A stretch of DNA of 64,000 bases. It comes from Methanofollis sp. W23. GTDB taxonomy: Archaea; Halobacteriota; Methanomicrobia; Methanomicrobiales; Methanofollaceae. The notes under the pieces were generated by a model, which worked only from the letters and a program-made list of their open reading frames with translations, ran no database searches and had not been told where the DNA came from. The stretch is taken from NCBI RefSeq assembly GCF_017875325.1, contig NZ_JAGGMN010000001.1, positions 1,818,140 through 1,882,139 of the forward strand. Reading direction: 5' to 3'. Positions within the stretch are counted from its first letter, which is position 1; each line of letters starts with the position of its first letter. The position numbers were made by a program, and so were the translations under genes. This document shows positions 1 to 64,000 of the stretch, piece by piece.

Positions 1-107
1 CCATGGACGAGTCTCTGTGGCACCTGGCTCTGGCAAAAAAATTGTATCGTGAGCACTACGGGTCTGGCGGGTTCCTCGACGGGATCATCTCAGGGATCGT
101 CTCCTGA
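1..107 (+). CDS. C-terminal end of an unidentified protein (5' truncated)
   Basis: An open frame runs from the window edge to a TGA at 105-107. The visible tail is about 34 residues and includes LAKKLYREHYG followed by a hydrophobic end (DGIISGIVS). Nothing identifies the family. It converges on the aldo/keto reductase, whose stop lies 9 bases further on, which supports this being a real gene end. The in-frame ATG at position 3 is probably internal. Confidence 0.5.
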   Translation, partial: MDESLWHLALAKKLYREHYGSGGFLDGIISGIVS

Positions 108-115
108 TCCCCCCC

Positions 116-1315
116 TCACTCTTTCTGCCGCTTCGTCATCACCATCTTCACCAGCGGGATCATCAATTTTGTAGAAAGCCCGTCGAGGTCATGGGCGACC
201 TTCTCGAGTTCGTCGGGGATCGCGATCCCCTGCGGACATGCCTCCAGGCATTTCCCGCAGTGCCTGCAGCGCGAGGCATTGGCAGGGTCGCCCTCGAACC
301 CGATCACCTGCCCAATGTAAAACCCGCGGGTGAGGAGGCGGGTGCCGCCCATGTGATACTGGTTGTAGAAGTGGAAGCACTGCGGGATGTCGACGCCGAA
401 GGGGCAGGGCATGCAGTAGGCGCACCCGGTGCAGTCGATTCTGATCTGTCGTCGGTAGGCCGCCTTCACCTCGTCGACGACGGCATGCTCGGCGGCGGTC
501 ATCGACCCTGGCAGGGCGTCCTCGCAGGTCTGGAGGTTCTCCTGGATGTGGCGCTCGTCGTTCATGCCAGAGAGGACGGTCGTCACCCCTGGGTGATCGA
601 GGACCCAGCGCAGCGCCCAGTCTGCGGGATTGCGGGCGAGTCCAGAGCGGTCGTAGGCCGCCTGCGCCCCGGCCGGCAGGTCGCGGGCAAGCATCCCGCC
701 CCGCAGAGGTTCCATCACCATCACGGCGATCCCCTGGGACGCCGCATAGTCCAGCCCCTCCCGTCCGGCCTGGAGGTCCTCGTCGAGGAGGTTGTACTGG
801 ACCTGGCACATGGTCCAGTCATAGGCGTCGATGATCGCCCTGAAGGTCTTGCGGTCGCCGTGAAAGGAGAACCCGATGTTGGTGATCGTCCCTGCCTCCC
901 GGGCCGCCTCCAGGAATGCGAAGACGTCGAGGTCGACGAGTTTCTTCCACGAGCGTGCGTCGAGCATGTGGAGGAGGTAGTAGTCGATGTGATCGGTCTG
1001 GAGCCGTTTGAGCTGCACCGCCAGCATCGTCTCCATCTCGGCCCGCGAGGCGACGAGCCAGGGGGTGAGTTTGTCGGCGATCTTCACCTGCTCCCGGTAG
1101 CCGTCCCTGAGGGCCCGGCCCAGGACTCGTTCGCTCTCGCCGCCATGATAGGGGTAGGCGGTGTCGACATAGTTGACCCCGCCCTCGATGGCGCTCCTGA
1201 TCTGGCGGATTGCCCGGCCCTCGTCGACCCGGCCCATCCGGGTGGGGAGGCGCATGGCGCCATACCCGAGTGCGGAGAGTCTGTCGCCGTTTTTTGGTAC
1301 GGTCCTGTAGTGCAT
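116..1315 (-). CDS. Aldo/keto reductase with C-terminal ferredoxin domain
   Basis: 399 residues from the ATG at 1315. Residues 1-280 form an NAD(P)H-type aldo/keto reductase barrel with the family catalytic tetrad in place: Asp51 and Tyr56 (YVDTAYPY), Lys82 (ADKLTP) and His116 (DYYLLH). The tail adds cysteine clusters at 295/298/301/304 (CTGCAYCMPC) and 350/353/356/360 (CRHCGKCLEAC), expected to bind two 4Fe-4S clusters. This matches the ferredoxin-fused AKR group common in anaerobes. It is probably a cytoplasmic oxidoreductase that can exchange electrons with FeS carriers; the substrate is unknown. The frame stays open upstream past 2100, but that stretch is low-complexity and antisense-like, so the start is placed where homology begins. 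A repeat-bearing gap separates it from the next gene. Confidence 0.9.
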   Translation of the reverse strand: MHYRTVPKNGDRLSALGYGAMRLPTRMGRVDEGRAIRQIRSAIEGGVNYVDTAYPYHGGESERVLGRALRDGYREQVKIADKLTPWLVASRAEMETMLAVQLKRLQTDHIDYYLLHMLDARSWKKLVDLDVFAFLEAAREAGTITNIGFSFHGDRKTFRAIIDAYDWTMCQVQYNLLDEDLQAGREGLDYAASQGIAVMVMEPLRGGMLARDLPAGAQAAYDRSGLARNPADWALRWVLDHPGVTTVLSGMNDERHIQENLQTCEDALPGSMTAAEHAVVDEVKAAYRRQIRIDCTGCAYCMPCPFGVDIPQCFHFYNQYHMGGTRLLTRGFYIGQVIGFEGDPANASRCRHCGKCLEACPQGIAIPDELEKVAHDLDGLSTKLMIPLVKMVMTKRQKE

Positions 1316-1570
1316 GGGTCTCCACGTCGGTGGGTCAGGAGAGGGGAAAAGGGCTCTGGATCTCTCAGGGTGCAGGGAGGCGATCGCAGAAGACGGTATA
1401 CCCCGGCCTCTCATGATGAAGATCGGTCGAGGGCGGCACGCCTGATCATCACGCCTTCCCTCATGTTCGCGCCGGGGACGAGTGGGGGGCGAGGGCCGCC
1501 CCGCACCCCAGGGATGGCGATGGGGACAGGAGGGTAGAGTTAAGATCATGAAGACGGGACGCAATCCTCT

Positions 1571-1680
1571 GCCAATCTTCATCGCCGGGGGGTCCGGGGG
1601 CAAGTGCCCCCGGCCAAAGGGGGAGGAAGGTGGGTGACACATGTCTCCCCCACACAAGAGGTGAGGGTTTCTACAGAGCC
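1571..1680. repeat. GC-rich palindromic repeat plus TTCTACAGAGCC motif
   Basis: The 418-base gap 1316-1733 has no convincing gene. It carries a copy of the window-wide palindromic family (GGGGGGTCCGGGGGC...GCCCCCGG near 1585-1614), then GGAAGGTGGGTGACACA, then TTTCTACAGAGCC at 1668-1680. The middle part recurs, slightly changed, near 59295-59330, and the last part at several places between 59.1 and 60.1 kb. So this is one dispersed composite element. Confidence 0.6.
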
Positions 1681-1733
1681 AAATATACACAAAAATCAGG
1701 GGGAGGAGGGCACCTGACGCCCTCCCGCCGCGT

Positions 1734-2591
1734 TCAGTCTTCTTCTGGAGCGGCCGCCGCAAGCCCGAGGGCCGCAAAGACCTCGTCCTGCCCGAGACGG
1801 TCGAGCATCTGGCCGAGACGCTCGCCCTCCTGGGTGTGCTCGGCGAAGTAGTCGATGACCCTCTCGACGAGGGCGGCGGCCTCCGCTTCAGGGACGAGCC
1901 CGGCGACGCGGGTGCCGGCCCGCACCCGCCGCCCGGCCTGACCGCCGAGGAAGAGGGTGAGCCCCTGGTCGCGGACCGCGATGGCGTCTTTGGGGCAGAG
2001 GGCGATGCAGTCCCCGCACCCGATGCAGTGCGCAGGCGAGAAGGTGCAGACCTCCTCCTCGACCTCGACCGCTCCCTCGCGGCAGACCCGTGCGCACGCC
2101 CCGCACCCGGTGCAGGCGTCGGGGTCGAAGGCCGGGTAGGCACGGGCCATCAGCCCGATGTCGTTGAACTGGACTTTGGCGCAGTTGTTCGGGCACCCGG
2201 CGATCCCGACCTTGATCTTTCTCGGGAGGGGGCGTCCGCCCTGCCCCGCCTCGATCGTGCGGGCAAGCCCCTGGGTGTCGGCGCACCCGTGGCGGCAGAC
2301 CGTGCCCTTGCAGGCGACGACCGAGCGCACCGTCGGACCGGTGCTCCCGGTCTCAAGCCCGACCGCCTCCAGGGCGGCGGCGACGGCCCCGGCGTCCTCG
2401 CGCTTCACCCAGGGGATCTCGGGGTTCAGCCTGACAGTCGCTCCCACATAGCCCCGGCCGTACTCCCTGGCCGCCGCCGCGACCGCCTCCATCTGTTCGG
2501 TCGTGAGGTTCCCGGCCTGACTCTTCACCCTCACCGAGACATAGCCCTTCTCTTTCTGCGGCAGGATGCCGCCCAGTTTCTTCCCAGTCAT
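1734..2591 (-). CDS. Small siroheme-type sulfite/nitrite reductase-like protein with two 4Fe-4S ferredoxin motifs
   Basis: 285 residues. Residues 1-90 resemble the ferredoxin-like half domain of the nitrite/sulfite reductase family. Cys94, Cys99 and Cys103 (CKGTVCRHGC) with Cys133 and Cys137 (GCPNNC) fit the ligands of a coupled siroheme-4Fe-4S centre. An inserted ferredoxin module follows, with Cys160/163/166/170 and Cys189/192/195/199. The size and layout match the small dissimilatory-sulfite-reductase-like proteins found widely in methanogens, whose physiological substrate is unsettled. The first siroheme cysteine pair is C-x4-C rather than the more usual C-x5-C. It starts 9 bases after thiE ends, on the same strand, so co-transcription with thiM-thiE is plausible. 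Confidence 0.85.
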   Translation of the reverse strand: MTGKKLGGILPQKEKGYVSVRVKSQAGNLTTEQMEAVAAAAREYGRGYVGATVRLNPEIPWVKREDAGAVAAALEAVGLETGSTGPTVRSVVACKGTVCRHGCADTQGLARTIEAGQGGRPLPRKIKVGIAGCPNNCAKVQFNDIGLMARAYPAFDPDACTGCGACARVCREGAVEVEEEVCTFSPAHCIGCGDCIALCPKDAIAVRDQGLTLFLGGQAGRRVRAGTRVAGLVPEAEAAALVERVIDYFAEHTQEGERLGQMLDRLGQDEVFAALGLAAAAPEED

Positions 2592-2600
2592 CGCTCTCTG

Positions 2601-3275
2601 TTATGGTTCGACCTGACCGGGCATCAATCTGCCCGTAGCTGCCGGGAGATCCGCCTTTGCCGCCGCGATGAGAGTTTTCATCTGGCGGGCCGCGCCCTCC
2701 ACGTCCTCCTGTCCGACGACCGCGGAGACGACCGCCACCCCTTCGGCACCTGCGGCGATGACTTCGGCCACGTTCTCAGGCCCGATGCCCCCGATCCCGA
2801 GAAGAGGGACCGAGACCGCGCCCCTGATCTCGTGGAGGGTCGCGAGGCCGTGGCCTGGCCCGGCGTCGGCCTTGGTCCAGGTCGAGAAGATGGGGCTGAG
2901 CGCGAGATAGTCAGCCCCGCCGGCGACCGCGGCCCGTGCCTCGGCCACGTCCCCGACCGAGACCCCGATGACGAACCCAGGCGGGGCGAGGGCCCGCGCC
3001 GCCGCCACCGGCAGGTCGTCCTGCCCCAGGTGGACGCCGTCGGCCCCGGCGGCGAGGGCGACGTCCAGGCGGTCGTTGACGATGAGGAGGGCCCCGGCCG
3101 ACGCCGTGACCGCCCTGACCGCCTGCGCCGTCCTCAGGAGATCGGCGGTGCTCATCTCCTTGTCCCGCACCTGGACGACGTCGGCCCCGCCGGCGACCGC
3201 CAGACGGGCCTGGTCGAGGTGCGAACGCCCGCCGCCGACCTCGCGGTCGGTGACGACATAGAGGTCGTAGCCCAT
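2601..3275 (-). CDS. thiE: Thiamine-phosphate synthase
   Basis: 224 residues, normal length. The TIM-barrel enzyme joins hydroxymethylpyrimidine diphosphate and thiazole phosphate to give thiamine phosphate. Family motifs are clear: VQVRDKE (Gln35, Arg37, Lys39) binds pyrophosphate, IVNDRLD holds Asn67/Asp68/Arg69, and GVHLGQDDLP follows at 80-89. A late glycine-rich phosphate loop (LLGIGGIGPENV) closes the site. Its ATG shares a base with the end of thiM (both at 3275), so the two are translationally coupled and serve the same pathway. Confidence 0.96.
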   Translation of the reverse strand: MGYDLYVVTDREVGGGRSHLDQARLAVAGGADVVQVRDKEMSTADLLRTAQAVRAVTASAGALLIVNDRLDVALAAGADGVHLGQDDLPVAAARALAPPGFVIGVSVGDVAEARAAVAGGADYLALSPIFSTWTKADAGPGHGLATLHEIRGAVSVPLLGIGGIGPENVAEVIAAGAEGVAVVSAVVGQEDVEGAARQMKTLIAAAKADLPAATGRLMPGQVEP

Positions 3276-4081
3276 CAGGCGACCTCCAGGCGCCCCTCCG
3301 CTTCGAGGTCTTCAGGGGTCAGGGCATAGAGTTCGTCGAAGAGCGCCGTCCTGAAAGAGTACGGCCCCCGCACGCCCGTCGCCGCGGCCGCCTTCTCCCC
3401 GGCACGCCCGAAGGCGACCAGGGCCGCGGCCGCCCCGACGAGGGGATCGTCGGCGACGCCCACGAACGACCCGACCACCGAGGAGGCCATGCACCCGGTG
3501 CCTGAGAGGCGTTCCATCATCACGTGGCCGTTTCTGACCAGCACGACCCGCGCGCCGTCGGTGACGACGTCGGTCTCGTCGGTCATCGCCACCACGGTCC
3601 CGGTCGCCCGTGCACAGGCCTTCGCCGTCTCGACCGGGTCGCCGGCAAGCCCGCACGAGTCCACGCCCCGCACCTTCCCGCCGGCCCCGGCGAGAACGCC
3701 GATCTCCCCGGCATTCCCTTTCAGCACCGCGACCTTCACCTCTCTGAGGATCCGCAGCACCGCCTCGGTCCGCAGTCCGGTCGCCCCGGCCCCGACCGGA
3801 TCGAGGACGACCGGCACCCCGAGTTCGTTCGCCTTTTTGCCCGCGAGGAGCATCGACTCCACCTGGGCAGGGTTGAGGGTCCCGATGTTGAGGACCAGCG
3901 CCCCCGCCGCCGTGACCATCTCGGCAGACTCCTCGGCGGCCTCGGCCATCACCGGGGCGGCCCCGGCGCAGATGGTGATGTTGGCGCAGTCGTTGATCGT
4001 CACGGTGTTGGTGATGTGGTGTACGAGCGGCCTGGTCTCTCGCACCTGCGAGAGGAGGGCAGCGCAGATCTTCGCGTCCAT
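3275..4081 (-). CDS. thiM: Hydroxyethylthiazole kinase
   Basis: 268 residues, typical for ThiM. It phosphorylates 4-methyl-5-(2-hydroxyethyl)thiazole, supplying the thiazole phosphate used by ThiE directly downstream. Diagnostic parts are the N-terminal PLVHHITNTVTINDCAN (thiazole site) and the C-terminal anion-hole/nucleotide loop LSGTGCMASSVVG, which contains the conserved cysteine. A T-rich tract lies just upstream on the coding strand (4085-4096) and could be a promoter element or the terminator of the gene before it. ThiM plus ThiE indicates salvage of thiazole. Confidence 0.96.
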   Translation of the reverse strand: MDAKICAALLSQVRETRPLVHHITNTVTINDCANITICAGAAPVMAEAAEESAEMVTAAGALVLNIGTLNPAQVESMLLAGKKANELGVPVVLDPVGAGATGLRTEAVLRILREVKVAVLKGNAGEIGVLAGAGGKVRGVDSCGLAGDPVETAKACARATGTVVAMTDETDVVTDGARVVLVRNGHVMMERLSGTGCMASSVVGSFVGVADDPLVGAAAALVAFGRAGEKAAAATGVRGPYSFRTALFDELYALTPEDLEAEGRLEVA

Positions 4082-4133
4082 GATTGTGAAAAAAATAGGG
4101 CGGGTGAGGTGAGAGGTCTTGCGGTGGGGGCAC

Positions 4134-4502
4134 TCACCTGCCGTACAGGTGCTCGTGCACCCGCGCCACGACCCTGGCCTCGCGCCGGTGCAGCGTCACG
4201 AGGTCAGGGTCGCCGTCGCGGTAGAGCGAGAAGAGCGAGTAGACGAAGTCGGTGGTCAGGTCGATCACCTCGCGCCTGAACCGCACCTCGACGCTCGTGT
4301 CCCCGACAAACCCCTTGATGGAGAAACAATCCGGCTTCTCGAAGGTGTAGAACCCCTCGCCGATGCCGGGCTTCGCCGTCACCTCCCCGAACCCCTTGAG
4401 GTACATGAAGAACTCCTCGGTCAGGGGAGCGCTCAGCACGAACTCCTTCATCATGGTGCCGTCGGCACACGACTTATGCCGAATCGACCGAATGATCCGC
4501 AT
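4134..4502 (-). CDS. Conserved-looking small protein overlapping the cysteine desulfurase-like gene
   Basis: 122 residues if it starts at ATG 4502, which sits seven bases after a strong ribosome-binding site (GGAGGTG, 4510-4516). Starting at the later ATG pair (4454/4451) would give about 106 residues but has no such site. The first codons overlap the last 29 bases of the aminotransferase gene, so translation is coupled. The sequence is soluble, of mixed charge, with two halves such as SAPLTEEFFMYLKGFGEV and FRREVIDLTTDFVYSLFSLY. I do not recognise the family. Its place suggests it works with the aminotransferase, for example as a sulfur acceptor or regulator, but it has only one cysteine after the second start, in KPDCFSIKG. 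Confidence 0.75.
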   Translation of the reverse strand: MRIIRSIRHKSCADGTMMKEFVLSAPLTEEFFMYLKGFGEVTAKPGIGEGFYTFEKPDCFSIKGFVGDTSVEVRFRREVIDLTTDFVYSLFSLYRDGDPDLVTLHRREARVVARVHEHLYGR

Positions 4503-5646
4503 GGCGTGCCACCTCCGTGATCGCTCTGGCCGCAGTCCTGCACTCGTCGTCGGTCGTGAACCACGAGAGACTGAGCCGCACGCATCCTTTCCCGCCGTCG
4601 ATCGCCTGGTGGACGAGCGGGGCGCAGTGGAGCCCGGTCCGCCCGACCACCCCGTAGGCGCGGGCCAGGACAAACCCGAGGTCGTCGTCGTCCATCCCCG
4701 TGACGGAGAAGGAGACGATCGGGAGCGCCGGGTGTGCGGTGTGGACGAGGATGTTGGGTTCTTCCTTGAGCGTCCTGATCATCATGGCCGTCTGGCGTTC
4801 GGCCTTCTCGGCGATCGCCTCGGTCCCGACCGAGAGGACGCACTCCACCCCGGCCGCGAGCGCCGCAAGCCCCGGGTAATTGGGCGTCCCGGCCTCGAAC
4901 TTCTCAGGCATCTCCCGCGGCTGGAGGAGGGAGAACGAGTCGGTCCCGGTGCCCCCGACCCGCACCGGGGCCACGGCGTCGGGGTCGCGCAGATAGAACC
5001 CGCCGGTCCCGGTGATCCCGAAGAGGCCCTTGTGCCCGGTGAAGGCGTAGGCGTCGACCTGGAGTGTTCCGAGGTCGACCGGGATGTGCCCGGCGGTCTG
5101 CGCCCCGTCGACGATGAAGTAGACCCCGTGCTCGTGGAGCATCGCCCCGATCGCCCCGACGTCCTGGACGGTGCCGAGCACATTGCTCCCATGCGCCATG
5201 ACCATCAGCCGCGTCTCCTGGCGGACGGCCTCCCGCACCGCCGCGGGCGAGACCGTCCCGTCCTCGTCGAAGGGGACGACGGTGAGGCTGATCCGCCCCT
5301 CGTGTTCCAGTTCGTGGAGCGGGCGCAGCACCGAGTTGTGGTCGAGGGCCGTGGTCAGGACATGGCAGGGCCCGGGATGGGCGGCGAGAAATCCGTGGAT
5401 GAGGAGGTTGAGCGAGTCGGTGGCATTCTGCGTGAAGATATAGTGTTCGGGAGGCCCGGCATGGAAGAGGCGGGCCAGGGCCTCGCGGGCGAGGCTCGGG
5501 TAGTCTTCCCCCTCGGTCCCGGCGGTCCGCCCGGCCCCAAAGACCGGGGCGGCAAGCGAGGCCGTGACCGCCTCGACGACCGCAGGGGGTTTGGGCCAGG
5601 TCGTCGCAGCGTTGTTCAGGTATATCAATGGTTTTTTCTCTTTCAT
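4474..5646 (-). CDS. Class V aminotransferase, cysteine desulfurase family
   Basis: 390 residues from ATG 5646; a TTG at 5670 would add eight. The N-terminal IYLNNAATTWPKPPAV and the PLP lysine in AFTGHKGLFGITGTGGFYL mark the cysteine desulfurase-like branch of fold-type I PLP enzymes. Such enzymes take sulfur from cysteine (or selenium from selenocysteine) for FeS clusters, thiolated tRNA or cofactors. The late loop around GLHCAPLVHQA contains a cysteine that could be the persulfide carrier; this assignment is inferred. It is followed by an overlapping small gene of unknown function. Confidence 0.88.
   Translation of the reverse strand: MKEKKPLIYLNNAATTWPKPPAVVEAVTASLAAPVFGAGRTAGTEGEDYPSLAREALARLFHAGPPEHYIFTQNATDSLNLLIHGFLAAHPGPCHVLTTALDHNSVLRPLHELEHEGRISLTVVPFDEDGTVSPAAVREAVRQETRLMVMAHGSNVLGTVQDVGAIGAMLHEHGVYFIVDGAQTAGHIPVDLGTLQVDAYAFTGHKGLFGITGTGGFYLRDPDAVAPVRVGGTGTDSFSLLQPREMPEKFEAGTPNYPGLAALAAGVECVLSVGTEAIAEKAERQTAMMIRTLKEEPNILVHTAHPALPIVSFSVTGMDDDDLGFVLARAYGVVGRTGLHCAPLVHQAIDGGKGCVRLSLSWFTTDDECRTAARAITEVARHADHSVDSA
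4510..4516 (-). promoter_or_regulatory. Ribosome-binding site that fixes the start at 4502
   Basis: GGAGGTG on the minus strand, seven bases before ATG 4502 and inside the 3' end of the upstream aminotransferase gene. It decides between the 4502 and 4454 starts. Confidence 0.6.
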
Positions 5647-6241
5647 GCTCTGCTCTGTGACTGTACTCAACCGAACGCACCAAAAATATGATGATCAGGG
5701 TTCAAACAGGACGGACCACCCCGTAGCCGAGGTCCATGTCGGTGATCAGGCACCGGACGATGTCGGCATACTCAACCCGCCGGGATAAGGCGGTGCGTCC
5801 TTGATCGGAGATGCACGTTCCAGAGATTGCGCCGGGACAGCACGACTGACGAGCATGAAGAAGGAGAGGTCCCGTCCTCGACCCCATCATGTCGCGGGGG
5901 TCCGGACGACGCGACCCCCCCGCAGAGACGACGGTGAAGATCCTGTGATTGGGAGCGGCGGCCTTGCAGAGTGAGTCCACGGGCGCGTTCGATACGGGAA
6001 TCCTGTTGGTTCGGTTCTGTAGAATCGGGCATGAACCTCGGGCTCACGCATACGCAATATAGATTTCTCGTCACTTGATCTCCCCCATTATGATACCTCG
6101 TTCCATCGCCGCCCCACCCCTATCTTCATCGCGGGGGGTTCGGGGGGCACTCGCCCCCAGGCGCGAGATGACAGGAAAGATCCTACGAGGAGGGCGGGAC
6201 GTCCCCCGCAGAGAGAGCCGTCATGAGGATTTCTCCAAAGG
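5647..6241. other. Gene-free gap with a palindromic repeat and a possible gene remnant
   Basis: No convincing intact gene. Positions 5702-5790 read on the minus strand as EYADIVRCLITDMDLGYGV, which looks like coding sequence cut off upstream. Around 5885-5935 and 6117-6165 there are GC-rich palindromic repeats. At 6010-6038 the motif GGTTCATGCCCGATTCTACAG (minus strand, shown here over 20 bases plus one flanking G) belongs to a second dispersed family also found near 59498. Confidence 0.45.
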
Positions 6242-7378
6242 TCAGGGGGCCGTCCCTCGATATCTGGACCTCGCCCACCGCACCACCCCGCCGACCGCCG
6301 CCGCGGCAACGACGCTCACCGCACCAAGCAGAAGAAGCGACGGGACCGACGCCCCGACCTGCTCCCAGATCTCAGTCCTGGTCCCCCCGACAAGCCGGTA
6401 CACGAGGGTGACGAGGAGCGGGGCGGCAAAGACCGCGCCCATGCACCAGGGAAACTCTCCTGGAGGGACAAGGAGGACCCCGGCGGCCGTGCCGAAGCCG
6501 ATCATCAGGACGATGAAGAGGGCGATGCTGAGGATGGCCCACTCGCCTCCCGGCGTCAGGAGAAGAGGATGCCCGCCCGCCACCGCGAGGGCCGCCGAGA
6601 CGACGAGCAGAAGCGCCCAGACCCGCCGCCGCCGACCGACAAGAGGGGCGGCGGCAAGGAGGAGCACCGCCGCCACCCCGCCGGCGATGAACGCCCCCTC
6701 AGGGAAGACCGAACTCAGCGCCCCGCTGGGAACGACCCATGCAAGGGCGACTGCCGGCGCCGCGAGGAAGACCCGCTCCCCCTCTTCGAGATAACTGAGC
6801 AGGAGCATCAGCACCCAGACAAAGCACGCAATACAGACCAGTTCGCCGATCTCAAGGAACATGCCCTGCGAGCCAGGGAAAAAGTAGGGGACCCCGCCAG
6901 GCCCGCCGGCATAGGGGAAGAAGTGCAACGGATTGGCGAGGATAAGCGTCGTGAACGCGGCGACGAGCACCAGCACCCAGGGCCGCCGCCCTGCTCCAAA
7001 CCTCGACGCCACCACCGGCCAGGGCACGAGCACGGCCATGGCAAGAATGAGAATCGAGACCAGGAACGGCATGGAGTGCCGCCCCCACGTCCCAACCAGC
7101 GCCGCCCCCGCGATGAGGACGAGGACGACCGGCGGGATCGCCGCACGCACCCGCGGCATCGGGAGACGTTCAAGGAGGAGAAAGATCCCCGCAACCACCG
7201 CACCCCAGACCGCAGCAAAGATGCACGCGAGTGTGAGCAACACCGCGAGTATGACGAGGGCCGTCATCATCCCGCTCACCGGGTCGGGATCGTCAGGGAG
7301 AATCGCCGCCACCGGAAACGTGCAGAGAAAAATGGAAAGAACAATAAAAGAGAAGAACTTGATCCGCCGCATACTCAT
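6242..7378 (-). CDS. Polytopic membrane protein of unknown function
   Basis: 378 residues. An N-terminal hydrophobic segment (FFSFIVLSIFLCTFPVAAIL) could be a signal or the first membrane helix. Roughly ten more hydrophobic segments are separated by short polar loops, with an Arg-rich cytoplasmic loop near VGRRRRVW and a basic C-terminus. There is no catalytic motif or transporter signature that I can recognise. The start ATG at 7378 is followed two codons later by another ATG. It stands alone between two gaps, and is most likely an integral cytoplasmic-membrane protein. Confidence 0.8.
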   Translation of the reverse strand: MSMRRIKFFSFIVLSIFLCTFPVAAILPDDPDPVSGMMTALVILAVLLTLACIFAAVWGAVVAGIFLLLERLPMPRVRAAIPPVVLVLIAGAALVGTWGRHSMPFLVSILILAMAVLVPWPVVASRFGAGRRPWVLVLVAAFTTLILANPLHFFPYAGGPGGVPYFFPGSQGMFLEIGELVCIACFVWVLMLLLSYLEEGERVFLAAPAVALAWVVPSGALSSVFPEGAFIAGGVAAVLLLAAAPLVGRRRRVWALLLVVSAALAVAGGHPLLLTPGGEWAILSIALFIVLMIGFGTAAGVLLVPPGEFPWCMGAVFAAPLLVTLVYRLVGGTRTEIWEQVGASVPSLLLLGAVSVVAAAAVGGVVRWARSRYRGTAP

Positions 7379-7721
7379 TCAGAACCTCTCTTCCCCTAGA
7401 GAGCCCATGAACATTCCGAAATGATCTGAACTGAGCCCCCTTCCGCGCCTGGGGCGCTGCCCCCTGACCCCCGAGATGATGAGAGGACCAGGAAGGCACA
7501 ATGTGGACGGCGGCGATGAGAGTGCTGCGGGGATCCCCCCACAAGAGAGCACTTACCAAGAAATAGCGCTGCACCTGACCACCCCGACGACTCGCCGTCG
7601 CCGACGCTCTTTCAGATGAGGACTAGGGGAGTGACACCCCGACGTCGCCGTGGCGTCACCTCACGGTCGTGCAGAATGCACATACTCACGGCACCGGCCA
7701 TGCGCCGGCGGACCCGCACAG
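7379..7721. other. Gap with one GC-rich palindromic repeat
   Basis: No gene is supported in this 343-base stretch downstream of the ribosomal operon. A copy of the palindromic repeat lies near 7445-7490 (GCGCTGCCCCCTGACCCCCGAG). The rest is unremarkable. Confidence 0.4.
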
Positions 7722-7736
7722 AAAAGAAAAAAAAAT
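7722..7736 (-). terminator. T-rich terminator of the L11-L1-L10-L12 operon
   Basis: On the minus strand the rpl12 stop codon is followed at once by T9 and then CTTTT. Archaeal RNA polymerase terminates at such T-tracts without needing a hairpin. Confidence 0.7.
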
Positions 7737-8069
7737 TTAGCCGAAGAGGGCACCGAGCCCGGCCATGCCAGACTCTTCCTCTTCCTTCTTCTCTTCCTCG
7801 GACTCCTCCTCGGCAGCCGGAGCAGCCTCGGCAGGTGCGGCGGCGGCCGCGGCGGCCGGCGCAGCGGCCGGCGCAGCGGCAGCGACCGGAGCGACCGCAG
7901 CCTTGGAGATAGCCTCCTCAATGTCCACACCGTCGAGTGCGGCCACCAGGGCCTTCACACGGGCGTCGTCAGCGTCGATACCAGCAGCGGAGAGAACAGC
8001 CTTGACGTTCTCCTCGTTGATGTCCTTGCCTGCGTTGTGCAGGAGCAGTGCAGCGTAGATGTACTCCAT
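7737..8069 (-). CDS. rpl12: Large ribosomal subunit protein P1 (L12, archaeal type)
   Basis: 110 residues. The helical N-terminus ([22 protein letters not shown]) binds the P0 stalk base. An Ala/Pro-rich hinge and an acidic tail ending in [13 protein letters not shown] follow; the tail recruits translation GTPases. Start ATG 8069 is preceded by AGGTGA at good spacing; an in-frame codon nine bases earlier is less likely. It is the last gene of the rpl11-rpl1-rpl10-rpl12 operon, followed directly by a T-tract. Confidence 0.97.
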
Positions 8070-8114
8070 GATTCTCACCTATCTCGATTTACAAACTTGA
8101 AATTGTATTCATGT

Positions 8115-9137
8115 TCACCCGAAGAGGGCACCAAGACCGGCCATCCCGGACTCTTCCTCTTCTTCCTTCTTCTCTTCCTCGGTCTCTTCCTCGGCGGGGG
8201 CCTCTTCGGCAGCCGGCGTTGCGGCTGCAGGTGCGGCAGCAGCTGCCGCAACGGCCTGGGTAATCGACTCGTCGAGCTCGAACCCGCCTTCCGAGGCCTT
8301 CATGGCGATAGCCAGCATCTCACGGTATGCCCGGCCGACGATGAGGTCCGCGACATCCTTCTCGTAGATACACGCCTCGACCGCCAGGTTCCTGGCATCC
8401 TGAGCTGCCTTACCGACGATGGTCTCCGCCGTAAGCGGCGTCAGGATCGCAGCGTTCACCGAGAGGTTGAATGCCTGCTGGGCCGCCAGCGTCACCTTGG
8501 CGAGGTACGCCGACTCGTCGATCGCCAGGGTCTCAGGCGCAAAGATCGTGCCGTCCTGGAACGCCGCCTGCAAGATCAGGCCCACTTCCATCGGCTTGAT
8601 CTCGAGCTTCGCCAGCACGCCGGCCATCTTCGCATCGATGACCTGACCCTTCTTGACGACCGTCTTGGTCTCCCTGATCTTGACCTTGCCGGCCTCGATC
8701 ATCGCCGGGACCCCAGCCTGCTGGAGTTCCCCGACAATCGGCCCCGGCTTAAAGCTCGTGGGCCCCTTCGGGACGACAATATCTTCAGGTGCGACCTCGC
8801 CCGGCTTCGCGGCCATCTTCGTCTTCGTCAGCTCCAGGTGCTTGTAGAGCTTGAAGGGGTTCTCCTTCGTGAAGATGAGCGCACTCTGGCCCGAGATGTG
8901 CTCTCCCATCTCGACGACGTCGCCGCCGATCTCGTCCAGCGCATGCCTGGTGAGGGTCTTCCTGGCCATCTTGATCTCAGCGACCTCGCGGAGGTTCTGC
9001 CTGATGTCCTGGAGCTGGGTTGCCGGAATCCCGTGCATATTGACCAGCCCGACCACCGGGTAGTCCACAAAGCGCTGCTTGATCCCCTCGACCTGCTCGC
9101 GCTTCCACGCGGGCAGGTGGTGCGTGTACAGACTCAT
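8115..9137 (-). CDS. rpl10: Large ribosomal subunit protein uL10/P0 (stalk base)
   Basis: 340 residues. The N-terminal rRNA-binding domain begins SLYTHHLPAWKREQVEGIK. Helices that hold P1 dimers follow, then an Ala-rich hinge and an acidic tail ending in [14 protein letters not shown]. This tail is nearly the same as that of rpl12, as expected because both contact elongation factors. It starts one base after the end of rpl1, implying coupled translation. Confidence 0.97.
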   Translation of the reverse strand: MSLYTHHLPAWKREQVEGIKQRFVDYPVVGLVNMHGIPATQLQDIRQNLREVAEIKMARKTLTRHALDEIGGDVVEMGEHISGQSALIFTKENPFKLYKHLELTKTKMAAKPGEVAPEDIVVPKGPTSFKPGPIVGELQQAGVPAMIEAGKVKIRETKTVVKKGQVIDAKMAGVLAKLEIKPMEVGLILQAAFQDGTIFAPETLAIDESAYLAKVTLAAQQAFNLSVNAAILTPLTAETIVGKAAQDARNLAVEACIYEKDVADLIVGRAYREMLAIAMKASEGGFELDESITQAVAAAAAAPAAATPAAEEAPAEEETEEEKKEEEEESGMAGLGALFG

Positions 9138-9138
9138 C

Positions 9139-9783
9139 TCAGATCACCCTCACTGCCGGGCCCATCGTCGTCTTGACATAGACCGAGCGGAGGTTCTGCG
9201 ACCCCTGCTCCAGCGCTGACTCGACCTTCCTGAGAATCAGGTCGATGTTGTCTGCGATCTCCTCGGCGGACTGCTGCGTGCTGCCCACCGGGGCGTGGAA
9301 GACCTTCTTATCCTTCGACCTGACCCGCACCGAGACCCTGAGGCGCTCGATGAGGGGGCGGACATCAGTGCCGGTCGGGACCGGCATCGGCATCTTCCCG
9401 CGCGGACCGAGCCTCGGACCCAGCCAACGACCGACCTGGCCCATCACGCTCGTCTCTGCAAGGAAGAACCGATACTCGTTTGCGACCTTGCGCGCCTCGC
9501 GAGGTTCGCCGCCGAGCCGCTCGATCTCTTCAGGGCTGATGATCAGATCGACCCCGACCTCCTTGGCCTGGGTCGTGATCTCGCCCTTTCCGAGGACTGC
9601 AACCTTATTCTGGGTGCCCAGACCGTTCGGGAGAGCGATAGTCTCGTCGATACGGTTTTTGGGCTGGGACATGTCGATATTCCTGAGATTAATGGTAATA
9701 TCGACGCTCTCCTGAAACTTGCGCTCAGGTGCAGTCTCCAGAGCCGTTTTCACGGCTTCCAATATCTGTTGTTTCTCAACCAT
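9139..9783 (-). CDS. rpl1: Large ribosomal subunit protein uL1
   Basis: 214 residues, typical for archaeal L1. It forms the L1 stalk on 23S rRNA and in several archaea represses its own operon by binding mRNA. Recognisable segments are SVDITINLRNIDMSQPKNRI, LGPRLGPRGKMPMPVPTGTDV and the C-terminal SVYVKTTMGPAV. A GGAGGT ribosome-binding site lies just before the ATG and partly overlaps one arm of an inverted repeat in the rpl11-rpl1 spacer. Confidence 0.97.
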   Translation of the reverse strand: MVEKQQILEAVKTALETAPERKFQESVDITINLRNIDMSQPKNRIDETIALPNGLGTQNKVAVLGKGEITTQAKEVGVDLIISPEEIERLGGEPREARKVANEYRFFLAETSVMGQVGRWLGPRLGPRGKMPMPVPTGTDVRPLIERLRVSVRVRSKDKKVFHAPVGSTQQSAEEIADNIDLILRKVESALEQGSQNLRSVYVKTTMGPAVRVI

Positions 9784-9792
9784 TGAGGACCT

Positions 9793-9825
9793 CCATAGTT
9801 TGCGACCGTCTTCGATCTCCTATGG
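9793..9825 (-). promoter_or_regulatory. Inverted repeat overlapping the rpl1 ribosome-binding site
   Basis: In the mRNA, CCATAG (9825-9820) can pair with CTATGG (9798-9793) across a 21-base loop. The second arm runs straight into the rpl1 Shine-Dalgarno (CTATGGAGGTCCTCAATG), so the stem would hide part of it. Feedback by L1 on its operon is known in archaea; use of this stem for that purpose is inference. Confidence 0.35.
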
Positions 9826-9836
9826 ATGAATACCGT

Positions 9837-10313
9837 TTACGCCTCAAGGACACTGTCATACTCGCCCGCATCAATCGCGGCCAGCATCTCCTTGGGTGCA
9901 CGGCCTTCGACCGTCACTCCGACAGAGACACAGGTCCCGACGACTTCTTTCACTGCCATCTTCAGACGGTAGGAGAGCATGTCGTCGAACTTCATGCGTG
10001 CGATCCGAACAGCGGCCTCAAGCGGCAGATCACCCACAAACTGGGTGGCAGGCTCACCGGACCCCTTCTCGATACCAACTTCCTTCTTGACCAGGGCCGC
10101 AGTCGGTGGGACACCGACCGAGACGGTGAAGTTCTTCTTGTCATCGACTTCGACCTTCACCGGCACCTGCATGCCATTGAATTCTGCGGTTTTCTTATTG
10201 ATCTCGTCAATAACCGCTTTTACGTTGATACCGAGGGGACCCAGGGCAGGACCAATAGGTGGACCTGCAGTCGCTCTGCCTCCGGGTACCAATACCTCGA
10301 CCGTTTCTGCCAT
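9837..10313 (-). CDS. rpl11: Large ribosomal subunit protein uL11
   Basis: 158 residues. The N-terminal domain AETVEVLVPGGRATAGPPIG and PALGPLGINVKAVIDEIN is diagnostic. The protein binds the GTPase-associated region of 23S rRNA at the stalk base. It is the first gene of the rpl11-rpl1-rpl10-rpl12 operon, with its own TATA box upstream and a GGTGAT ribosome-binding site before the ATG. Confidence 0.97.
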   Translation of the reverse strand: MAETVEVLVPGGRATAGPPIGPALGPLGINVKAVIDEINKKTAEFNGMQVPVKVEVDDKKNFTVSVGVPPTAALVKKEVGIEKGSGEPATQFVGDLPLEAAVRIARMKFDDMLSYRLKMAVKEVVGTCVSVGVTVEGRAPKEMLAAIDAGEYDSVLEA

Positions 10314-10380
10314 AGATCTATCACCATGCGTTCCCCGTAAGGGTACTTTGCTTGGGTTGACTAAGGTTTCCCGGGCAGAC

Positions 10381-10390
10381 TATTAAAAGT
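10381..10390 (-). promoter_or_regulatory. TATA box of the rpl11 operon
   Basis: ACTTTTAATA on the minus strand, about 68 bases before the rpl11 ATG. This predicts a leader of roughly 45 nt and separates this operon from spt5, which ends at 10439. Confidence 0.5.
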
Positions 10391-10438
10391 ATCACATTCC
10401 CGTGAGGGGGAGACGTGTCAGAAGAGGGGGGTGGAAGA

Positions 10439-10909
10439 TCAGGATTCGCCCCGGTCGATCACCCTGACATTGTCGCCGCGCACGGTGATCGGGATCGGGA
10501 CCATCGACTCGTAGAGTTCAACGGTGATCTCTTCTTTGTTTGAATCGACCCGTTTGACCACGGCCTTCTCGCCCTTGAACGGTCCGGCGATCAACTCGAC
10601 GATGGTACCCTCGTCGATCCCGGCCACCACCGGTTTGGGCTCGAGATAATGCGCGATCTCTTCAATTTTCGTCGCGCCCGGCACCACGGTCCTGGCGCTC
10701 GGCACGCTCTCGATCAGTTCGGCGATCCGCGCAAACGGTTCGGCCGCCTCGACGAGGACATAGCCTTTCAGTTCGTCTGGCGAGAGCACAGAGAGCACTT
10801 TAAATGAAGGATCGTGCAGCACTGCACGGTAGATCGAGTCCACGACCGCACGCTCCTGTTTTGCCGTCGTCTTGATGGCAAAGATTTTGATTTCAGGTTC
10901 TTCTGTCAT
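10439..10909 (-). CDS. spt5: Transcription elongation factor Spt5 (NusG homologue)
   Basis: 156 residues. The NGN domain is at about 5-90 (IKIFAIKTTAKQERAVVD; LKGYVLVEA) and a KOW domain follows at about 95-150 (EGTIVELIAGPFKGEKAVVK). It binds the RNA polymerase clamp and increases processivity together with Spt4. It begins 5 bases after secE ends, in the secE-spt5 order conserved across archaea and, as secE-nusG, in bacteria. Confidence 0.97.
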   Translation of the reverse strand: MTEEPEIKIFAIKTTAKQERAVVDSIYRAVLHDPSFKVLSVLSPDELKGYVLVEAAEPFARIAELIESVPSARTVVPGATKIEEIAHYLEPKPVVAGIDEGTIVELIAGPFKGEKAVVKRVDSNKEEITVELYESMVPIPITVRGDNVRVIDRGES

Positions 10910-10914
10910 GCGTA

Positions 10915-11115
10915 TCAGTGCATCGGCGCGGTCATGATCACATAGATAATGAACCCTAAGAGTCCGATGATCAGGACACCGATCGCGGCGACGATGGCGA
11001 TCTTGGTGAACTCGTCCCGGGTCGGCGTCCGCGCCAGCTTGAGGACGCGCAGGTACTTTTTAAAGAACTCCTCGTTGATGGAGCTCATCTTCACTGACTC
11101 AGTGCTGATAGCCAT
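10915..11115 (-). CDS. secE: Protein translocase subunit SecE/Sec61-gamma
   Basis: 66 residues. An amphipathic helix (INEEFFKKYLRVLKLARTPT) precedes the conserved RDEFTKIA hinge and one membrane helix (IAVIGVLII-type, residues about 40-62). It clamps SecY in the membrane. It lies 9 bases after ftsZ, with spt5 following 5 bases after secE. Confidence 0.95.
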   Translation of the reverse strand: MAISTESVKMSSINEEFFKKYLRVLKLARTPTRDEFTKIAIVAAIGVLIIGLLGFIIYVIMTAPMH

Positions 11116-11124
11116 ATATAGTTT

Positions 11125-12219
11125 TCACCTCAGGAAGTCGATGTCAAATTCCTTGGAAACCTTGGGGAGAGATTTGCGTTCGTTTCGCCCATATATTTGT
11201 GGGGAGTTGACCCCGGTGACCACGAGCATGGTGCGCATACTGCCCTCCATCTCGGGGTCGACCTGCGCGCCCCAGATGATCCGCGCACTCGGGTCGATGC
11301 GGTCGTAGACCTCCTGGACCACGCCTTCGGCCTCGGACATGGTCATGTCTGGGCCGCCGACGACGTTGACGAGGGCGGCGGTGGCGCCCGAGATGTCGAC
11401 GTCGAGGAGCGGGGAGCGCAGCGCCTTCTTGACGGCGTCGGCCGCTTTGTCCTCTGAGTCGGACTCGCCCATCCCGATCATGGCGACGCCGCCGCGTTCC
11501 ATCACGGTGCGCACGTCGGCGAAGTCGAGGTTCACGAGTCCGGGGACGGTGATCAGTTCGGTGATCCCCTTGACCGCCCGCATCAGCACTTCGTCGGCCA
11601 CCTTGAAGGCGGCGTGGACCGGCAGGCGCGGGACGACTTCGAGGAGACGGTCGTTGGGGACGACGATGACGGTGTCGGCGACGTCGCGCAACCGCTCCAG
11701 GCCGGCTTCGGCGTTCTCGGCACGGATCGTGCCTTCTGAGGTGAACGGGAGCGTGACGACGGCGATGGTGAGTGCCCCTTCTTCCCTGGCGGCCTTGGCG
11801 ACCACGGGGGCGGAACCGGTCCCGGTCCCGCCGCCGAGTCCGGTGGTGATGAAGACCATGTCGGCCCCGGAAAGGGCGCCCTTGATCTGGTCTTCGTTCT
11901 CGAGGGCGGCCTCTTCGCCGATCTGGGGGATCGACCCGGCGCCCAGCCCGCGGGTCCGCTGTCTGCCGATGAGGATCCGCTTGTCGGCCTTTGTTCGGAT
12001 CAGGTGCTGGGCGTCGGTGTTGATTGCCACCAGTTCGGCGCCGCTGATGCCTTCGTCGGCGATCCTGCTCATCGTGTTCGAGCCCCCGCCGCCGCACCCG
12101 ACGACGACGACTTCGGTCCTGAGTTCTTGCAGGAGTGCCTCGAGTTCGTCGTCAGGCTGGACGGGCGCTTCATATTCATCTTGTGCCCGTGACAATGCCT
12201 CTTCAACAATGGACTTCAT
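11125..12219 (-). CDS. ftsZ: Cell division GTPase FtsZ
   Basis: 364 residues. A GTP-binding Rossmann core begins [13 protein letters not shown] (37-49). The tubulin signature loop GGGTGTGS is at 129-136, and the synergy loop [11 protein letters not shown] supplies the catalytic acid. The N-terminal extension and short basic tail ([15 protein letters not shown]) fit the archaeal FtsZ1 type. It assembles into the mid-cell division ring. The first 17 bases overlap the end of dtdA, and secE follows closely, so dtdA-ftsZ-secE-spt5 is one likely operon. Confidence 0.97.
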
Positions 12220-13531
12220 TGATATACCTCTCCAACCCCGGGATGTGGATGCGGGTTACACTGCGTGACTGAACCATGGACGGGGTGACCGTCTCGTCCC
12301 CGACTTCGACGCTACGGCCGCCGGAGAGTTTTCCAAAGAGGGGGCCTTTGGGAACTCCGAGCGCCCGGGCCTTCTGTGGATCAAAACGTGTTCTGGTGAT
12401 CACAAGGTCGTCCCCGTCGGCGGCAGTGCTCCACCGTACACTTATGATTTCAATACACAGGGATATGACATCATGTATTATTTCTTCGCTTTGATTCTTG
12501 AATGTGATGAAGGTCGGGGAGGTGGCGCCGGTCGTGGTGGCGATGTGGGCGGCCTGGAGAGAGGCGAGGCGCTCCCTGAAGGTGTGCGGGTCTGAGCGTT
12601 CGGCTTCTTTGAGGAGTGCGTGAGGGACCTGGACCTCGATGAGGTCGCCGTCGCCGGATAGGCCGCCGGGATGGAGCCGGCCGCCTGGGACGAGATCGGC
12701 GGCGGCGGTTCTGAGGGCGGTGTAGGTCTCCCATGAGATGGCGCCGATCTCAGCGATCTCTCCTTCTGAGAGGATGGGGAGGCCGAGGGCGTCGAGGTGC
12801 GCTTCGAGGGTGGCGGCCTCGTGTTTCGAGAGGGCTTTGCGGTCGAGGTAGGCGGCGAGGGCGCCGGTCTCTTCGGTCATGCGGGTGATGAGGCCGCGGT
12901 CGAGGTCAGGGACGACGCGCGTGGGGGCGATGTGGCCGAAGGCGCCGCGGGAGGTGAGGGTGATCTCGGTCTGTCTGACGGCGTAGTGGGTGCCGCCGAA
13001 CCCGACGAGCGGGATCACGGACTCGGGGACGGCTTCGAGGACGGCGCGCGCGGCGGCGTCGGCGGCGGCGGGGTCGTTCCATTCGGTCTCGGTCGACCCG
13101 ATCTCGACGAAGAGCGAGGGGGTGGCGAGGGTGGTGGGGCCGTGGTGGGTGGCTTCGTAGCTGGCCCGGTAGCCTGGCGGGGCGTGGCGGGCGAGGCCGC
13201 GGAGCACGGCGTGCATCATGGCCGGGGCGGCGGGGGGAAGGGTCTGGGCGTCGCCGCCGTAGACGGCGTCGCCAAAGTTCCCGGTGACGTGGACGGTGAG
13301 GGCCGGGGTGGGGTGGCTGCTGCTGTGTCTGGAGAGGAAGAGGACGAGGTCGGCGTCGAGGTCGTGGTCGATCGCCTCGGCGTAGATGAGTCGTCCGTCG
13401 ATTTCGTGGAAGGTGAGGTCTGCAACCCCGAGGAGGGGCCAGTCGTCCCGCTCCTTGAGGAGTGCGCTGAGCCGCCGGGCAAGGTTGGTGCCGGCGGGGT
13501 CGAGTCGGGACGAGAGGAGTGCGATATGCAT
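12203..13531 (-). CDS. dtdA: D-aminoacyl-tRNA deacylase (archaeal DtdA)
   Basis: 442 residues. It is a zinc-dependent hydrolase that frees tRNA from D-amino acids. The N-terminus ([21 protein letters not shown]), [21 protein letters not shown], and [26 protein letters not shown] are hallmarks of the archaeal family. It is longer than the roughly 270-residue Thermococcales enzymes because of about 150 extra C-terminal residues, a length I recall for other Methanomicrobiales. It overlaps the start of ftsZ by 17 bases. Confidence 0.93.
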
Positions 13532-13777
13532 GGTACAAGATCGGTGCTGCAGGGCTAAAGTCTTGTCAGTGAGGGGCGGGAGGGGTTCGCGGGGTTTTCT
13601 GGGGGCGGGTGCATGGCCGGGAGGTATCGGTTTTTGTTCTATGAGATGAGATCGAGGGGGGAGGTATGTAGTGTGGAATGGGTCACATGGGGGGTCTGAT
13701 CGTACTCTGGCCTGGTGCCCTGTGGTCTCACGCTCTTCTTCATGAGGGGGGTGGCCTTTTGTGTGGGGGAGGAGGGC

Positions 13778-13806
13778 GGGTTCATCCCCACGCGTGGGGG
13801 GAACAC
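13778..13806 (-). repeat. Solitary degenerate CRISPR repeat
   Basis: The 29 bases match the array-1 repeat except for a changed first base and one T-to-G in the loop (GGGTTCATCCCC...GGGGGGAACAC on the plus strand). It lies 394 bases beyond the leader-distal end of array 1, in the same orientation, with no partner repeat 61 bases away on either side. Confidence 0.7.
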
Positions 13807-13899
13807 CAGTGTCGAGTCAAGAACGAAAAGTCGTCACCACGATGCAATAGAACGAGAGGGCTCTCTCCTCGCGTGAAGAGCGGTCGTGATATTATCCTC

Positions 13900-14112
13900 T
13901 TCATGTTCTCGCCCCTCTCGTCATCCCGGGCTCAGGGGGAGCCGCGCCCCAGGGGCGAGGGCGCGGGAAGGGACGTCGATCCACGGTGCCGCCCCCACAG
14001 AAAAACGAAGACATTGTTGTCACTCTCTCGCGCTGGGGGAGACCCCCCTGACCCCTCACGATGGGGATCGGGGGGGCGGCGAGGAAGCGGCGATCCCGCT
14101 CGCGGTCCTGTC
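13900..14112. repeat. GC-rich palindromic repeats between the lone CRISPR repeat and array 1
   Basis: Two inverted GC-rich elements of the window-wide family lie here (CCCGGGCTCAGGGGGAGCC near 13926 and GGGGGAGACCCCCCTGACCCC near 14036). The rest of 13532-14199 holds no supported gene. Confidence 0.5.
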
Positions 14113-14199
14113 GTGAAGAGTGTGATCCGCGGCATCCTGGTCGGATATGTGAGTGATGACACGACACTGGTCGTCAGACGTAGAGGCGTATCGACCGAG

Positions 14200-15266
14200 C
14201 GGTTCATCCCCACGCGTGTGGGGAACACTGTTTCGTGCCGCCCGTAGAGCACTGAGAATCCGGTTCATCCCCACGCATGTGGGGAACACACGCTCGCAAT
14301 CGTCGGGTTTATTCTGTACTTCGGTTCATCCCCACGCGTGTGGGGAACACTTGAGAGTGACTCCCTTGTCGTCTGTGTTCGGCGGTTCATCCCCACGCGT
14401 GTGGGGAACACGGCAAGTCCACCTTCCTGTTAGACAGGCTGAACGGTTCATCCCCACGCGTGTGGGGAACACTGGGTGGTTTGGCTCCTCATGCACGGGG
14501 CCTCCGGTTCATCCCCACGCGTGTGGGGAACACATCCTTTTCCTCTCTAACGCACAGAGCGCGTTCGGTTCATCCCCACGCGTGTGGGGAACACGGGACC
14601 GACACCCCCATGATCACCGATCACTCCCGGTTCATCCCCACGCGTGTGGGGAACACGTCACTATCCCTAGAGTCAAGGAGATATTAGGCGGTTCATCCCC
14701 ACGCGTGTGGGGAACACTTGCTTTCTGAATCCCTTTCTGAATCCGCCATCGGTTCATCCCCACGCGTGTGGGGAACACCCGTCAGCACAGACCCTGCCCA
14801 CATCCTACGCCGGTTCATCCCCACGCGTGTGGGGAACACGCGGTCCAGTTTATCAGACGCTCCCCAGCCTCCGGTTCATCCCCACGCGTGTGGGGAACAC
14901 GATGTAGTCGTCCGGATGGTCGACGCCGGCCTCGGTTCATCCCCACGCGTGTGGGGAACACGAACTTCTCGGCTGGGGCGTCGGGACACCGTACGGTTCA
15001 TCCCCACGCGTGTGGGGAACACGGAGCGATCCAGATCGACGCGGGCGAGTCGTCCGGTTCATCCCCACGCGTGTGGGGAACACACCGCTGCGTACCCCCC
15101 GCCCCGGAGAGGGACCGGTTCATCCCCACGCGTGTGGGGAACACGAGAGTTGTTGCTGCAATTCAGGGAGGGTGGTCGGTTCATCCCCACGCGTGTGGGG
15201 AACACGCGGTTCAGAGCCCTGAGTTTCGCCTGCAGTTCGGTTCATCCCCACGCGTGTGGGGAACAC
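14200..15266 (-). CRISPR. CRISPR array 1, type I-E-like repeat, 18 repeats, leader on the right
   Basis: Eighteen 29-base repeats with 17 spacers of 32 bases (one or two of 33), beginning at 14200, 14261, 14322, 14383, 14444, 14505, 14566, 14628, 14689, 14750, 14811, 14872, 14933, 14994, 15055, 15116, 15177 and 15238. Read on the minus strand the repeat is GTGTTCCCCACACGCG...GGGGATGAACCG, the type I-E pattern with a CCCCACACGCGTGGGG hairpin. Orientation and a repeat variant at 14261 (GCATG for GCGTG) place the old end on the left and the leader on the right at 15267. All spacers differ. No cas gene is in the window. Confidence 0.98.
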
Positions 15267-15415
15267 TCTACTGGTTATGACCCCCGGAAAGAACCTTCTT
15301 TCCTACCCGACCCCATGACCCCGTGGATTCCCGGCACCACCACAATGCCCTGGGAACAGAAGAGACCACGGCGTCATTACGTCTCACTTTAGAAGAGCGA
15401 TCAGATGAACCTTCT
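15267..15415 (-). promoter_or_regulatory. Leader of CRISPR array 1
   Basis: 149 bases homologous, in inverted orientation, to the leader of array 2 (25871-26016). Shared blocks on the transcribed strand are AGAAGGTTCATCT, GCTCTTCTA, GTGAGA, GGTGCCGGGA and GAAGGTTCTTTCCGGGG, ending in AGTAGA at the first repeat. The remaining bases up to the next TATA box carry nothing recognised. Confidence 0.8.
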
Positions 15416-15520
15416 GGATTCAGTCTCCCCTACCCCTCGACCATGGCGCGAGGCTACCGATCTCTCACAGAATCCTGGCAAACCTTGATATCCGCCCCTC
15501 TTCTCCAGCATTCACGCGGA

Positions 15521-15530
15521 AAAGATAAAT
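15521..15530 (+). promoter_or_regulatory. TATA box for the Yip1 gene
   Basis: AAAGATAAAT about 27 bases before ATG 15553. With the usual archaeal spacing, transcription would start at or next to the ATG, so the mRNA would be leaderless. Confidence 0.45.
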
Positions 15531-15552
15531 CCACACCCCTTGCATTTCTATC

Positions 15553-16134
15553 ATGTCACCTGACATCATCGAACAAGTACGAGGGTTCATCCTGGACCCT
15601 GTAGAGACATTCAGGAACGCACGAGGTGACGAACTCGGCGAGGCGATTAAATATTACGCCGTCATCCTCGCCATCTACGCCGGCCTCACCGGACTCATGA
15701 CGATGGGCGGGTTTGGAGTATACCTCGACACCTCCGGGTTCCTCGACACCTTCGGCAGCGTCGGGATCGGCACCGCGATCGGCGTGATCCTCGCAACCTT
15801 TGTCGGCGAGATCATCGGGCTGCTCGTCGTCACCCTCATCATCCACGTCCTCGTCGCCCTCTTCATCGGCGGCAACGGCATCGAAGCGACGGCCAAGGCC
15901 CTGGCATATGCCTCCACCCCCAGCATGCTCTTTGGCTGGATCCCGTTCATCGGCCCCCTCGCCTTCGTCTGGACCGTCATCCTCTCGGTCATCGGGATCA
16001 GGGAGTTCCACGAGACCACGACCGGACGGGCGGCGGTCGCCGTCGTCCTGCCGGTGGTCGCCCTCGCGGTCCTCTTCGTCCTCGTCATCGCCGCCATCGC
16101 CGCAGTGGTGATCGCCGCCAATGTGGCGGCCTGA
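15553..16134 (+). CDS. Yip1-family integral membrane protein
   Basis: 193 residues. The N-terminus (IIEQVRGFILDPVETFRNARGDELGEAIKYY; quoted in parts, PVETFRNAR being the typical entry motif) leads into about five membrane helices. The layout matches small archaeal Yip1-domain proteins, whose function is unknown; eukaryotic relatives act in vesicle trafficking. It sits alone between CRISPR array 1 and the deacetylase, with a TATA box ahead and a T9 terminator behind. Confidence 0.8.
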   Translation: MSPDIIEQVRGFILDPVETFRNARGDELGEAIKYYAVILAIYAGLTGLMTMGGFGVYLDTSGFLDTFGSVGIGTAIGVILATFVGEIIGLLVVTLIIHVLVALFIGGNGIEATAKALAYASTPSMLFGWIPFIGPLAFVWTVILSVIGIREFHETTTGRAAVAVVLPVVALAVLFVLVIAAIAAVVIAANVAA

Positions 16135-16150
16135 ACACGACGCCCCCCAT

Positions 16151-16160
16151 CTTTTTTTTT
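16151..16160 (+). terminator. T-tract terminator after the Yip1 gene
   Basis: CTTTTTTTTT begins 17 bases after the stop codon, a standard archaeal intrinsic terminator. Confidence 0.65.
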
Positions 16161-16640
16161 ATATCCTCCGCACCTGAGAAGAGGCGATTGGGGGAGGACA
16201 GGGATCGGCGGACCAGGTAACCTTTGTTCAATTCTGATCAGGCGGGTGCCGTCCTCGCCCGATCTTCATGAGAGGGAGACCTGGGGCCGAAAGCCCCCAT
16301 GGCCCCGTGTAGGGAGGGAGAGTGGGTGCAGGTGAGGAGTCTCATATCGGGGTCATCCCACCACTCTCCCCCCCCTCCCCCTCGCAGAAGAGAGCAATGG
16401 AATAGATCGGAAAACCCCGCGGCCCCTGGCATGGAGAGAACGATCGACCATCGTCGGGAACACCGCACAGGCCTCACCCCAGGAGGACGAATAATAAGAG
16501 ATCGTCGACCAGCAGGTCGGATGGACGGCACCCATTTTTCCCCCCTCCCACCAGCCCCGGTTCCCTCTTCACGACGAAGAAGAAACGAGCACGCATCTCC
16601 TCGCCAGCCTGTAAAATCCCATAGGAATCCCGCATCGGGA
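16161..16640. other. Gap with a degenerate palindromic repeat
   Basis: No supported gene. Around 16255-16330 there is a diverged copy of the GC-rich repeat with its companion motif (CTTCATGAGAGGGA). The rest has scattered pyrimidine-rich tracts without clear structure. Confidence 0.35.
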
Positions 16641-16652
16641 AACATATATATA
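16641..16652 (+). promoter_or_regulatory. TATA box for the deacetylase-acyltransferase operon
   Basis: ACATATATATAT about 27-30 bases before ATG 16676, predicting a leaderless or nearly leaderless transcript. There is no clear ribosome-binding site before that ATG. Confidence 0.55.
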
Positions 16653-16675
16653 TTGCTACCTATCCAGATGGGGAC

Positions 16676-17710
16676 ATGCGGGGGGAAGTCAATCTTGAAC
16701 GCCGGGCCATCTCTCTTCTTTCATCCGTACTGAGTCCTTCCGGTGTGTTCGACGCATACAGAAACATCAGGGGCGGCATCCAGGGCGGAGCCACCATCTA
16801 CACCTTCCACCGCGTCGGCCCCCAGCGTCACGACTGGCTCATCCCGACGATGGAGACCCCCGAGTTCGAGCAGGTGGTCAGGTGGCTGACCAGGACCCAC
16901 CGCCTCCTCCCCCTCGACGAGATCGTCGCCGCCCTCCAGGAAGGCCGGGCCCTGCCCGACGGCACCGCGGCGATCACCTTCGACGACGGCTACCAGGACA
17001 TCTACACCCACGCCTGGCCCGTGCTCCAGAACTACAAGGTGCCGGCCACGGTCTTTCTCACCACCGGCCCCATGGACCGCCGGGAACTCTTCTGGTTCGA
17101 CCGGTTCAGGCACATCATCCACACCACCGAGAAGAGGGGCTTTGAGATGGAAGGGTTTGGCAGGTTCCCGCTTCGGACCCAGACCGACAGGTTCAGGGCC
17201 GTCACCTCAATCGAGCGCTCGGTCCTCAAGGTCGCCGAGGAGGCCGAGAAACTCGCATACATCCGTGCGATCGAAGAAGACCTCGCCGTCGACCCCCCCG
17301 AGATCGGGGACGACTACATCCTCACCTGGGACCAGGTCAGGGAGATGGCCCAGGACAGCGTCACCTTCGGCTCGCACACCGTCACCCACCCGCAGCTCAC
17401 CCACCTCCCGGTCAGGCAGGCAGCGGCCGAGATCAGGGACTCGAAACGGCGAATCGAGGAAGAGACCGGGACCGAGGTCCACTTCCTCTCCTACCCCAAT
17501 GGCAGCGCCACCGACACCTCGGTCGAGGTCCAGACACTGGTCAAGGAGGCCGGGTACCTCTCGGCCTTCTGCGGGGTGCCCGGGCAGGTGAGGGCCGGGG
17601 CCAACCCCTTCATGCTCAACCGGGTCTTCTCTGGCTGGGACTTCGACACCTTCAAGTTCTTCGGTTCAGGGGCGTTTGCCGATCTTGCCAGGTTCCATTT
17701 CAGGCGGTGA
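16676..17710 (+). CDS. Polysaccharide deacetylase (NodB/carbohydrate esterase 4 family)
   Basis: 344 residues. The NodB homology domain has motif 1 TFDDGY (Asp103, Asp104), motif 2 SHTVTH (His234, His238) as metal ligands, and a later SYPNG motif. Members remove N- or O-acetyl groups from amino-sugar polymers or lipid-linked sugars. There is no signal peptide, so action on a cytoplasmic or membrane-surface glycan intermediate is more likely than secretion. About 100 residues between motifs 1 and 2 (140-220) are longer than in minimal NodB. The acyltransferase gene starts 5 bases after its stop; the two almost certainly work together. Confidence 0.93.
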   Translation: MRGEVNLERRAISLLSSVLSPSGVFDAYRNIRGGIQGGATIYTFHRVGPQRHDWLIPTMETPEFEQVVRWLTRTHRLLPLDEIVAALQEGRALPDGTAAITFDDGYQDIYTHAWPVLQNYKVPATVFLTTGPMDRRELFWFDRFRHIIHTTEKRGFEMEGFGRFPLRTQTDRFRAVTSIERSVLKVAEEAEKLAYIRAIEEDLAVDPPEIGDDYILTWDQVREMAQDSVTFGSHTVTHPQLTHLPVRQAAAEIRDSKRRIEEETGTEVHFLSYPNGSATDTSVEVQTLVKEAGYLSAFCGVPGQVRAGANPFMLNRVFSGWDFDTFKFFGSGAFADLARFHFRR

Positions 17711-17715
17711 TTAGT

Positions 17716-18804
17716 ATGAAGATGAAGGTGCGGACCATCAACACCGACGAGTATGAAGGCCTTGCGGCCTTCCTTGCAACGCAGGTCGAGACCGACCCGG
17801 CCGAACTCTGGCTGAGCAGGTTTGGCATGTGGTGGGAGAACAACCCCGCCATGGCCGAAGGGATCCCGCGGGGATGGGTGATCGAGGACGACGAGCACGA
17901 GATCGCCGGGTTCCTCGGCAACATCCCGGTGCCCTTCTGGGTCGACGGCCACCTCGCTCTCGCCCGTGCCGCCTCCTCCTGGTATGTCCGCCCCGAGGTG
18001 CGGGGGGTGCTCGGGCTCCAGCTCAACATCGCCTACTCGCGCCAGAAGGACGCCGACCTCTTTATCAGGACGACCCCGAACGAACTGGTCCAGGCGATGC
18101 TCCCGCGTCTGGGGTTCGAACGGGCCGCCTTCCCGGTCGGCGGCCGGGAATATCTGTGCGTCCGCGACTATGGCGGGGCGGCGGCGCTGTACGGTGCAAG
18201 TCCGGGGACCGGCGGGACAAAACGGGCGCTCACCTCCCTTGCCCGCGGCCCGCTCACCGCAGTCTCGCCGCTCCTCCTGCGCCACCGTGCCGGAGGCGGG
18301 CCCGAGGCCGCCGCCGGTGCATGGGAGGTCTGCACCAGGTGCGGGCGAGAGTTCACCGCCTGCTGGGAAGAGTTCAGGCGGCCGGGCACCGCCTCGGTCG
18401 CCCGCGACGCACAGACCCTGGAATGGCTCTACTTCTCAGAGCCCGTCGCCGGGAAACGGACCGTCGTGGCGTGCCGGGACAAAGATGGCGAACTCGCCGG
18501 CTACTGCGCCTTCGACCTGCTCACCCCGTACGGCGCCGGGGTGCAGGTGCTCATCCTCCGCGACGCCTTCCTCCCTGACCGTGCGACTGCCAGGACCGCC
18601 GTCGCCGCAGGGAAGGCGCTGGCCGAGGAGAAGGACGCCGCCACCGTTGCGTTCTGGCCGGCCTCGCGCAGGATGGAGGAGGTGCTCAAGGCCGAGGCCA
18701 CCACCTCCAGGCAGACCGACTACGGGTATTTCTACCGCTGGGGCCGGGCCGGACCGGCGGTGCTGCTCCCCTCGACCGTCGACCCTGACCGCGGGACGCT
18801 GTAG
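17716..18804 (+). CDS. GNAT-like acyltransferase, probably tandem domain
   Basis: 362 residues from ATG 17716, placed behind GGTGATTAGT; a GTG at 17707 would overlap the deacetylase stop. The first half has a GNAT pattern: WVIEDDEHEIAGFLGNIPV, a strand then VRPEVRGVLGLQLNIAYSR (acyl-CoA or carrier pyrophosphate loop region) and PNELVQAMLPRLGF. The second half (about 205-350) repeats the theme with a CTRCG pair and DGELAGYCAFDLL. NodA, which N-acylates deacetylated sugars from a carrier protein, is also GNAT-fold; the substrate here is inferred from neighbours. Its last 73 bases overlap the 3' end of the convergent acyl ligase gene. Confidence 0.75.
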   Translation: MKMKVRTINTDEYEGLAAFLATQVETDPAELWLSRFGMWWENNPAMAEGIPRGWVIEDDEHEIAGFLGNIPVPFWVDGHLALARAASSWYVRPEVRGVLGLQLNIAYSRQKDADLFIRTTPNELVQAMLPRLGFERAAFPVGGREYLCVRDYGGAAALYGASPGTGGTKRALTSLARGPLTAVSPLLLRHRAGGGPEAAAGAWEVCTRCGREFTACWEEFRRPGTASVARDAQTLEWLYFSEPVAGKRTVVACRDKDGELAGYCAFDLLTPYGAGVQVLILRDAFLPDRATARTAVAAGKALAEEKDAATVAFWPASRRMEEVLKAEATTSRQTDYGYFYRWGRAGPAVLLPSTVDPDRGTL

Positions 18805-20300
18805 CCCTGCACCTCGTCCCCGGCCTTGAGGGCGGCGACCACATGGTGGAGCCTGACCAGGTCCAGTTTGTCTGAGGCGTTGAGCGGCATGGCCTGCGCA
18901 AAGACCACGGCCCTGGGGACCTTGTACGACGGGAGGGAGGCGCGGCAGAGGCTCATGATCTCGTCGTGAAGCGCGGCCGAGGGGTCGCGGACCGGTTGGA
19001 CGACGGCCACCGCCGCCTCGCCCATGAGGGTGTCCTGGACGGCGACGACCGCGGTCTCGCTCACCCCGGCATGAGTGTTGATGAGGTCTTCGACCTCGCG
19101 GGGGGTGATCCGGTGTCCGGCCGACTTGATGACCGTGTTGTCCCGGCCTTTGAAATAGATGTAGCCGTCTTCGTCGACGGTGCCGAGGTCGCCGGTGTAG
19201 AGCCTGCCGTTTCGCAGTTTTGCGGCGGTGGCCTCGGGGTCCTTGAAGTAGCCCTGCATCAGGGTCGGGCCGAGCACGGTGATCTCGCCGACCTCGCCGG
19301 GCGCCACGGGCCGGTCGTCTGGGCCGAGGACTTCGAGGCTGACGCCTGGCATCCCCTTGCCAAGCGACCCGATCTTTTCGTGGAGGAGGGCGGGGTCGAG
19401 GATCGAGATCCGTGCCGTCGCCTCGGTGGCGCCGTAATAGATGTAGAGATCTTTGGCAGGGAAGGTCTCGGTGATCGTCCTGACATATTTCTCGTCGAGG
19501 TGCCCGCCGCCGCAGGTCATGTAGCGCAGGCTCGGGAGGGCGCTCGTGAGGAAGGGGGTGCGGTGGATGAGGATCTGGTAGGTGCTCGGCACGCCGTAGA
19601 TCCCGGTGCACCCGTAGCCCTCGATCTCGGGGATGACGGTGCCAAGGAAGATCGAGGTGTGCAGGACCAGGCTCCCGCCGACCCTGAGGTGGGTGTGGAG
19701 GACCGAGACCCCGTAGCAGTAGGTGAAGGGCAGGACGGCGCAGGCGCGGTCGGCGTCGGTGAGGCGCATCACGGCGAGGATCGCTTCAGAGTTGGTGATG
19801 AGGTGGCGGTGCGGGATCATCACGCCTTTTTTCTCGCCGGTGCTCCCTGAGGTAAAGAGGATCTGGGCGGTCTCGTCGGCGTCGGTCTCGTCCACCCATG
19901 CCTCGTCGGTGGGACGAAGGGCGACGAGGGCGGCAAGGTCGGCCTCAGAGAAGACCGGCCACTCCTCGCCGAGTTTGGGCCTGAACTTCTCCTGGACGCA
20001 GCAGCAGGAAAATTCGCAGAGGGCGCCGATCTTTGCGAGTTGGTCCTGTGCGACCCTGGTCTCGACGAGCACGGCGATGTTCCCGCTTTTCATGGCGGCG
20101 AGGTAGCAGAGAGTGAAGTAGAGGCTGTTCTCGGCGAGGACGAGGATCCGGTTCCCCTGTCCGTAGGTCTCTCCGAAGTGTCTGGCAAGGGCGTTCACCT
20201 GCCAGAAGAGGTCACGGTGGGTGATCGTCTCCTTCGGCCCGGCAAGAAAGAGGGTGTCACGCTCCCTGGTGTGCTCGAAGAGGTAGTCGACGAAGTTCAT
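18732..20300 (-). CDS. AMP-forming acyl ligase / acyl-CoA synthetase-like adenylating enzyme
   Basis: 522 residues from ATG 20300. The ANL-superfamily motifs are complete: phosphate loop ILFTSGSTGEKKGV (147-160), YYGATEATARIS, LYTGDLGTVDEDGYIYFKGR, the hinge and SAGHRITPREVE, and a C-terminal lysine in LNASDKLDL that catalyses adenylation. It activates a carboxylic acid as acyl-AMP and passes it to a thiol. Because the ACP gene overlaps it by 4 bases (ATGA), the acceptor is probably that carrier. An open frame extends far upstream but covers the ACP and AcpS genes. The final 24 codons lie opposite the end of the GNAT gene. Confidence 0.92.
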   Translation of the reverse strand: MNFVDYLFEHTRERDTLFLAGPKETITHRDLFWQVNALARHFGETYGQGNRILVLAENSLYFTLCYLAAMKSGNIAVLVETRVAQDQLAKIGALCEFSCCCVQEKFRPKLGEEWPVFSEADLAALVALRPTDEAWVDETDADETAQILFTSGSTGEKKGVMIPHRHLITNSEAILAVMRLTDADRACAVLPFTYCYGVSVLHTHLRVGGSLVLHTSIFLGTVIPEIEGYGCTGIYGVPSTYQILIHRTPFLTSALPSLRYMTCGGGHLDEKYVRTITETFPAKDLYIYYGATEATARISILDPALLHEKIGSLGKGMPGVSLEVLGPDDRPVAPGEVGEITVLGPTLMQGYFKDPEATAAKLRNGRLYTGDLGTVDEDGYIYFKGRDNTVIKSAGHRITPREVEDLINTHAGVSETAVVAVQDTLMGEAAVAVVQPVRDPSAALHDEIMSLCRASLPSYKVPRAVVFAQAMPLNASDKLDLVRLHHVVAALKAGDEVQGYSVPRSGSTVEGSSTAGPARPQR

Positions 20301-20548
20301 ACCGCCCCCTCCTCCAGGTGGGAGAAGACGACGGCCCTGACCTTGCCGAAGTCTTCCATCTCGACGATCTCGTCCATGTCCAGGGTGATCCCGAAGGCCT
20401 CCTCGAGGGCGGCCACGAGTTCGAGGTGTTTGAGCGAGTCCCAGAGTTCGTGGGTGTTGTACCCGATCTCGTCGGTGAGGTCTGAGGCTCGAACGCCGAT
20501 GATCTCGCAGAAGATTTTTTCTATTCTTTGATGTGGTCCTTTTTCCAT
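20297..20548 (-). CDS. Acyl carrier protein
   Basis: 83 residues, normal ACP size and acidic. The phosphopantetheine attachment serine is Ser38 in ELWDSLKHLELVAALEE, and a GITLDMDEI helix follows. Carrier proteins are uncommon in archaea, which make isoprenoid lipids, so this one likely serves a specialised pathway and not fatty acid synthesis. It overlaps acpS by 28 bases upstream and the ligase by 4 bases downstream. Confidence 0.93.
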   Translation of the reverse strand: MEKGPHQRIEKIFCEIIGVRASDLTDEIGYNTHELWDSLKHLELVAALEEAFGITLDMDEIVEMEDFGKVRAVVFSHLEEGAV

Positions 20549-20913
20549 CCGTCCCCCTCCATCGCGACTGCGCAGGCGACCGCGATGTCCCCGTCGTGCG
20601 AGAGGCTGACAAGGACAGTGACCATACTGGCATTGGGGGATATTAAGGTAACGGACGGCACCCCTGACGGGGTGTTTGTGATCTCGATTTTGTTCATCGC
20701 AAGGCGGTCAAAACCGATGGAAGAGAGGGCTTTGGTGACGGCCTCTTTCCCGGCGAACCTGGCGGCGAGGTGGGGGGCGGGGTCTCCTCGCGAGAAGCAG
20801 GCGGCGAGTTCGGCCGGGGTGAAGACTCGTTCCAGGAAGTGACGGTCGTGGTCGAGGGTCTTTCCTTTGAATCGGGTGATCACGACGACGTCGGTCCCGA
20901 TGCCTGGTATCAT
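20521..20913 (-). CDS. acpS: Holo-[acyl-carrier-protein] synthase (phosphopantetheinyl transferase)
   Basis: 130 residues from ATG 20913. AcpS motifs are present: GIGTDVV with Mg ligand Asp8, and ARFAGKEAVTKAL with Glu57. It moves 4'-phosphopantetheine from CoA to Ser38 of the adjacent carrier. The ending DGWKKDHIKE overlaps the ACP start. The order acpS-ACP-ligase is a self-contained unit for making, charging and loading one carrier. The upstream frame extension to 21021 lacks family residues. Confidence 0.92.
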   Translation of the reverse strand: MIPGIGTDVVVITRFKGKTLDHDRHFLERVFTPAELAACFSRGDPAPHLAARFAGKEAVTKALSSIGFDRLAMNKIEITNTPSGVPSVTLISPNASMVTVLVSLSHDGDIAVACAVAMEGDGWKKDHIKE

Positions 20914-21030
20914 CTGGCCGGGGGTTGTCGGGAGGGGGATATAGATGTTGTGGAGGACGCCACCCCCCCGATTAGAATTGAACAAACTTCGCCAGGTCCA
21001 CAGATCCCCATCCCCCGTCAATCACCACCG

Positions 21031-21129
21031 CGGGGGTCCGGGGGCGGAGTCCCCCGGCGGATGATGAGAAGACACGTACCTGATCCTCCTCGATCGCCTC
21101 CTCATGAAGATCACGCAGGAACACCACCC
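21031..21129 (+). repeat. 99-base repeat, copy 1 of 2
   Basis: Identical by eye to 21488-21586: palindromic core, GATGATGAGAAGACACG, a CCTGATCCTCCTCGATCGCC stretch and ATGAAGATCACGCAGG. It lies inside the larger repeat block. Confidence 0.85.
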
Positions 21130-21487
21130 GCCCGATTAGAACTGGGAGACCCTCACCAGGGTCACGGATTCCCATCCCCCGCCAATCACCACCGCGGGGG
21201 TCCGGGGGCAAGGCCCCCGGCGAACGATACAAAAGTACCCGCCTGGTCCTCCTCGCTCGCCTCCTCATGAAGATTGGTCGGGGGCGGCACCCGCCGGATC
21301 AGAATTGGGCGACCTTCACCAGATCCACCTCAGTCATCTCCACGATCACTCAACGACGGTGCTCGGTGGCCTTTCGGCCCCCTTCGCTCCTCGTGATGAA
21401 GATTGGGCGAGGACGGCAGAACGCGGATCGAAAGAGGAAGACCCTCACCAGATCCACCTGATGCCGTCCTCCAACCAATCGCCACGC

Positions 21488-21586
21488 CGGGGGTCCGGGG
21501 GCGGAGTCCCCCGGCGGATGATGAGAAGACACGTACCTGATCCTCCTCGATCGCCTCCTCATGAAGATCACGCAGGAACACCACCC
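21488..21586 (+). repeat. 99-base repeat, copy 2 of 2
   Basis: Direct copy of 21031-21129, 457 bases further on. Lack of divergence between non-coding copies implies recent duplication or gene conversion. Confidence 0.85.
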
Positions 21587-21882
21587 CCCTGATCAGAATT
21601 GGGTGACCTTCACCAGATCCACAGAACCCCATCCCCCGCCAATCGCCACGGCGGGGGTCCGGGGGCAAGGCCCCCGGCGGATGATGAGAAGACACTCACC
21701 AGATCAGAACAGAAAGACCCTCATCAGATCCACAGAACCCCATCCCCCGCCTATCGCCGCGGCGGGGTCCGGGGGCGGAGTCCCCCGGCGAACAAGGAGA
21801 GGTACACCCCCCACACCTCAATTGCGCCCCCCCCCATACACACCAAGAAGAATTTACATCTCTACCGCCCAAGATCGCAACC

Positions 21883-22329
21883 ATGCAGATCGCAGTCATC
21901 GGTGCCAGTAACGCATCGCCAGAAGAGGTCGAGGCCGCCGAGACCGTCGGCTACCTCCTTGCACAGAACGGAGCCATCGTCGTCTGCGGAGGGCTCGGCG
22001 GCGTCATGGAAGCCGCATGCCGGGGGGCAAAAGAGGGCGGCGGGACCACCGTCGGGATCATCTCAGGGACCAATGGCGAGAACCCGTACGTCGACGTCGT
22101 GGTGAGGAGCGACCTGGGACATGCGAGGAACACCCTGGTCGTCAGTTCGGCCGACGCCGTCGTCGCCGTCGGCGGGGAATACGGCACGCTCTCCGAGATC
22201 GCCCTTGCGCTCAAGATGAAAAAATCGGTCTTCGGGGTGAAGACCTGGGAGATCGACGGCGTCTTCCCGTGCTCCACCCCTGAAGAGGCCGTGCTCACGG
22301 CAGTACGCGCCGCACGCCTGTCTCACTGA
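21883..22329 (+). CDS. SLOG/LOG-like nucleotide-binding protein (TIGR00725 type)
   Basis: 148 residues. A Rossmann-like fold with IAVIGASNA at the start, a glycine loop CGGLGGVMEAACRGAKEGGG (32-51) and VGGEYGTLSEIALALK, equivalent to the PGGxGTxxE loop of LOG proteins. The family binds nucleotides or nucleotide-derived ligands; the exact role of this subgroup is not settled. A TATA-like element (AATTTACATC, 21851-21860) lies at leaderless spacing. The last 35 bases overlap the convergent MoeA-fusion gene. Confidence 0.85.
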   Translation: MQIAVIGASNASPEEVEAAETVGYLLAQNGAIVVCGGLGGVMEAACRGAKEGGGTTVGIISGTNGENPYVDVVVRSDLGHARNTLVVSSADAVVAVGGEYGTLSEIALALKMKKSVFGVKTWEIDGVFPCSTPEEAVLTAVRAARLSH

Positions 22330-24154
22330 CCCGGTAGCCCCCGAGGGCGGTGAGCACCCCTTTGAACTCCTCGGACGAGACCGCCCTGAGGAGGGCGGCG
22401 ACCCGCGGGTCGTCGAGAGTCTCGGCACGGAGCACCAGTTCGTAGCGCTCGGTGGCGACCGGCGTGAAGGCCAGACCGAGCGCCTTCGCCGCCGAGTACA
22501 CTCCCATCCCGCACTCGGCCTCCCCCGACCGCACGGCCAGGGCGACGCCGAGATGGGTCGTGAACTCCCGGTCGTAGCCCGCGATGGTCGCCGGGTCGGT
22601 CCCCTCCTCCCTGAGAAGATGGTCGAGGAGGATCCTGGTCCCCGACCCCTTCTGCCGGTTCGCATACCGCAACGTCGGGAGATCCTCGAACTCGACCGGG
22701 TCCCTGGCGATGAGCCCCTGCTCACGCTCGGCCACGCAGACACAGACCAGGTCTTCGTTCGGCATATATTTCTTCAGATACGGGAGGTTGTACTCCCCGT
22801 CGGCGCCCAGCAGATGCATCGGCGCCGCATGACACTGCCGCTTCTTGAGAGTGAGCAGACCGCCCATCGACCCGACATGGGTGGAGTGGACCTCCACGCC
22901 CTGCGGCCTCACCAGGTCGGCAAGCGAGTCGAGGGCCGGGTCATGACTCCCGGTGACCAGGACGGCCTCTTTTGCCTGCCGGCGCGGGACCATCAGCCTG
23001 GCCGTGACCGCCTCGCCGGCCTCGACCCCTTCTTTCGCCGACGGGATGGTCATCAGGGCGTTCGCCCGCACCGCACTCATCTGGACCCCGGCCCCCCGCG
23101 ACTGCGGGACGGCCACCCAGGAATCCCCGATCCGGCCCACCGAGAGCAGGACGAACTCGTCGGTCCCGATGTCAGAGTGGAGCGTGGTGGTGAGCGTCGC
23201 CTCGACGGTCTCCGGGTCAGGGACCGGGAACCCGTAGCCGGCGACGAGCGGGGTGATCACCTCGCGCAGGATCGTGAAGGCCGCCAGCGGATACCCAGGC
23301 AGCCCGATGACCGGTTTGCCCCGGATCTTTCCGATGATCACCGGCTTGGCCGGTTTGATCCCGACCCCGTGCACCAGCACCTCGCCGAACTCGTCGATGA
23401 GCGAGGCGGTGAAGTCCCGCGTCCCTGCCGACGACCCGGCCGAGACGATGAGGAGGTCGTTCTCCTCGATCCCCTTCTCGATCGCCGCCCTGATCAGGTC
23501 GGGTTCGTCTGGGACGATCCCGTACCTTGTCGGCGTCACCCCAAGCGACCGCAGGTGGGCGGCGGCCATGAGCGAGTTGCTCTCCACCGTCTGCCCGGCC
23601 CCCGGCCTCGTGCCTGGGGGCACCAGTTCGCTCCCTGTCGGGATGATCCCGGCGCGGAGGGCGAGCACCGGCATCTCGGTCACCCCGTAGGCCGCCAGGG
23701 CCCCGAGTTCGTGGGGCCTGACCGTGTGCAGGGACGGGAGGATCATCTCAGACTCCCCGATGTCCTCGCCCACCGGACGGATATGCTGCCAGGGTGCGGC
23801 CGGTTTCCTGATGGTGTAGGTCCCGTCCTCGCCGAGCCAGACGTCCTCGATCATCACGACGGCGTCGTACTCGTTTGGGACCAGGTTGCCGGTGTTCACC
23901 CGCAGGGCGTCCGGAAGAGTGACCGCCCGCGTCTCGCTCGCACCGGTCGTGTCCGCACTCCGGACGGCGATCCCGTCCATCGCCGAGAGGTGGACGCCAG
24001 GCACCGAGAAGCGTGCGAAGATCGGGGCTGCGGTCACCCGGCCCGAGGCCTCGTCGAGCGGGACCGTCTCGGTTCCGGGGCGGCCGCCGCACTCGTCTCG
24101 CACGATCTCAAGCGCCCGTGCGAGGGAGACGAGGTCGAGGTAGCGCCTTACCAC
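22295..24154 (-). CDS. MoeA-like molybdopterin molybdenumtransferase fused to a periplasmic-binding-protein-like domain
   Basis: 619 residues from a GTG start. Residues 1-400 are a complete MoeA: SAMDGIAVRS near the start, IIPTGSELVPPG, SAGSSAGTRDF and VIGLPGYPLAAF. MoeA inserts molybdenum or tungsten into molybdopterin. Residues about 410-619 (VLVTGSHDPALDSLADLV onward to VYSAAKALGLAFTPV) match the PBP-like ligand-binding domain found fused to MoeA in archaea and some bacteria, perhaps sensing oxyanion. It overlaps moeA by 7 bases and the SLOG gene convergently by 35. Confidence 0.93.
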   Translation of the reverse strand: MVRRYLDLVSLARALEIVRDECGGRPGTETVPLDEASGRVTAAPIFARFSVPGVHLSAMDGIAVRSADTTGASETRAVTLPDALRVNTGNLVPNEYDAVVMIEDVWLGEDGTYTIRKPAAPWQHIRPVGEDIGESEMILPSLHTVRPHELGALAAYGVTEMPVLALRAGIIPTGSELVPPGTRPGAGQTVESNSLMAAAHLRSLGVTPTRYGIVPDEPDLIRAAIEKGIEENDLLIVSAGSSAGTRDFTASLIDEFGEVLVHGVGIKPAKPVIIGKIRGKPVIGLPGYPLAAFTILREVITPLVAGYGFPVPDPETVEATLTTTLHSDIGTDEFVLLSVGRIGDSWVAVPQSRGAGVQMSAVRANALMTIPSAKEGVEAGEAVTARLMVPRRQAKEAVLVTGSHDPALDSLADLVRPQGVEVHSTHVGSMGGLLTLKKRQCHAAPMHLLGADGEYNLPYLKKYMPNEDLVCVCVAEREQGLIARDPVEFEDLPTLRYANRQKGSGTRILLDHLLREEGTDPATIAGYDREFTTHLGVALAVRSGEAECGMGVYSAAKALGLAFTPVATERYELVLRAETLDDPRVAALLRAVSSEEFKGVLTALGGYRVSETGVRRVLP

Positions 24155-25350
24155 AGGACCACCTCCACCTCGTCGCCCTCTTCAAATCCTTCCCTGGTCG
24201 CCGGGACGACGACGACGCCGTCGCTCCTGACCAGAGTGTTGAGGAGTCCCGACTTCCCAAAGACCGGGACCGCCTCGCCGGCCTCGACTTTCACCCGCAC
24301 ATGGTCCTCCCGGCCTTTCGCCGAGGGGATGTTCGCGGCCAGGCGCACCCGCACCCGCCGCGCTGCCACCGGGGCACCGGCGGCACGGGCGAGGAGCGGG
24401 GCGACGACGGTGGTGAGGACGATGTAGGCCGAGCCCGGATGCCCGGGCAGACCGATGACCGGCGTCGTCTCGACGCGGCCGAGGATCGTCGGTTTGCCCG
24501 GCGAAAGGGCGATCCCGTGCACGAGCACCGTACCAAGTTCGCCGATGACTCCGGCGCTCATGTCACGCACGTCCTTGGACGATCCCCCAGAGATGAGGAC
24601 AAGGTCGCACTCCTCGACCGCCTGCGTGAGGACCGGTCTGAGGAGGGCGGGGTCGTCCTTGATGATCCCGTAGCGCTTTGCCTCGCACCCGTGCTCGCGG
24701 GCGAACCCGGCGCAGAGATACGAGTTGGCGTCCCGCACGCGTCCTGGGGCGAGGGGAGTGTCGGCAGGCACCACCTCGTTCCCGGTCGAGATGACCCCCA
24801 CGACCGGGACCTTCTTCACCGGCACGCGGGTCACGCCTGCCGAGGCGAGCACCCCGAGGTCCTGCGGGGTGAGCCGCCGGCCCGCCGGGAGGACGACCGC
24901 ACCGGCGGCAAAGTCCTCGTCATGACTGAGGACGTTCTCGCCCGGCGCCACCGCATGGTGGACGAGCACCTCGTCTTCCAGCGTCTCGGAATACTCGACC
25001 ATGGCGACGGCGTCGGCGCCCGGCGGCAGCACTCCGCCGGTCGGGATGTACCAGCAGGTCCCGCTCTCCACCGTGCCGGGCGGCGCCTGGCCCATCTCGA
25101 CTCGTCCCTTGAGGCTGAGCATCGCGGGCAATGCCTCTGAGGCCCCGGTGGTGTCCCTGGCGGTCACGGCATACCCGTCCACCACCGAGCGGTCGAAACC
25201 GGGAAGGTCGGCGGCGGCGGTGACGTCCTCGGCAAGCACCCGGTGGAGAGCGTCCTCAAGCCCCACCTCTTCGGTGCCGACCTCGGGGGCGATCGAGCGT
25301 GCCACCTCGACCGCCTCTTCGACCGGCACCACCTCAAGAAAGAGACTCAT
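24148..25350 (-). CDS. moeA: Molybdopterin molybdenumtransferase MoeA
   Basis: 400 residues from ATG 25350, which overlaps the stop of the small upstream gene as ATGA. MoeA landmarks: FDRSVVDGYAVTARD, VISTGNEVVPADTPLA, ISGGSSKDVRDM, VIGLPGHPGSAY and a C-terminal beta-barrel. It is a second MoeA beside the fused form. Paired paralogues in methanogens have been suggested to handle Mo and W separately, relevant to formylmethanofuran and formate dehydrogenases; that split is inference here. Confidence 0.94.
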   Translation of the reverse strand: MSLFLEVVPVEEAVEVARSIAPEVGTEEVGLEDALHRVLAEDVTAAADLPGFDRSVVDGYAVTARDTTGASEALPAMLSLKGRVEMGQAPPGTVESGTCWYIPTGGVLPPGADAVAMVEYSETLEDEVLVHHAVAPGENVLSHDEDFAAGAVVLPAGRRLTPQDLGVLASAGVTRVPVKKVPVVGVISTGNEVVPADTPLAPGRVRDANSYLCAGFAREHGCEAKRYGIIKDDPALLRPVLTQAVEECDLVLISGGSSKDVRDMSAGVIGELGTVLVHGIALSPGKPTILGRVETTPVIGLPGHPGSAYIVLTTVVAPLLARAAGAPVAARRVRVRLAANIPSAKGREDHVRVKVEAGEAVPVFGKSGLLNTLVRSDGVVVVPATREGFEEGDEVEVVLW

Positions 25351-25529
25351 TTGAAGCAACCAAGCTGGCAGGCGTGGATCTTGATCTTCGGGTCGTGGCG
25401 GTTGCAGTACCTGGCGATGTCCATCTTAGGGATATCGTACTTTTCGCAGATGGCGAATGCCTCCTCGCAGCGGATCCCGGTGGTGATCCCGAACTCCTCG
25501 AAGGCCTTCTCGATCAACTCTTTGTCCAT
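25347..25529 (-). CDS. 60-residue conserved-type protein in the moeA operon
   Basis: Reads DKELIEKAFEEFGITTGIRC, then AFAICEKYDIPKMDIARYC and ends HACQLGCFK. Four cysteines, including the closing CQLGC, could bind metal or sulfur. The helical central part resembles a small DNA-binding or protein-binding fold, but I do not recognise the family. The ATGA overlap with moeA implies a role in molybdenum or tungsten cofactor synthesis or its control. A TATA-like ATACTATC lies about 27 bases before the ATG, so the mRNA would be leaderless. Confidence 0.75.
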   Translation of the reverse strand: MDKELIEKAFEEFGITTGIRCEEAFAICEKYDIPKMDIARYCNRHDPKIKIHACQLGCFK

Positions 25530-25870
25530 GAAGTGACATTGCCCTTCAAAAAGATAGTATTTCCCCTGAGAGGAGGGGGCGGGAACGCGGGACGACCGGA
25601 TTCCAGGCGGAGAGGACGCACGCCGGCGACGGCACGTCTCCAAAAAAAAGCGCACGAGAGAGATATGGACGAAATGATCACGACGCCTCGCCCTCTTCCT
25701 CCACGCGCTCTTCTCTGAGGGGCGTCCCGTCCATGCACCGGTCCGCATTCCCGGGTCCACCCGGCATGGACATGAGCACGATTCTTTTCTGCGGCACCTC
25801 CAGGTATGGCGGAACCCTCTCATCTCTCCACGGCCCCGAAACGTTGCCAGAGATGAGAGGCGGCGAAGTC
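25530..25870. other. Gap before the array 2 leader
   Basis: No supported gene. A T-tract on the minus strand (A8 at about 25638-25645) could end something transcribed leftward. The rest is unremarkable up to the conserved leader at 25871. Confidence 0.35.
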
Positions 25871-26016
25871 AGAAGGTTCATCTCATTGCTCTTCTATAGT
25901 GAGATATGATGCCGCAGGGTTCTCGTCTGGTGCGCTGGCGCAGGGGTGCCGGGATCCTCCGGGGTCGAAAGGGGCAGTAGGAAGGAAGGTTCTTTCCGGG
26001 GATGATAACGAGTAGA
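25871..26016 (+). promoter_or_regulatory. Leader of CRISPR array 2
   Basis: 146 bases homologous to the array 1 leader, starting AGAAGGTTCATCTCATTGC and ending GAAGGTTCTTTCCGGGG...AGTAGA next to the first repeat. The outer block contains CTTCTATAGTGAGA, possibly promoter-related. Conservation of both ends of the leader but less of its centre suggests two functional parts. Confidence 0.8.
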
Positions 26017-27936
26017 GTGTTCCCCACACGCGTGGGGATGAACCGCCGGACGGGTCGCGCCTCAGGGGAGATATCCAGTGTTCCCCACACGCGTGGGGAT
26101 GAACCGGAATCTCATCGAGACGCGGGAGGTGAGCGACGGTGTTCCCCACACGCGTGGGGATGAACCGATCACCGACGCCGAACGAGAGCGCCGGGTCGAG
26201 TGTTCCCCACACGCGTGGGGATGAACCGCCAGAGGTCCCCCCGAGCGCAGGACGGAAAGAGTGTTCCCCACACGCGTGGGGATGAACCGTCGTCAGTGAG
26301 GAGGTCGAAATAGCCGCTTCCGTGTTCCCCACACGCGTGGGGATGAACCGGTGCATCGCCGGTGCGGTGGTCAGCGTGAGGAGTGTTCCCCACACGCGTG
26401 GGGATGAACCGAGCTCCTCGCAGACTCTCCTATCTCAATTTTCGTGTTCCCCACACGCGTGGGGATGAACCGGGGCTTACGCAAACACCATAATTCACCT
26501 CAACGTGTTCCCCACACGCGTGGGGATGAACCGTCGCTTCAGTGTTCGGCCAGGTGATCGCCCCCGTGTTCCCCACACGCGTGGGGATGAACCGCAGGCG
26601 TACGGCAAATATCTGGATCGCATCAACGTGTTCCCCACACGCGTGGGGATGAACCGACAGTGCCTTTGTGTTGGCCCGTTGTATGGGCGTGTTCCCCACA
26701 CGCGTGGGGATGAACCGAACTATTCCGAGGTCTGACCCCGTACGTGACGGTGTTCCCCACACGCGTGGGGATGAACCGTCAAACGAGGCGCCGCAGTGCG
26801 GACAGGTCAGGTGTTCCCCACACGCGTGGGGATGAACCGGGTATCTTGGTCGCACGCTGACGCCGGGGGAAGTGTTCCCCACACGCGTGGGGATGAACCG
26901 ACATCAGGCGTCACGATGTCGTGCGACGACGCGTGTTCCCCACACGCGTGGGGATGAACCTGGGGCTCCCGCAGGTCGGGCCGCCCTCACGAGGTGTTCC
27001 CCACACGCGTGGGGATGAACCGATCCTCTAGAAAGTTCTCGACAGGGTTCTGCGGTGTTCCCCACACGCGTGGGGATGAACCGCTAATCCCCCCCGCATT
27101 GCCTGCACCGTCTCCGTGTTCCCCACACGCGTGGGGATGAACCGTGCGCGAAATGGATTGAGTTCCCGTTCGGGAAGTGTTCCCCACACGCGTGGGGATG
27201 AACCGCAGGCGCGGCGAAACCAGGCGACAAATGCTCTGTGTTCCCCACACGCGTGGGGATGAACCGAACATCATCGCTCCAGGGAAGGGCTATGCGTTGT
27301 GTTCCCCACACGCGTGGGGATGAACCGGGGACGTGTGGGATCGGTGGGTGGACCCTATAGTGTTCCCCACACGCGTGGGGATGAACCGTTCAGGCGCACG
27401 TCAATCCCATGCTCCGACGCGTGTTCCCCACACGCGTGGGGATGAACCGTTCAGGCGCACGTCAATCCCATGCTCCGACGCGTGTTCCCCACACGCGTGG
27501 GGATGAACCGACGTCCCGCTTCTCTACCAGATCCCGGCTCAAGTGTTCCCCACACGCGTGGGGATGAACCGACCAAAATTTCGTATCACGCTCTTGCGTC
27601 GCTGTGTTCCCCACACGCGTGGGGATGAACCGGTATCAGGGCGAACTCATCACGAAGGAGGAAGGTGTTCCCCACACGCGTGGGGATGAACCGATTCGCG
27701 GCATCTCAGGACTCCGTAACCTCATGTGTTCCCCACACGCGTGGGGATGAACCGAACACATCTCCCTCGTCGCCAGGGGTGAACCCGTGTTCCCCACACG
27801 CGTGGGGATGAACCGCCTCATCGCCCCCTTCGTATCGTTTGGGTGGCGTGTTCCCCACACGCGTGGGGATGAACCACCCCTCTCCACCTCGCCGCCCATG
27901 ACGTGAAGTGCTCCCCACACACGAGGAGAGAACCCA
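26017..27936 (+). CRISPR. CRISPR array 2, type I-E-like repeat, 31 repeats plus a decayed last one
   Basis: Thirty-one 29-base repeats start at 26017 and recur every 61 bases (62 at two points) to 27848-27876, with mostly 32-base spacers. The repeat is the same as in array 1. Variants: the repeat at 26933 ends in T, and the one at 27848 ends in A. A strongly decayed copy follows at 27908-27936 (GTGCTCCCCACACACGAGG). Decay on the right and a leader on the left show rightward transcription. One spacer occurs twice in a row (27389-27420 and 27450-27481). No cas genes are nearby. Confidence 0.98.
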
Positions 27937-28006
27937 GGTCGATGACTCCCCCACCGCAAAAGAGGAGTGCCCCCCCTCCTCCCCGGGCAGACCAGAATGA
28001 TCATCC

Positions 28007-28014
28007 ACATATAG
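28007..28014 (+). promoter_or_regulatory. TATA box of the zinc-ribbon gene pair
   Basis: ACATATAG about 28 bases before ATG 28040, at leaderless spacing. Confidence 0.45.
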
Positions 28015-28039
28015 ATCCTGAAAAATTCATCTCATCATT

Positions 28040-28579
28040 ATGTACTGCCAGACCTGCGGCGAGCCCCTCCCTGACGACTCCCTCTACTGCTCCTCATGCG
28101 GGAGACGCCTCGGCGCCGCCGTCCTCCAGGCCGATGAAGAGCCCGTCGAATACGCCGGGTTCATCAGACGGTTCGTGGCATATATCGTGGACGCTCTCAT
28201 CTTCGTCGCAGTATCCTTCCTGCTGATCATGATGGTCTTCATCGTCCTTGGAGCATTCATGGAACCCTCGCAGATCATCTCGCTGCTCATCATGATCGAA
28301 CCCCTCATCTATATCCTCAGTTTCACCACGTTCTACTTCTACTGCGCCTACCTGGAGAGCTCTCCCCGCCAGGCCACCGTCGGGAAACGGGCCCTCGGGA
28401 TCGCGGTCACCGACGCCGACGGCGAGCGGATCACCTTCGGCCGCGCCACCGGCCGATTTATCGGCAAACAACTTTCAGGACTCTTTTTCCCGGTCTTCAT
28501 CATCATCGCACTCACCCAGAAAAAACAGGGACTCCACGACATGGCCACCGACACCCTGGTCGTCAAAAAGAGGGTGTGA
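28040..28579 (+). CDS. Zinc-ribbon RDD-family membrane protein
   Basis: 179 residues. The N-terminus is a zinc ribbon with Cys3/Cys6/Cys17/Cys20 (YCQTCGE...YCSSCGRR). An RDD domain follows, with the family arginine in GFIRRFVAYIVDALI and an aspartate in the same helix; there are about four membrane helices, and a conserved TVGKRALGIAVTD loop. RDD proteins are poorly characterised, some being linked to ion transport. It forms an operon with the next gene, which starts 3 bases later and has the same zinc ribbon. Confidence 0.88.
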   Translation: MYCQTCGEPLPDDSLYCSSCGRRLGAAVLQADEEPVEYAGFIRRFVAYIVDALIFVAVSFLLIMMVFIVLGAFMEPSQIISLLIMIEPLIYILSFTTFYFYCAYLESSPRQATVGKRALGIAVTDADGERITFGRATGRFIGKQLSGLFFPVFIIIALTQKKQGLHDMATDTLVVKKRV

Positions 28580-28582
28580 ACC

Positions 28583-29425
28583 ATGTACTGCCGAAAGTGC
28601 GGGGCCAAAATCGAGGACGACACCCAGTATTGCACCAGGTGCGGGGCGGCCACCAGGCACGAGGACGAGGGGGACGCCGCCTACGCACCTGCACCCGCTC
28701 CCGCACCCGCAAAGAAAAACTCCCTCCTCGACCGCAGCCACCCCCTCCTCTGGGCATGCCTCGGCATCGGCTTCTGCTTCATCTTCGTCCTCCTATTTGC
28801 CATCGACGACGACGGATGGACCACCGAGGTCGGGGCGGCGATCCAGGACGCCACCGACTACCAGGACCCGGCCACCCGAGACTTCGCCCTCACCCTCGTC
28901 AACCCCGAGAACACCGGCGAGTTCAACATCGCCCAGGCCTGCGACGTCTGGGAAGCCGTCTATGACCAATGGACCTATGTCGAAGACCCCCTGGGCACCG
29001 ACTACTTCTCCCCGGCAAGTCGGACCATCGAGGTCGGGCTCAAAGGCGACTGCGACGACTTCGCCGTGCTCATGACCGCCCTGATGGCGGCGATCGGGGG
29101 CGAGGCGCGGGTCGTCGCCGCCTACGACGGCTACGGCAACGGCCACGCCTTCTCAGAGATCTATGTCGGCGACCACTACGAAGACCTCAAAGGCGCCGCC
29201 CACTATGTCTGCGACCGCTACCAGTGCACGACCATCTGGTACCACTGCCGGGAAGGGCTCCTCGGGACCGAGTACTGGATCAACCTCGACTGGCAGAACG
29301 ACCATCCGGGCGGCTACTATTTCCCGTGCGCCGACGCCGTCGCCGTCTACACCGACGGGACCGAGGAATATCTCAGCGCCGACGGGGACCCGGTCAGGAG
29401 CATTCGGTGCTGGACCGGGGGGTGA
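28583..29425 (+). CDS. Zinc-ribbon, membrane-anchored transglutaminase-like protein
   Basis: 280 residues. A zinc ribbon (Cys3/6/17/20), an Ala/Pro linker (31-45), one membrane helix (about 55-74), then a transglutaminase-like domain with Cys157 (KGDCDDFAVLM), His188 (GNGHAFSEIY) and Asp236 (YWINLDWQND) in the order of the papain-like triad. With the ribbon inside, the catalytic domain would face outward and could cleave or cross-link surface peptides; this topology is inferred. The shared ribbon suggests that it and the RDD protein interact. Confidence 0.87.
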   Translation: MYCRKCGAKIEDDTQYCTRCGAATRHEDEGDAAYAPAPAPAPAKKNSLLDRSHPLLWACLGIGFCFIFVLLFAIDDDGWTTEVGAAIQDATDYQDPATRDFALTLVNPENTGEFNIAQACDVWEAVYDQWTYVEDPLGTDYFSPASRTIEVGLKGDCDDFAVLMTALMAAIGGEARVVAAYDGYGNGHAFSEIYVGDHYEDLKGAAHYVCDRYQCTTIWYHCREGLLGTEYWINLDWQNDHPGGYYFPCADAVAVYTDGTEEYLSADGDPVRSIRCWTGG

Positions 29426-29479
29426 ATGGCCCAGAGACCGACCTCTCCCTATATCTCTCACCAGTTGAGATTACATGAT

Positions 29480-29683
29480 ATGAGACTGAATGTCGTGCTT
29501 GCACCCAACGACAAAGGAGGATATACCGTGTATGTACCAAGCCTCCCTGGTTGTCTCAGTACAGGCGATACAAAGGAAGAAGCGCTGGAATATATCGGGG
29601 ATGCAATCGACTTCTATCTTGAAGCAATAGAGGAGAAACCCGATCTGAGCGAAAATGCCGAGCAGATCGAGGTCGAGGTCTAA
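29480..29683 (+). CDS. Solitary HicB-type antitoxin domain protein
   Basis: 67 residues from ATG 29480. The HicB fold shows in RLNVVLAPNDKGGYTVYV, PSLPGCLSTGDTKEEALEYI and an acidic tail. It is a close relative of the HicB at 43652 (same ending SENAEQIE). No hicA follows; the next 178 bases contain no gene. It may be an orphan antitoxin, or act with a HicA elsewhere. A TATA element (CCTATATC, 29448-29455) is at leaderless spacing. Confidence 0.8.
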   Translation: MRLNVVLAPNDKGGYTVYVPSLPGCLSTGDTKEEALEYIGDAIDFYLEAIEEKPDLSENAEQIEVEV

Positions 29684-29844
29684 GCAAGGCACCTGTTTCG
29701 CAATACCTCTGACTCGCCCCATGGGAGGTTCCCACAGACTCCCCACCCTTCTCTCAGAGTCATCCTCACGAGATCACCATCCGGCCTTTTCATGAAGATC
29801 AGTGCGAGAGAACAGACCGACGATCAGAATAGAAGACCCATTCC

Positions 29845-29851
29845 AAAAAAA
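29845..29851 (-). terminator. T7 tract after the giant surface-protein gene
   Basis: Seven Ts on the minus strand, starting 11 bases after the stop at 29862. Confidence 0.5.
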
Positions 29852-29861
29852 GGTGGGAGGG

Positions 29862-32800
29862 TTATCTCCTCCTCCACACCACCATGCCGACGACGAAGAG
29901 GGCGACCGCCGCGGCAACGACAAGCACCATCATGAGGAAGGGAGGTTCGGTCCCGGCGGGCGTCGGGCCCGCCGCCGGCGGGGACGGCGTGATCGGTGCC
30001 GGTGTCTCGACCGGTGCGCCAGGGGTCATCACCGGGGTCTCGACCGGCGAGGGGTCGCCGCCGATCGCAAAGAGCGAGAAGCCCGCACTCTTTGCCGAGA
30101 AGTGCCAGAAGGTCTCGTCCTCCCTGACGACCTCGTTCGGAAGGGCCTGCCACTCGTCGTCGTGATACCGGTACAGCACCACGTCGGCGGGTGTGAGACC
30201 GTGCTCTTCGAGCCACGTCTTCGGGACTTTGAAGAGGAGGAGGGCGCCCTCGATCGCATCCTCGGTCGTGTGATAGAGCGTCACCTCGTCGTACTCGTAG
30301 ACCGTGCCGGCCGGCGCCTCGACGCCTGAAGGCCGGGCCGTCTTCCCGATAGTGACCATGACCTTCGGGATCGTCTCCGCGGCCGTCACCCGCACCTCAT
30401 AGATGGCCGAGTCATGGAGCACGAGCGAGGCGGTGTCGCCGGCCAGGATCGTTCCTGCCGACCCGGCCGAGGTAGTCGAACCGCCGCCGGATGAGGGCGA
30501 ACTCCTGCCGCCGGGTCCGGGCGTCGAGACCACAACACTCTGCTCGGCGGTCGACGAACCGTAGGCATTGGAGACGGTCAACTGCACGGTGTAGGTGCCG
30601 CCCCGCTCGTAGCGGTGGGTGGGAGAGGGATCGGTCGACGTGGCCCCGTCGCCGAAGTCCCATGACCATGCGGTGATGTCCCCGGTCGAGGTGTCGGTGA
30701 AGCCGACGTCCAGCGGGGCGTTGCCTTCACGGGGTGAGAGGTCGAAGGCGGCGACAGGCGGGGCGAGGACGGTGACCGTCCTGGTGGTGGCGTTGGTGAC
30801 CTCGCCGGTGCTCACCGTGAGCGTGATCGGGTAGGTGCCCGGGGTATCGTAGGTGACGCTCCGGTTGATCTCGGCCGGGCTCGTGCCATTCACCTGCCGG
30901 CCGTCGCCGAGGTCGAGGTCCCACCTTTCGGGCGTACCGCCGCTGCTGACATTGACGTCGAGGGTGAAGGGTGCGTTGCCCTCGGTGGCGGAGAGGATGA
31001 GGAGCGGTTCAGACATGCCGACGACGATCTCGACCGTGCGGACGAGAGTGACAAGGTCGCTCGTCTCCCCCCATGCGGCGGTCAGGGTGGCGGTGTACGT
31101 CCCGGCCTTCTCATAGACATGGGACGGCCCGGGGCACGGGTTCGATTCGTCGCCGTCGCCGAACGTCCAGACGAGACGGTCGGGCCAGGGATCCGTACAC
31201 TCGGTGTCGAAGGAGACGTTGAGGGGTGCAGGGCCCTGCCTGGGCGCGGCATAGCCCTCAATGTCGACCTCGTTGACCTCGACGGTCACCCGCTCGGTGG
31301 TGCCGGCCAGGAGGTCGACCGACGCCCGCCCATAGGTCATCGGCCCGACGATCTCGATGGTGTGGGTGCCCGCGGGGATGAAGAAGGCATCAGAAGGCGG
31401 GGTGGGATCGTCGGCCCTCACCACCGCACGGGGTACGGGCGCGAACGAGTCGGCGGTCCGGGTGGTGTTCACCCCGTCGACGTACACGAACCCGCCGTAC
31501 GCCGAGGCGCGGATCAGCGCCGTGCCGCGGTTCCCGCCGTCCACCAGCGGGAGTTCGTCGGTGCCGAAGCCGGTGATGGTCAGGGTCTCGTCGCAGATAC
31601 CGTCGCAGTCGACGTCGGCGCCCCACTCAGAGAGGTTCTGGTCGGTGCCGTTGAGCCAGAGGTTGCCGCCCAGATACGGCCCACCCGCGATGGTGGTGCC
31701 GGGGGCGTAGGTGCCGTTGAGGGCGGCGGCGGTGGATTCATACGCATAGATGTTGGTGGGGTTGTCGAGGCGGCAGTTGACGATGGTGGCGTTGTGGGAC
31801 TCGTTGAAGTATGCCCCGCCACCGCCTTCGTCTGCGGTGTTGCCGGTGAGAGCGGTGGTGGTGAGCGTGGCGTTCGGGGAACTCATGAAGTATGCCCCGC
31901 CGCCTTCGTCTGCGGTGTTGCCGGTGAAGGTGGCGTTGGTGAGCGTGGCGTTCGGGGAACTCATGAAGTATGCCCCGCCGCCTTCGTCTGCGGTGTTGCC
32001 GGTGAGAGCGGTGCCGGTGAGCGTGGCGTTCCGGGACTTGTAGATGAATGCCCCGCCGCCGAACTCCGTGGCGTTGTTGCCGGTGAGAGCGGTGCCGGTG
32101 AGCGTAGCGGCATCGCATATGTAGATGAATGCCCCGCCGCCGTATTGACCTGCCTTGTTGTCGGCGAAGGTGGTGTTGGTGTACACAGCGTTAATGGAGA
32201 AGATGAAGAATGCGCCGCCGCCGTATTGACTTGCCTTGTTGTCGGTGAAGGTGGTGTTGGTGAGCGTGGCGTCCTCGGAATACCAGAAGCATGCCCCGCC
32301 ACCGTAGGGTGCGGTGTTGTTGATGAAGGTGATGGCGGTGAGTGCGGCGTCTTCGCATGAATAGAACTCTGCCCCGCCGCCGTTGTAGGTTGCGCTGTTG
32401 TTGGCGAAGGCGGTGGTGGTGAGCGTGGGATTCTGGCAGTTATTGAAGTAGGCGCCGCCGCCGTGGTTGGATGCGGTGTTGTCGGTGAACACCGCCCCTT
32501 CCACCAGGAGGTCGTCGACGTACCAGGCAGAGAGGGCCCCGCCGGCTTGATCCGCCATGTTCCCGTCAAAGGTGCAGTCGGCGATGGTGAGGTGCTGTAA
32601 GTGGGATTCATAGGCGCCACTGGCGTTGATAGCGGCGCCTTTGCCGTTCAACTGGTTCCGCGAGATGTTGAGGTCGCGGAACGTGGCGTTGTCGGCGGTG
32701 ACGCTGAACGCCGGCGTGGTGCCGGAGATGTTGGTGATGAGCGGCTGGACGGGCGATCCCTCCCAGCGCTTGACCGTCACGTTGGGGGCGTCGATGACGG

Positions 32801-35800
32801 TCCCGCTATCGTACGCGTGCCCGGCCACGCCCCAGATATGGACGGTGTCGCCCGCGCCGAGGTCGGGGATATCAAGGAGACTGGTGAGGTTCTCGCCGCC
32901 GACGACCTTCGAGATGTACCAGTCGGTCGGATGCTCGACGGGCTCTGTGAGGGTGAAGGAGAGAGGATCGTTCTCGCCCGGGACGATGGCGACCTCCTTC
33001 ACTTCAGAGGAGACCCCATCCTTCTGCACAAAGACCGTGCGGTTCCCGACCGGGAGGTAGAAGGTGCGGTTCGCGGTGCGGGTGGTGTTCGTGTCGTCGA
33101 CGAAGACGAAAGCATCGGAAGGCGTGGCGTTGATCTGCACCGTCCCGCCGTATATGAGCGGGAGGGCGTCGGTGCCGAAGCCGGTGATGGTCAGGGTCTC
33201 GTCGCAGATGCCGTCAAAGTCGGCGTCGGCGCCCCACTCGGAGATGTTCTGGGCGGTGTCGTTGAGCCAGAGGTTGCCGCCGAGGTTCGGCCCGCCCGCG
33301 ATGTTGGTGCCGGGGGCGTAGGTGCCGTTGAGGGCGGCGGCGGTGGAACTCTTTGCATAGATGTTGGTCGGGTTGTCGAAGCGGCAGTTGGTGACGGTGG
33401 CGTTCTTAGAGTCCCTGAAACTTGCGCCGCCGCCGTTGGTCGCGGTGTTGCCGGTGAGAGTGGTGGTGGTGAGCGTGGCGTTCGTGGAATCGTAGAAGTA
33501 TGCCCCGCCACCGCCGTCGGTCGCCGTGTTGTCGGTGAAGGTGGTGGTGGTGAGCAAGGCGTTCGTGCACCAAAAGAAGTGGGCCCCGCCGCCGAACCTG
33601 TCTGCGGCGTTGTTGTTGAAGGAGGTGCTGGCGAGGGTGGGCGCAGTGCAGGAGACGAAGTATGCCCCGCCGCCGCAACCGTCTTTTGCGGTGTTGCCGG
33701 TGAACGTCGCCCCCTCGACCAGGATATCGTCGACGAACTCGGCATAGAGCGCACCGCCGTGTGCATTTTTCCCTTCAACCGCGTTCCCGGTGAAGGTGCA
33801 GTTCGTGATGGCGAGACGCTTTAAGTGGGATTCATAGGCCCCCCTGGCGTTGATCCCGGCGCCGTCATCATAATTAGATCTCAGCCGGTTTCGAGAGATA
33901 TTGAGGTCGAGGAAGGTGGTGTTGTCCGCGTTCACGGTGAACGCCGGTGCGGTGTAGGGAGCGCTGGTGATGAGCGGCTGGACGGGCGATCCCTCCCACC
34001 GCGTGACCGTCACGTTCGATGCGTTGATGACGACTCCGCCCTCGTACGTATGCCCGGCCACGCCCCAGACATGGACGGTGTCGCCCTCGCCGAGGTCAGG
34101 GATATCAAGGAGACTGGTGAGGTTCTCGTCGCCGCCGACCTTCGAGACGTACCAGTCGGTCGGGTGTTCGACACTCTGGTTGAGGTCGAAGGAGAGAGGA
34201 TCGTTCTCGCCCGGGGCGATGGTGACCCGCTTCGTGGCAGAGGAGACTCCGTCCTTCTGCACCGAGACCGTGTGGTTCCCGACCCGGAGGTAGAAGGTGC
34301 GGTTCGCGGTGCGGGTGGTGTTGGTGTCGTCGACGAAGACGAAGGCGCCGTCGGCGGAAGGCGTGGCGTTGATCTGCACCGTCCCGCCATATATGAGCGG
34401 GAGGTGGTCGGTGCCGAAGAGGCTGTTGTCGCTGTTGTTGATGGTCAGGTTCTCATCGCAGATGCCGTCGAAGTCGGCGTCGGTGCCCCACTCCGAGATG
34501 TTCTGGGCGGTGTCGTTGAGCCAGAGGTTGCCGCCGAGGAAGGGGCCGCCCGCGATGGTGGTGCCGGGGGCGTAGGTGCCGTTGAGGGCGGCGGCGGTGG
34601 AATCATACGCATAGATGTTGGTGGGGTTGTCGAAGCGGCAGTTGGTGAGCGTGGCGTTCGTGGAATCGTAGAAGTATGCCCCGCCGCCGCCGTCGGTCGC
34701 GGTGTTGCCGGTGAGGGCGGTGCCGGTGAGCAAGGCGTTCGTGCACATCCCGAAGTATGCCCCGCCGCCGTATCGTGCGGTGTTGCCGGCAAGGGTGGTG
34801 CCGGTGAACGTGGGATTCTGGCAGTTATCGAAGCATGCCCCGCCGCCGCACCCGCTTTCCGCGGTGTTGCCGGTGACGGTGGCGTTAGTGAGCGTAACGC
34901 CGTCGGAACCCATGAAATCTGCCCCGCCGCCGTTGTAGGTTGCGCTGTTGTCGGCAAGGGTGATGTCGGTGAACGTGGCGGCATTGCAGTTCTCGATGCT
35001 TGCCCCGCCGCCGAATTCCGCGGTGTTGCCGGTGAATCCTGTTCCCTCGACCAAGAGGTTGTCGGTGGCCTGGACGAAGAGGCCGCCGCCGAACTGTGCG
35101 GTGTTGTCGGCAAGGGTGGTGCCGGGGAGCGTGGCGGCAGTGCAGTACCGGATGCATGCCCCGCCACCGTAGTCTGCGGTGTTGTCGGCGAACGTCGTCC
35201 CCTCCACCAGGAGGTCGGCGACGAACCTGGCATAGAGCGCACCGCCTTCTGTACCGGTCCCGTTCACGGCGTTCCCGGTGAAGGTGCAGTTCGTGATGGT
35301 GAGACGCTGTAAGGGATCATCATAAGTCCCTACGGCGTTGATCCCGGCGCCGCTGCTTCTATCAAAGTCCAGGCGGTTCCGCGAGATGTTGAGGTCGAGG
35401 AAGGTGGTGTTGTCCGCGTTCACGCTGAACGCCGGGGCGGTGGTGCTGGCGCTGGTGATGAGCGGCTGGACGGGCGAGCCCTCCCAGCGTTTCACGGTGA
35501 CGTTCGATGCGTTGATGACGACTCCGCCCTCGTACGTATGCCCGGCCACGCCCCAGACATGGACGGTGTCGCCCGCGCCGAGGTCGGGGATCTCCAGGAG
35601 ACTGGTGAGGTTCTCGTCGCCGCCGACCTTCGAGACGTACCAGTCGGTCGGATGCTCGACAGGTTCTCTGAGGGCAAAGGTGAGGGGATCGTTCTCGCCC
35701 GGGACGATGGCGACCTCCTTCACTTCAGAGGAGACTCCGTCCTTCTGCACCGAGACCGTGTGCCCCCCGACCTTGAGGTAGAAGGTGCGGTTCGCGGTGC

Positions 35801-38800
35801 GGGTGGTGTTCGTGTCGTCGACGAAGACGAAGGCGTCGGCGGGCGTGGCGTTGATCTGCACCGTCCCGCCGTACACGAGCGGGAGGGCGTCGGTGCCGAA
35901 GCCGGTGATGGTCAGCGCCTGGTCGCAGATGCCGTCAAAGTCGGCGTCCGCGCCCCATTCGGAGATGTTCTGGGCGGTGTCGTTGAGCCAGAGGTTGCCG
36001 CCGAGGTACGGCCCGCCCGCGATGGTGGTGCCGGGGGCGTAGGTGCCGTTGAGGACGGCGGTGGATCCGCGTGCATAGATGTTGGTGGGGTTGTCGAAGC
36101 GGCAGTTGGTGATGGTAGTGGCATCGCAGTCATAGAACAATGCCCCGCCGCCGCCGTCGTCTGCGGTGTTGCCGGTGAAGGTGGTGGCGGTGAGCGTAGC
36201 GGCATCGCAGTTGTAGATGTATGCCCCGCCGCCCCAGTGATCTGCGGTGTTGCCGGTGAAGGTGGCGTTGGTGAGCGTGGCGTTGTGGGAGTCCCAGAAG
36301 AATACGCCGCCACCCCTGTCTGCAGTGTTGCCGGTGAACTTCGTTCCCGCCACCAGGAAGTCGTTGACGTACCTGGCAGAGAGCGCACCGCCGGATATGG
36401 ATGTCCCTTTCACTTCGTTCCCGGTGAAGGTGCAGTCGGTGACAGTGAGGCGCTTCAGGGGGGTATTTTCATTTTTTCCGGCGGCGTTGATCCCGGCGCC
36501 GTACTTGTTGTTCAACCGGTTCCGTGAGATGTTGAGGTCGCGGAAGGTGGCGTTGTCGGCGGTGACGCTGAACGCCGACACGCCGGAGGTGCTGGTGATG
36601 AGCGGCTGGACGGGCGAACCTTCCCACCGCGTGACCGTCACATCTGATGCGTTGATGACGACCCCGCCCTCGTACGTATGCCCGGCCACGCCCCAGACAT
36701 GGACGGTGTCACCCGCGCCGAGGTCGGGGATATCAAGGAGACTGGTGAGGTTCTCGCCGCCGCCGACCTTCGAGACGTACCAGTCGGTCGGGTGTTCGAC
36801 ACTCTGGTTGAGGTCGAAGGAGAGAGGGTCGTTCTCGCCCGGGACGATGTCGACCTCCTTCACTTCAGAGGAGACCCCGTCCTTCTGCACAAAGACCGTG
36901 CGGTTCCCGACCCGGAGGTAGAAGGTGCGGTTCGCGGTGCGGGTGGTGTTGGTGTCGTCGACGAAGACGAAGACGTCGGCGGGGGTGGCGTTGATCTGCA
37001 CCGTGCCGCCGCCGCACTTCAGCGGGAGGGCGTCGGTGCCGAAGCCGGTGATGGTCAGGGTCTCGTCGCAGATGCCGTCAAAGTCGGCGTCCGCGCCCCA
37101 CTCGGAGATGTTCTGGGCGGGATCCTGGAGCCAGAGGTTGCCGCCGAGGTTCGGCCCGCCCGCGATGTTGGTGCCGGGGGCGTAGGTGCCGTTGAGGGCG
37201 GCGGCGGTGGAACTCTTTGCATAGATGTTGGTCGGGTTGTCGAAGCGGCAGTTGGTGATCGTGGCGTTGTAGAACTCTTCGAAGTATGCCCCGCCGCCGT
37301 CGGTCGCCGTGTTGCCGGTGAAGGTGGCGTTGGTGAGCGTGACGAAATCGGAGTCGAAGAACAATACCCCGCCGCCGTACACCGTGGCGTTGTTGTCGGT
37401 GAAGGGGGTGCCGGTGAGCATGGCGACATCGCAGGTATCGAAAAATGCCCCGCCGCCGTAGTTCGCACCGTTGTCGGTGAAGGTGGTGCCGGGGAGCGTG
37501 GCGTTCATGCACCCCGAGACGTATGCCCCACCGCCGCGGGTTGCGGTGTTGGAGGTGAATTTTGTGCCGGGGAGCGTGGCGGGATAGCAGTCGTAGAAGT
37601 ATGCCCCGCCGCCGTCATTGTCTGCGGTGTTGCCGGTGAAGGTGACGTTGGTGATCGTGGCGGCAGTGCAGTATAGGATGCATGCCCCGCCGCCGTCCTC
37701 GTCTGCGCGGTTGCCGGTGAACGTCGTCCCCTCCACCAGGAGGTCGTCGACGTACCGGGCATGGAGCGCACCGCCGCATGTAAATTGCCCGTTCACTTCG
37801 TTCCCGGCAAAGGTGCAGTCGGTGATGGTGAGGCGCTTCAGGTGGTTTCCTGGATTCCCGACGACGTTGATCCCGGCGCCGTTGCCGTTCAACTGGTTCC
37901 GTGAGATGTTGAGGTCGCGGAACGTGGCGTTGTCCGCCTTCACGGTGAGGGTGAAGGCCGACGTGGTGTTGCTGGCGCTGGTGATGAGCGGCTGCACCGG
38001 CGAGCCTTCCCACCGCGTGACCGTCACATCTGATGCGTTGATGACGACCCCGCCCTCGTACGTATGCCCGGCCACGCCCCAGACATGGACGGTGTCGCCC
38101 GCACCGAGGTCGGTGATCTCTAGGAGACTGGTGAGGTTCTCGTCACCCCTGATCGTCGAGACGTACCAGTCCATCGGATGGTTGATCTCTCTGAGATCGA
38201 AGGTGAGGGGGTCGTTCTCGCCGGCGGTGACGTTGACGTCCTGCTCACCGGTGAAGAAACCCTCCTTCTGCACCGAGACCGTGTGGTTCCCGACCGGGAG
38301 GTAGAAGGTGCGGTTCGCGGTGCGGGTGGTGTTGGTGTCGTCGACGAAGACGAAGGCGCCGTCGGCGGAAGGCGTGGCGTTGATCTGCACCGTCCCGCCG
38401 CCGCACTTCAGCGGGAGGTGGTCGGTGCCGAAGTAGGTGGTGAAGCCGGTGATGGTCAGGTTCTCGTCGCAGATGCCGTCGAAGTCGGCGTCCGCGCCCC
38501 ACTCCGAGATGTTATGGGCGGGATCCTGGAGCCAGAGGTTGCCGCCGAGGTACGGCCCGCCCGCGATGTTGGTGCCAGGAGTACGGGTGGTGTTGAAGAC
38601 GGCGTCGGAATTATACATATAGAGATTTATGGGGTTGTCGAAGCGGCAGTTGGTGACGGTGGCGGCATTGCAGGAATTGAAAAGTACCCCGCCGCCATTC
38701 TTGTTGGCGGTGTTGTCGGTGAAGATGGTGCCGGTGAGCGTGGCGGCATCGCAGCCGTAGAAATATGCGCCGCCGCCGTACTCCGTGGCGTTGTTGTCGG

Positions 38801-40553
38801 TGAAGGTGGTGCCGGTGAGCGCGGCGTTCGGGGAACTCATGAAGTATGCCCCGCCGCCGTTGGCCGCGGTGTTGTCGGTGAAGGTGGCGTTGGTGAGCAC
38901 GGCATCACGGGAACCGCTGAATCCGACGCCGCCACCATTTGACGCATGGTTCCTGGTGAAGGTGGTGTCGGCGAGCGTGGCGGCATTGCAGTTCTCGAAG
39001 TATGCGCCGCCGTACCTGTCTGCGTTGTTGCCGGTGAAGGTGGTGCCGGGGAGCGTGGCGGCATCGCACCGCCCGAAGTACGCCCCGCCGCCGTACCTGT
39101 CTGCGTTGTTGCCGGTGAAGGTGGTGCCGGGGAGCGTGGGATTCTGGCATTTATCGAAGTATGCCCCGCCGCCGAACTCCGTGGCGTTGTTGTCGGTGAA
39201 GGTGGTGCCGGTGAGCGAGGGGTTGTTGGAACTCATGAAGTATGCCCCGCCGCCGTTGTGTGCGGTGTTGTCGGTGAAGGTGGCGTTGGTGAGCACGGCA
39301 TCATGGGAACCGCTGAATCCGACGCCGCCACCGTAATCTGCATCATTCCTGGTGAAGGTGGTGTCGGCGAGCGTGGCGGCCTCGCAATTCACGAGATACG
39401 CACCGCCGCCGTAATCTGCATCATTCTCGGTGAAGGTGACGCCGGTGAGCGTGGTATTATCGCACTCGTAGAACCCGACGCCGCCGCCATTTGTCGCATG
39501 ATTCCTGGTGAAGGTGGTGTTGGCGAGCGTGATGTTGCGACAGTACCCGAACGACGCCCCGCCATTGTAGGGCCAGGCAGTGTTGTTGGTGAACGTCGTC
39601 CCCTCTATCAAGAGGTCGTCGATGTACTGACCACGGAGCGCACCGCCGGCATTTTCACCCGCACCGCTCACCTTGTTCCCGACAAAGGTGCAGTTCGTGA
39701 TGGTGAGGCGCTTCAGGTGGTTATTATCATTTTCTCCGACGGCGTTGATAGCGGCGCCGTTCCCGTTAAACTGGTTATCAGAGATGTTGAGGTCGAAGAA
39801 CGTGGCGTTGTCCGCCTTCACGGTGAACGCCGGGGCGGTGGTGCGGGCGCTGGTGATGAGCGGCTGGACGGGCGAACCTTCCCAGCGTTTCACGGTGACG
39901 TCGGGAGCGTTGATGACGGTCCCGCCCTCGTACGTATGCCCGGCCGCGCCCCAGACATGGACGGTGTCGCCCGCGCCGAGGTCGGGGATATCAAGGAGAC
40001 GGGTGACATTTGTATACCCCTGGGGGTTGCCGGTGCCCGGCACCGGGGAGACGTACCAGTCCCTCGGGTGAGTGCCCGCAGGGGGGTCAGGGGGGTCGGC
40101 CATGACGACCGGTGGCGGGGCGGTGACGTGCTCCTCCGCGACGATCTCGACCGAAGAGGCGTTCGTGACGGACGCACTCTCGTTGACCGCAGTGAGGCCG
40201 ACGACGTGGGTGCCGGGCGTGTGGAACGTGTGGGTGAAGATCGATTCGTTCTCGTCGGCCGCGACGACGCCGTCGACCGTCCACTCCCAGAGGTCGACCG
40301 CGAGGCCCGCGGCCGCGCCGGTGAACCTGACCGTGAGCGGCACCGGGCCGGCGGGCGGTTCGGCGGCGAGCGCGAGGGTGAACGCCGGAGCCGAGGTGTT
40401 CGTGATGTTCGCAGGCAGTTCAGGTGGCGCACGAGTTTCAAGCGGCCCTGCGTCTTTTTCGCCGCCGGCGACCGGCAGGACAAAACAGATCAGGACAGTG
40501 AGTAGAACGATGAAAAGAGTTACATTTTTCCGGGAGGGGGGATTTTTGTTCAT
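29862..40553 (-). CDS. Giant modular surface protein: beta-helix/PEGA repeats, PKD domains, C-terminal anchor
   Basis: 3,563 residues from ATG 40553, behind GGAGGT. A signal peptide (about 1-31, LFIVLLTVLICFVLPVAGG) is followed by a PKD-like domain (about 52-135). Six modules then begin near residues 166, 794, 1254, 1634, 2131 and 2543. Each opens with DWYVS...GDTVHVWGVAGHTYEGG, runs through parallel beta-helix repeats of the kind FTGNTA..GGGAYF, ends with NLWL...WGADADFDGICD, and carries a PEGA-like VQINATP..AFVFVDDTNTTR. Three PKD domains (about 3100-3335), a PGF-pre-PGF-like domain (about 3375-3502) and a final membrane helix with RRR complete it. It is expected on the cell surface, probably in adhesion or envelope structure. 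Many N-x-T sites suggest heavy glycosylation. Confidence 0.93.
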   Translation of the reverse strand: MNKNPPSRKNVTLFIVLLTVLICFVLPVAGGEKDAGPLETRAPPELPANITNTSAPAFTLALAAEPPAGPVPLTVRFTGAAAGLAVDLWEWTVDGVVAADENESIFTHTFHTPGTHVVGLTAVNESASVTNASSVEIVAEEHVTAPPPVVMADPPDPPAGTHPRDWYVSPVPGTGNPQGYTNVTRLLDIPDLGAGDTVHVWGAAGHTYEGGTVINAPDVTVKRWEGSPVQPLITSARTTAPAFTVKADNATFFDLNISDNQFNGNGAAINAVGENDNNHLKRLTITNCTFVGNKVSGAGENAGGALRGQYIDDLLIEGTTFTNNTAWPYNGGASFGYCRNITLANTTFTRNHATNGGGVGFYECDNTTLTGVTFTENDADYGGGAYLVNCEAATLADTTFTRNDADYGGGVGFSGSHDAVLTNATFTDNTAHNGGGAYFMSSNNPSLTGTTFTDNNATEFGGGAYFDKCQNPTLPGTTFTGNNADRYGGGAYFGRCDAATLPGTTFTGNNADRYGGAYFENCNAATLADTTFTRNHASNGGGVGFSGSRDAVLTNATFTDNTAANGGGAYFMSSPNAALTGTTFTDNNATEYGGGAYFYGCDAATLTGTIFTDNTANKNGGGVLFNSCNAATVTNCRFDNPINLYMYNSDAVFNTTRTPGTNIAGGPYLGGNLWLQDPAHNISEWGADADFDGICDENLTITGFTTYFGTDHLPLKCGGGTVQINATPSADGAFVFVDDTNTTRTANRTFYLPVGNHTVSVQKEGFFTGEQDVNVTAGENDPLTFDLREINHPMDWYVSTIRGDENLTSLLEITDLGAGDTVHVWGVAGHTYEGGVVINASDVTVTRWEGSPVQPLITSASNTTSAFTLTVKADNATFRDLNISRNQLNGNGAGINVVGNPGNHLKRLTITDCTFAGNEVNGQFTCGGALHARYVDDLLVEGTTFTGNRADEDGGGACILYCTAATITNVTFTGNTADNDGGGAYFYDCYPATLPGTKFTSNTATRGGGAYVSGCMNATLPGTTFTDNGANYGGGAFFDTCDVAMLTGTPFTDNNATVYGGGVLFFDSDFVTLTNATFTGNTATDGGGAYFEEFYNATITNCRFDNPTNIYAKSSTAAALNGTYAPGTNIAGGPNLGGNLWLQDPAQNISEWGADADFDGICDETLTITGFGTDALPLKCGGGTVQINATPADVFVFVDDTNTTRTANRTFYLRVGNRTVFVQKDGVSSEVKEVDIVPGENDPLSFDLNQSVEHPTDWYVSKVGGGENLTSLLDIPDLGAGDTVHVWGVAGHTYEGGVVINASDVTVTRWEGSPVQPLITSTSGVSAFSVTADNATFRDLNISRNRLNNKYGAGINAAGKNENTPLKRLTVTDCTFTGNEVKGTSISGGALSARYVNDFLVAGTKFTGNTADRGGGVFFWDSHNATLTNATFTGNTADHWGGGAYIYNCDAATLTATTFTGNTADDGGGGALFYDCDATTITNCRFDNPTNIYARGSTAVLNGTYAPGTTIAGGPYLGGNLWLNDTAQNISEWGADADFDGICDQALTITGFGTDALPLVYGGTVQINATPADAFVFVDDTNTTRTANRTFYLKVGGHTVSVQKDGVSSEVKEVAIVPGENDPLTFALREPVEHPTDWYVSKVGGDENLTSLLEIPDLGAGDTVHVWGVAGHTYEGGVVINASNVTVKRWEGSPVQPLITSASTTAPAFSVNADNTTFLDLNISRNRLDFDRSSGAGINAVGTYDDPLQRLTITNCTFTGNAVNGTGTEGGALYARFVADLLVEGTTFADNTADYGGGACIRYCTAATLPGTTLADNTAQFGGGLFVQATDNLLVEGTGFTGNTAEFGGGASIENCNAATFTDITLADNSATYNGGGADFMGSDGVTLTNATVTGNTAESGCGGGACFDNCQNPTFTGTTLAGNTARYGGGAYFGMCTNALLTGTALTGNTATDGGGGAYFYDSTNATLTNCRFDNPTNIYAYDSTAAALNGTYAPGTTIAGGPFLGGNLWLNDTAQNISEWGTDADFDGICDENLTINNSDNSLFGTDHLPLIYGGTVQINATPSADGAFVFVDDTNTTRTANRTFYLRVGNHTVSVQKDGVSSATKRVTIAPGENDPLSFDLNQSVEHPTDWYVSKVGGDENLTSLLDIPDLGEGDTVHVWGVAGHTYEGGVVINASNVTVTRWEGSPVQPLITSAPYTAPAFTVNADNTTFLDLNISRNRLRSNYDDGAGINARGAYESHLKRLAITNCTFTGNAVEGKNAHGGALYAEFVDDILVEGATFTGNTAKDGCGGGAYFVSCTAPTLASTSFNNNAADRFGGGAHFFWCTNALLTTTTFTDNTATDGGGGAYFYDSTNATLTTTTLTGNTATNGGGASFRDSKNATVTNCRFDNPTNIYAKSSTAAALNGTYAPGTNIAGGPNLGGNLWLNDTAQNISEWGADADFDGICDETLTITGFGTDALPLIYGGTVQINATPSDAFVFVDDTNTTRTANRTFYLPVGNRTVFVQKDGVSSEVKEVAIVPGENDPLSFTLTEPVEHPTDWYISKVVGGENLTSLLDIPDLGAGDTVHIWGVAGHAYDSGTVIDAPNVTVKRWEGSPVQPLITNISGTTPAFSVTADNATFRDLNISRNQLNGKGAAINASGAYESHLQHLTIADCTFDGNMADQAGGALSAWYVDDLLVEGAVFTDNTASNHGGGAYFNNCQNPTLTTTAFANNSATYNGGGAEFYSCEDAALTAITFINNTAPYGGGACFWYSEDATLTNTTFTDNKASQYGGGAFFIFSINAVYTNTTFADNKAGQYGGGAFIYICDAATLTGTALTGNNATEFGGGAFIYKSRNATLTGTALTGNTADEGGGAYFMSSPNATLTNATFTGNTADEGGGAYFMSSPNATLTTTALTGNTADEGGGGAYFNESHNATIVNCRLDNPTNIYAYESTAAALNGTYAPGTTIAGGPYLGGNLWLNGTDQNLSEWGADVDCDGICDETLTITGFGTDELPLVDGGNRGTALIRASAYGGFVYVDGVNTTRTADSFAPVPRAVVRADDPTPPSDAFFIPAGTHTIEIVGPMTYGRASVDLLAGTTERVTVEVNEVDIEGYAAPRQGPAPLNVSFDTECTDPWPDRLVWTFGDGDESNPCPGPSHVYEKAGTYTATLTAAWGETSDLVTLVRTVEIVVGMSEPLLILSATEGNAPFTLDVNVSSGGTPERWDLDLGDGRQVNGTSPAEINRSVTYDTPGTYPITLTVSTGEVTNATTRTVTVLAPPVAAFDLSPREGNAPLDVGFTDTSTGDITAWSWDFGDGATSTDPSPTHRYERGGTYTVQLTVSNAYGSSTAEQSVVVSTPGPGGRSSPSSGGGSTTSAGSAGTILAGDTASLVLHDSAIYEVRVTAAETIPKVMVTIGKTARPSGVEAPAGTVYEYDEVTLYHTTEDAIEGALLLFKVPKTWLEEHGLTPADVVLYRYHDDEWQALPNEVVREDETFWHFSAKSAGFSLFAIGGDPSPVETPVMTPGAPVETPAPITPSPPAAGPTPAGTEPPFLMMVLVVAAAVALFVVGMVVWRRR

Positions 40554-40650
40554 TTCAGACCTCCTCAAGAACCAAACGCGAGCCTCATCAGGTATGAGGC
40601 AAGGAAGTTCCTGTCGAAGCGTTAAGATTCGCGAAATTTAATTCTATGAC

Positions 40651-40660
40651 ATTTATAACT
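40651..40660 (-). promoter_or_regulatory. TATA box of the giant surface-protein gene
   Basis: AGTTATAAAT on the minus strand, about 100 bases before ATG 40553, followed by a CGCGAATCT block. Spacing, block and ribosome-binding site all match those upstream of the paralogue at 42606. Confidence 0.55.
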
Positions 40661-40799
40661 TTTTATTTTAGCTCAGATCCTTCAAGAGAAATCGGAATGA
40701 GCAAAAATTCATTCAGATTGGCGCAATAGACATTCAAGAATGTCAGAGATAATTGAAATGATAAAAAAGGGATGAGGATGGCTAAATATCCGTCAACCC

Positions 40800-41005
40800 C
40801 ATCGAGCACCTGTCATGAAGAGGGGGGGGGGCGAGACGACAATCACCCCTCAGAGAAAAGTGCGGGATCTCCACCAGGCCCTCGCTTCAGCGCCCCACTG
40901 CCTGTCGCCACCGCGAGGGGGGGTCATCAACCCCCATAGGAGGCTTTGAAGGGCCAGGGGCCTGCCAGAGCGCGGTACCCCCCTGCCCCTTCTGTGCCCT
41001 CCACC
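40800..41005. repeat. Palindromic repeats between the two surface-protein genes
   Basis: Contains CATGAAGAGGGGGGGG and CCACCGCGAGGGGGGGTCATC with partial inverted complements. No gene is supported in 40554-41007 apart from promoter elements. Confidence 0.4.
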
Positions 41006-41007
41006 GC

Positions 41008-42606
41008 TCAGGGTGCGGAGACCAGCGGGAGATAATCGGTGCCAAAGCCGTCGATGGCCAGCGGCAGGTCGCAGATCCCGTCGCCGTCGGCGTCGATGCC
41101 CCACTCAGAGATGTTCTGGGCGGGGTCACGCAGCCAGAGGTTGCCGCCGAGGTACGGTCCTCCGGCGATGTTCGTGCCGGGGGTGCGGGTGGTGTTGAGG
41201 ACGCCGGCAGAGGTCTCTGCATAGAGGTTGGTGGGGTTGTCGAGGCGGCAGTCGGCGAGCATGACGTCTGTACACTCCTCAAAGCCTGCCCCGCCGCCGG
41301 CCTCCCTGGCGGTGTTGTTGGTAAAGGTAGTAGAGGTGATGAGGACAGGGGCATCGCACCATCTGAAGTACGCCCCGCCGCCGAGTTGTGCGGTGTTGTC
41401 GATGAAGGAAGTGGTGGTGACTGTGGCATTTTCGCACCCCGCAAAGTAGATCCCGCCACCGTATCGTGCGCTGTTGGCGGTGAAGGTGGTGGCGGCGACC
41501 GTGACATTCTCGCAGAAGGAGAAGTCCACCCCGCCGCCGTACCACTTTGTTGCTGTGTTGCCGGTGACGGTGGTGCCGGTGAGTGTGGTGTTATGGCATT
41601 TCCAGAAGCGTGCCCCTCCAGCGGACCCCCATGCCTCGTTGCCGGTGAAGGAGGTGTCGGTGAGGGCGAGGGCATCGCAGTCCTCGAATTCTGCCCCACC
41701 GCAGTTCGAAAGTGCCTCGTTGTCGATGAAGACGGTGTCGGTGAAGGTGGCGGCATCGCAGTGCTCAAAGCGCGCCCCGCCAGCGCACCCCCACACGTAG
41801 TTGTCGAAGAATGTGACGTTGGTAAACGCCGCGTTCCTCGACTCATTGAAGTATGCCCCGCCGCCATAGGGGGCCATTGCACGGTTGGAGATGAAACCGG
41901 TGTCGGTGAACGTGGCGTTCTCGCATCTCCATATGTATACCCCGCCGCCAGGCCCCCCTGCTACGAAGTTGCCGCGGAATGCCGTCCTCTCCACCTGGAG
42001 GTCGTCGACGTACTCGGTGTAGAGCGCACCGCCGCGTGTAGTGTTCCCTTCAACGGCGTTCCCGGCAAAAGTGCAGTCGATGATGGTGAGGCCCCTCAGA
42101 GGGGCCCCAGGATCTCCGGCGGCATTGATCCCGGCACCGCGGCTATTATCATAATTCAACCGGTTCCCCGAGATGTCGAGGTCGAGGAAGGTGGCGTGGT
42201 CGGCGGTGACGGTGAACGCTGGCGTGGTGTTGCCAGCGCTGGTGACGAGCGGTTGGACGGGCGATCCCTCCCAGCGTGTGACGGTGACGTCGGGTGCGTC
42301 GATGGCGATCCCGCCGTCGTAGGTGTGGTTCTCCACGCCCCAGAGATGGATGGTGTCGCCTGCGCCGATCTCAGGGATCTCATGGAGAGTGGTGTAGTTC
42401 CCGGTGCCGGTCGCAGAGATATACCAGTCTCTCGGGTGCGTGAAGTTCTCAAGCGGCAGGGGTGACGGACATGCCTCAGGCGAATACGTCTCAGGCGGCC
42501 CTGCGCCCTCTTCGCCGGCGGCGACCGGATGGACAAGAATGATCAGGGCGGCGAGCAGAACAAGAGAAATCACTCCTTTTTTTCCAGAAGAAAGGACCGT
42601 ATTCAT
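41008..42606 (-). CDS. Secreted beta-helix protein, one-module paralogue of the giant surface protein
   Basis: 532 residues from ATG 42606. A signal peptide (SLVLLAALIILVHPVAAG) is followed by one module opening HPRDWYISATGTGNYTTL, then GDTIHLWGVENHTYDGG, about nine beta-helix coils and the same closing NLWLRDPAQNISEWG. It stops at DYLPLVSAP, without PEGA, PKD or membrane anchor, so it is probably released or held non-covalently. The SD and spacing (GAGGAGGTCTGAA-ATG) are the same as for the giant gene. An upstream frame extension to 42984 is low-complexity and excluded. Confidence 0.9.
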   Translation of the reverse strand: MNTVLSSGKKGVISLVLLAALIILVHPVAAGEEGAGPPETYSPEACPSPLPLENFTHPRDWYISATGTGNYTTLHEIPEIGAGDTIHLWGVENHTYDGGIAIDAPDVTVTRWEGSPVQPLVTSAGNTTPAFTVTADHATFLDLDISGNRLNYDNSRGAGINAAGDPGAPLRGLTIIDCTFAGNAVEGNTTRGGALYTEYVDDLQVERTAFRGNFVAGGPGGGVYIWRCENATFTDTGFISNRAMAPYGGGAYFNESRNAAFTNVTFFDNYVWGCAGGARFEHCDAATFTDTVFIDNEALSNCGGAEFEDCDALALTDTSFTGNEAWGSAGGARFWKCHNTTLTGTTVTGNTATKWYGGGVDFSFCENVTVAATTFTANSARYGGGIYFAGCENATVTTTSFIDNTAQLGGGAYFRWCDAPVLITSTTFTNNTAREAGGGAGFEECTDVMLADCRLDNPTNLYAETSAGVLNTTRTPGTNIAGGPYLGGNLWLRDPAQNISEWGIDADGDGICDLPLAIDGFGTDYLPLVSAP

Positions 42607-42700
42607 TTCAGACCTCCTCGACAACTGAAAACCAGCGTCGCCAGGGATGGCGGGGACGCCGTTCCCGTCGATATGGTGAGATTCGCGGAAATGGATTTTG

Positions 42701-42712
42701 ATATTTATATAT
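42701..42712 (-). promoter_or_regulatory. TATA box of the one-module surface-protein gene
   Basis: ATATATAAATAT on the minus strand, about 100 bases before ATG 42606, followed by CCGCGAATCTC as in the paralogous promoter at 40651. Confidence 0.55.
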
Positions 42713-42829
42713 TTTTTTGATTTTCGTCGGGCCGTCATGACAGGATCAGAGAGCGCATTGATCTCCTGGTATCGGGCCTGAAGAGATTCACGGGCGTCGA
42801 TGGCCATGGAATGAACGGCATGCGAGGGG

Positions 42830-43600
42830 AGAGGCCCGGGCACCCTCACCAGGTCCATCCTCCTCCTACCCCTGCACCGTCCTGGGGGATCACGGGGCCT
42901 CCCGGCCCCCTGATCCCCTCTCATGGCGAATGGAGGGAGCGGCAGACCCCCGGAACACCAGAGCGTGTCCCGCACCAGGTCCACCTCTCAACCACCCCCG
43001 ACCTATCGCCACGCCGGGGGAGCGGGGGCACTCGTCCCCCGGCGAGAGACAGCGACACACTTCTCGTGAAGATTGAAGCAGAAGGCACACGCTTGATCCA
43101 GAATAGACGAACTCCATCTGATCCAACTTCAGCGATTCCCCACCACTCGCCATTCGCCGGGGGTCCGGGGGCGGCAGTCCCCCGGCGGAGACGGCGACAC
43201 ACTCCGAAAAGATCCAAACGGCACGACCCCCACCCCGTTCAAATCAGCCACCATTCACCAGGCCCATCCTCCTCTTCCCCTTCACCGTCCTGGGGGATCA
43301 CGGGGCCTCCCGGCCCCCTGATCCCCTCTCATGGCGAATGGAGGGCGCGGCAGTCCCCCGGAACACCAGAGCGTGTCCTTCACCACACCTCTCAACCATC
43401 TCCGACCTATCGCCACGCCGGGGGTCCGGGGACGGCACGTCCCCCTGCGGAGGCGGCGACACACCCCGAAAAGATCCAAACGGCATGAACTCCACCCCGT
43501 TCAAATCAGCCGACCCCCACCAGACCACCACCCAGGGAAGAGCCCCCATGATCATCTCACGAGCCGACCGTTCATGAGAGCCCGATGAAGAATGCCATCC
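42830..43600. repeat. Repeat mosaic with two copies of a roughly 93-base unit
   Basis: A unit of about 93 bases (CCTGGGGGATCACGGGGCC, CTCTCATGGCGAATGGAGG, CCGGAACACCAGAGCGTGTCC) lies at 42878-42971 and 43286-43378, and a third copy at 44579-44671. Between them are palindromic cores near 43012, 43157 and 43421. No genes are seen. Confidence 0.8.
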
Positions 43601-43620
43601 CCTCGCCCGCCACACCCGCA

Positions 43621-43630
43621 CGTATATATC
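43621..43630 (+). promoter_or_regulatory. TATA box of hicBA
   Basis: CGTATATATC about 26 bases before the hicB ATG. The short leader also has GGAGTGA. Confidence 0.5.
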
Positions 43631-43651
43631 CGCCGGCGAGGAGTGAGAAGT

Positions 43652-43855
43652 ATGAAACTGCGTGTCGTGTTGGAACCGAGCGACGAAGGGGGATATACGA
43701 TCTATGTCCCCGGTCTTCCGGGGTGTATCAGCGAGGGCGACACCAGGGAAGACGCACTCCGCAATATCAGGGAGGCGATTGACCTCTACCTGGAGACGGT
43801 CGAGGACGACTGTGTCCTGAGCGAGAATGCCGAGCAGATCGAGATCGCGGTATGA
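43652..43855 (+). CDS. hicB: HicB-family antitoxin
   Basis: 67 residues: KLRVVLEPSDEGGYTIYVPG, LPGCISEGDTREDALRNI and the ending SENAEQIEIAV. This is the short HicB form without a C-terminal DNA-binding domain. It would neutralise HicA, encoded directly after with a 4-base ATGA overlap. Order here is antitoxin first, unlike the classic hicA-hicB order but common for this short form. Its closest visible relative is the lone HicB at 29480. Confidence 0.9.
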   Translation: MKLRVVLEPSDEGGYTIYVPGLPGCISEGDTREDALRNIREAIDLYLETVEDDCVLSENAEQIEIAV

Positions 43856-44085
43856 ACAAAGTGCCGGTCCTCAATTATGACAGAATCATCACCGCCCTCC
43901 AGAGGGACGGATGGGTGGTGGTCCGCCAGCGGGGCGCTCATATCCGCCTGCACAAGCATCTCCCTGACACGACCCTGAAACTGACCGTCCCGGCGCACAC
44001 CCCGGTGAAACGTTCCACCCTCTCACATATTTTAAAACAGGCCGACATGTCGGTCGAAAAACTGAACTCACTCCTCTCGGATTGA
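43852..44085 (+). CDS. hicA: HicA-family mRNA interferase toxin
   Basis: 77 residues with the double-stranded RNA-binding-like HicA fold: LNYDRIITALQRDGWVVVRQ, then the catalytic His in RGAHIRLHK, and VPAHTPVKRSTLSHILKQA. HicA cleaves mRNA and tmRNA without ribosomes in studied systems. The usual G-S-H is G-A-H here, keeping the histidine. Translation is coupled to hicB. Confidence 0.9.
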   Translation: MNKVPVLNYDRIITALQRDGWVVVRQRGAHIRLHKHLPDTTLKLTVPAHTPVKRSTLSHILKQADMSVEKLNSLLSD

Positions 44086-44099
44086 TGCTCTCGGATTGA

Positions 44100-44830
44100 T
44101 GACATGTCGCATGAAGAGCGGAGCGGGACGGCAGACCCCCGGAACACCAGAGCGTGTCCCGCACCAGATCCCCCTCTCAACCATCCCCCACCAATCGCCC
44201 TTGCCGGGGGTCCGGGGGCGGCACGTCCCCCGGCGAGAGACGGCCGTACACTATCCATGAAGAGTGAACCAGACGGCAAGCCCCCCGTTCAAATCAGCCG
44301 CCCCTCACCAGGTCTACCTCTCAGCCCCCCGGCGGAGAGAGACCAGCCCACTCTAAAAAGATCCAAACCAGACGACATCCACCCCGTTCAAATCAGTCGA
44401 CCCTCACCAGGTCCACCTCTCGGCCATCCCCGACCACTCGCCCACGCCGGGGGCCCGGGGGCGGCACGTCCCCCGGCGAGAGACGGCCGTACACTATCCA
44501 TGAAGATTGAACCAGACGACATCCACCCCATTCAAATCAGCCGCCCCTCACCAGGCCCATCCTCCTCTTCCCCCTCACCGTCCTAGGGGATCACGGGGCC
44601 TCCCGGCCCCCTGATCCCCTCTCATGGCGAATAGAGGGGACGGCAGACCCCCGGAACACCAGAGCGTGTCCCTCACCAGGTCCACCTCTCAACCATCCCC
44701 GACCTATCGCCACGCCGGGGGTCCGGGGGCGGCACGTCCCCCGGCAGAGAATGAACACCCCACGGCAGGGAGATCCAAATCAGCCGACCCCCACCAGACC
44801 ACCATCAGCCACCCCATTGAAAAACTACTT
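44100..44830. repeat. Repeat mosaic between hicA and ileS
   Basis: Palindromic cores near 44205, 44448 and 44715, the third copy of the 93-base unit at 44579-44671, and a partial copy of its end at 44126-44165. There is no supported gene in the 812-base gap. A possible TATA for ileS (CATTTTACTC) is near 44848. Confidence 0.75.
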
Positions 44831-44897
44831 TGGCTCCAAAGACGCATTTTACTCCTCATGAACACCCGCCCCCCACCGGGCGGGGAGAGGGATAGAG

Positions 44898-47800
44898 GTG
44901 AAAGAGGTAACCAGCAGCTATGACGCACAGGCAGTCGAGGCCTCTGCCCAGAAATTCTGGCAGGAACACGACACCTACCACGCCGTAAAAGATCTCCGAC
45001 AGTCGGGCACACAGTTCTTCTTCGTGGACGGCCCGCCCTACACCACCGGGCACATCCACCTGGGCACCGCCTGGAACAAGATCATCAAAGACGCCATCCT
45101 CCGCCAGAAGAGGATGCGCGGGATGAACGTCATCGAGCGGGCCGGCTACGACATGCACGGCCTCCCCATCGAAGTCCAGGTCGAACACGAACTCGGGTTC
45201 GCCTCGAAAAAAGACATCGAAGCCTACGGCATCGACCGGTTCATCGAACGCTGCCGTGAGTACGCCCTCACCAAGATGGACGAGATGTCGGACCAGTTCA
45301 GAGACCTCGGCATCTGGCTCGACTTCGACCACCCCTACCAGACCCTCAAGAAAGAATATATCGAAGCGGCCTGGTGGACCCTCAAAGAAGCCGAGAAGAA
45401 CGGAAAACTCGAACGCGGCCACCGCGTCGTGAACTGGTGCCCCAGGTGCGAGACGGCGATCGCCGACTCAGAAGTCGAATACGACGACGCCGTCGACCCC
45501 TCGATCTTCGTCAAGTTCCCGGTCAAGGGCGCCGAGAACGAATACCTCGTCATCTGGACCACCACCCCCTGGACCCTCCCGGCGAACGTCGCCATCGCCG
45601 TCCACAAAAAGATCACCTACGCCCTCGTCGCCGCCCGCAAAGACGGCCGCGAGGAGAACCTCTGGATCGCCAAAGACCTCGTCGAGAGCGTGCTCAAGAA
45701 AGGGAAATACCAAGACTACGACCTCATCAAAACCCTGCCCGGCACCGACCTCGTCGGCACCGAATACGAGTCCCCGCTCGTCGGACAGGTCCCCATCCAG
45801 GCCGAGATCCCGCACCGCGTCGTCCTCGCCGACTACGTCGCCCTCGAAAACACCGGGCTCGTCCACACCGCACCAGGCCACGGCTGGGACGACTTCCTCA
45901 CCGGGATACGCGAAGGCCTCCCCATCTTCTGTCCCGTCGACGGCAGCGGACGCTACACCAGGAAGGCCGGCGCCTTCGAAGGACTCTACGTCAAAGACCC
46001 GGCCACCAACCAGCAGGTCCTCGACGCCCTCGGCGACCACCTCCTCCACGAAGGCAAGATCACCCACCGCTACGGCCACTGCTGGCGGTGCAAGACCCCG
46101 ATCATCTACCGCGCCACCGAACAGTGGTTCATCAAGGCCTCGGAGATGCGCGACGACCTCCTCGCCGAAATCGACAAAGTCGAGTGGCACCCCGACTGGG
46201 CAGGCAGCGCCAGGTTCCACGACTGGGTCAAAGAGGCCCGTGACTGGTGCGTCTCCCGCCAGCGCTACTGGGGCATCCCGATCCCGGTCTGGCAGTGCGA
46301 CACCTGCGACCACCGCGAGGTCTACGCCTCGGTCGAAGAACTCGAAGCCGCCAGCGGGCAGACCGTCAAAGACCCGCACCGCCCGTACGTCGACGCGGTC
46401 ACCGTCCCGTGCTCGTGCGGCGGGACCATGCACCGCGTCTCCGACATCTTCGACGTCTGGTTCGACTCGGCGGTCGCTTCCTGGGCCACCCTCGGGTTCC
46501 CTGGCAACAAAGCGGAGTTCGAGAAATACTGGCCTGCCGACTTCATCACCGAAGGCCAGGACCAGACCCGCGGCTGGTTCTACTCGCAGCTCGGCGCCTC
46601 CATGGTCGCCTTCGGTCGGGCGCCGTATAAGTCGGTGCTCATGCACGGGTTCGCCCTCGACTCGACAGGCAAGAAGATGTCCAAGAGCCTTGGCAACGTC
46701 GTCGTTCCCTCAGAAGTGATCGAGACGTTCGGGGTCGACGTCCTCCGTCTCTATGTCCTCTGGGCCAACGCCCCCTGGGACGACATGAAGTTCAACTGGG
46801 ACGGGGTCAAGACGGTCAACCGTGCGCTCAACATCCTCTGGAACGTCTACCGGTTCCCGCTCCCGTACATGGCCCTCGACAACTTCGCCCCCGCGACCAC
46901 GGCCGAGGGCGTCTGGGACGAGGAAGCCGTGAAGGCACGGCTCGACGGGGACCAGATGCCAGACGAAGACCGGTGGATCCTCTCGCGGGTCAACACCCTC
47001 TGCCAGGAGGTGAACGCCGACTTCGAGGACTACACCCTCCACAAGATCACGCGGGCCCTCGTCACCTTCGTGCTCGAAGACTTCTCCAGGTGGTACCTCC
47101 AGATCGTGCGCCCGCGGATGTGGCTCGACGAGGACGCTCCCGAGAAACAGTGCGCCTACGAGACGGTCTACTACGTCCTCAGGAGGCTCGTGCAACTCTA
47201 TGCACCCTTCACCCCGCACCTCACCGAGGCGATCTACCAGAACCTGCGGTGCGAGGGCGACCCAGAGAGCGTGCACATGCTCGACTGGCCGGAGACCGAC
47301 GCCGCCCTCGTCGACAGAGACCTGGAAGCGGCGATGGCAGTGGTGCAAGCCTTCGACGACGCCGCCGCCACCGCACGCCAGGACGGAAAACGCAAACTCC
47401 GCTGGCCTGTCGCCGAGGTGGTCGTGGCCACGGATTCAGAAGAGGTCAAGGCGGCGGTCGTGCGGCTCAACGGGCTCTGCACCTCGCGTGCGAACGCGAA
47501 GGCGGTCACGGTCGTCGGCGGGCACTGGGAGCGTATCGGGTGGCAGGCCGAGGCCGTGATGCGGGCGATCGGCCCGAAGTTCGGGCGCGAGGGGCCAAAG
47601 GTCAGGGCGGCGATCGAGGCGGCCGACGGTACCGCCCTCAGGGCCGCCCTGGCCGAGTCAGGGACCGCAACCCTCGGCGAGATCGAGGTGACCCCCGAGA
47701 TGGTCACCTTTGTCGAGGCCATGCCTGACGGGATCTTCTCTGCCGGGATGGACGACGCCACGGTCTACGTCGACGTCAACCTCACGCCCGAGATCGAGGC

Positions 47801-48077
47801 CGAAGGGTTTGCCCGCGAGGCGATCAGGCGTCTCCAGGACATGCGCAAACAGCACGATCTCAAGGTCGACGACCATATCGCCGCCGAGATCGGCGTCGAC
47901 GACGCACGGGTCGCCGGGCTCCTCCAGACCTGGGCTGAGGGGATCGGCGGCGAGGTGCGGGCCACGGGCCTCGACATCCACGACGGCGCCGGACTCAAAA
48001 ACGAATGGGCATTCACCGCCGAGTGGGAGGTCGAAGGCGTCGCAATGACGATGGGGCTCTCACTCGCCGAGGAGTGA
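44898..48077 (+). CDS. ileS: Isoleucyl-tRNA synthetase
   Basis: 1,059 residues from a GTG start preceded by GGGGAGAGG. Class I synthetase with the HIGH-type motif HIHLG (PPYTTGHIHLGTAWN) and GKKMSKSLGN, a large editing domain containing VIWTTTPWTLPANVA, and the C-terminal anticodon-binding region of the long archaeal/eukaryotic form. It charges tRNA-Ile in the cytoplasm. No earlier ATG is in frame. It converges on thg1, overlapping 18 bases. Confidence 0.98.
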   Translation: MKEVTSSYDAQAVEASAQKFWQEHDTYHAVKDLRQSGTQFFFVDGPPYTTGHIHLGTAWNKIIKDAILRQKRMRGMNVIERAGYDMHGLPIEVQVEHELGFASKKDIEAYGIDRFIERCREYALTKMDEMSDQFRDLGIWLDFDHPYQTLKKEYIEAAWWTLKEAEKNGKLERGHRVVNWCPRCETAIADSEVEYDDAVDPSIFVKFPVKGAENEYLVIWTTTPWTLPANVAIAVHKKITYALVAARKDGREENLWIAKDLVESVLKKGKYQDYDLIKTLPGTDLVGTEYESPLVGQVPIQAEIPHRVVLADYVALENTGLVHTAPGHGWDDFLTGIREGLPIFCPVDGSGRYTRKAGAFEGLYVKDPATNQQVLDALGDHLLHEGKITHRYGHCWRCKTPIIYRATEQWFIKASEMRDDLLAEIDKVEWHPDWAGSARFHDWVKEARDWCVSRQRYWGIPIPVWQCDTCDHREVYASVEELEAASGQTVKDPHRPYVDAVTVPCSCGGTMHRVSDIFDVWFDSAVASWATLGFPGNKAEFEKYWPADFITEGQDQTRGWFYSQLGASMVAFGRAPYKSVLMHGFALDSTGKKMSKSLGNVVVPSEVIETFGVDVLRLYVLWANAPWDDMKFNWDGVKTVNRALNILWNVYRFPLPYMALDNFAPATTAEGVWDEEAVKARLDGDQMPDEDRWILSRVNTLCQEVNADFEDYTLHKITRALVTFVLEDFSRWYLQIVRPRMWLDEDAPEKQCAYETVYYVLRRLVQLYAPFTPHLTEAIYQNLRCEGDPESVHMLDWPETDAALVDRDLEAAMAVVQAFDDAAATARQDGKRKLRWPVAEVVVATDSEEVKAAVVRLNGLCTSRANAKAVTVVGGHWERIGWQAEAVMRAIGPKFGREGPKVRAAIEAADGTALRAALAESGTATLGEIEVTPEMVTFVEAMPDGIFSAGMDDATVYVDVNLTPEIEAEGFAREAIRRLQDMRKQHDLKVDDHIAAEIGVDDARVAGLLQTWAEGIGGEVRATGLDIHDGAGLKNEWAFTAEWEVEGVAMTMGLSLAEE

Positions 48078-48782
48078 CCGAAGATACTGATGCCCCTCTG
48101 GGGCCGAGAAGAGCGGGAGGGCCTCGTCGGCGTCGATCCGTCGGCGTTCGACGACGACCCGCTCGCCGGTCCTGGGGTCCATTCCCTCTTTTGTATATTG
48201 TCCGTGCCTGACCAGGGTGCCGCGCCGCTGCCAGGCCGGAGTTTCGGCAAGGTTGACCCCGCGTGCAAACATCATCTCGTGCATCCCGGCGGCGTTCATC
48301 CCTTTCAGGCGTGCGCCGACCTTGCGGGGGGTGAGCCCCTCGTCGAGGAGGGCGGCCTGGCAGTAGGCGTTGATGTGGTTGCGCCACGCCTCGGCCTGGC
48401 GCATGGCCAGGTAGTCCTGGGTATGGGCCTGGGTCGTCGGGATCACCCGGCTGTCGAAGGCGACCGGTGCGTCGAGCCCGGCCTCGAGGGTGAAGGCGCT
48501 CGCGGCGTACGAGGCGGCGACCGAATCGAGTTTCTCGACCCGTCCGCCGAAGGGCAGGTCGGCAAAATAGAGACTGATCTCGTCTGAGAACGTATACCCA
48601 AAGACCGGGTTGAGCCCGCTCTCGGCGAGGAGACGCCGGCAGGTCCCGACCATCGCCGCGTGGAACCGGTCGTCGAAGGGTTTGACGCAGGTGCGGGTCA
48701 GGCGGTGAAAGGCCCGGCCGTCGAGCCTGAGGATCACCGGAGGAAAGATGGCAAGGGTGGAAAAGATCTCGTGGGTGTCCAT
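48060..48782 (-). CDS. thg1: tRNA(His) guanylyltransferase-like 3'-5' polymerase (Thg1, archaeal)
   Basis: 240 residues. LRLDGRAFHRLTR holds the first metal-binding aspartate and FGYTFSDEISLYF the other acidic residues (SDE). HINAYCQAALLDEGL and GLTPRKVGARLKG-type segments follow. Archaeal Thg1 adds nucleotides in the 3'-to-5' direction, template-dependently, to repair or complete tRNA 5' ends. Both neighbours (ileS and this gene) concern tRNA, but they are transcribed towards each other. Confidence 0.93.
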   Translation of the reverse strand: MDTHEIFSTLAIFPPVILRLDGRAFHRLTRTCVKPFDDRFHAAMVGTCRRLLAESGLNPVFGYTFSDEISLYFADLPFGGRVEKLDSVAASYAASAFTLEAGLDAPVAFDSRVIPTTQAHTQDYLAMRQAEAWRNHINAYCQAALLDEGLTPRKVGARLKGMNAAGMHEMMFARGVNLAETPAWQRRGTLVRHGQYTKEGMDPRTGERVVVERRRIDADEALPLFSAPEGHQYLRSLLGE

Positions 48783-48804
48783 GTGCGACGCCGGAGACCC
48801 GGGA

Positions 48805-49083
48805 TTACGCTTCCACGATATCGTTGCTGGCCGCTGCCTTCCTGAACGCCCCGGCGACGTGGCGGATGATGATGATGTCGCCGATGACCTTGATGATCCG
48901 GTAAGGGATGAGGTAGCCGCGGTGGCCTCTGGGATCGGCGATCTCGGGGTTGAGGTTGCCGACGGCGAGCGACTCGATCTTCTTGCCGTCGATGTCGATC
49001 AGGACGTCGTCGACGTCTCCGATGTAAACCGCCTTCTCGGTGTAGACGTTCATCCCAAAGAGATCTGTGACCTGTGTCTTCAT
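48805..49083 (-). CDS. PRC-barrel domain protein
   Basis: 92 residues from ATG 49083. The PRC-barrel pattern is clear: VTDLFGMNVYTEKAVYIGDV, VLIDIDGKKIESLAVG and VIGDIIIIRHVAG. Such small archaeal proteins may bind RNA or regulators; the role is unknown, though related proteins are conserved near cell division and RNA-processing genes. It is divergent from the M50 protease with only 52 bases between ATGs. Confidence 0.88.
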   Translation of the reverse strand: MKTQVTDLFGMNVYTEKAVYIGDVDDVLIDIDGKKIESLAVGNLNPEIADPRGHRGYLIPYRIIKVIGDIIIIRHVAGAFRKAAASNDIVEA

Positions 49084-49097
49084 CACTATCGGTTCAA

Positions 49098-49120
49098 GGT
49101 ATAGACTATAAACATTAAAA
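49098..49120. promoter_or_regulatory. Shared bidirectional TATA region
   Basis: GTATAGACTATAAACATT reads as CTATAAAC rightward (25 bases before ATG 49136) and GTTTATAG leftward (about 26 bases before ATG 49083). One element seems to serve two divergent leaderless transcripts. Confidence 0.5.
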
Positions 49121-49135
49121 ACTCTATCATTCGCC

Positions 49136-50281
49136 ATGAACGGATCCCTCAGGATCGGGCACCTATTTGGTATTCCTATCTATCTTCACTGGACGTTTCT
49201 CCTGGTCATCCCGCTCTTCGCCTGGATCATCGGCAGCCAGATCGTGCTCACGACCCAGTTGCTGGCAAGTCTGTTCGGGCTCGAGATCACGATGACCCTC
49301 TATCTCCAGGGGTGGATGCCCTATATCCTCGGGACGCTGGTGGTGCTCGGGCTTTTCGCCGGGGTGCTGGTCCATGAACTGGCGCATTCGCTGGTGGCGA
49401 AGTCGAAGGGGATCAGGATCCATTCGATCACGCTCCTCATCTTCGGCGGGGTGGCGTCGATGGAGGAGGAGATGCCTGACCCGAAGGTGGAGCTCCCGAT
49501 GGCCCTGGTGGGGCCGTTGACGAGCGGGGCGATCGGCGGGATTTTTCTGGCGATCACCTACGGGATCGCGGCGGCGGCGACGGCGGGGGCGGTGGACGAG
49601 GGCGTGGCCGGGGTGCTCGTCTTCTTCTTCGGCTACCTGGCGCTCCTCAACATCATCCTCTTCCTGTTCAATCTGCTCCCGGCGTTCCCGATGGACGGGG
49701 GTAGGGTGCTGCGGGCGTGGCTGGCAAAGAAGATGCCCTTGCACCAGGCGACAAAGATCGCCGCCGACGTGGGGCGGGGGTTTGCGGTCTTCTTCGGGAT
49801 CTTCGGGTTTTTGATCCTCAGTCCGATCCTGGTCATCATCGCCTTTTTCATTTATATCGGGGCGAACCAGGAGGCGACGGCGGTCAGGTATAATTTCTTG
49901 CTCAAGGATGTGGTGGTCAAGGACGTGATGAGTGCGCCGGTGACGACGGTGCGTCCTGACCAGCCGGTGATGGAGGTGGTGGCGATGATGTACGAGACGA
50001 AGCATCTGGGGTTTCCGGTGGTGGAGCACGGGGAGGTCATCGGGATGGTGACGCTCGGCGATGTCCATGCCGCCCCGCCGATCGACCGCGAGGCGATGCA
50101 GGTGCGTGACCTGATGTCAAAGGAGGTGATGATGCTCAAACCCTCGTCGCCGCTGACCGAGGCGATGAAGATCATGTCGAGGTCGGGGATCGGGCGGATC
50201 CCGGTGATGGAGGCGGGGGAGTTGGTCGGGATTGTGACGAGGACCGATGTGCTCACGACGCTGGAGATTAAGGAGGCGTGA
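49136..50281 (+). CDS. Site-2 protease (M50 family) with two CBS domains
   Basis: 381 residues. Six or so membrane helices contain the zinc site HELAH (His80, Glu81, His84) and the third ligand Asp186 in LLPAFPMDGGR. Two CBS domains (about 262-312 and 325-380; VKDVMSAPVTTVRPDQPVME, VRDLMSKEVMML) probably bind adenine nucleotides and gate proteolysis. It cuts membrane-embedded substrates such as anti-sigma-like or regulatory proteins; the target here is unknown. Confidence 0.93.
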   Translation: MNGSLRIGHLFGIPIYLHWTFLLVIPLFAWIIGSQIVLTTQLLASLFGLEITMTLYLQGWMPYILGTLVVLGLFAGVLVHELAHSLVAKSKGIRIHSITLLIFGGVASMEEEMPDPKVELPMALVGPLTSGAIGGIFLAITYGIAAAATAGAVDEGVAGVLVFFFGYLALLNIILFLFNLLPAFPMDGGRVLRAWLAKKMPLHQATKIAADVGRGFAVFFGIFGFLILSPILVIIAFFIYIGANQEATAVRYNFLLKDVVVKDVMSAPVTTVRPDQPVMEVVAMMYETKHLGFPVVEHGEVIGMVTLGDVHAAPPIDREAMQVRDLMSKEVMMLKPSSPLTEAMKIMSRSGIGRIPVMEAGELVGIVTRTDVLTTLEIKEA

Positions 50282-50284
50282 AGA

Positions 50285-50980
50285 GGGGAACCGTCCCATC
50301 GTGAAGATTGGTGGAGGACGATAGGGAGGCGATCAAAAAGATGGTGCTCATCCGATCCATCCTTCATCCGGCCCCCGAAAATCGCCGCCGGGGGACACAG
50401 GGGCGGCCACTTCTCGGCGAAAGATATGCGTTCGACTCTGTTGAAAACCTCGATTCCTCTCCCCATGACAGGGAGGGGGATGGAACCAGGCACCTCGCCG
50501 CCCCTCGGCTATCTTCGCCGTGGGGGTTCCGGGGGGTCTCCCCCCGGCGCGAGGCGCCCGCATGCTTCTCATGAGGATTGAATCAGATGGCGGGCACGCG
50601 ATCCAGAATAGATGATCTTCATCAGATCTGACTTCAGCCACCCTCCACCAATCGCATCTCAAAGGGGCTCATTGGGCCTGTCGGTCCCCGAGCCCCCTGG
50701 TATGAATTTTGAATGCATATCTTCTGCCGGGGGGCTCGCCGCCCCCCGGTCCCCCCGCCACACGATTGGGAGAATGACGGTAACCCCTTCTCGTGAAGAT
50801 TGAAGCAGACGGCGGGCACGCGATCCAGAATAGATGAGCCTCACCAGATCCAACTTCGGCGGCCCTCGACCATTCGCCACGCCGGGGGTTGCGGTCCGTA
50901 TCCTGTGGTATGACGACCGCAGGCGAGCACCTCCCCGCCCTTTGCAGTCTCAGGAGAGGGGGGGGATAAGGTCGGTCCCC
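50285..50980. repeat. Repeat mosaic after the M50 gene
   Basis: Four CGTGAAGATTG/CATGAGGATTG motifs (near 50302, 50572, 50794) and palindromes such as GGGGGGCTCGCCGCCCCCCGG near 50737, a form repeated at 52866. No gene is supported in this 738-base gap. Confidence 0.7.
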
Positions 50981-51019
50981 TCCATTCTCACCCGAGAAGA
51001 GCATTCCAACAGAATCGAA

Positions 51020-51436
51020 TTAAAGATTTAACAGCCCTTTCTCACGCAGATAATTTCCAGGTCCAGTCGTTGCATACATCGCCGTCAGGATCCGTTCCAG
51101 AGGGACGAGAACCGAAGTTTCCGATTCAAATGCATCGGCAAGCATCTTCAGACCTTCCTGGATACGTTCAAAATGAACTGGTTCGAGTTCGACCGTGGTG
51201 TCTCCAGAACGAAGGCGTTTGAACCGTTCCATCAGTCCGTTATAACTGGTATTCAGAACAAAGTCGGCCAGAAGATAATCTTCCGCAAAAGAATATCTCA
51301 GCGTCCGGCTGGTGATCCCATAGGCGGCGGAAAAATAGTAGAGTTTCTTCTCTACCGTTTCCGCCTTTTTCATCATGAGTTCTATCCGCCGCAGTTCTAC
51401 GACCAATTCTTTTCTGAAGAAATCATCTTTTGACAT
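51020..51436 (-). CDS. All-helical protein of unknown family, partner of the upstream winged-helix gene
   Basis: 138 residues: KDDFFRKELVVELRRIELMM, then EKKLYYFSAAYGITSRTLRY, FAEDYLLADFVLNTSYNGLM and a helical C-terminus. No membrane segment, no cysteine cluster and no enzyme motif are visible. It starts 13 bases after the regulator gene ends and is certainly co-transcribed. Pairs of a DNA-binding protein and a helical partner in repeat-rich islands are often toxin-antitoxin or regulator-effector modules, but that is only inference. Composition is more AT-rich than core genes nearby. Confidence 0.78.
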   Translation of the reverse strand: MSKDDFFRKELVVELRRIELMMKKAETVEKKLYYFSAAYGITSRTLRYSFAEDYLLADFVLNTSYNGLMERFKRLRSGDTTVELEPVHFERIQEGLKMLADAFESETSVLVPLERILTAMYATTGPGNYLREKGLLNL

Positions 51437-51449
51437 GGGTATCTATCTT

Positions 51450-51968
51450 CTACTGGATATATCCGGGAAATCCTCTGTCATAATCGTCTGCGGTTTCATA
51501 CGGGGGAGCAGGGGAGAGCGAGTGGGGTTCACCAACGCACCACCCGTCCCCGGCACCCCATCCGTTCCCTGCCGCAGGCCTGACAGGGAAGTTCCTCCAC
51601 TCTTCTTCAGTCGAGGTCTCAATATCTGAGAAATCAACGGCGGACGCATGTTCCCGAACATAGTCATGAATCTCCTGAACGGTCTCGTCGCCAAGCATCC
51701 GGCCGATCAACGAATTGTTCAGGGTATCAAGTGACCGGACGATCGGCGACGCCGGGTTCAGCGAGTATTTCGGGATCTGGGCGGTGCTGGCGGTAAGGAT
51801 ACCCCACTCGACAAACTTCCTGACCACCTTCCCGACGGTGTTCCTGCTCACGCCTGCTTCTTCTGAGAGTTCAGTGATGTTGAACTCCATGCCTTCAAGT
51901 GGTAAGAGGAATTCGAGAAGCCGTAATTCACAGGTGTTCCCAAACACCCCTTCAAACGGACGAATCAT
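51450..51968 (-). CDS. Winged helix-turn-helix transcriptional regulator
   Basis: 172 residues from ATG 51968 (a GTG three codons earlier is possible). The HTH is at about 30-75: FNITELSEEAGVSRNTVGKV followed by VRKFVEWGILTA. The central part (VRSLDTLNNSLIGRMLGDET) is helical. The last 45 or so residues are Gly/Pro-rich and unlike the rest (AAGNGWGAGDGWCVGEPHS), so a frameshift or a replaced 3' end is possible. It probably represses its own operon with the 138-residue partner. Confidence 0.82.
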   Translation of the reverse strand: MIRPFEGVFGNTCELRLLEFLLPLEGMEFNITELSEEAGVSRNTVGKVVRKFVEWGILTASTAQIPKYSLNPASPIVRSLDTLNNSLIGRMLGDETVQEIHDYVREHASAVDFSDIETSTEEEWRNFPVRPAAGNGWGAGDGWCVGEPHSLSPAPPYETADDYDRGFPGYIQ

Positions 51969-52099
51969 AGTTATCACATTTTTTGATGGGAATGATCTTC
52001 ACATTCAGTCCTGGTGGAACCCATGCAGACTGATGCATCACACGCGGTGATCACTACTATTGTCGGGGGTGATAAAAATTTTGTGCATTGTTCCGAAGG

Positions 52100-52393
52100 T
52101 CAGTATTCCAGACCCTTTGACGCGGCATATCCATGGTTTTCCAGTGCCACGACCGCCATAGTGATGGTGGAAATGTAATATTTGTCTTCTTTTTTTGCGA
52201 TTTTTGTAATATATCCTTCGTTCAGCAATATTTTCAGGGCTTTTTTGAATGAGAGATGATCGCGGCCTGGAAATTTTTTTATGTACAATTTTTTTAATTT
52301 TTCCGAGTGATATCCTTTATCGGATCGTACGCTTCTCCGTTTATAAAGTAGATTCAGAATAAAGAGAGTCTCTTCGGTGAGTCCGCACGACAT
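52100..52393 (-). CDS. Small winged-helix-like protein, AT-rich gene
   Basis: 97 residues: CGLTEETLFILNLLYKRRSV, a basic middle with KLKKLYIKKFPGRDHLSFKK, and ALKILLNEGYITKIAKKEDK, a typical recognition-helix and wing pattern. It may be a small archaeal DNA-binding protein. Its base composition is far more AT-rich than the window average, suggesting transfer. A TATA box lies 28-40 bases upstream. Confidence 0.7.
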   Translation of the reverse strand: MSCGLTEETLFILNLLYKRRSVRSDKGYHSEKLKKLYIKKFPGRDHLSFKKALKILLNEGYITKIAKKEDKYYISTITMAVVALENHGYAASKGLEY

Positions 52394-52420
52394 GGGGGTC
52401 TATGAGGATCTGGAATTTCA

Positions 52421-52433
52421 TAATATATATAGT
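52421..52433 (-). promoter_or_regulatory. TATA box for the 97-residue gene
   Basis: ACTATATATATTA on the minus strand, centred about 34 bases before ATG 52393. Confidence 0.5.
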
Positions 52434-52449
52434 AGGTTTCTATTCTTCG

Positions 52450-53455
52450 GAGAGGAATGAGGGGGCGACCTCTTCTCGCGATGGGGTTCATGGGACCTGT
52501 CGGTCCCTTGAGCCCCTCATCATGAAGATTGACAGGAGACGGTACGCCCCCGATCAAAATCAGGTGACCCTCATCTGATCCAACTTCAGCGATCCCCGAC
52601 CAATCGCCATCCGCCGGGGTCCGGGGGCGGCACGTCCCCCGGCACGAGATGCTCGCACACGTCTCATGAAGATTGGTCGGGGTCGGCACACGCTCGATCC
52701 AGAACAGATGACACCCATCTGATCCAACTTCAGCGATCCCCGACCAATCGCCATCCGCCGGGGTCCGGGGGCGGCAGTCCCCCGGCGAGAGACGGCCGTA
52801 CACGTCTCGTGATGAGCATATCCAAAAACCCTCTGAAGCCTGAACCCCCTCTCGAACCTTCTGCCGGGGGGCTCGCCGCCCCCCGGTCCCCCCGCCACAC
52901 GATGGGGAGAATGACGGCAAACCCTTCTCATGAGGATTGAAGCAGACGGCAGGCACCCGATCCAGAATAGATGATCCTCCTCAGATCCGACTTCAGCGAT
53001 CCCCGACCCATCGCCATCCGCCGGGGGTCCGGGGGCGGTGTCCCCCGGCACTCGATCCAGAATTGATGACCCTCCTCAGATCCGACTTCAGCGATGCCCG
53101 GCCAATCGCACCTCGACGGGGTTCGTGGGGCCTTGCGACCCTTGAGCCCCCCATCATGAAGATTGACGGAGACGGCGAGCGCCCCGATCAAAACTGGAGA
53201 ATACTCATCAGATCTACTGCTCTGCCATCCGCGACCAATCGCCATTCGTCGGGGGTCCGGGGGCGGCAGTCCCCCGGCACGAGATGCTCGCACACTTCTC
53301 ATGAAGATTGTTCAGAGACCGCAGGGCACCCGATCCATATCAGATGACCCTCCTCAGATCCACCTTCGGCGATCCCCGACCAATCGCCACGTCAGGGGTC
53401 CGGGGGCGGCAGTCCCCCGGCACGAGACCCCCGCACCCCTCTCATGAAGAAATTC
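52450..53455. repeat. Longest repeat mosaic in the window
   Basis: At least six palindromic cores (near 52617, 52758, 52866, 53021, 53251, 53397), most followed by a GAGATGCTCGCACAC or GAGACGGCCGTACAC stretch and CATGAAGATTG. The linker CAACTTCAGCGATCCCCGAC recurs. No real gene is seen in 52394-53589. Confidence 0.8.
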
Positions 53456-53589
53456 CCGCTCCCCTCTTCGACTTCCAGACTTCCAGCCCCCATTCACCTC
53501 GTCTTTTTATCCGGCCGCTTCCTCGCTCTACTCAGTGCGGCGACGGCGTGCACGAGACGGCGGCGTCCGCACTGGAGGAACGAAAAACT

Positions 53590-53916
53590 ATGGAAAAATA
53601 TTCTCAAAGGTCTCCGGAGTTTTCGGGGACGAAGAACCGCTCGAAGGATATGACTGCGATATACCACGCACAGGACAAAACGGACGGCAGCCCCCGTGAC
53701 CACCTGTGCGCCAACACCGGATCTGCGACGACTGCCACTTCATCCTTGGCCTCCAGGGATATAAAGACGATCGATCTGATCCCGCTCCACCTCATCCCGA
53801 CGGTGGTGGCTTCAGCGGTCAGGTGCCGTGGCAGGGCGCTCGACGAGGTGTATGTGCGACGGAGTGGGAGGCATTCCTACGCGGTGACGGTGATGGCACG
53901 GAGGGGGGAGGCATGA
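53590..53916 (+). CDS. Small protein, first gene of the primase operon
   Basis: 108 residues if it starts at ATG 53590; ATG 53650 would give 88. The C-terminal half looks best conserved: IKTIDLIPLHLIPTVVASAV then ALDEVYVRRSGRHSYAVTVM. The first half is low-complexity. The stop overlaps the next ATG (ATGA), as does the next junction, so the three genes form one coupled operon. Function is unknown. Confidence 0.5.
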   Translation: MEKYSQRSPEFSGTKNRSKDMTAIYHAQDKTDGSPRDHLCANTGSATTATSSLASRDIKTIDLIPLHLIPTVVASAVRCRGRALDEVYVRRSGRHSYAVTVMARRGEA

Positions 53917-54257
53917 ACGGTATGAACGGGAGACTCTGTCCTGGCGCCGATGGCGGGCTCCACCTCTTCCTTGGCGATCGGCATTTTCTGGTCGCGGCCG
54001 AGGACGTGCGGCCCCTCCTCTCTTCAGGGCGCACGGTCCCGGTGACGACGGTCGAGGTGACGAGCGAGGCGGACGGCGACATGAGCGGGCAGGTGATGAT
54101 CGTGGGGCACGCGGCGATGAACGTGTTTGAACGTGCGGTGACGGTCTTCACGGTCGCCGGGCACTTCATCGTGCCGCTGGTGAGCGTGCAGCGGGTTGTC
54201 CGCGGGGAAGCGGCTTCGGCGCCGCTCTTCCCACTGATCCCGGAGGGGTGTCCATGA
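53913..54257 (+). CDS. Beta-rich small protein, second gene of the primase operon
   Basis: 114 residues behind a strong GGAGG-type site. Alternating hydrophobic strands (GGLHLFLGDRHFLVAAEDV; VPVTTVEVTSEADGD; GHFIVPLVSVQRVVRG) suggest a small beta-barrel, perhaps an OB- or AbrB-like fold. I recognise no family. It ends in an ATGA overlap with the primase gene, so it may assist in replication of the same element. Confidence 0.65.
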   Translation: MNGMNGRLCPGADGGLHLFLGDRHFLVAAEDVRPLLSSGRTVPVTTVEVTSEADGDMSGQVMIVGHAAMNVFERAVTVFTVAGHFIVPLVSVQRVVRGEAASAPLFPLIPEGCP

Positions 54258-57034
54258 TCCCCTCGGCCCTCGCCGCCCTCTTCCCTGAGGGCGGCGTCGT
54301 GGAACTCCGTGCCCTTGCCGACCGGTTCACGCACTCCGGCTACTTCGACGACTTTGCGAAGTTGGCGAACGCCGCCGCGGCGCTCGATGCCGATCCCGAG
54401 ATGAAGGGGACGTACGTCACCCTGAACAAGGTCGACCCGGCCCTGCTCGCGAGGCGGGCAAACCGCGTGAAGATGCGGTTGACCAGGAGCGACCCCACCA
54501 CCGCCGACGCCGACATCGTCCGCCGCCGCTGGCTCCCCATAGACCTCGATCCGGTGCGCCCGAGCGGGGTCTCCTCGACCGAGGATGAGCACGAGGCGGC
54601 GCTGGAGCGTGCCGGGGTGATCGCTCGCTGGCTCGCGGGGCAGGGGTTTTCCGATCCGATCAAGGCCGACTCAGGCAACGGCGCCCATCTTTTGTATCGG
54701 ATCGACCTCGCCAACGACGAGGCGGCGACCGCCCTGGTGAAGGCCGTGCTCGTCACCCTTGACGCCCTCTTCTCGGACGAGGTCGTCACCGTCGACACGG
54801 CGAACTACAATGCCGCCAGGATCTGGAAACTCTACGGCACGACCTCGCGCAAGGGCGACCACACCACCGAGCGCCCGCACCGGCGGGCACAGGTCCTCGC
54901 CGTGCCCGAGCACCCTGAAGTCGTCGGCGATGAAGTGCTCATGAAGGTCGCCGCCCTCCTCCCGGTCGACGCCCCGACACCGCCGCCCGCACCGAAGCGG
55001 GGGAAGCCCCTCGACCTCGGCACCTGGCTCCGCGAGCACGGGATCGGCGTCCGCACCGCCAAACCCTGGCAGGGCGGGACGCTCTACGTCCTCGAGGACT
55101 GCCCGTTCAGTAGCGCCCACCATGACGGGGCCTTCGCGGTCCAGTTCCCGTCTGGCGCGATCCATGCCGGGTGCCACCACGCCTCGTGCGGCGGCGGGAC
55201 GCAGCGGTGGCCTGAGTTGCGCGGGAAGTACGAGACAAGGAGGCGGAAGAAGGAGGCTCCACCCCCTCCTCCTCCTCCGCCGGCACCAGATCCCGACCCG
55301 GCGCTCAGGGAGGAGGCGATGGCGGTCCTCGCCGAGGGCGACCCCCTCGGCTTCCTCCTCGACACCTTCGCCCGCGAGCACGTCGGCGACCGCATCGTCG
55401 CCGAGTGCCTGGTGATGTCCCTGGCCTCGCAGTCGGTCGAGAACACGAGTGGGTTGCACGTCTCGGTCTCAGGGAACTCTGGCAAAGGCAAGAGCCACGC
55501 CTGCACCACCATGCTCAAGCAGGTCCCGGCGGCGTATCGTCTTGCAGGCACCGTCTCTGACAAAGCGCTCTACTACAAAACAGACCTGCGGCCAGGGACC
55601 GTCTTCCTCTTCGACGACGTCTCGCTCTCCGACGACCTCCAGGAGGTGCTCAAGGCCGCCACCGCCAACTTCAGAGAAGGGATCGAGCACCAGACCCTCA
55701 CCACCGACCGCAAACTCCAGGTCTGCCGCATCCCAGAGCGCTGCGTCTGGTGGCTTGCCAAGGTCGAGGACTCAGGCGACGACCAGGTGATGAACCGCAT
55801 GCTCACCACCTGGATCGACGACTCGACCGAGCAGGACGAGCGGGTGCTCAGGCACCGGAAACAGAAGGAGGCCGAGGAGGCAGAGAACGAGGACGCCGAA
55901 GACCCGGCCCTCGCCGTCTGCCAGGCGGTCTGGGAGGTCCTCAAGGAGGAGCGCCTCCACGTCTCGATCCCGTACGCCGAGGCCGTGCAGTTCTCCTCGG
56001 CCGCCAACCGCCGGAACCCCGGCATCCTCTTCGACCTCGTCAAGGCCTCGGCATTGCTGCACCGGTTCCAGCGCGAGCCCTACGAGGGCGGGATCCGGGC
56101 AAGTCGCGAGGACTTCGAGACGGCGGCGCGGATCTACGCCGCGATCAACGGCGAGGCCGGGGGGCAGGAGACCAAACTGACGAAGAACGAGTCGGCCGCC
56201 CTCGAGACCGTCGCCACCATGGGCTGGGACGTCTTCACGGTCAGGATGCTCCAGGACGCCCTCGGGCTCTCGTATCACCAGACCCGCCGGATCCTCCACG
56301 GCTACAACAACGGCGGCTCGACCTACTCAGGGCTCCTGGAGAAGTGTCCGGCGGTCGGGTTCGCAGACACTCTCATCTCCGAGGAGGTCGACGGCTCCAT
56401 GGTCAGAAGGCGCGAGCACCAGTTCTCTTTCGACCTCGTGGCCTACCGGCGGTGGACAGGGGGGGCATATGTCTGGCTCGACCCTGACCTGCCAGACGAC
56501 GGCGACGATGACGACGATGGCACATGTGCACCCAGGATGCACCGGGATGGCACCGCAGATGTGCAGGAGAAGAAGACGGAGGAACGGCCCCAGAGTACCT
56601 ATTCTAAAGAGAGGAGAGAGATCTCTCTCTCTCATAGTACTAGATTGCACCAGATCGGGAGCACACACCCCGCCTCTGATCGGTCAGGGTCTGAGGGTAT
56701 GGGTGTGTGCGATCGGGGTGCGGGTGCACGTGACGGGGAAAAACCTGGCGAGAGGTCGGTGATCCACAATCACGGCCATACATCCTCTCCGTTCATCGAC
56801 AATACCAGAGTGCACCCCGGTGCAATCCGGTGCACCAGTGCACGCCCGCCTGTCCTGCTCCCCGGTGTCCTGGACCACCGGGAGTTCACGCGGGTGCGCA
56901 CCGACCTGGGGCGATGCGGTGTCTGCGGCGAGGGCCGGGCGGTCTTTCGCTCGGCCGACGGGCATGTGGTGCTCTGCGAGCGGTGTTATGCCGGACTGGT
57001 GCGGGAGGGGAACACGGGGCGAGGGGTGGGGTGA
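54254..57034 (+). CDS. Primase-helicase-type replication protein of an integrated element
   Basis: 926 residues from ATG 54254. The N-terminus resembles archaeo-eukaryotic primases: acidic pair in LPIDLDP (Asp97, Asp99), GNGAHLLYRIDL with His145, and VDTANYNAARIWKLYG with Asp181. A zinc-binding segment with Cys283, Cys307 and Cys312 follows, then a proline stretch, then a P-loop ATPase (GNSGKGKS 407-414; FLFDDV 451-456) of the helicase kind used by viruses and plasmids. A winged helix lies near 680-720 and a CxxC...CxxC ribbon at the end. The region 770-870 is low-complexity. No integrase is seen beside it. Confidence 0.82.
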   Translation: MIPSALAALFPEGGVVELRALADRFTHSGYFDDFAKLANAAAALDADPEMKGTYVTLNKVDPALLARRANRVKMRLTRSDPTTADADIVRRRWLPIDLDPVRPSGVSSTEDEHEAALERAGVIARWLAGQGFSDPIKADSGNGAHLLYRIDLANDEAATALVKAVLVTLDALFSDEVVTVDTANYNAARIWKLYGTTSRKGDHTTERPHRRAQVLAVPEHPEVVGDEVLMKVAALLPVDAPTPPPAPKRGKPLDLGTWLREHGIGVRTAKPWQGGTLYVLEDCPFSSAHHDGAFAVQFPSGAIHAGCHHASCGGGTQRWPELRGKYETRRRKKEAPPPPPPPPAPDPDPALREEAMAVLAEGDPLGFLLDTFAREHVGDRIVAECLVMSLASQSVENTSGLHVSVSGNSGKGKSHACTTMLKQVPAAYRLAGTVSDKALYYKTDLRPGTVFLFDDVSLSDDLQEVLKAATANFREGIEHQTLTTDRKLQVCRIPERCVWWLAKVEDSGDDQVMNRMLTTWIDDSTEQDERVLRHRKQKEAEEAENEDAEDPALAVCQAVWEVLKEERLHVSIPYAEAVQFSSAANRRNPGILFDLVKASALLHRFQREPYEGGIRASREDFETAARIYAAINGEAGGQETKLTKNESAALETVATMGWDVFTVRMLQDALGLSYHQTRRILHGYNNGGSTYSGLLEKCPAVGFADTLISEEVDGSMVRRREHQFSFDLVAYRRWTGGAYVWLDPDLPDDGDDDDDGTCAPRMHRDGTADVQEKKTEERPQSTYSKERREISLSHSTRLHQIGSTHPASDRSGSEGMGVCDRGAGARDGEKPGERSVIHNHGHTSSPFIDNTRVHPGAIRCTSARPPVLLPGVLDHREFTRVRTDLGRCGVCGEGRAVFRSADGHVVLCERCYAGLVREGNTGRGVG

Positions 57035-57135
57035 GCGGACCCGATCCTGACCGGCGCCCCTCTGACGGCGATTGTATGCAACGACCAGGCAGACACCCTC
57101 GCGCGGGTGCTCTCCCCCATCTCTCCCCGACCGGC

Positions 57136-57585
57136 TCAGGGCTTCCGACAGATCGAGAGGACCACCCTCGCAGACGGCCTGACCAGTGCGCATTTGCTCT
57201 TCCCCTGTGCAGTCTGGTCGATCAATCGGTTCGAGAGCAACCGCGCACAATATCGCGAGGCTGAACTTTCAGAGATCTGCACACGTTGTGCGATATCTGA
57301 GATCGAGGTGGGGCCGAAGTCCTGGATGTCCTGGAGGACCTCCAGCTCCCGGCCCCTGAGCGGCGAGGTGAGGGAGGGGAGATCGATCGCAGAGAGGTGC
57401 CGGCTCACATCTGAATATGAGGTGAACTGAGCGATCAGTGGCGCATGGCTTACGGACGCGACGGTGAGGGCGACCAGGATCTCGCGTGGCCCGCCAGAGA
57501 GATTTACGATGATCGACGCTCCCGGAGTGTCGCGCACCGTGCCTTTGACCGCCTCGATGCATGCAAGGACCATGCCGAAACCCAT
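57136..57585 (-). pseudogene. Truncated CARF-HTH regulator, Csa3-like
   Basis: 149 residues. SIIVNLSGGPREILVALTVAS is the ligand loop seen in CARF domains of Csa3-type regulators (shown here as 21 residues minus the first Ser for IIVNLSGG...TVAS). A helix-turn-helix follows (LEVLQDIQDFGPTSISDIAQ, then ISESSASRYCARLL). A full Csa3 has about 70 more residues at the N-terminus; in this frame a TAG lies a few codons before the ATG. It is therefore probably a remnant, or a minimal HTH with half a CARF domain. It is the only gene in the window that hints at CRISPR control. Confidence 0.55.
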
Positions 57586-57727
57586 CTCCGCCAGTGTCTG
57601 TCTGCACCGCTATCTGCATGGAGATGAGCAGGGACTCGTTGCAGATTGCAGAGGGGCGAGGGCGAAGGGGCCATATCTTTCAATTCGATACCATCAGAGG
57701 TGATGATTATGGCGACCATCTCGATGA

Positions 57728-57738
57728 ATTTATATTAC
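57728..57738 (+). promoter_or_regulatory. TATA box for the 62-residue membrane protein
   Basis: AATTTATATTA about 26 bases before ATG 57759, giving a leaderless transcript. Confidence 0.45.
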
Positions 57739-57758
57739 CGTGCGAGTCATCTCCAATC

Positions 57759-57947
57759 ATGATCGATGAAAAGACGTCAAGTGTGGTCTTGATCTGCATT
57801 GTCGCCATCGTGGCTTTCTTCGACCTTGGGGGAGTCCTCCCCGCGGGGATCACCCTCATCGTCGGGAGCCTCGTAGGTGTGCTCCTCCTGATGATCGGCG
57901 TGCTCCTCCTCGGAGAGATCCGGGACGAGATTGTAGCCAGAGAGTGA
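57759..57947 (+). CDS. Small membrane protein, two helices
   Basis: 62 residues: a short charged start (MIDEKTSS), then VVLICIVAIVAFFDLGGVLP and ITLIVGSLVGVLLLMIGVLL as two membrane helices, and an acidic-basic tail (GEIRDEIVARE). Function unknown. TATA spacing supports expression. It is divergent from the truncated CARF-HTH gene. Confidence 0.6.
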   Translation: MIDEKTSSVVLICIVAIVAFFDLGGVLPAGITLIVGSLVGVLLLMIGVLLLGEIRDEIVARE

Positions 57948-58140
57948 GTCATGCCCTCGACCCCTGCGGTATGGTCGCAGTTGACGAGATAACCCAGGAG
58001 AGACTGAAGCCTGGAATATGTCAGCATCACCAAGTCCATGTCGAAATCGCCGCCAACACGAGAACTTCACACAGATCAAAACCCTCTCCGTCCCTTGCCC
58101 CGACCGGCACCCCCTTCCAACCAGAAAAGAATGAAACCTC

Positions 58141-58281
58141 ATGGACCTTGTTCTCATATTCGGGCTGATGTTCATCGTATGCCTTCTCGCCGGGGCCGAA
58201 CACGGCATACTCCTCAAGATCCTCTTCGCCCTCTGGATCGTGCTCACGCTGATCATCTCCCTCCTCTTCTGCCCGTTCTGA
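58141..58281 (+). CDS. Possible tiny membrane protein
   Basis: 46 residues: MDLVLIFGLMFIVCLLAGAE, then HGILLKILFALWIVLTLIIS and a short end LLFCPF. Two hydrophobic helices are strongly suggested. There is no clear ribosome-binding site or TATA box. It may be part of the same tiny-protein group as 57759. Confidence 0.35.
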   Translation: MDLVLIFGLMFIVCLLAGAEHGILLKILFALWIVLTLIISLLFCPF

Positions 58282-58889
58282 GAGGAAAAAGCGCGCGCGA
58301 CGAAGAAAGGGAAACGAACCAGAGAGACAACCGCGATCAGGACGGTGCCAGGCAGGAGCGCCGTCCTGACGAGGAGAGCGCGAGAAGAAAAAACAGCGGA
58401 GATCTGACCCACCCCGGCGCCATATCCCAACATATATAATAGCACACAGAAACAAGTGGTCAATTGTGGGGCGTGATGCCCCCGCATATCACTCATGAAG
58501 GAGGTGGGACACGAACGCAAAAAGTGCGGACAGAGAAGAGACGTACGATTTTCGTTTTCAAATCTCCAGAGCAACCATCAATCAATGGGTGTTCCATGCA
58601 CCGCCCGATAATGCCATTTCGTCGGGATGCCGACATCACCGGTGCAATTGGAGAGGGGCAATACTCCAATCCTCACCTCTCCAATGTCGGTTTTTTTTGT
58701 ATCCAGAAGATCAGAGAGCGTCCCGATCTGATGAAGGGCATCCAATGTAGATCGACCGCCTGCCACTCTTCGAGCATCCCGAAACTCTCCGGGGTTGAAG
58801 ATCTCCTCGAACCGAAGTGCTCTCTTCCAGAAATTCTACACGCGATCCTCGACCAAGGGACTTGCCATTCGAAGACCTCAGAGTCTTCT

Positions 58890-60140
58890 CAACGGCTCGA
58901 AAATCATAGATTTTCGGTTCTGTAGAAAACCCTTAGGATGTCTCTTTCTGGCGGGGGCGTGCCACTCGAAATCATCCGGCTTTCTCGACTGCTCGAAGAT
59001 CAGAGATCTTCTCAAGTTCGCTCCGCTCACACTCCTTCACACGATAGGTCGAGAACTGCAGTCCCCTTGTTATCTCCGTCCATCCTGCCTTCCCACTCCT
59101 ATCCTCCTCTCGGTCGTACCCATACTGGGTGAGGGTTTCTACAGAGCCGATTTTCTCGACTCTGTCCAGTCGTCCCCCTGACCCCCCCGTCGATGAAGAG
59201 TGGCGGAGGAGTGTGTCCTGTCTTCCTGATCTCAACTCCACCTTCCCGTCCCCATCGCCATCCCGGGGGTCCGGGCGGCACGCGCCCCAGGTCAAAGGGG
59301 TAGGAAGGCGGGTGACACACGTCTCACCGATACACGGAGGATAGAAAACTTTCCCGCAATCTCGCGCCGGGGGCGCTGCCCCCGGACCCCCACGGACGAG
59401 GATAGCCAGGGGGCGGCGATGAAACCAGACCGTTCAAAGGTCCTGTCGCGAGGATTGGGGTCCCGCCCACACGCCGTAGCGCACCTCAGAACCAAAGGTT
59501 CATGCCCGATTCTACAGAGCCGGGATCTCCTCATTGGCATCCATCGCCTCAATCGATGAGGAGGAGGGCAGGAGCGTGTGGGGATGACCCCTTCTGATAA
59601 GAATACCAGGAGCCGAAGGTCCCTGGGCCGCGTCGGGTCCATGGTGCCGTCCACTCATCTTTTGAAACGCATACCCCCGCACTCAAAGACTTCGTCGTCT
59701 TATCTTCACTCCACGCACACTTCAAAGATCAGAGATTTTCTTGAACTCACTCTCGTTCGTTTCCCCCTGACCCCAGATGAAGAAGAGGGCCGGGAAGGCA
59801 CAATCAATGATCATCCTCTGCCTATCCTCGTGCGGAGGGGCCGGGAGGCCGCACGCCCCCTGCCAGAGATAACCGTCCGGCTTTGTAGAGCCCCTCACTT
59901 CCTCTCGGTGTAAGGGCGACTCAATCGCCTTCCCACACAATCACGCCGGGGGCGCGTGCCGCCCGGACCCCCGGGATGAAGAGTGAGCCGGGAAGGCATA
60001 TGCAAAATCCATGAAGAGGGAGTGCCGTCCTCGACCTATCTATCGTGGGGCGGAGGGGCCGGGGGGCGGCGAGTCCCCCGCATAAGAGATCCAATCAAGA
60101 GAACTTCTACAGAGCCGAAAAATCACAGATTTTTTTTCCA
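58890..60140. repeat. Repeat-rich gap with two repeat families
   Basis: Nothing in 58282-60157 (1.9 kb) is a convincing gene. The TTCTACAGAGCC motif or its complement occurs near 58917, 59138, 59509, 59881 and 60105. Small palindromes of the form GAAAATCATAGATTTTC, GAAGATCAGAGATCTTC and AAAAATCACAGATTTTT occur near 58899, 58995 and 60117. GC-rich cores lie near 59260, 59370, 59840, 59950 and 60050. Confidence 0.6.
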
Positions 60141-60157
60141 CTGAGGAGGCGCCCCCG

Positions 60158-61675
60158 TCATGCCCCCTTGCCGACCTCCCGGCGCACACCGGCCCGCCCC
60201 TCCCCACCGCCTCCCTCCTCGGGATCGAGCAAAGTCGCCCGGACCGCCGCCGCAAGGTCGTCGGTCGTCAGGAGGAGGAGCGAGTCGCCGGCCTCGATGA
60301 CCGTGCCCCCGCTCGGGACAAACCGGTCGGCACCCTTCTGGATGAGGATGATGAGCGCCCCCTTCGGCAACCCGAGGTCGACGACCTGCCTGCCCACCGA
60401 CGCCGCCCCGGAAGGGATGACCAGGTCGAGAAAAGCGCTCCGGGCGTCGGGGTCGGCCTCGAGCTCGTGGGAGAGCCGGTGTGTCCCCCCCACCGGGGCC
60501 GCAAGCCCCAGCCACCTTGCGACCGAGGGGATCGACGTCCCATGCACCAGCGCCGAGACCAGGACGATGAAGAAGACCATGTTGAAGATCGTCTCCGCAC
60601 CAGGCACCCCGGCCACGAGAGGATAGGTCGCAAGGATGATCGGCACCGCTCCACGCAGCCCGACCCAGGAGACCAGGGCCTTCTCGCGCACCGGCATCTT
60701 CCAGGGGAGAAGGGTGACCATGACCGCAAGCGGGCGGGCGACCAGGAGCAGGAAGAGGGCGGTGAGCATCCCCGGCACCGCCGCCGCGATGAGCGCCGAA
60801 GGGAAGACGAGGAGCCCCAGCGCAAGGAACATCAGGATCTGCATGAGCCAGGCGATCCCGTCATGGAACCTGATCAGACTCTTCTTGTATACAATGTCGT
60901 TGTTGCCCACGACCAGTCCGGCGATATAGACCGCAATAAACCCGTTGCCCCCGAGGAGAGAGGTCAGCCCATAGGTCATCGGGACCATCGTGAAGGTGAA
61001 CACCGGGTACAGTCCTTCAGATTCGAGTTTCAGGCGGTTGATAAGATAGACGACGACCATCCCCAGGCCATACCCCATGAGCCCCCCGACCGCCATCTGC
61101 TGCACAAACATCGGGACGAGTGAGAAGATCGAGGCGCCGGGAGTGAGGATCAAGGAGATGACCCCGGTGGTCAGGAGGACCGCCATGGGGTCGTTGCTCC
61201 CAGACTCGAACTCAAGCAAGGGCCGCAGGTGCCCTTTCAGGCGCGCCCGCGCCATCCGCAGGACCGAGAAGACCGCCGCCGCATCGGTGGAGGAGACGAC
61301 CGCCCCGAGGAGGAGGGCGGTCAGGGGCGGGAACCCCAGGACCAGGACCGCAAACCCGCCGAGGAGCAGGGCGGTCAGGACGACGCCGACGGTCGAGAGG
61401 GCGATCCCCTGCCAGAGGACAGGCCTGACCTCCTCCCACCTGGTGTCGAACCCCCCAGAGAAGAGGATGTAGGCGAGGGCGACGATCCCGACAGTCTGCG
61501 CAAGCCCCGGGTCGTCGAAGGGGATCCCCCCAGGACCTTCCGAGCCCGCGAGCATCCCGACGGCAAGGAAGATGAGGAGGGCCGGGACGCCGAGGCGTTC
61601 TGCAAATTTGTTGGCGATGATACTGATGAGAAAGAGCACCGCAATACCGACAAGGACAAGTTCGAGACTGAGCAC
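60158..61675 (-). CDS. Cation/proton antiporter (CPA1, NhaP2/CvrA-like) with TrkA-C domain
   Basis: 505 residues from a GTG start. About 12 membrane helices cover residues 1-385. Antiporter hallmarks are ILFSGGFDTRWEE, VVSSTDAAAVFSVL, EFESGSNDPMAVLL (the ND motif of CPA1) and SWVGLRGAVPIILA. The C-terminal 410-490 is a TrkA-C ligand domain. It exchanges potassium or sodium for protons. No neighbour shares its strand closely; Orc1/Cdc6 lies 56 bases upstream in the same direction. Confidence 0.93.
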   Translation of the reverse strand: MLSLELVLVGIAVLFLISIIANKFAERLGVPALLIFLAVGMLAGSEGPGGIPFDDPGLAQTVGIVALAYILFSGGFDTRWEEVRPVLWQGIALSTVGVVLTALLLGGFAVLVLGFPPLTALLLGAVVSSTDAAAVFSVLRMARARLKGHLRPLLEFESGSNDPMAVLLTTGVISLILTPGASIFSLVPMFVQQMAVGGLMGYGLGMVVVYLINRLKLESEGLYPVFTFTMVPMTYGLTSLLGGNGFIAVYIAGLVVGNNDIVYKKSLIRFHDGIAWLMQILMFLALGLLVFPSALIAAAVPGMLTALFLLLVARPLAVMVTLLPWKMPVREKALVSWVGLRGAVPIILATYPLVAGVPGAETIFNMVFFIVLVSALVHGTSIPSVARWLGLAAPVGGTHRLSHELEADPDARSAFLDLVIPSGAASVGRQVVDLGLPKGALIILIQKGADRFVPSGGTVIEAGDSLLLLTTDDLAAAVRATLLDPEEGGGGEGRAGVRREVGKGA

Positions 61676-61731
61676 GATATCTGGGTATGCATCGGGCCGG
61701 GTGGACGATAATGGTGCCGAGCGCCCGGAGG

Positions 61732-62904
61732 CTATCTCCTCTCGGGCTCAGCGACCCCCCTCGGCATGGGCAGTGTGGGCGACCTGACAGATGCCTCGGC
61801 CACCCCGTCGGCGACCACGATCTCTCGCGTCCACCCCCGGCCCTTCTGTCGCCGCCGCGTCCAGACCAGTCCGGCCTCCTCAAGCCGGCGCACCCGTTCG
61901 TAAAAGGTCGAGTAACTCATCGGCACGAGCGCCGTGACCGCCCTATAGACCAGTCCCGAGGTCGTCTCATCTCCCTCGGCCGCCATCCTGACGAGCACCG
62001 AGAGCACCGTCCGGTCGGCGGCAAGGAGGCCCCCCACCGCCCCGGCAAGCCCCAGACGTACCGAGCGCCCGGCCGCCGCCGTCACGTCTTCGGGCACCAC
62101 CTCCGAGCGTCCGGCACGCTCGGCACGATACACCGCCTCTTTCACAAGACGCAACCCCGCCCGCAGGTCGCCGTGCCGCACCGTCTGCGCCGCCGCGACG
62201 TCGAGGACCGCCGGCGCCACCACCCCGGGGTACACCCCGACCCGCACGCGGTCGGCAAGGATCCCCCGCACCTCCTCCTCGGTGTAGGGGGGGAAGAAGA
62301 TCGTGCGGGCCTGGAGACTCGAACAGGCCGAGGGGGTGAGGGCGGTGGCGGCGAGCCCAGGGTCCATCGAGGCGTCGGTCATCACCACCCCGGTCCGTGC
62401 GCCAGGGCATGACTCGTGGAGGCGGAGGATGGAGAGGAGGACGTCGTTGAGCACTCCCTGCGGGGCGAGAAAAGAGGCGTCGTCGAGACAGACGACAAGG
62501 ACTTCGCCCCGGCGGGCCAGGGCGTGCCCGATCCCGCTGAGGACCTGCGGGCTGGAGAGCCCGTGGGCAGGGGGCGGGTGGCCGAAGAGGGCGAGATAGA
62601 TCCTGGAAAAGACTGCATAGGCCGTCTGTTCTGTCCGGCAGGAGACGAGCACCGGGACCACCCGCGTCGTCGCCTCCCGCACCTGGGCGAAGAGGAGGCG
62701 GACCGCCGTGGTCTTGCCGGTGCCGGGCGGGCCCTGGAGGATGGTGTTCAATGGGCGGGCGCCGTGGAGGGTGGGGCGGAGGGCGAAGGCGAGCTCCTCG
62801 ATCTGGGTGTCGCGGTGGTTGAAGATCTCGGGGAGGTGGTCGGGTTCGAAGAGGTCGGGGTCGCGAAAGAGCGTCTCGTCGGCGACGCGAAGATATGAGG
62901 TCAT
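61732..62904 (-). CDS. cdc6: Orc1/Cdc6 family replication initiator paralogue
   Basis: 390 residues. AAA+ domain with Walker A GPPGTGKT (58-65) and sensor region, then the C-terminal winged helix (VPMSYSTFYERVRRLEEAGL). The family starts origin firing and loads MCM. Walker B reads VVCLDDAS, with Asp142 where the family has Glu, so ATP hydrolysis may be weak. It is divergent from the HEAT-repeat gene, with 142 bases between. I see no clear origin-recognition-box sequence there. Confidence 0.9.
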   Translation of the reverse strand: MTSYLRVADETLFRDPDLFEPDHLPEIFNHRDTQIEELAFALRPTLHGARPLNTILQGPPGTGKTTAVRLLFAQVREATTRVVPVLVSCRTEQTAYAVFSRIYLALFGHPPPAHGLSSPQVLSGIGHALARRGEVLVVCLDDASFLAPQGVLNDVLLSILRLHESCPGARTGVVMTDASMDPGLAATALTPSACSSLQARTIFFPPYTEEEVRGILADRVRVGVYPGVVAPAVLDVAAAQTVRHGDLRAGLRLVKEAVYRAERAGRSEVVPEDVTAAAGRSVRLGLAGAVGGLLAADRTVLSVLVRMAAEGDETTSGLVYRAVTALVPMSYSTFYERVRRLEEAGLVWTRRRQKGRGWTREIVVADGVAEASVRSPTLPMPRGVAEPERR

Positions 62905-63025
62905 GGAGGAGGGGTGGCCGCCGGGGTATATAGGGGTGTGGCGTGTGGGCGGGGCGAAAGTGGGAAGTGGTGGCGAGAGGGCCTGTACGAACTATGAGTG
63001 AATACCCCTCTGATCAAAATAAAAA

Positions 63026-63035
63026 GACATATATC
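63026..63035 (+). promoter_or_regulatory. TATA-like element for the HEAT-repeat gene
   Basis: AGACATATAT about 16-25 bases before ATG 63047. If this is the TATA box, transcription starts near 63055, favouring the ATG at 63059 as the true start. Confidence 0.35.
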
Positions 63036-63046
63036 GGCCTGGAAGA

Positions 63047-63865
63047 ATGGAAGAGTATATGCCATCCGATATTTCACGTATTTTCGATCCAGTGCCGTAT
63101 GATTTCAACAGCCGCCGTGACTATCAGATCCTGGTCAGGGAGGTTCTCGGGATCTACAGCACCCCGCCGGGTATCGACGACCTCGTCGACCTCCTGATCG
63201 CCGCCCCTGACCGAGAACGCCAACGGGCGGCGGCGATATGTCTCCAGGCGACCGGGGAGGAGTGTGTCGAGCCCCTGTACGAGCGGGCCGAGGGGGGCGA
63301 CCTTCGCGAGCAGGCCCTCTGCCTGAGGGTCCTGACCGGGGTCCCTGACCCTGACCTCGGGGAGAAGGTCGAGTTTCTCCGCACCGTGCTCACCTGTGCC
63401 GACGACGACCCGGCCATGAAGGCGGCGGGCGCACGTCTCTCAAGCCTCGGGGTCAGGGCGGTCATCCCGCTCCTGCACCTCCAGCGTCTCGACGCCGCCG
63501 CCTCCCCCGACCTGAGGATGAAGGTCAACCGTCTCCTGGTCCAGATAGGAGAGGTCGTGACCGCCCCGGCAATCCAACTCTTCAGGTACGACGACCAGGT
63601 CTACTTCGAGTCGGTCCTCCCTGTGCTCAGGTCCCTTGCCCCGGGCTCGGTGGAGGTCCTTGAGGAGGCAAAGGAGACTGGCGGGGCGGCGATACGCCGC
63701 GATGCCTCGCGGGCGCTGGACGCCGTCCAGGGGAAGGGGGCGAGGGCACGGGTGCCGAGCGGCGAGACCATGGTCTCGGTCGTGGAACTGGACGCGATCC
63801 CCTCGCCTGAGTACGGGACTTTCTGCCCGGAACATTACGACGACCTCTACGACCTCGTCAGGTGA
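63047..63865 (+). CDS. HEAT-repeat protein
   Basis: 272 residues (268 if it begins at ATG 63059). Alpha-helical repeats of about 35 residues run through it: DDLVDLLIAAPDRERQRAAA, CVEPLYERAEGGDLREQALC, GVRAVIPLLHL and SVEVLEEAKETGGAAIRRDA. Such proteins are scaffolds for protein contacts. The C-terminus (PSPEYGTFCPEHYDDLYDLV) lies outside the repeats. Function is unknown; position beside Orc1/Cdc6 may be chance. Confidence 0.83.
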   Translation: MEEYMPSDISRIFDPVPYDFNSRRDYQILVREVLGIYSTPPGIDDLVDLLIAAPDRERQRAAAICLQATGEECVEPLYERAEGGDLREQALCLRVLTGVPDPDLGEKVEFLRTVLTCADDDPAMKAAGARLSSLGVRAVIPLLHLQRLDAAASPDLRMKVNRLLVQIGEVVTAPAIQLFRYDDQVYFESVLPVLRSLAPGSVEVLEEAKETGGAAIRRDASRALDAVQGKGARARVPSGETMVSVVELDAIPSPEYGTFCPEHYDDLYDLVR

Positions 63866-63873
63866 GGGGAGAC

Positions 63874-64000
63874 TCAGGTCAACTCCTGCTGGTACGAGAC
63901 CGACCCGTCCTCGTCTTCGGTCCCGGTCTGCTCGGCCCGGTCGCGGTAGGTGAAGGTGACCGCTTCGCCGGCCGCGATCACCGCCTCGACCTCGCGGTAC
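63874..64000 (-). CDS. C-terminal end of an unidentified protein (5' part outside window)
   Basis: On the minus strand an open frame enters from the window end and stops at TGA 63876-63874, 8 bases after the HEAT gene. The visible 41 residues include EVEAVIAAGEAVTFTYRDRA and an acidic ending before YQQELT. The codon pattern is coding-like. The family cannot be told from this piece. Confidence 0.5.
   Translation of the reverse strand, partial: YREVEAVIAAGEAVTFTYRDRAEQTGTEDEDGSVSYQQELT

Follow-up and report, generated by a model that had tools for sequence, protein, structure and literature searches.

What does an archaeon do with an acyl carrier protein (ACP) that is encoded together with an activating enzyme, a loading enzyme, a polysaccharide deacetylase and a GNAT-type transferase? 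This question is raised by a locus of Methanofollis sp. W23, located in a stretch of 64,000 nucleotides that is referred to here as the window. Carrier-based decoration of sugars is known mainly from bacteria and is unexpected in archaea, where such carriers are rare. A review from 2012 described ACPs and their machinery in only a few unrelated archaea, as acquired from bacteria, and treated them for fatty-acid synthesis only (PMC3533463). The locus (16676-20913) consists of five intact open reading frames in two convergent units. The plus-strand unit encodes a CE4 deacetylase and the GNAT-type transferase; AcpS, the ACP and an AMP-forming ligase make up the unit on the minus strand:

16676..17710, plus strand: CE4 polysaccharide (N-)deacetylase, 344 aa (PF01522, 92.5 bits; motifs TFDDG at residue 101 and SHTVTH at residue 233)
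17707..18804, plus strand: GNAT-type transferase, probably tandem, of an unclassified family, 365 aa from GTG (Pfam matches of sister proteins; fold of the C half)
18732..20300, minus strand: AMP-forming acyl ligase, 522 aa, ATG at 20300 (PF00501, 203.7 bits; PF13193, 58.9 bits)
20297..20548, minus strand: acyl carrier protein, 83 aa (PF00550, 29.8 bits; Asp-Ser-Leu at Ser38)
20521..20913, minus strand: AcpS-type phosphopantetheinyl transferase, 130 aa (PF01648, 61.4 bits; TIGR00516, 67.8 bits, above the cut-off of 59.8)

The sequence-only reading of this stretch had described five genes in two tightly coupled, convergent units, and this layout is confirmed: all frames are open, and the same five genes are found in the same order in three further genomes, with 77-93% identity. 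The GTG at which the GNAT frame opens overlaps with the stop codon of the deacetylase gene, but alignment with sister proteins makes an ATG at 17716 or 17722 the likelier start. Overlaps of 4 nt (ligase and ACP) and 28 nt (ACP and AcpS) are found in the minus unit. Between the two units there is also a tail-to-tail overlap of 73 nt (18732-18804), not mentioned in the sequence-only reading. The C-terminal motif PSxxDxDxGxL of the GNAT protein lies in this overlap and is kept as far as the deltaproteobacterial homologue, while the conserved core of the ligase stops near residue 490, so that the ligase tail encoded there, beyond the last conserved domain, is probably dispensable for the ligase.

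AcpS, which carries the motif FAGKEAVTKAL, would, judging from family and motif, put phosphopantetheine on Ser38 of the ACP (codon 20435-20437), and the Asp-Ser pair is invariant across 15 aligned archaeal carriers. The best partial matches of the deacetylase among curated models are PgaB and IcaB, far under their cut-offs; its family suggests that it would act on an N-acetylated sugar, in a precursor or a lipid-linked glycan, and so expose an amine. By hydropathy, none of the five proteins has a clear membrane span (the maximum over 19 residues is 0.81 for the deacetylase, with no obvious span), which would place the acylation step in the cytoplasm, probably before export.

The ligase displays the ATP-binding motifs (LFTSGSTG, YYGATEA and YTGDLG), as well as a C-terminal Lys in NASDK. 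Its best solved relatives by score are adenylation domains of non-ribosomal peptide synthetases (NRPS), and beta-aminoacyl-ACP synthetases also match. In NRPS adenylation domains, an Asp binds the alpha-amino group of the substrate; at the aligned position, the window ligase has a Cys, and the ligases of the flippase-type loci described below a Thr. This replacement makes an acyl group likelier than an alpha-amino acid, and the substrate is thus probably a carboxylic acid other than an alpha-amino acid, which the ligase, as gene order and motif suggest, would adenylate and load onto the ACP.

The transferase itself matches no Pfam family, even at an E-value of 1. Sister members weakly match GNAT domains in the N half (PF13527 in 6/11 members; PF00583 at E 1e-4), and structure prediction, which had been proposed as a check, succeeded for the other half: in the AlphaFold model of the whole protein (6 sequences; mean pLDDT 52.5), the C half alone is usable and aligns to GNAT structures with Z up to 8.4, whereas the N half, modelled alone, reached a pLDDT of 38.4 and its fold was not modelled with confidence. 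The protein can hence be called GNAT-type, from the fold of its C half and the weak matches of its sisters, and apparently belongs to an unclassified tandem-GNAT family. Its alignment shows conserved W, N and P residues in addition to the C-terminal motif, and the CoA-binding motif of the N-terminal half, judged by eye from this alignment, is RGVLGLQL, without the glycine pattern that is usual there. Eis2 and ICL2 came out on top in Foldseek, but with TM values below 0.25, and were rejected as evidence of kinship.

The C half also aligns to FemA (Z 8.1), one among many GNATs. Together with the NRPS-like and beta-aminoacyl-ACP synthetase-like matches of the ligase, this could fit a FemABX- or Dlt-like aminoacyl decoration, in which the ligase would load an alpha- or beta-amino acid and a FemAB-like double GNAT would transfer it to a glycan. 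This scenario appears quite unlikely to us: the alpha-amino-binding Asp is Cys or Thr in these ligases, even if beta-amino acids are still compatible with such a change, and the family scan returned no FemAB match in Pfam or NCBIfam. Of the acyl or aminoacyl decoration initially considered, the acyl version is therefore retained and the alpha-aminoacyl version disfavoured by the Asp-to-Cys replacement.

The distribution of the genes bears on whether the two units work together. The whole block is present in 4/12 genomes of the genus (the window genome, G000, and G001, G004 and G005), and no orthologs of the deacetylase, GNAT and ligase were found in the other eight; G006 carries an ACP, but inside a LuxE-LuxC cassette. 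The five-gene block is thus gained or lost as a unit within the genus. It adjoins ftsZ, and apart from the block G004 and G005 show conservation of this site. In G005 (L058 8842-10360), the GNAT and ligase genes are about 1.5 kb apart, whereas they overlap or are separated by a short gap in the other three genomes.

The surroundings of the locus show some further features. A CRISPR array lies on either side of it (13779-15266, 19 matches, and 26017-27875, 31 matches); the 28-nt repeat is the same in both, in opposite orientations. A MoeA-MoeA-SLOG block that they enclose is inverted compared with G004 and G005, possibly through recombination between the arrays. Further on, a 3568-aa open frame on the minus strand (29862-40568), whose product is perhaps a large surface protein, adjoins a gene for a beta-helix (NosD-like) protein (41008-42984).

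In a phylum-wide sample of 393 genomes, the GNAT family was found in 10 and an ACP in 41, and no GNAT genome lacked an ACP (10/10; hypergeometric 5e-11 by genome and 1.3e-6 by genus, with kinship only partly removed). In the phylum of the bacterial homologue, the GNAT family was found in just 2/369 genomes. GNAT and ACP genes are neighbours in five different kinds of locus, the first being that of the window. The second, referred to as flippase-type (L062, L079), has the order flippase-GNAT-ligase-PPTase, towards which an ACP-PP-loop pair converges; in such loci there is a 4-nt overlap between GNAT and ligase genes, and the ACP gene, which was not found in the flippase-GNAT gap of L062, L078 or L079, lies in L062 and L079 in convergent orientation about 3 kb further on. 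The third (L065) reads AcpS-ACP-ligase-LuxE-LuxC-SDR-TkN-TkC-GNAT, and the fourth (L096) consists of GNAT-NAD synthase divergent from ACP-PP-loop. The fifth comes from a bacterium (L081), with a GNAT-ACP-FkbH row and a deacetylase in the same cluster, ACP and FkbH being assigned there from motifs by eye, the latter with no Pfam support.

A looser arrangement is seen in four genomes of another archaeal family, where deacetylase and GNAT genes are adjacent or one or two genes apart, and an ACP module of the order PPTase-ACP-ligase-WbuX-like-NAD synthase-SDR lies in another part of the genome, at a distance of about 11 kb in G514 and far from the GNAT gene in G280, G317 and G442. A module of this composition (PPTase, ACP, AMP ligase, WbuX-like amidotransferase, NAD synthase, often SDR), a second archaeal type of carrier module, is found in L103-L106, L121 and L122. 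The GNAT frame of G442 (L085, G442:C8:159340-160455) is split by an in-frame TAG, which may be due to decay or to a sequencing error, or may encode pyrrolysine if TAG is read in that way in this family of methanogens.

According to the sequence-only reading, genomes with one unit alone as a rule would have spoken against a joint pathway. The units stay together within the genus and GNAT and ACP co-occur throughout the sample, but trio (AcpS, ACP and ligase) and deacetylase-GNAT pair part outside the genus, which speaks in part against such a pathway. This separation is what would be expected if the units were independent, with the GNAT re-acetylating the deacetylated sugar or acylating it from CoA and the trio making something else; tandem GNATs such as Eis2, first in Foldseek with a very weak alignment, indeed use acetyl-CoA. 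We nevertheless regard such independence as unlikely, given the ACP in every GNAT genome, the GNAT/ligase overlap in flippase-type loci and the bacterial GNAT-ACP-FkbH row.

The trio has a wider distribution of its own. Within the order, at least 10 loci contain AcpS-ACP-ligase with LuxE, LuxC and, in most of them, SDR downstream, in some cases accompanied by two transketolase halves; outside the genus, it usually occurs with LuxE-LuxC-SDR and without GNAT. In L061, L071 and L072, it is preceded by genes for two LpxD-like hexapeptide transferases and a protein weakly similar to the deacetylase VimE. G005 holds both a window-type and a LuxE-LuxC locus, which argues for two systems sharing a common kind of loading trio. 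The GNAT-linked ligases of the window and flippase types cluster apart from the LuxE-linked ones in a tree, with a support of 89/94, less than the tree tool itself counts as strong; the L065 ligase is distant and falls outside the window/flippase-type group.

A set comprising ACP, AMP ligase, LuxE, LuxC and FabG has been described in flagellin glycosylation islands of Enterobacteriaceae (PMC4875605) and of Aeromonas group II (PMC7874193), where a liposugar was inferred as the product, so that function is likewise only inferred in these bacteria. The archaeal relatives of the window trio match the full set. The window shares the ACP and the AMP-dependent ligase with it, but lacks LuxE, LuxC and the reductase, and adds its own AcpS, the CE4 deacetylase and the GNAT-type transferase. 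LuxE was not found anywhere in G000, nor LuxC at the window locus. Fatty-acid or polyketide synthesis was also considered as a user of the ACP and rejected: the one ketoacyl-synthase-family match in G000 is weak (about 52/252 positions, in a 393-aa frame) and probably corresponds to a thiolase-type enzyme, and all control archaea match this profile too. Neither a LuxE route nor a classical fatty-acid synthase is thus seen to use the ACP in this genome.

The LuxE-LuxC partners found elsewhere imply an acyl reduction step, and the annotated neighbours within the window include neither a glycosyltransferase nor a flippase. It could hence be argued that the trio serves a small molecule or a lipid tail unrelated to glycans, which the GNAT would acylate. 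This we find quite unlikely, as the partner enzyme is a CE4 deacetylase, the same cassette occurs in the bacterial flagellin glycosylation islands, and relatives are associated with LpxD-like hexapeptide transferases, a VimE-like deacetylase and WbuX-like amidotransferases, relatives of the GNAT in particular sitting beside flippase and glycosyltransferase-like genes. The link of the window locus to glycans is drawn from these relatives and from the deacetylase family.

Several better-known systems follow a similar logic. In rhizobia, NodB and NodA form a deacetylase-acyltransferase pair that uses a carrier-bound donor, a logic also proposed for the window. The likeness is one of analogy only, however: the deacetylase misses the NodB equivalog TIGR04243 (30.3 bits, cut-off 240), no NodA match was found for the GNAT protein or its sisters in Pfam and NCBIfam, and the label "Nod-factor-like" given earlier to the gene set has to be understood in that restricted sense. 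The similarity initially noted with exosortase-linked exopolysaccharide loci (XrtA) does not extend to membership either. A deacetylase, a ligase and a transferase of similar size are common to both, and TIGR03098 is the second-best NCBIfam model for the window ligase, but the XrtA models stay under their cut-offs (TIGR03098, 275.7 of 592.35 bits; TIGR03006 for the deacetylase, 14.2 of 276.2 bits), there is no FemAB-type match, and the exosortase/archaeosortase family PF09721 is absent from G000 and four relatives, while the control M. jannaschii matches. LpxD transfers an ACP-borne acyl group to an amino sugar, and LpxD-like proteins adjoin the trio in relatives; LpxD is nonetheless a hexapeptide-repeat enzyme and not a GNAT, and none was found beside the window genes. 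Literature searches returned nothing on GNAT and ACP with O-antigen, FkbH and ACP with O-antigen, or exosortase and ACP.

Altogether, gene families, gene order and GNAT/ACP co-occurrence support a carrier that has an activator and a loader of its own and is linked to a deacetylase and a GNAT-type transferase. We consider it fairly probable, on grounds of sequence comparison, that the five genes form a cytoplasmic carrier-protein-dependent acylation module for a sugar. The tandem-GNAT would move the acyl group from the carrier to the amine freed by the deacetylase or, less likely, to a hydroxyl. This role is suggested by three features: the transferase is associated with carrier genes, it is paired with deacetylases, and its CoA-binding motif is degenerate. 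As a system of carrier-dependent sugar acylation, the module would stand apart from the bacterial islands in its use of a GNAT-type transferase and a CE4 deacetylase.

More tentatively, and with less confidence than for the module itself, the tandem-GNATs may constitute a new family that draws acyl groups only from carriers and, in archaea and some bacteria, transfers them to amino sugars. The loading modules (AcpS-ACP-ligase, PPTase-ACP-ligase-amidotransferase or ACP-FkbH) would then be interchangeable and supply different acyl groups. If this is true, most ACPs in these methanogens would serve glycan decoration rather than fatty-acid synthesis. An ACP is present in 41/393 genomes of a single phylum, and those examined lie in modules with ligases and glycan-type enzymes, some of them with this unnamed GNAT family. 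This gives archaeal ACPs a concrete role that can be put to the test, and suggests that methanogens contain acylated sugars.
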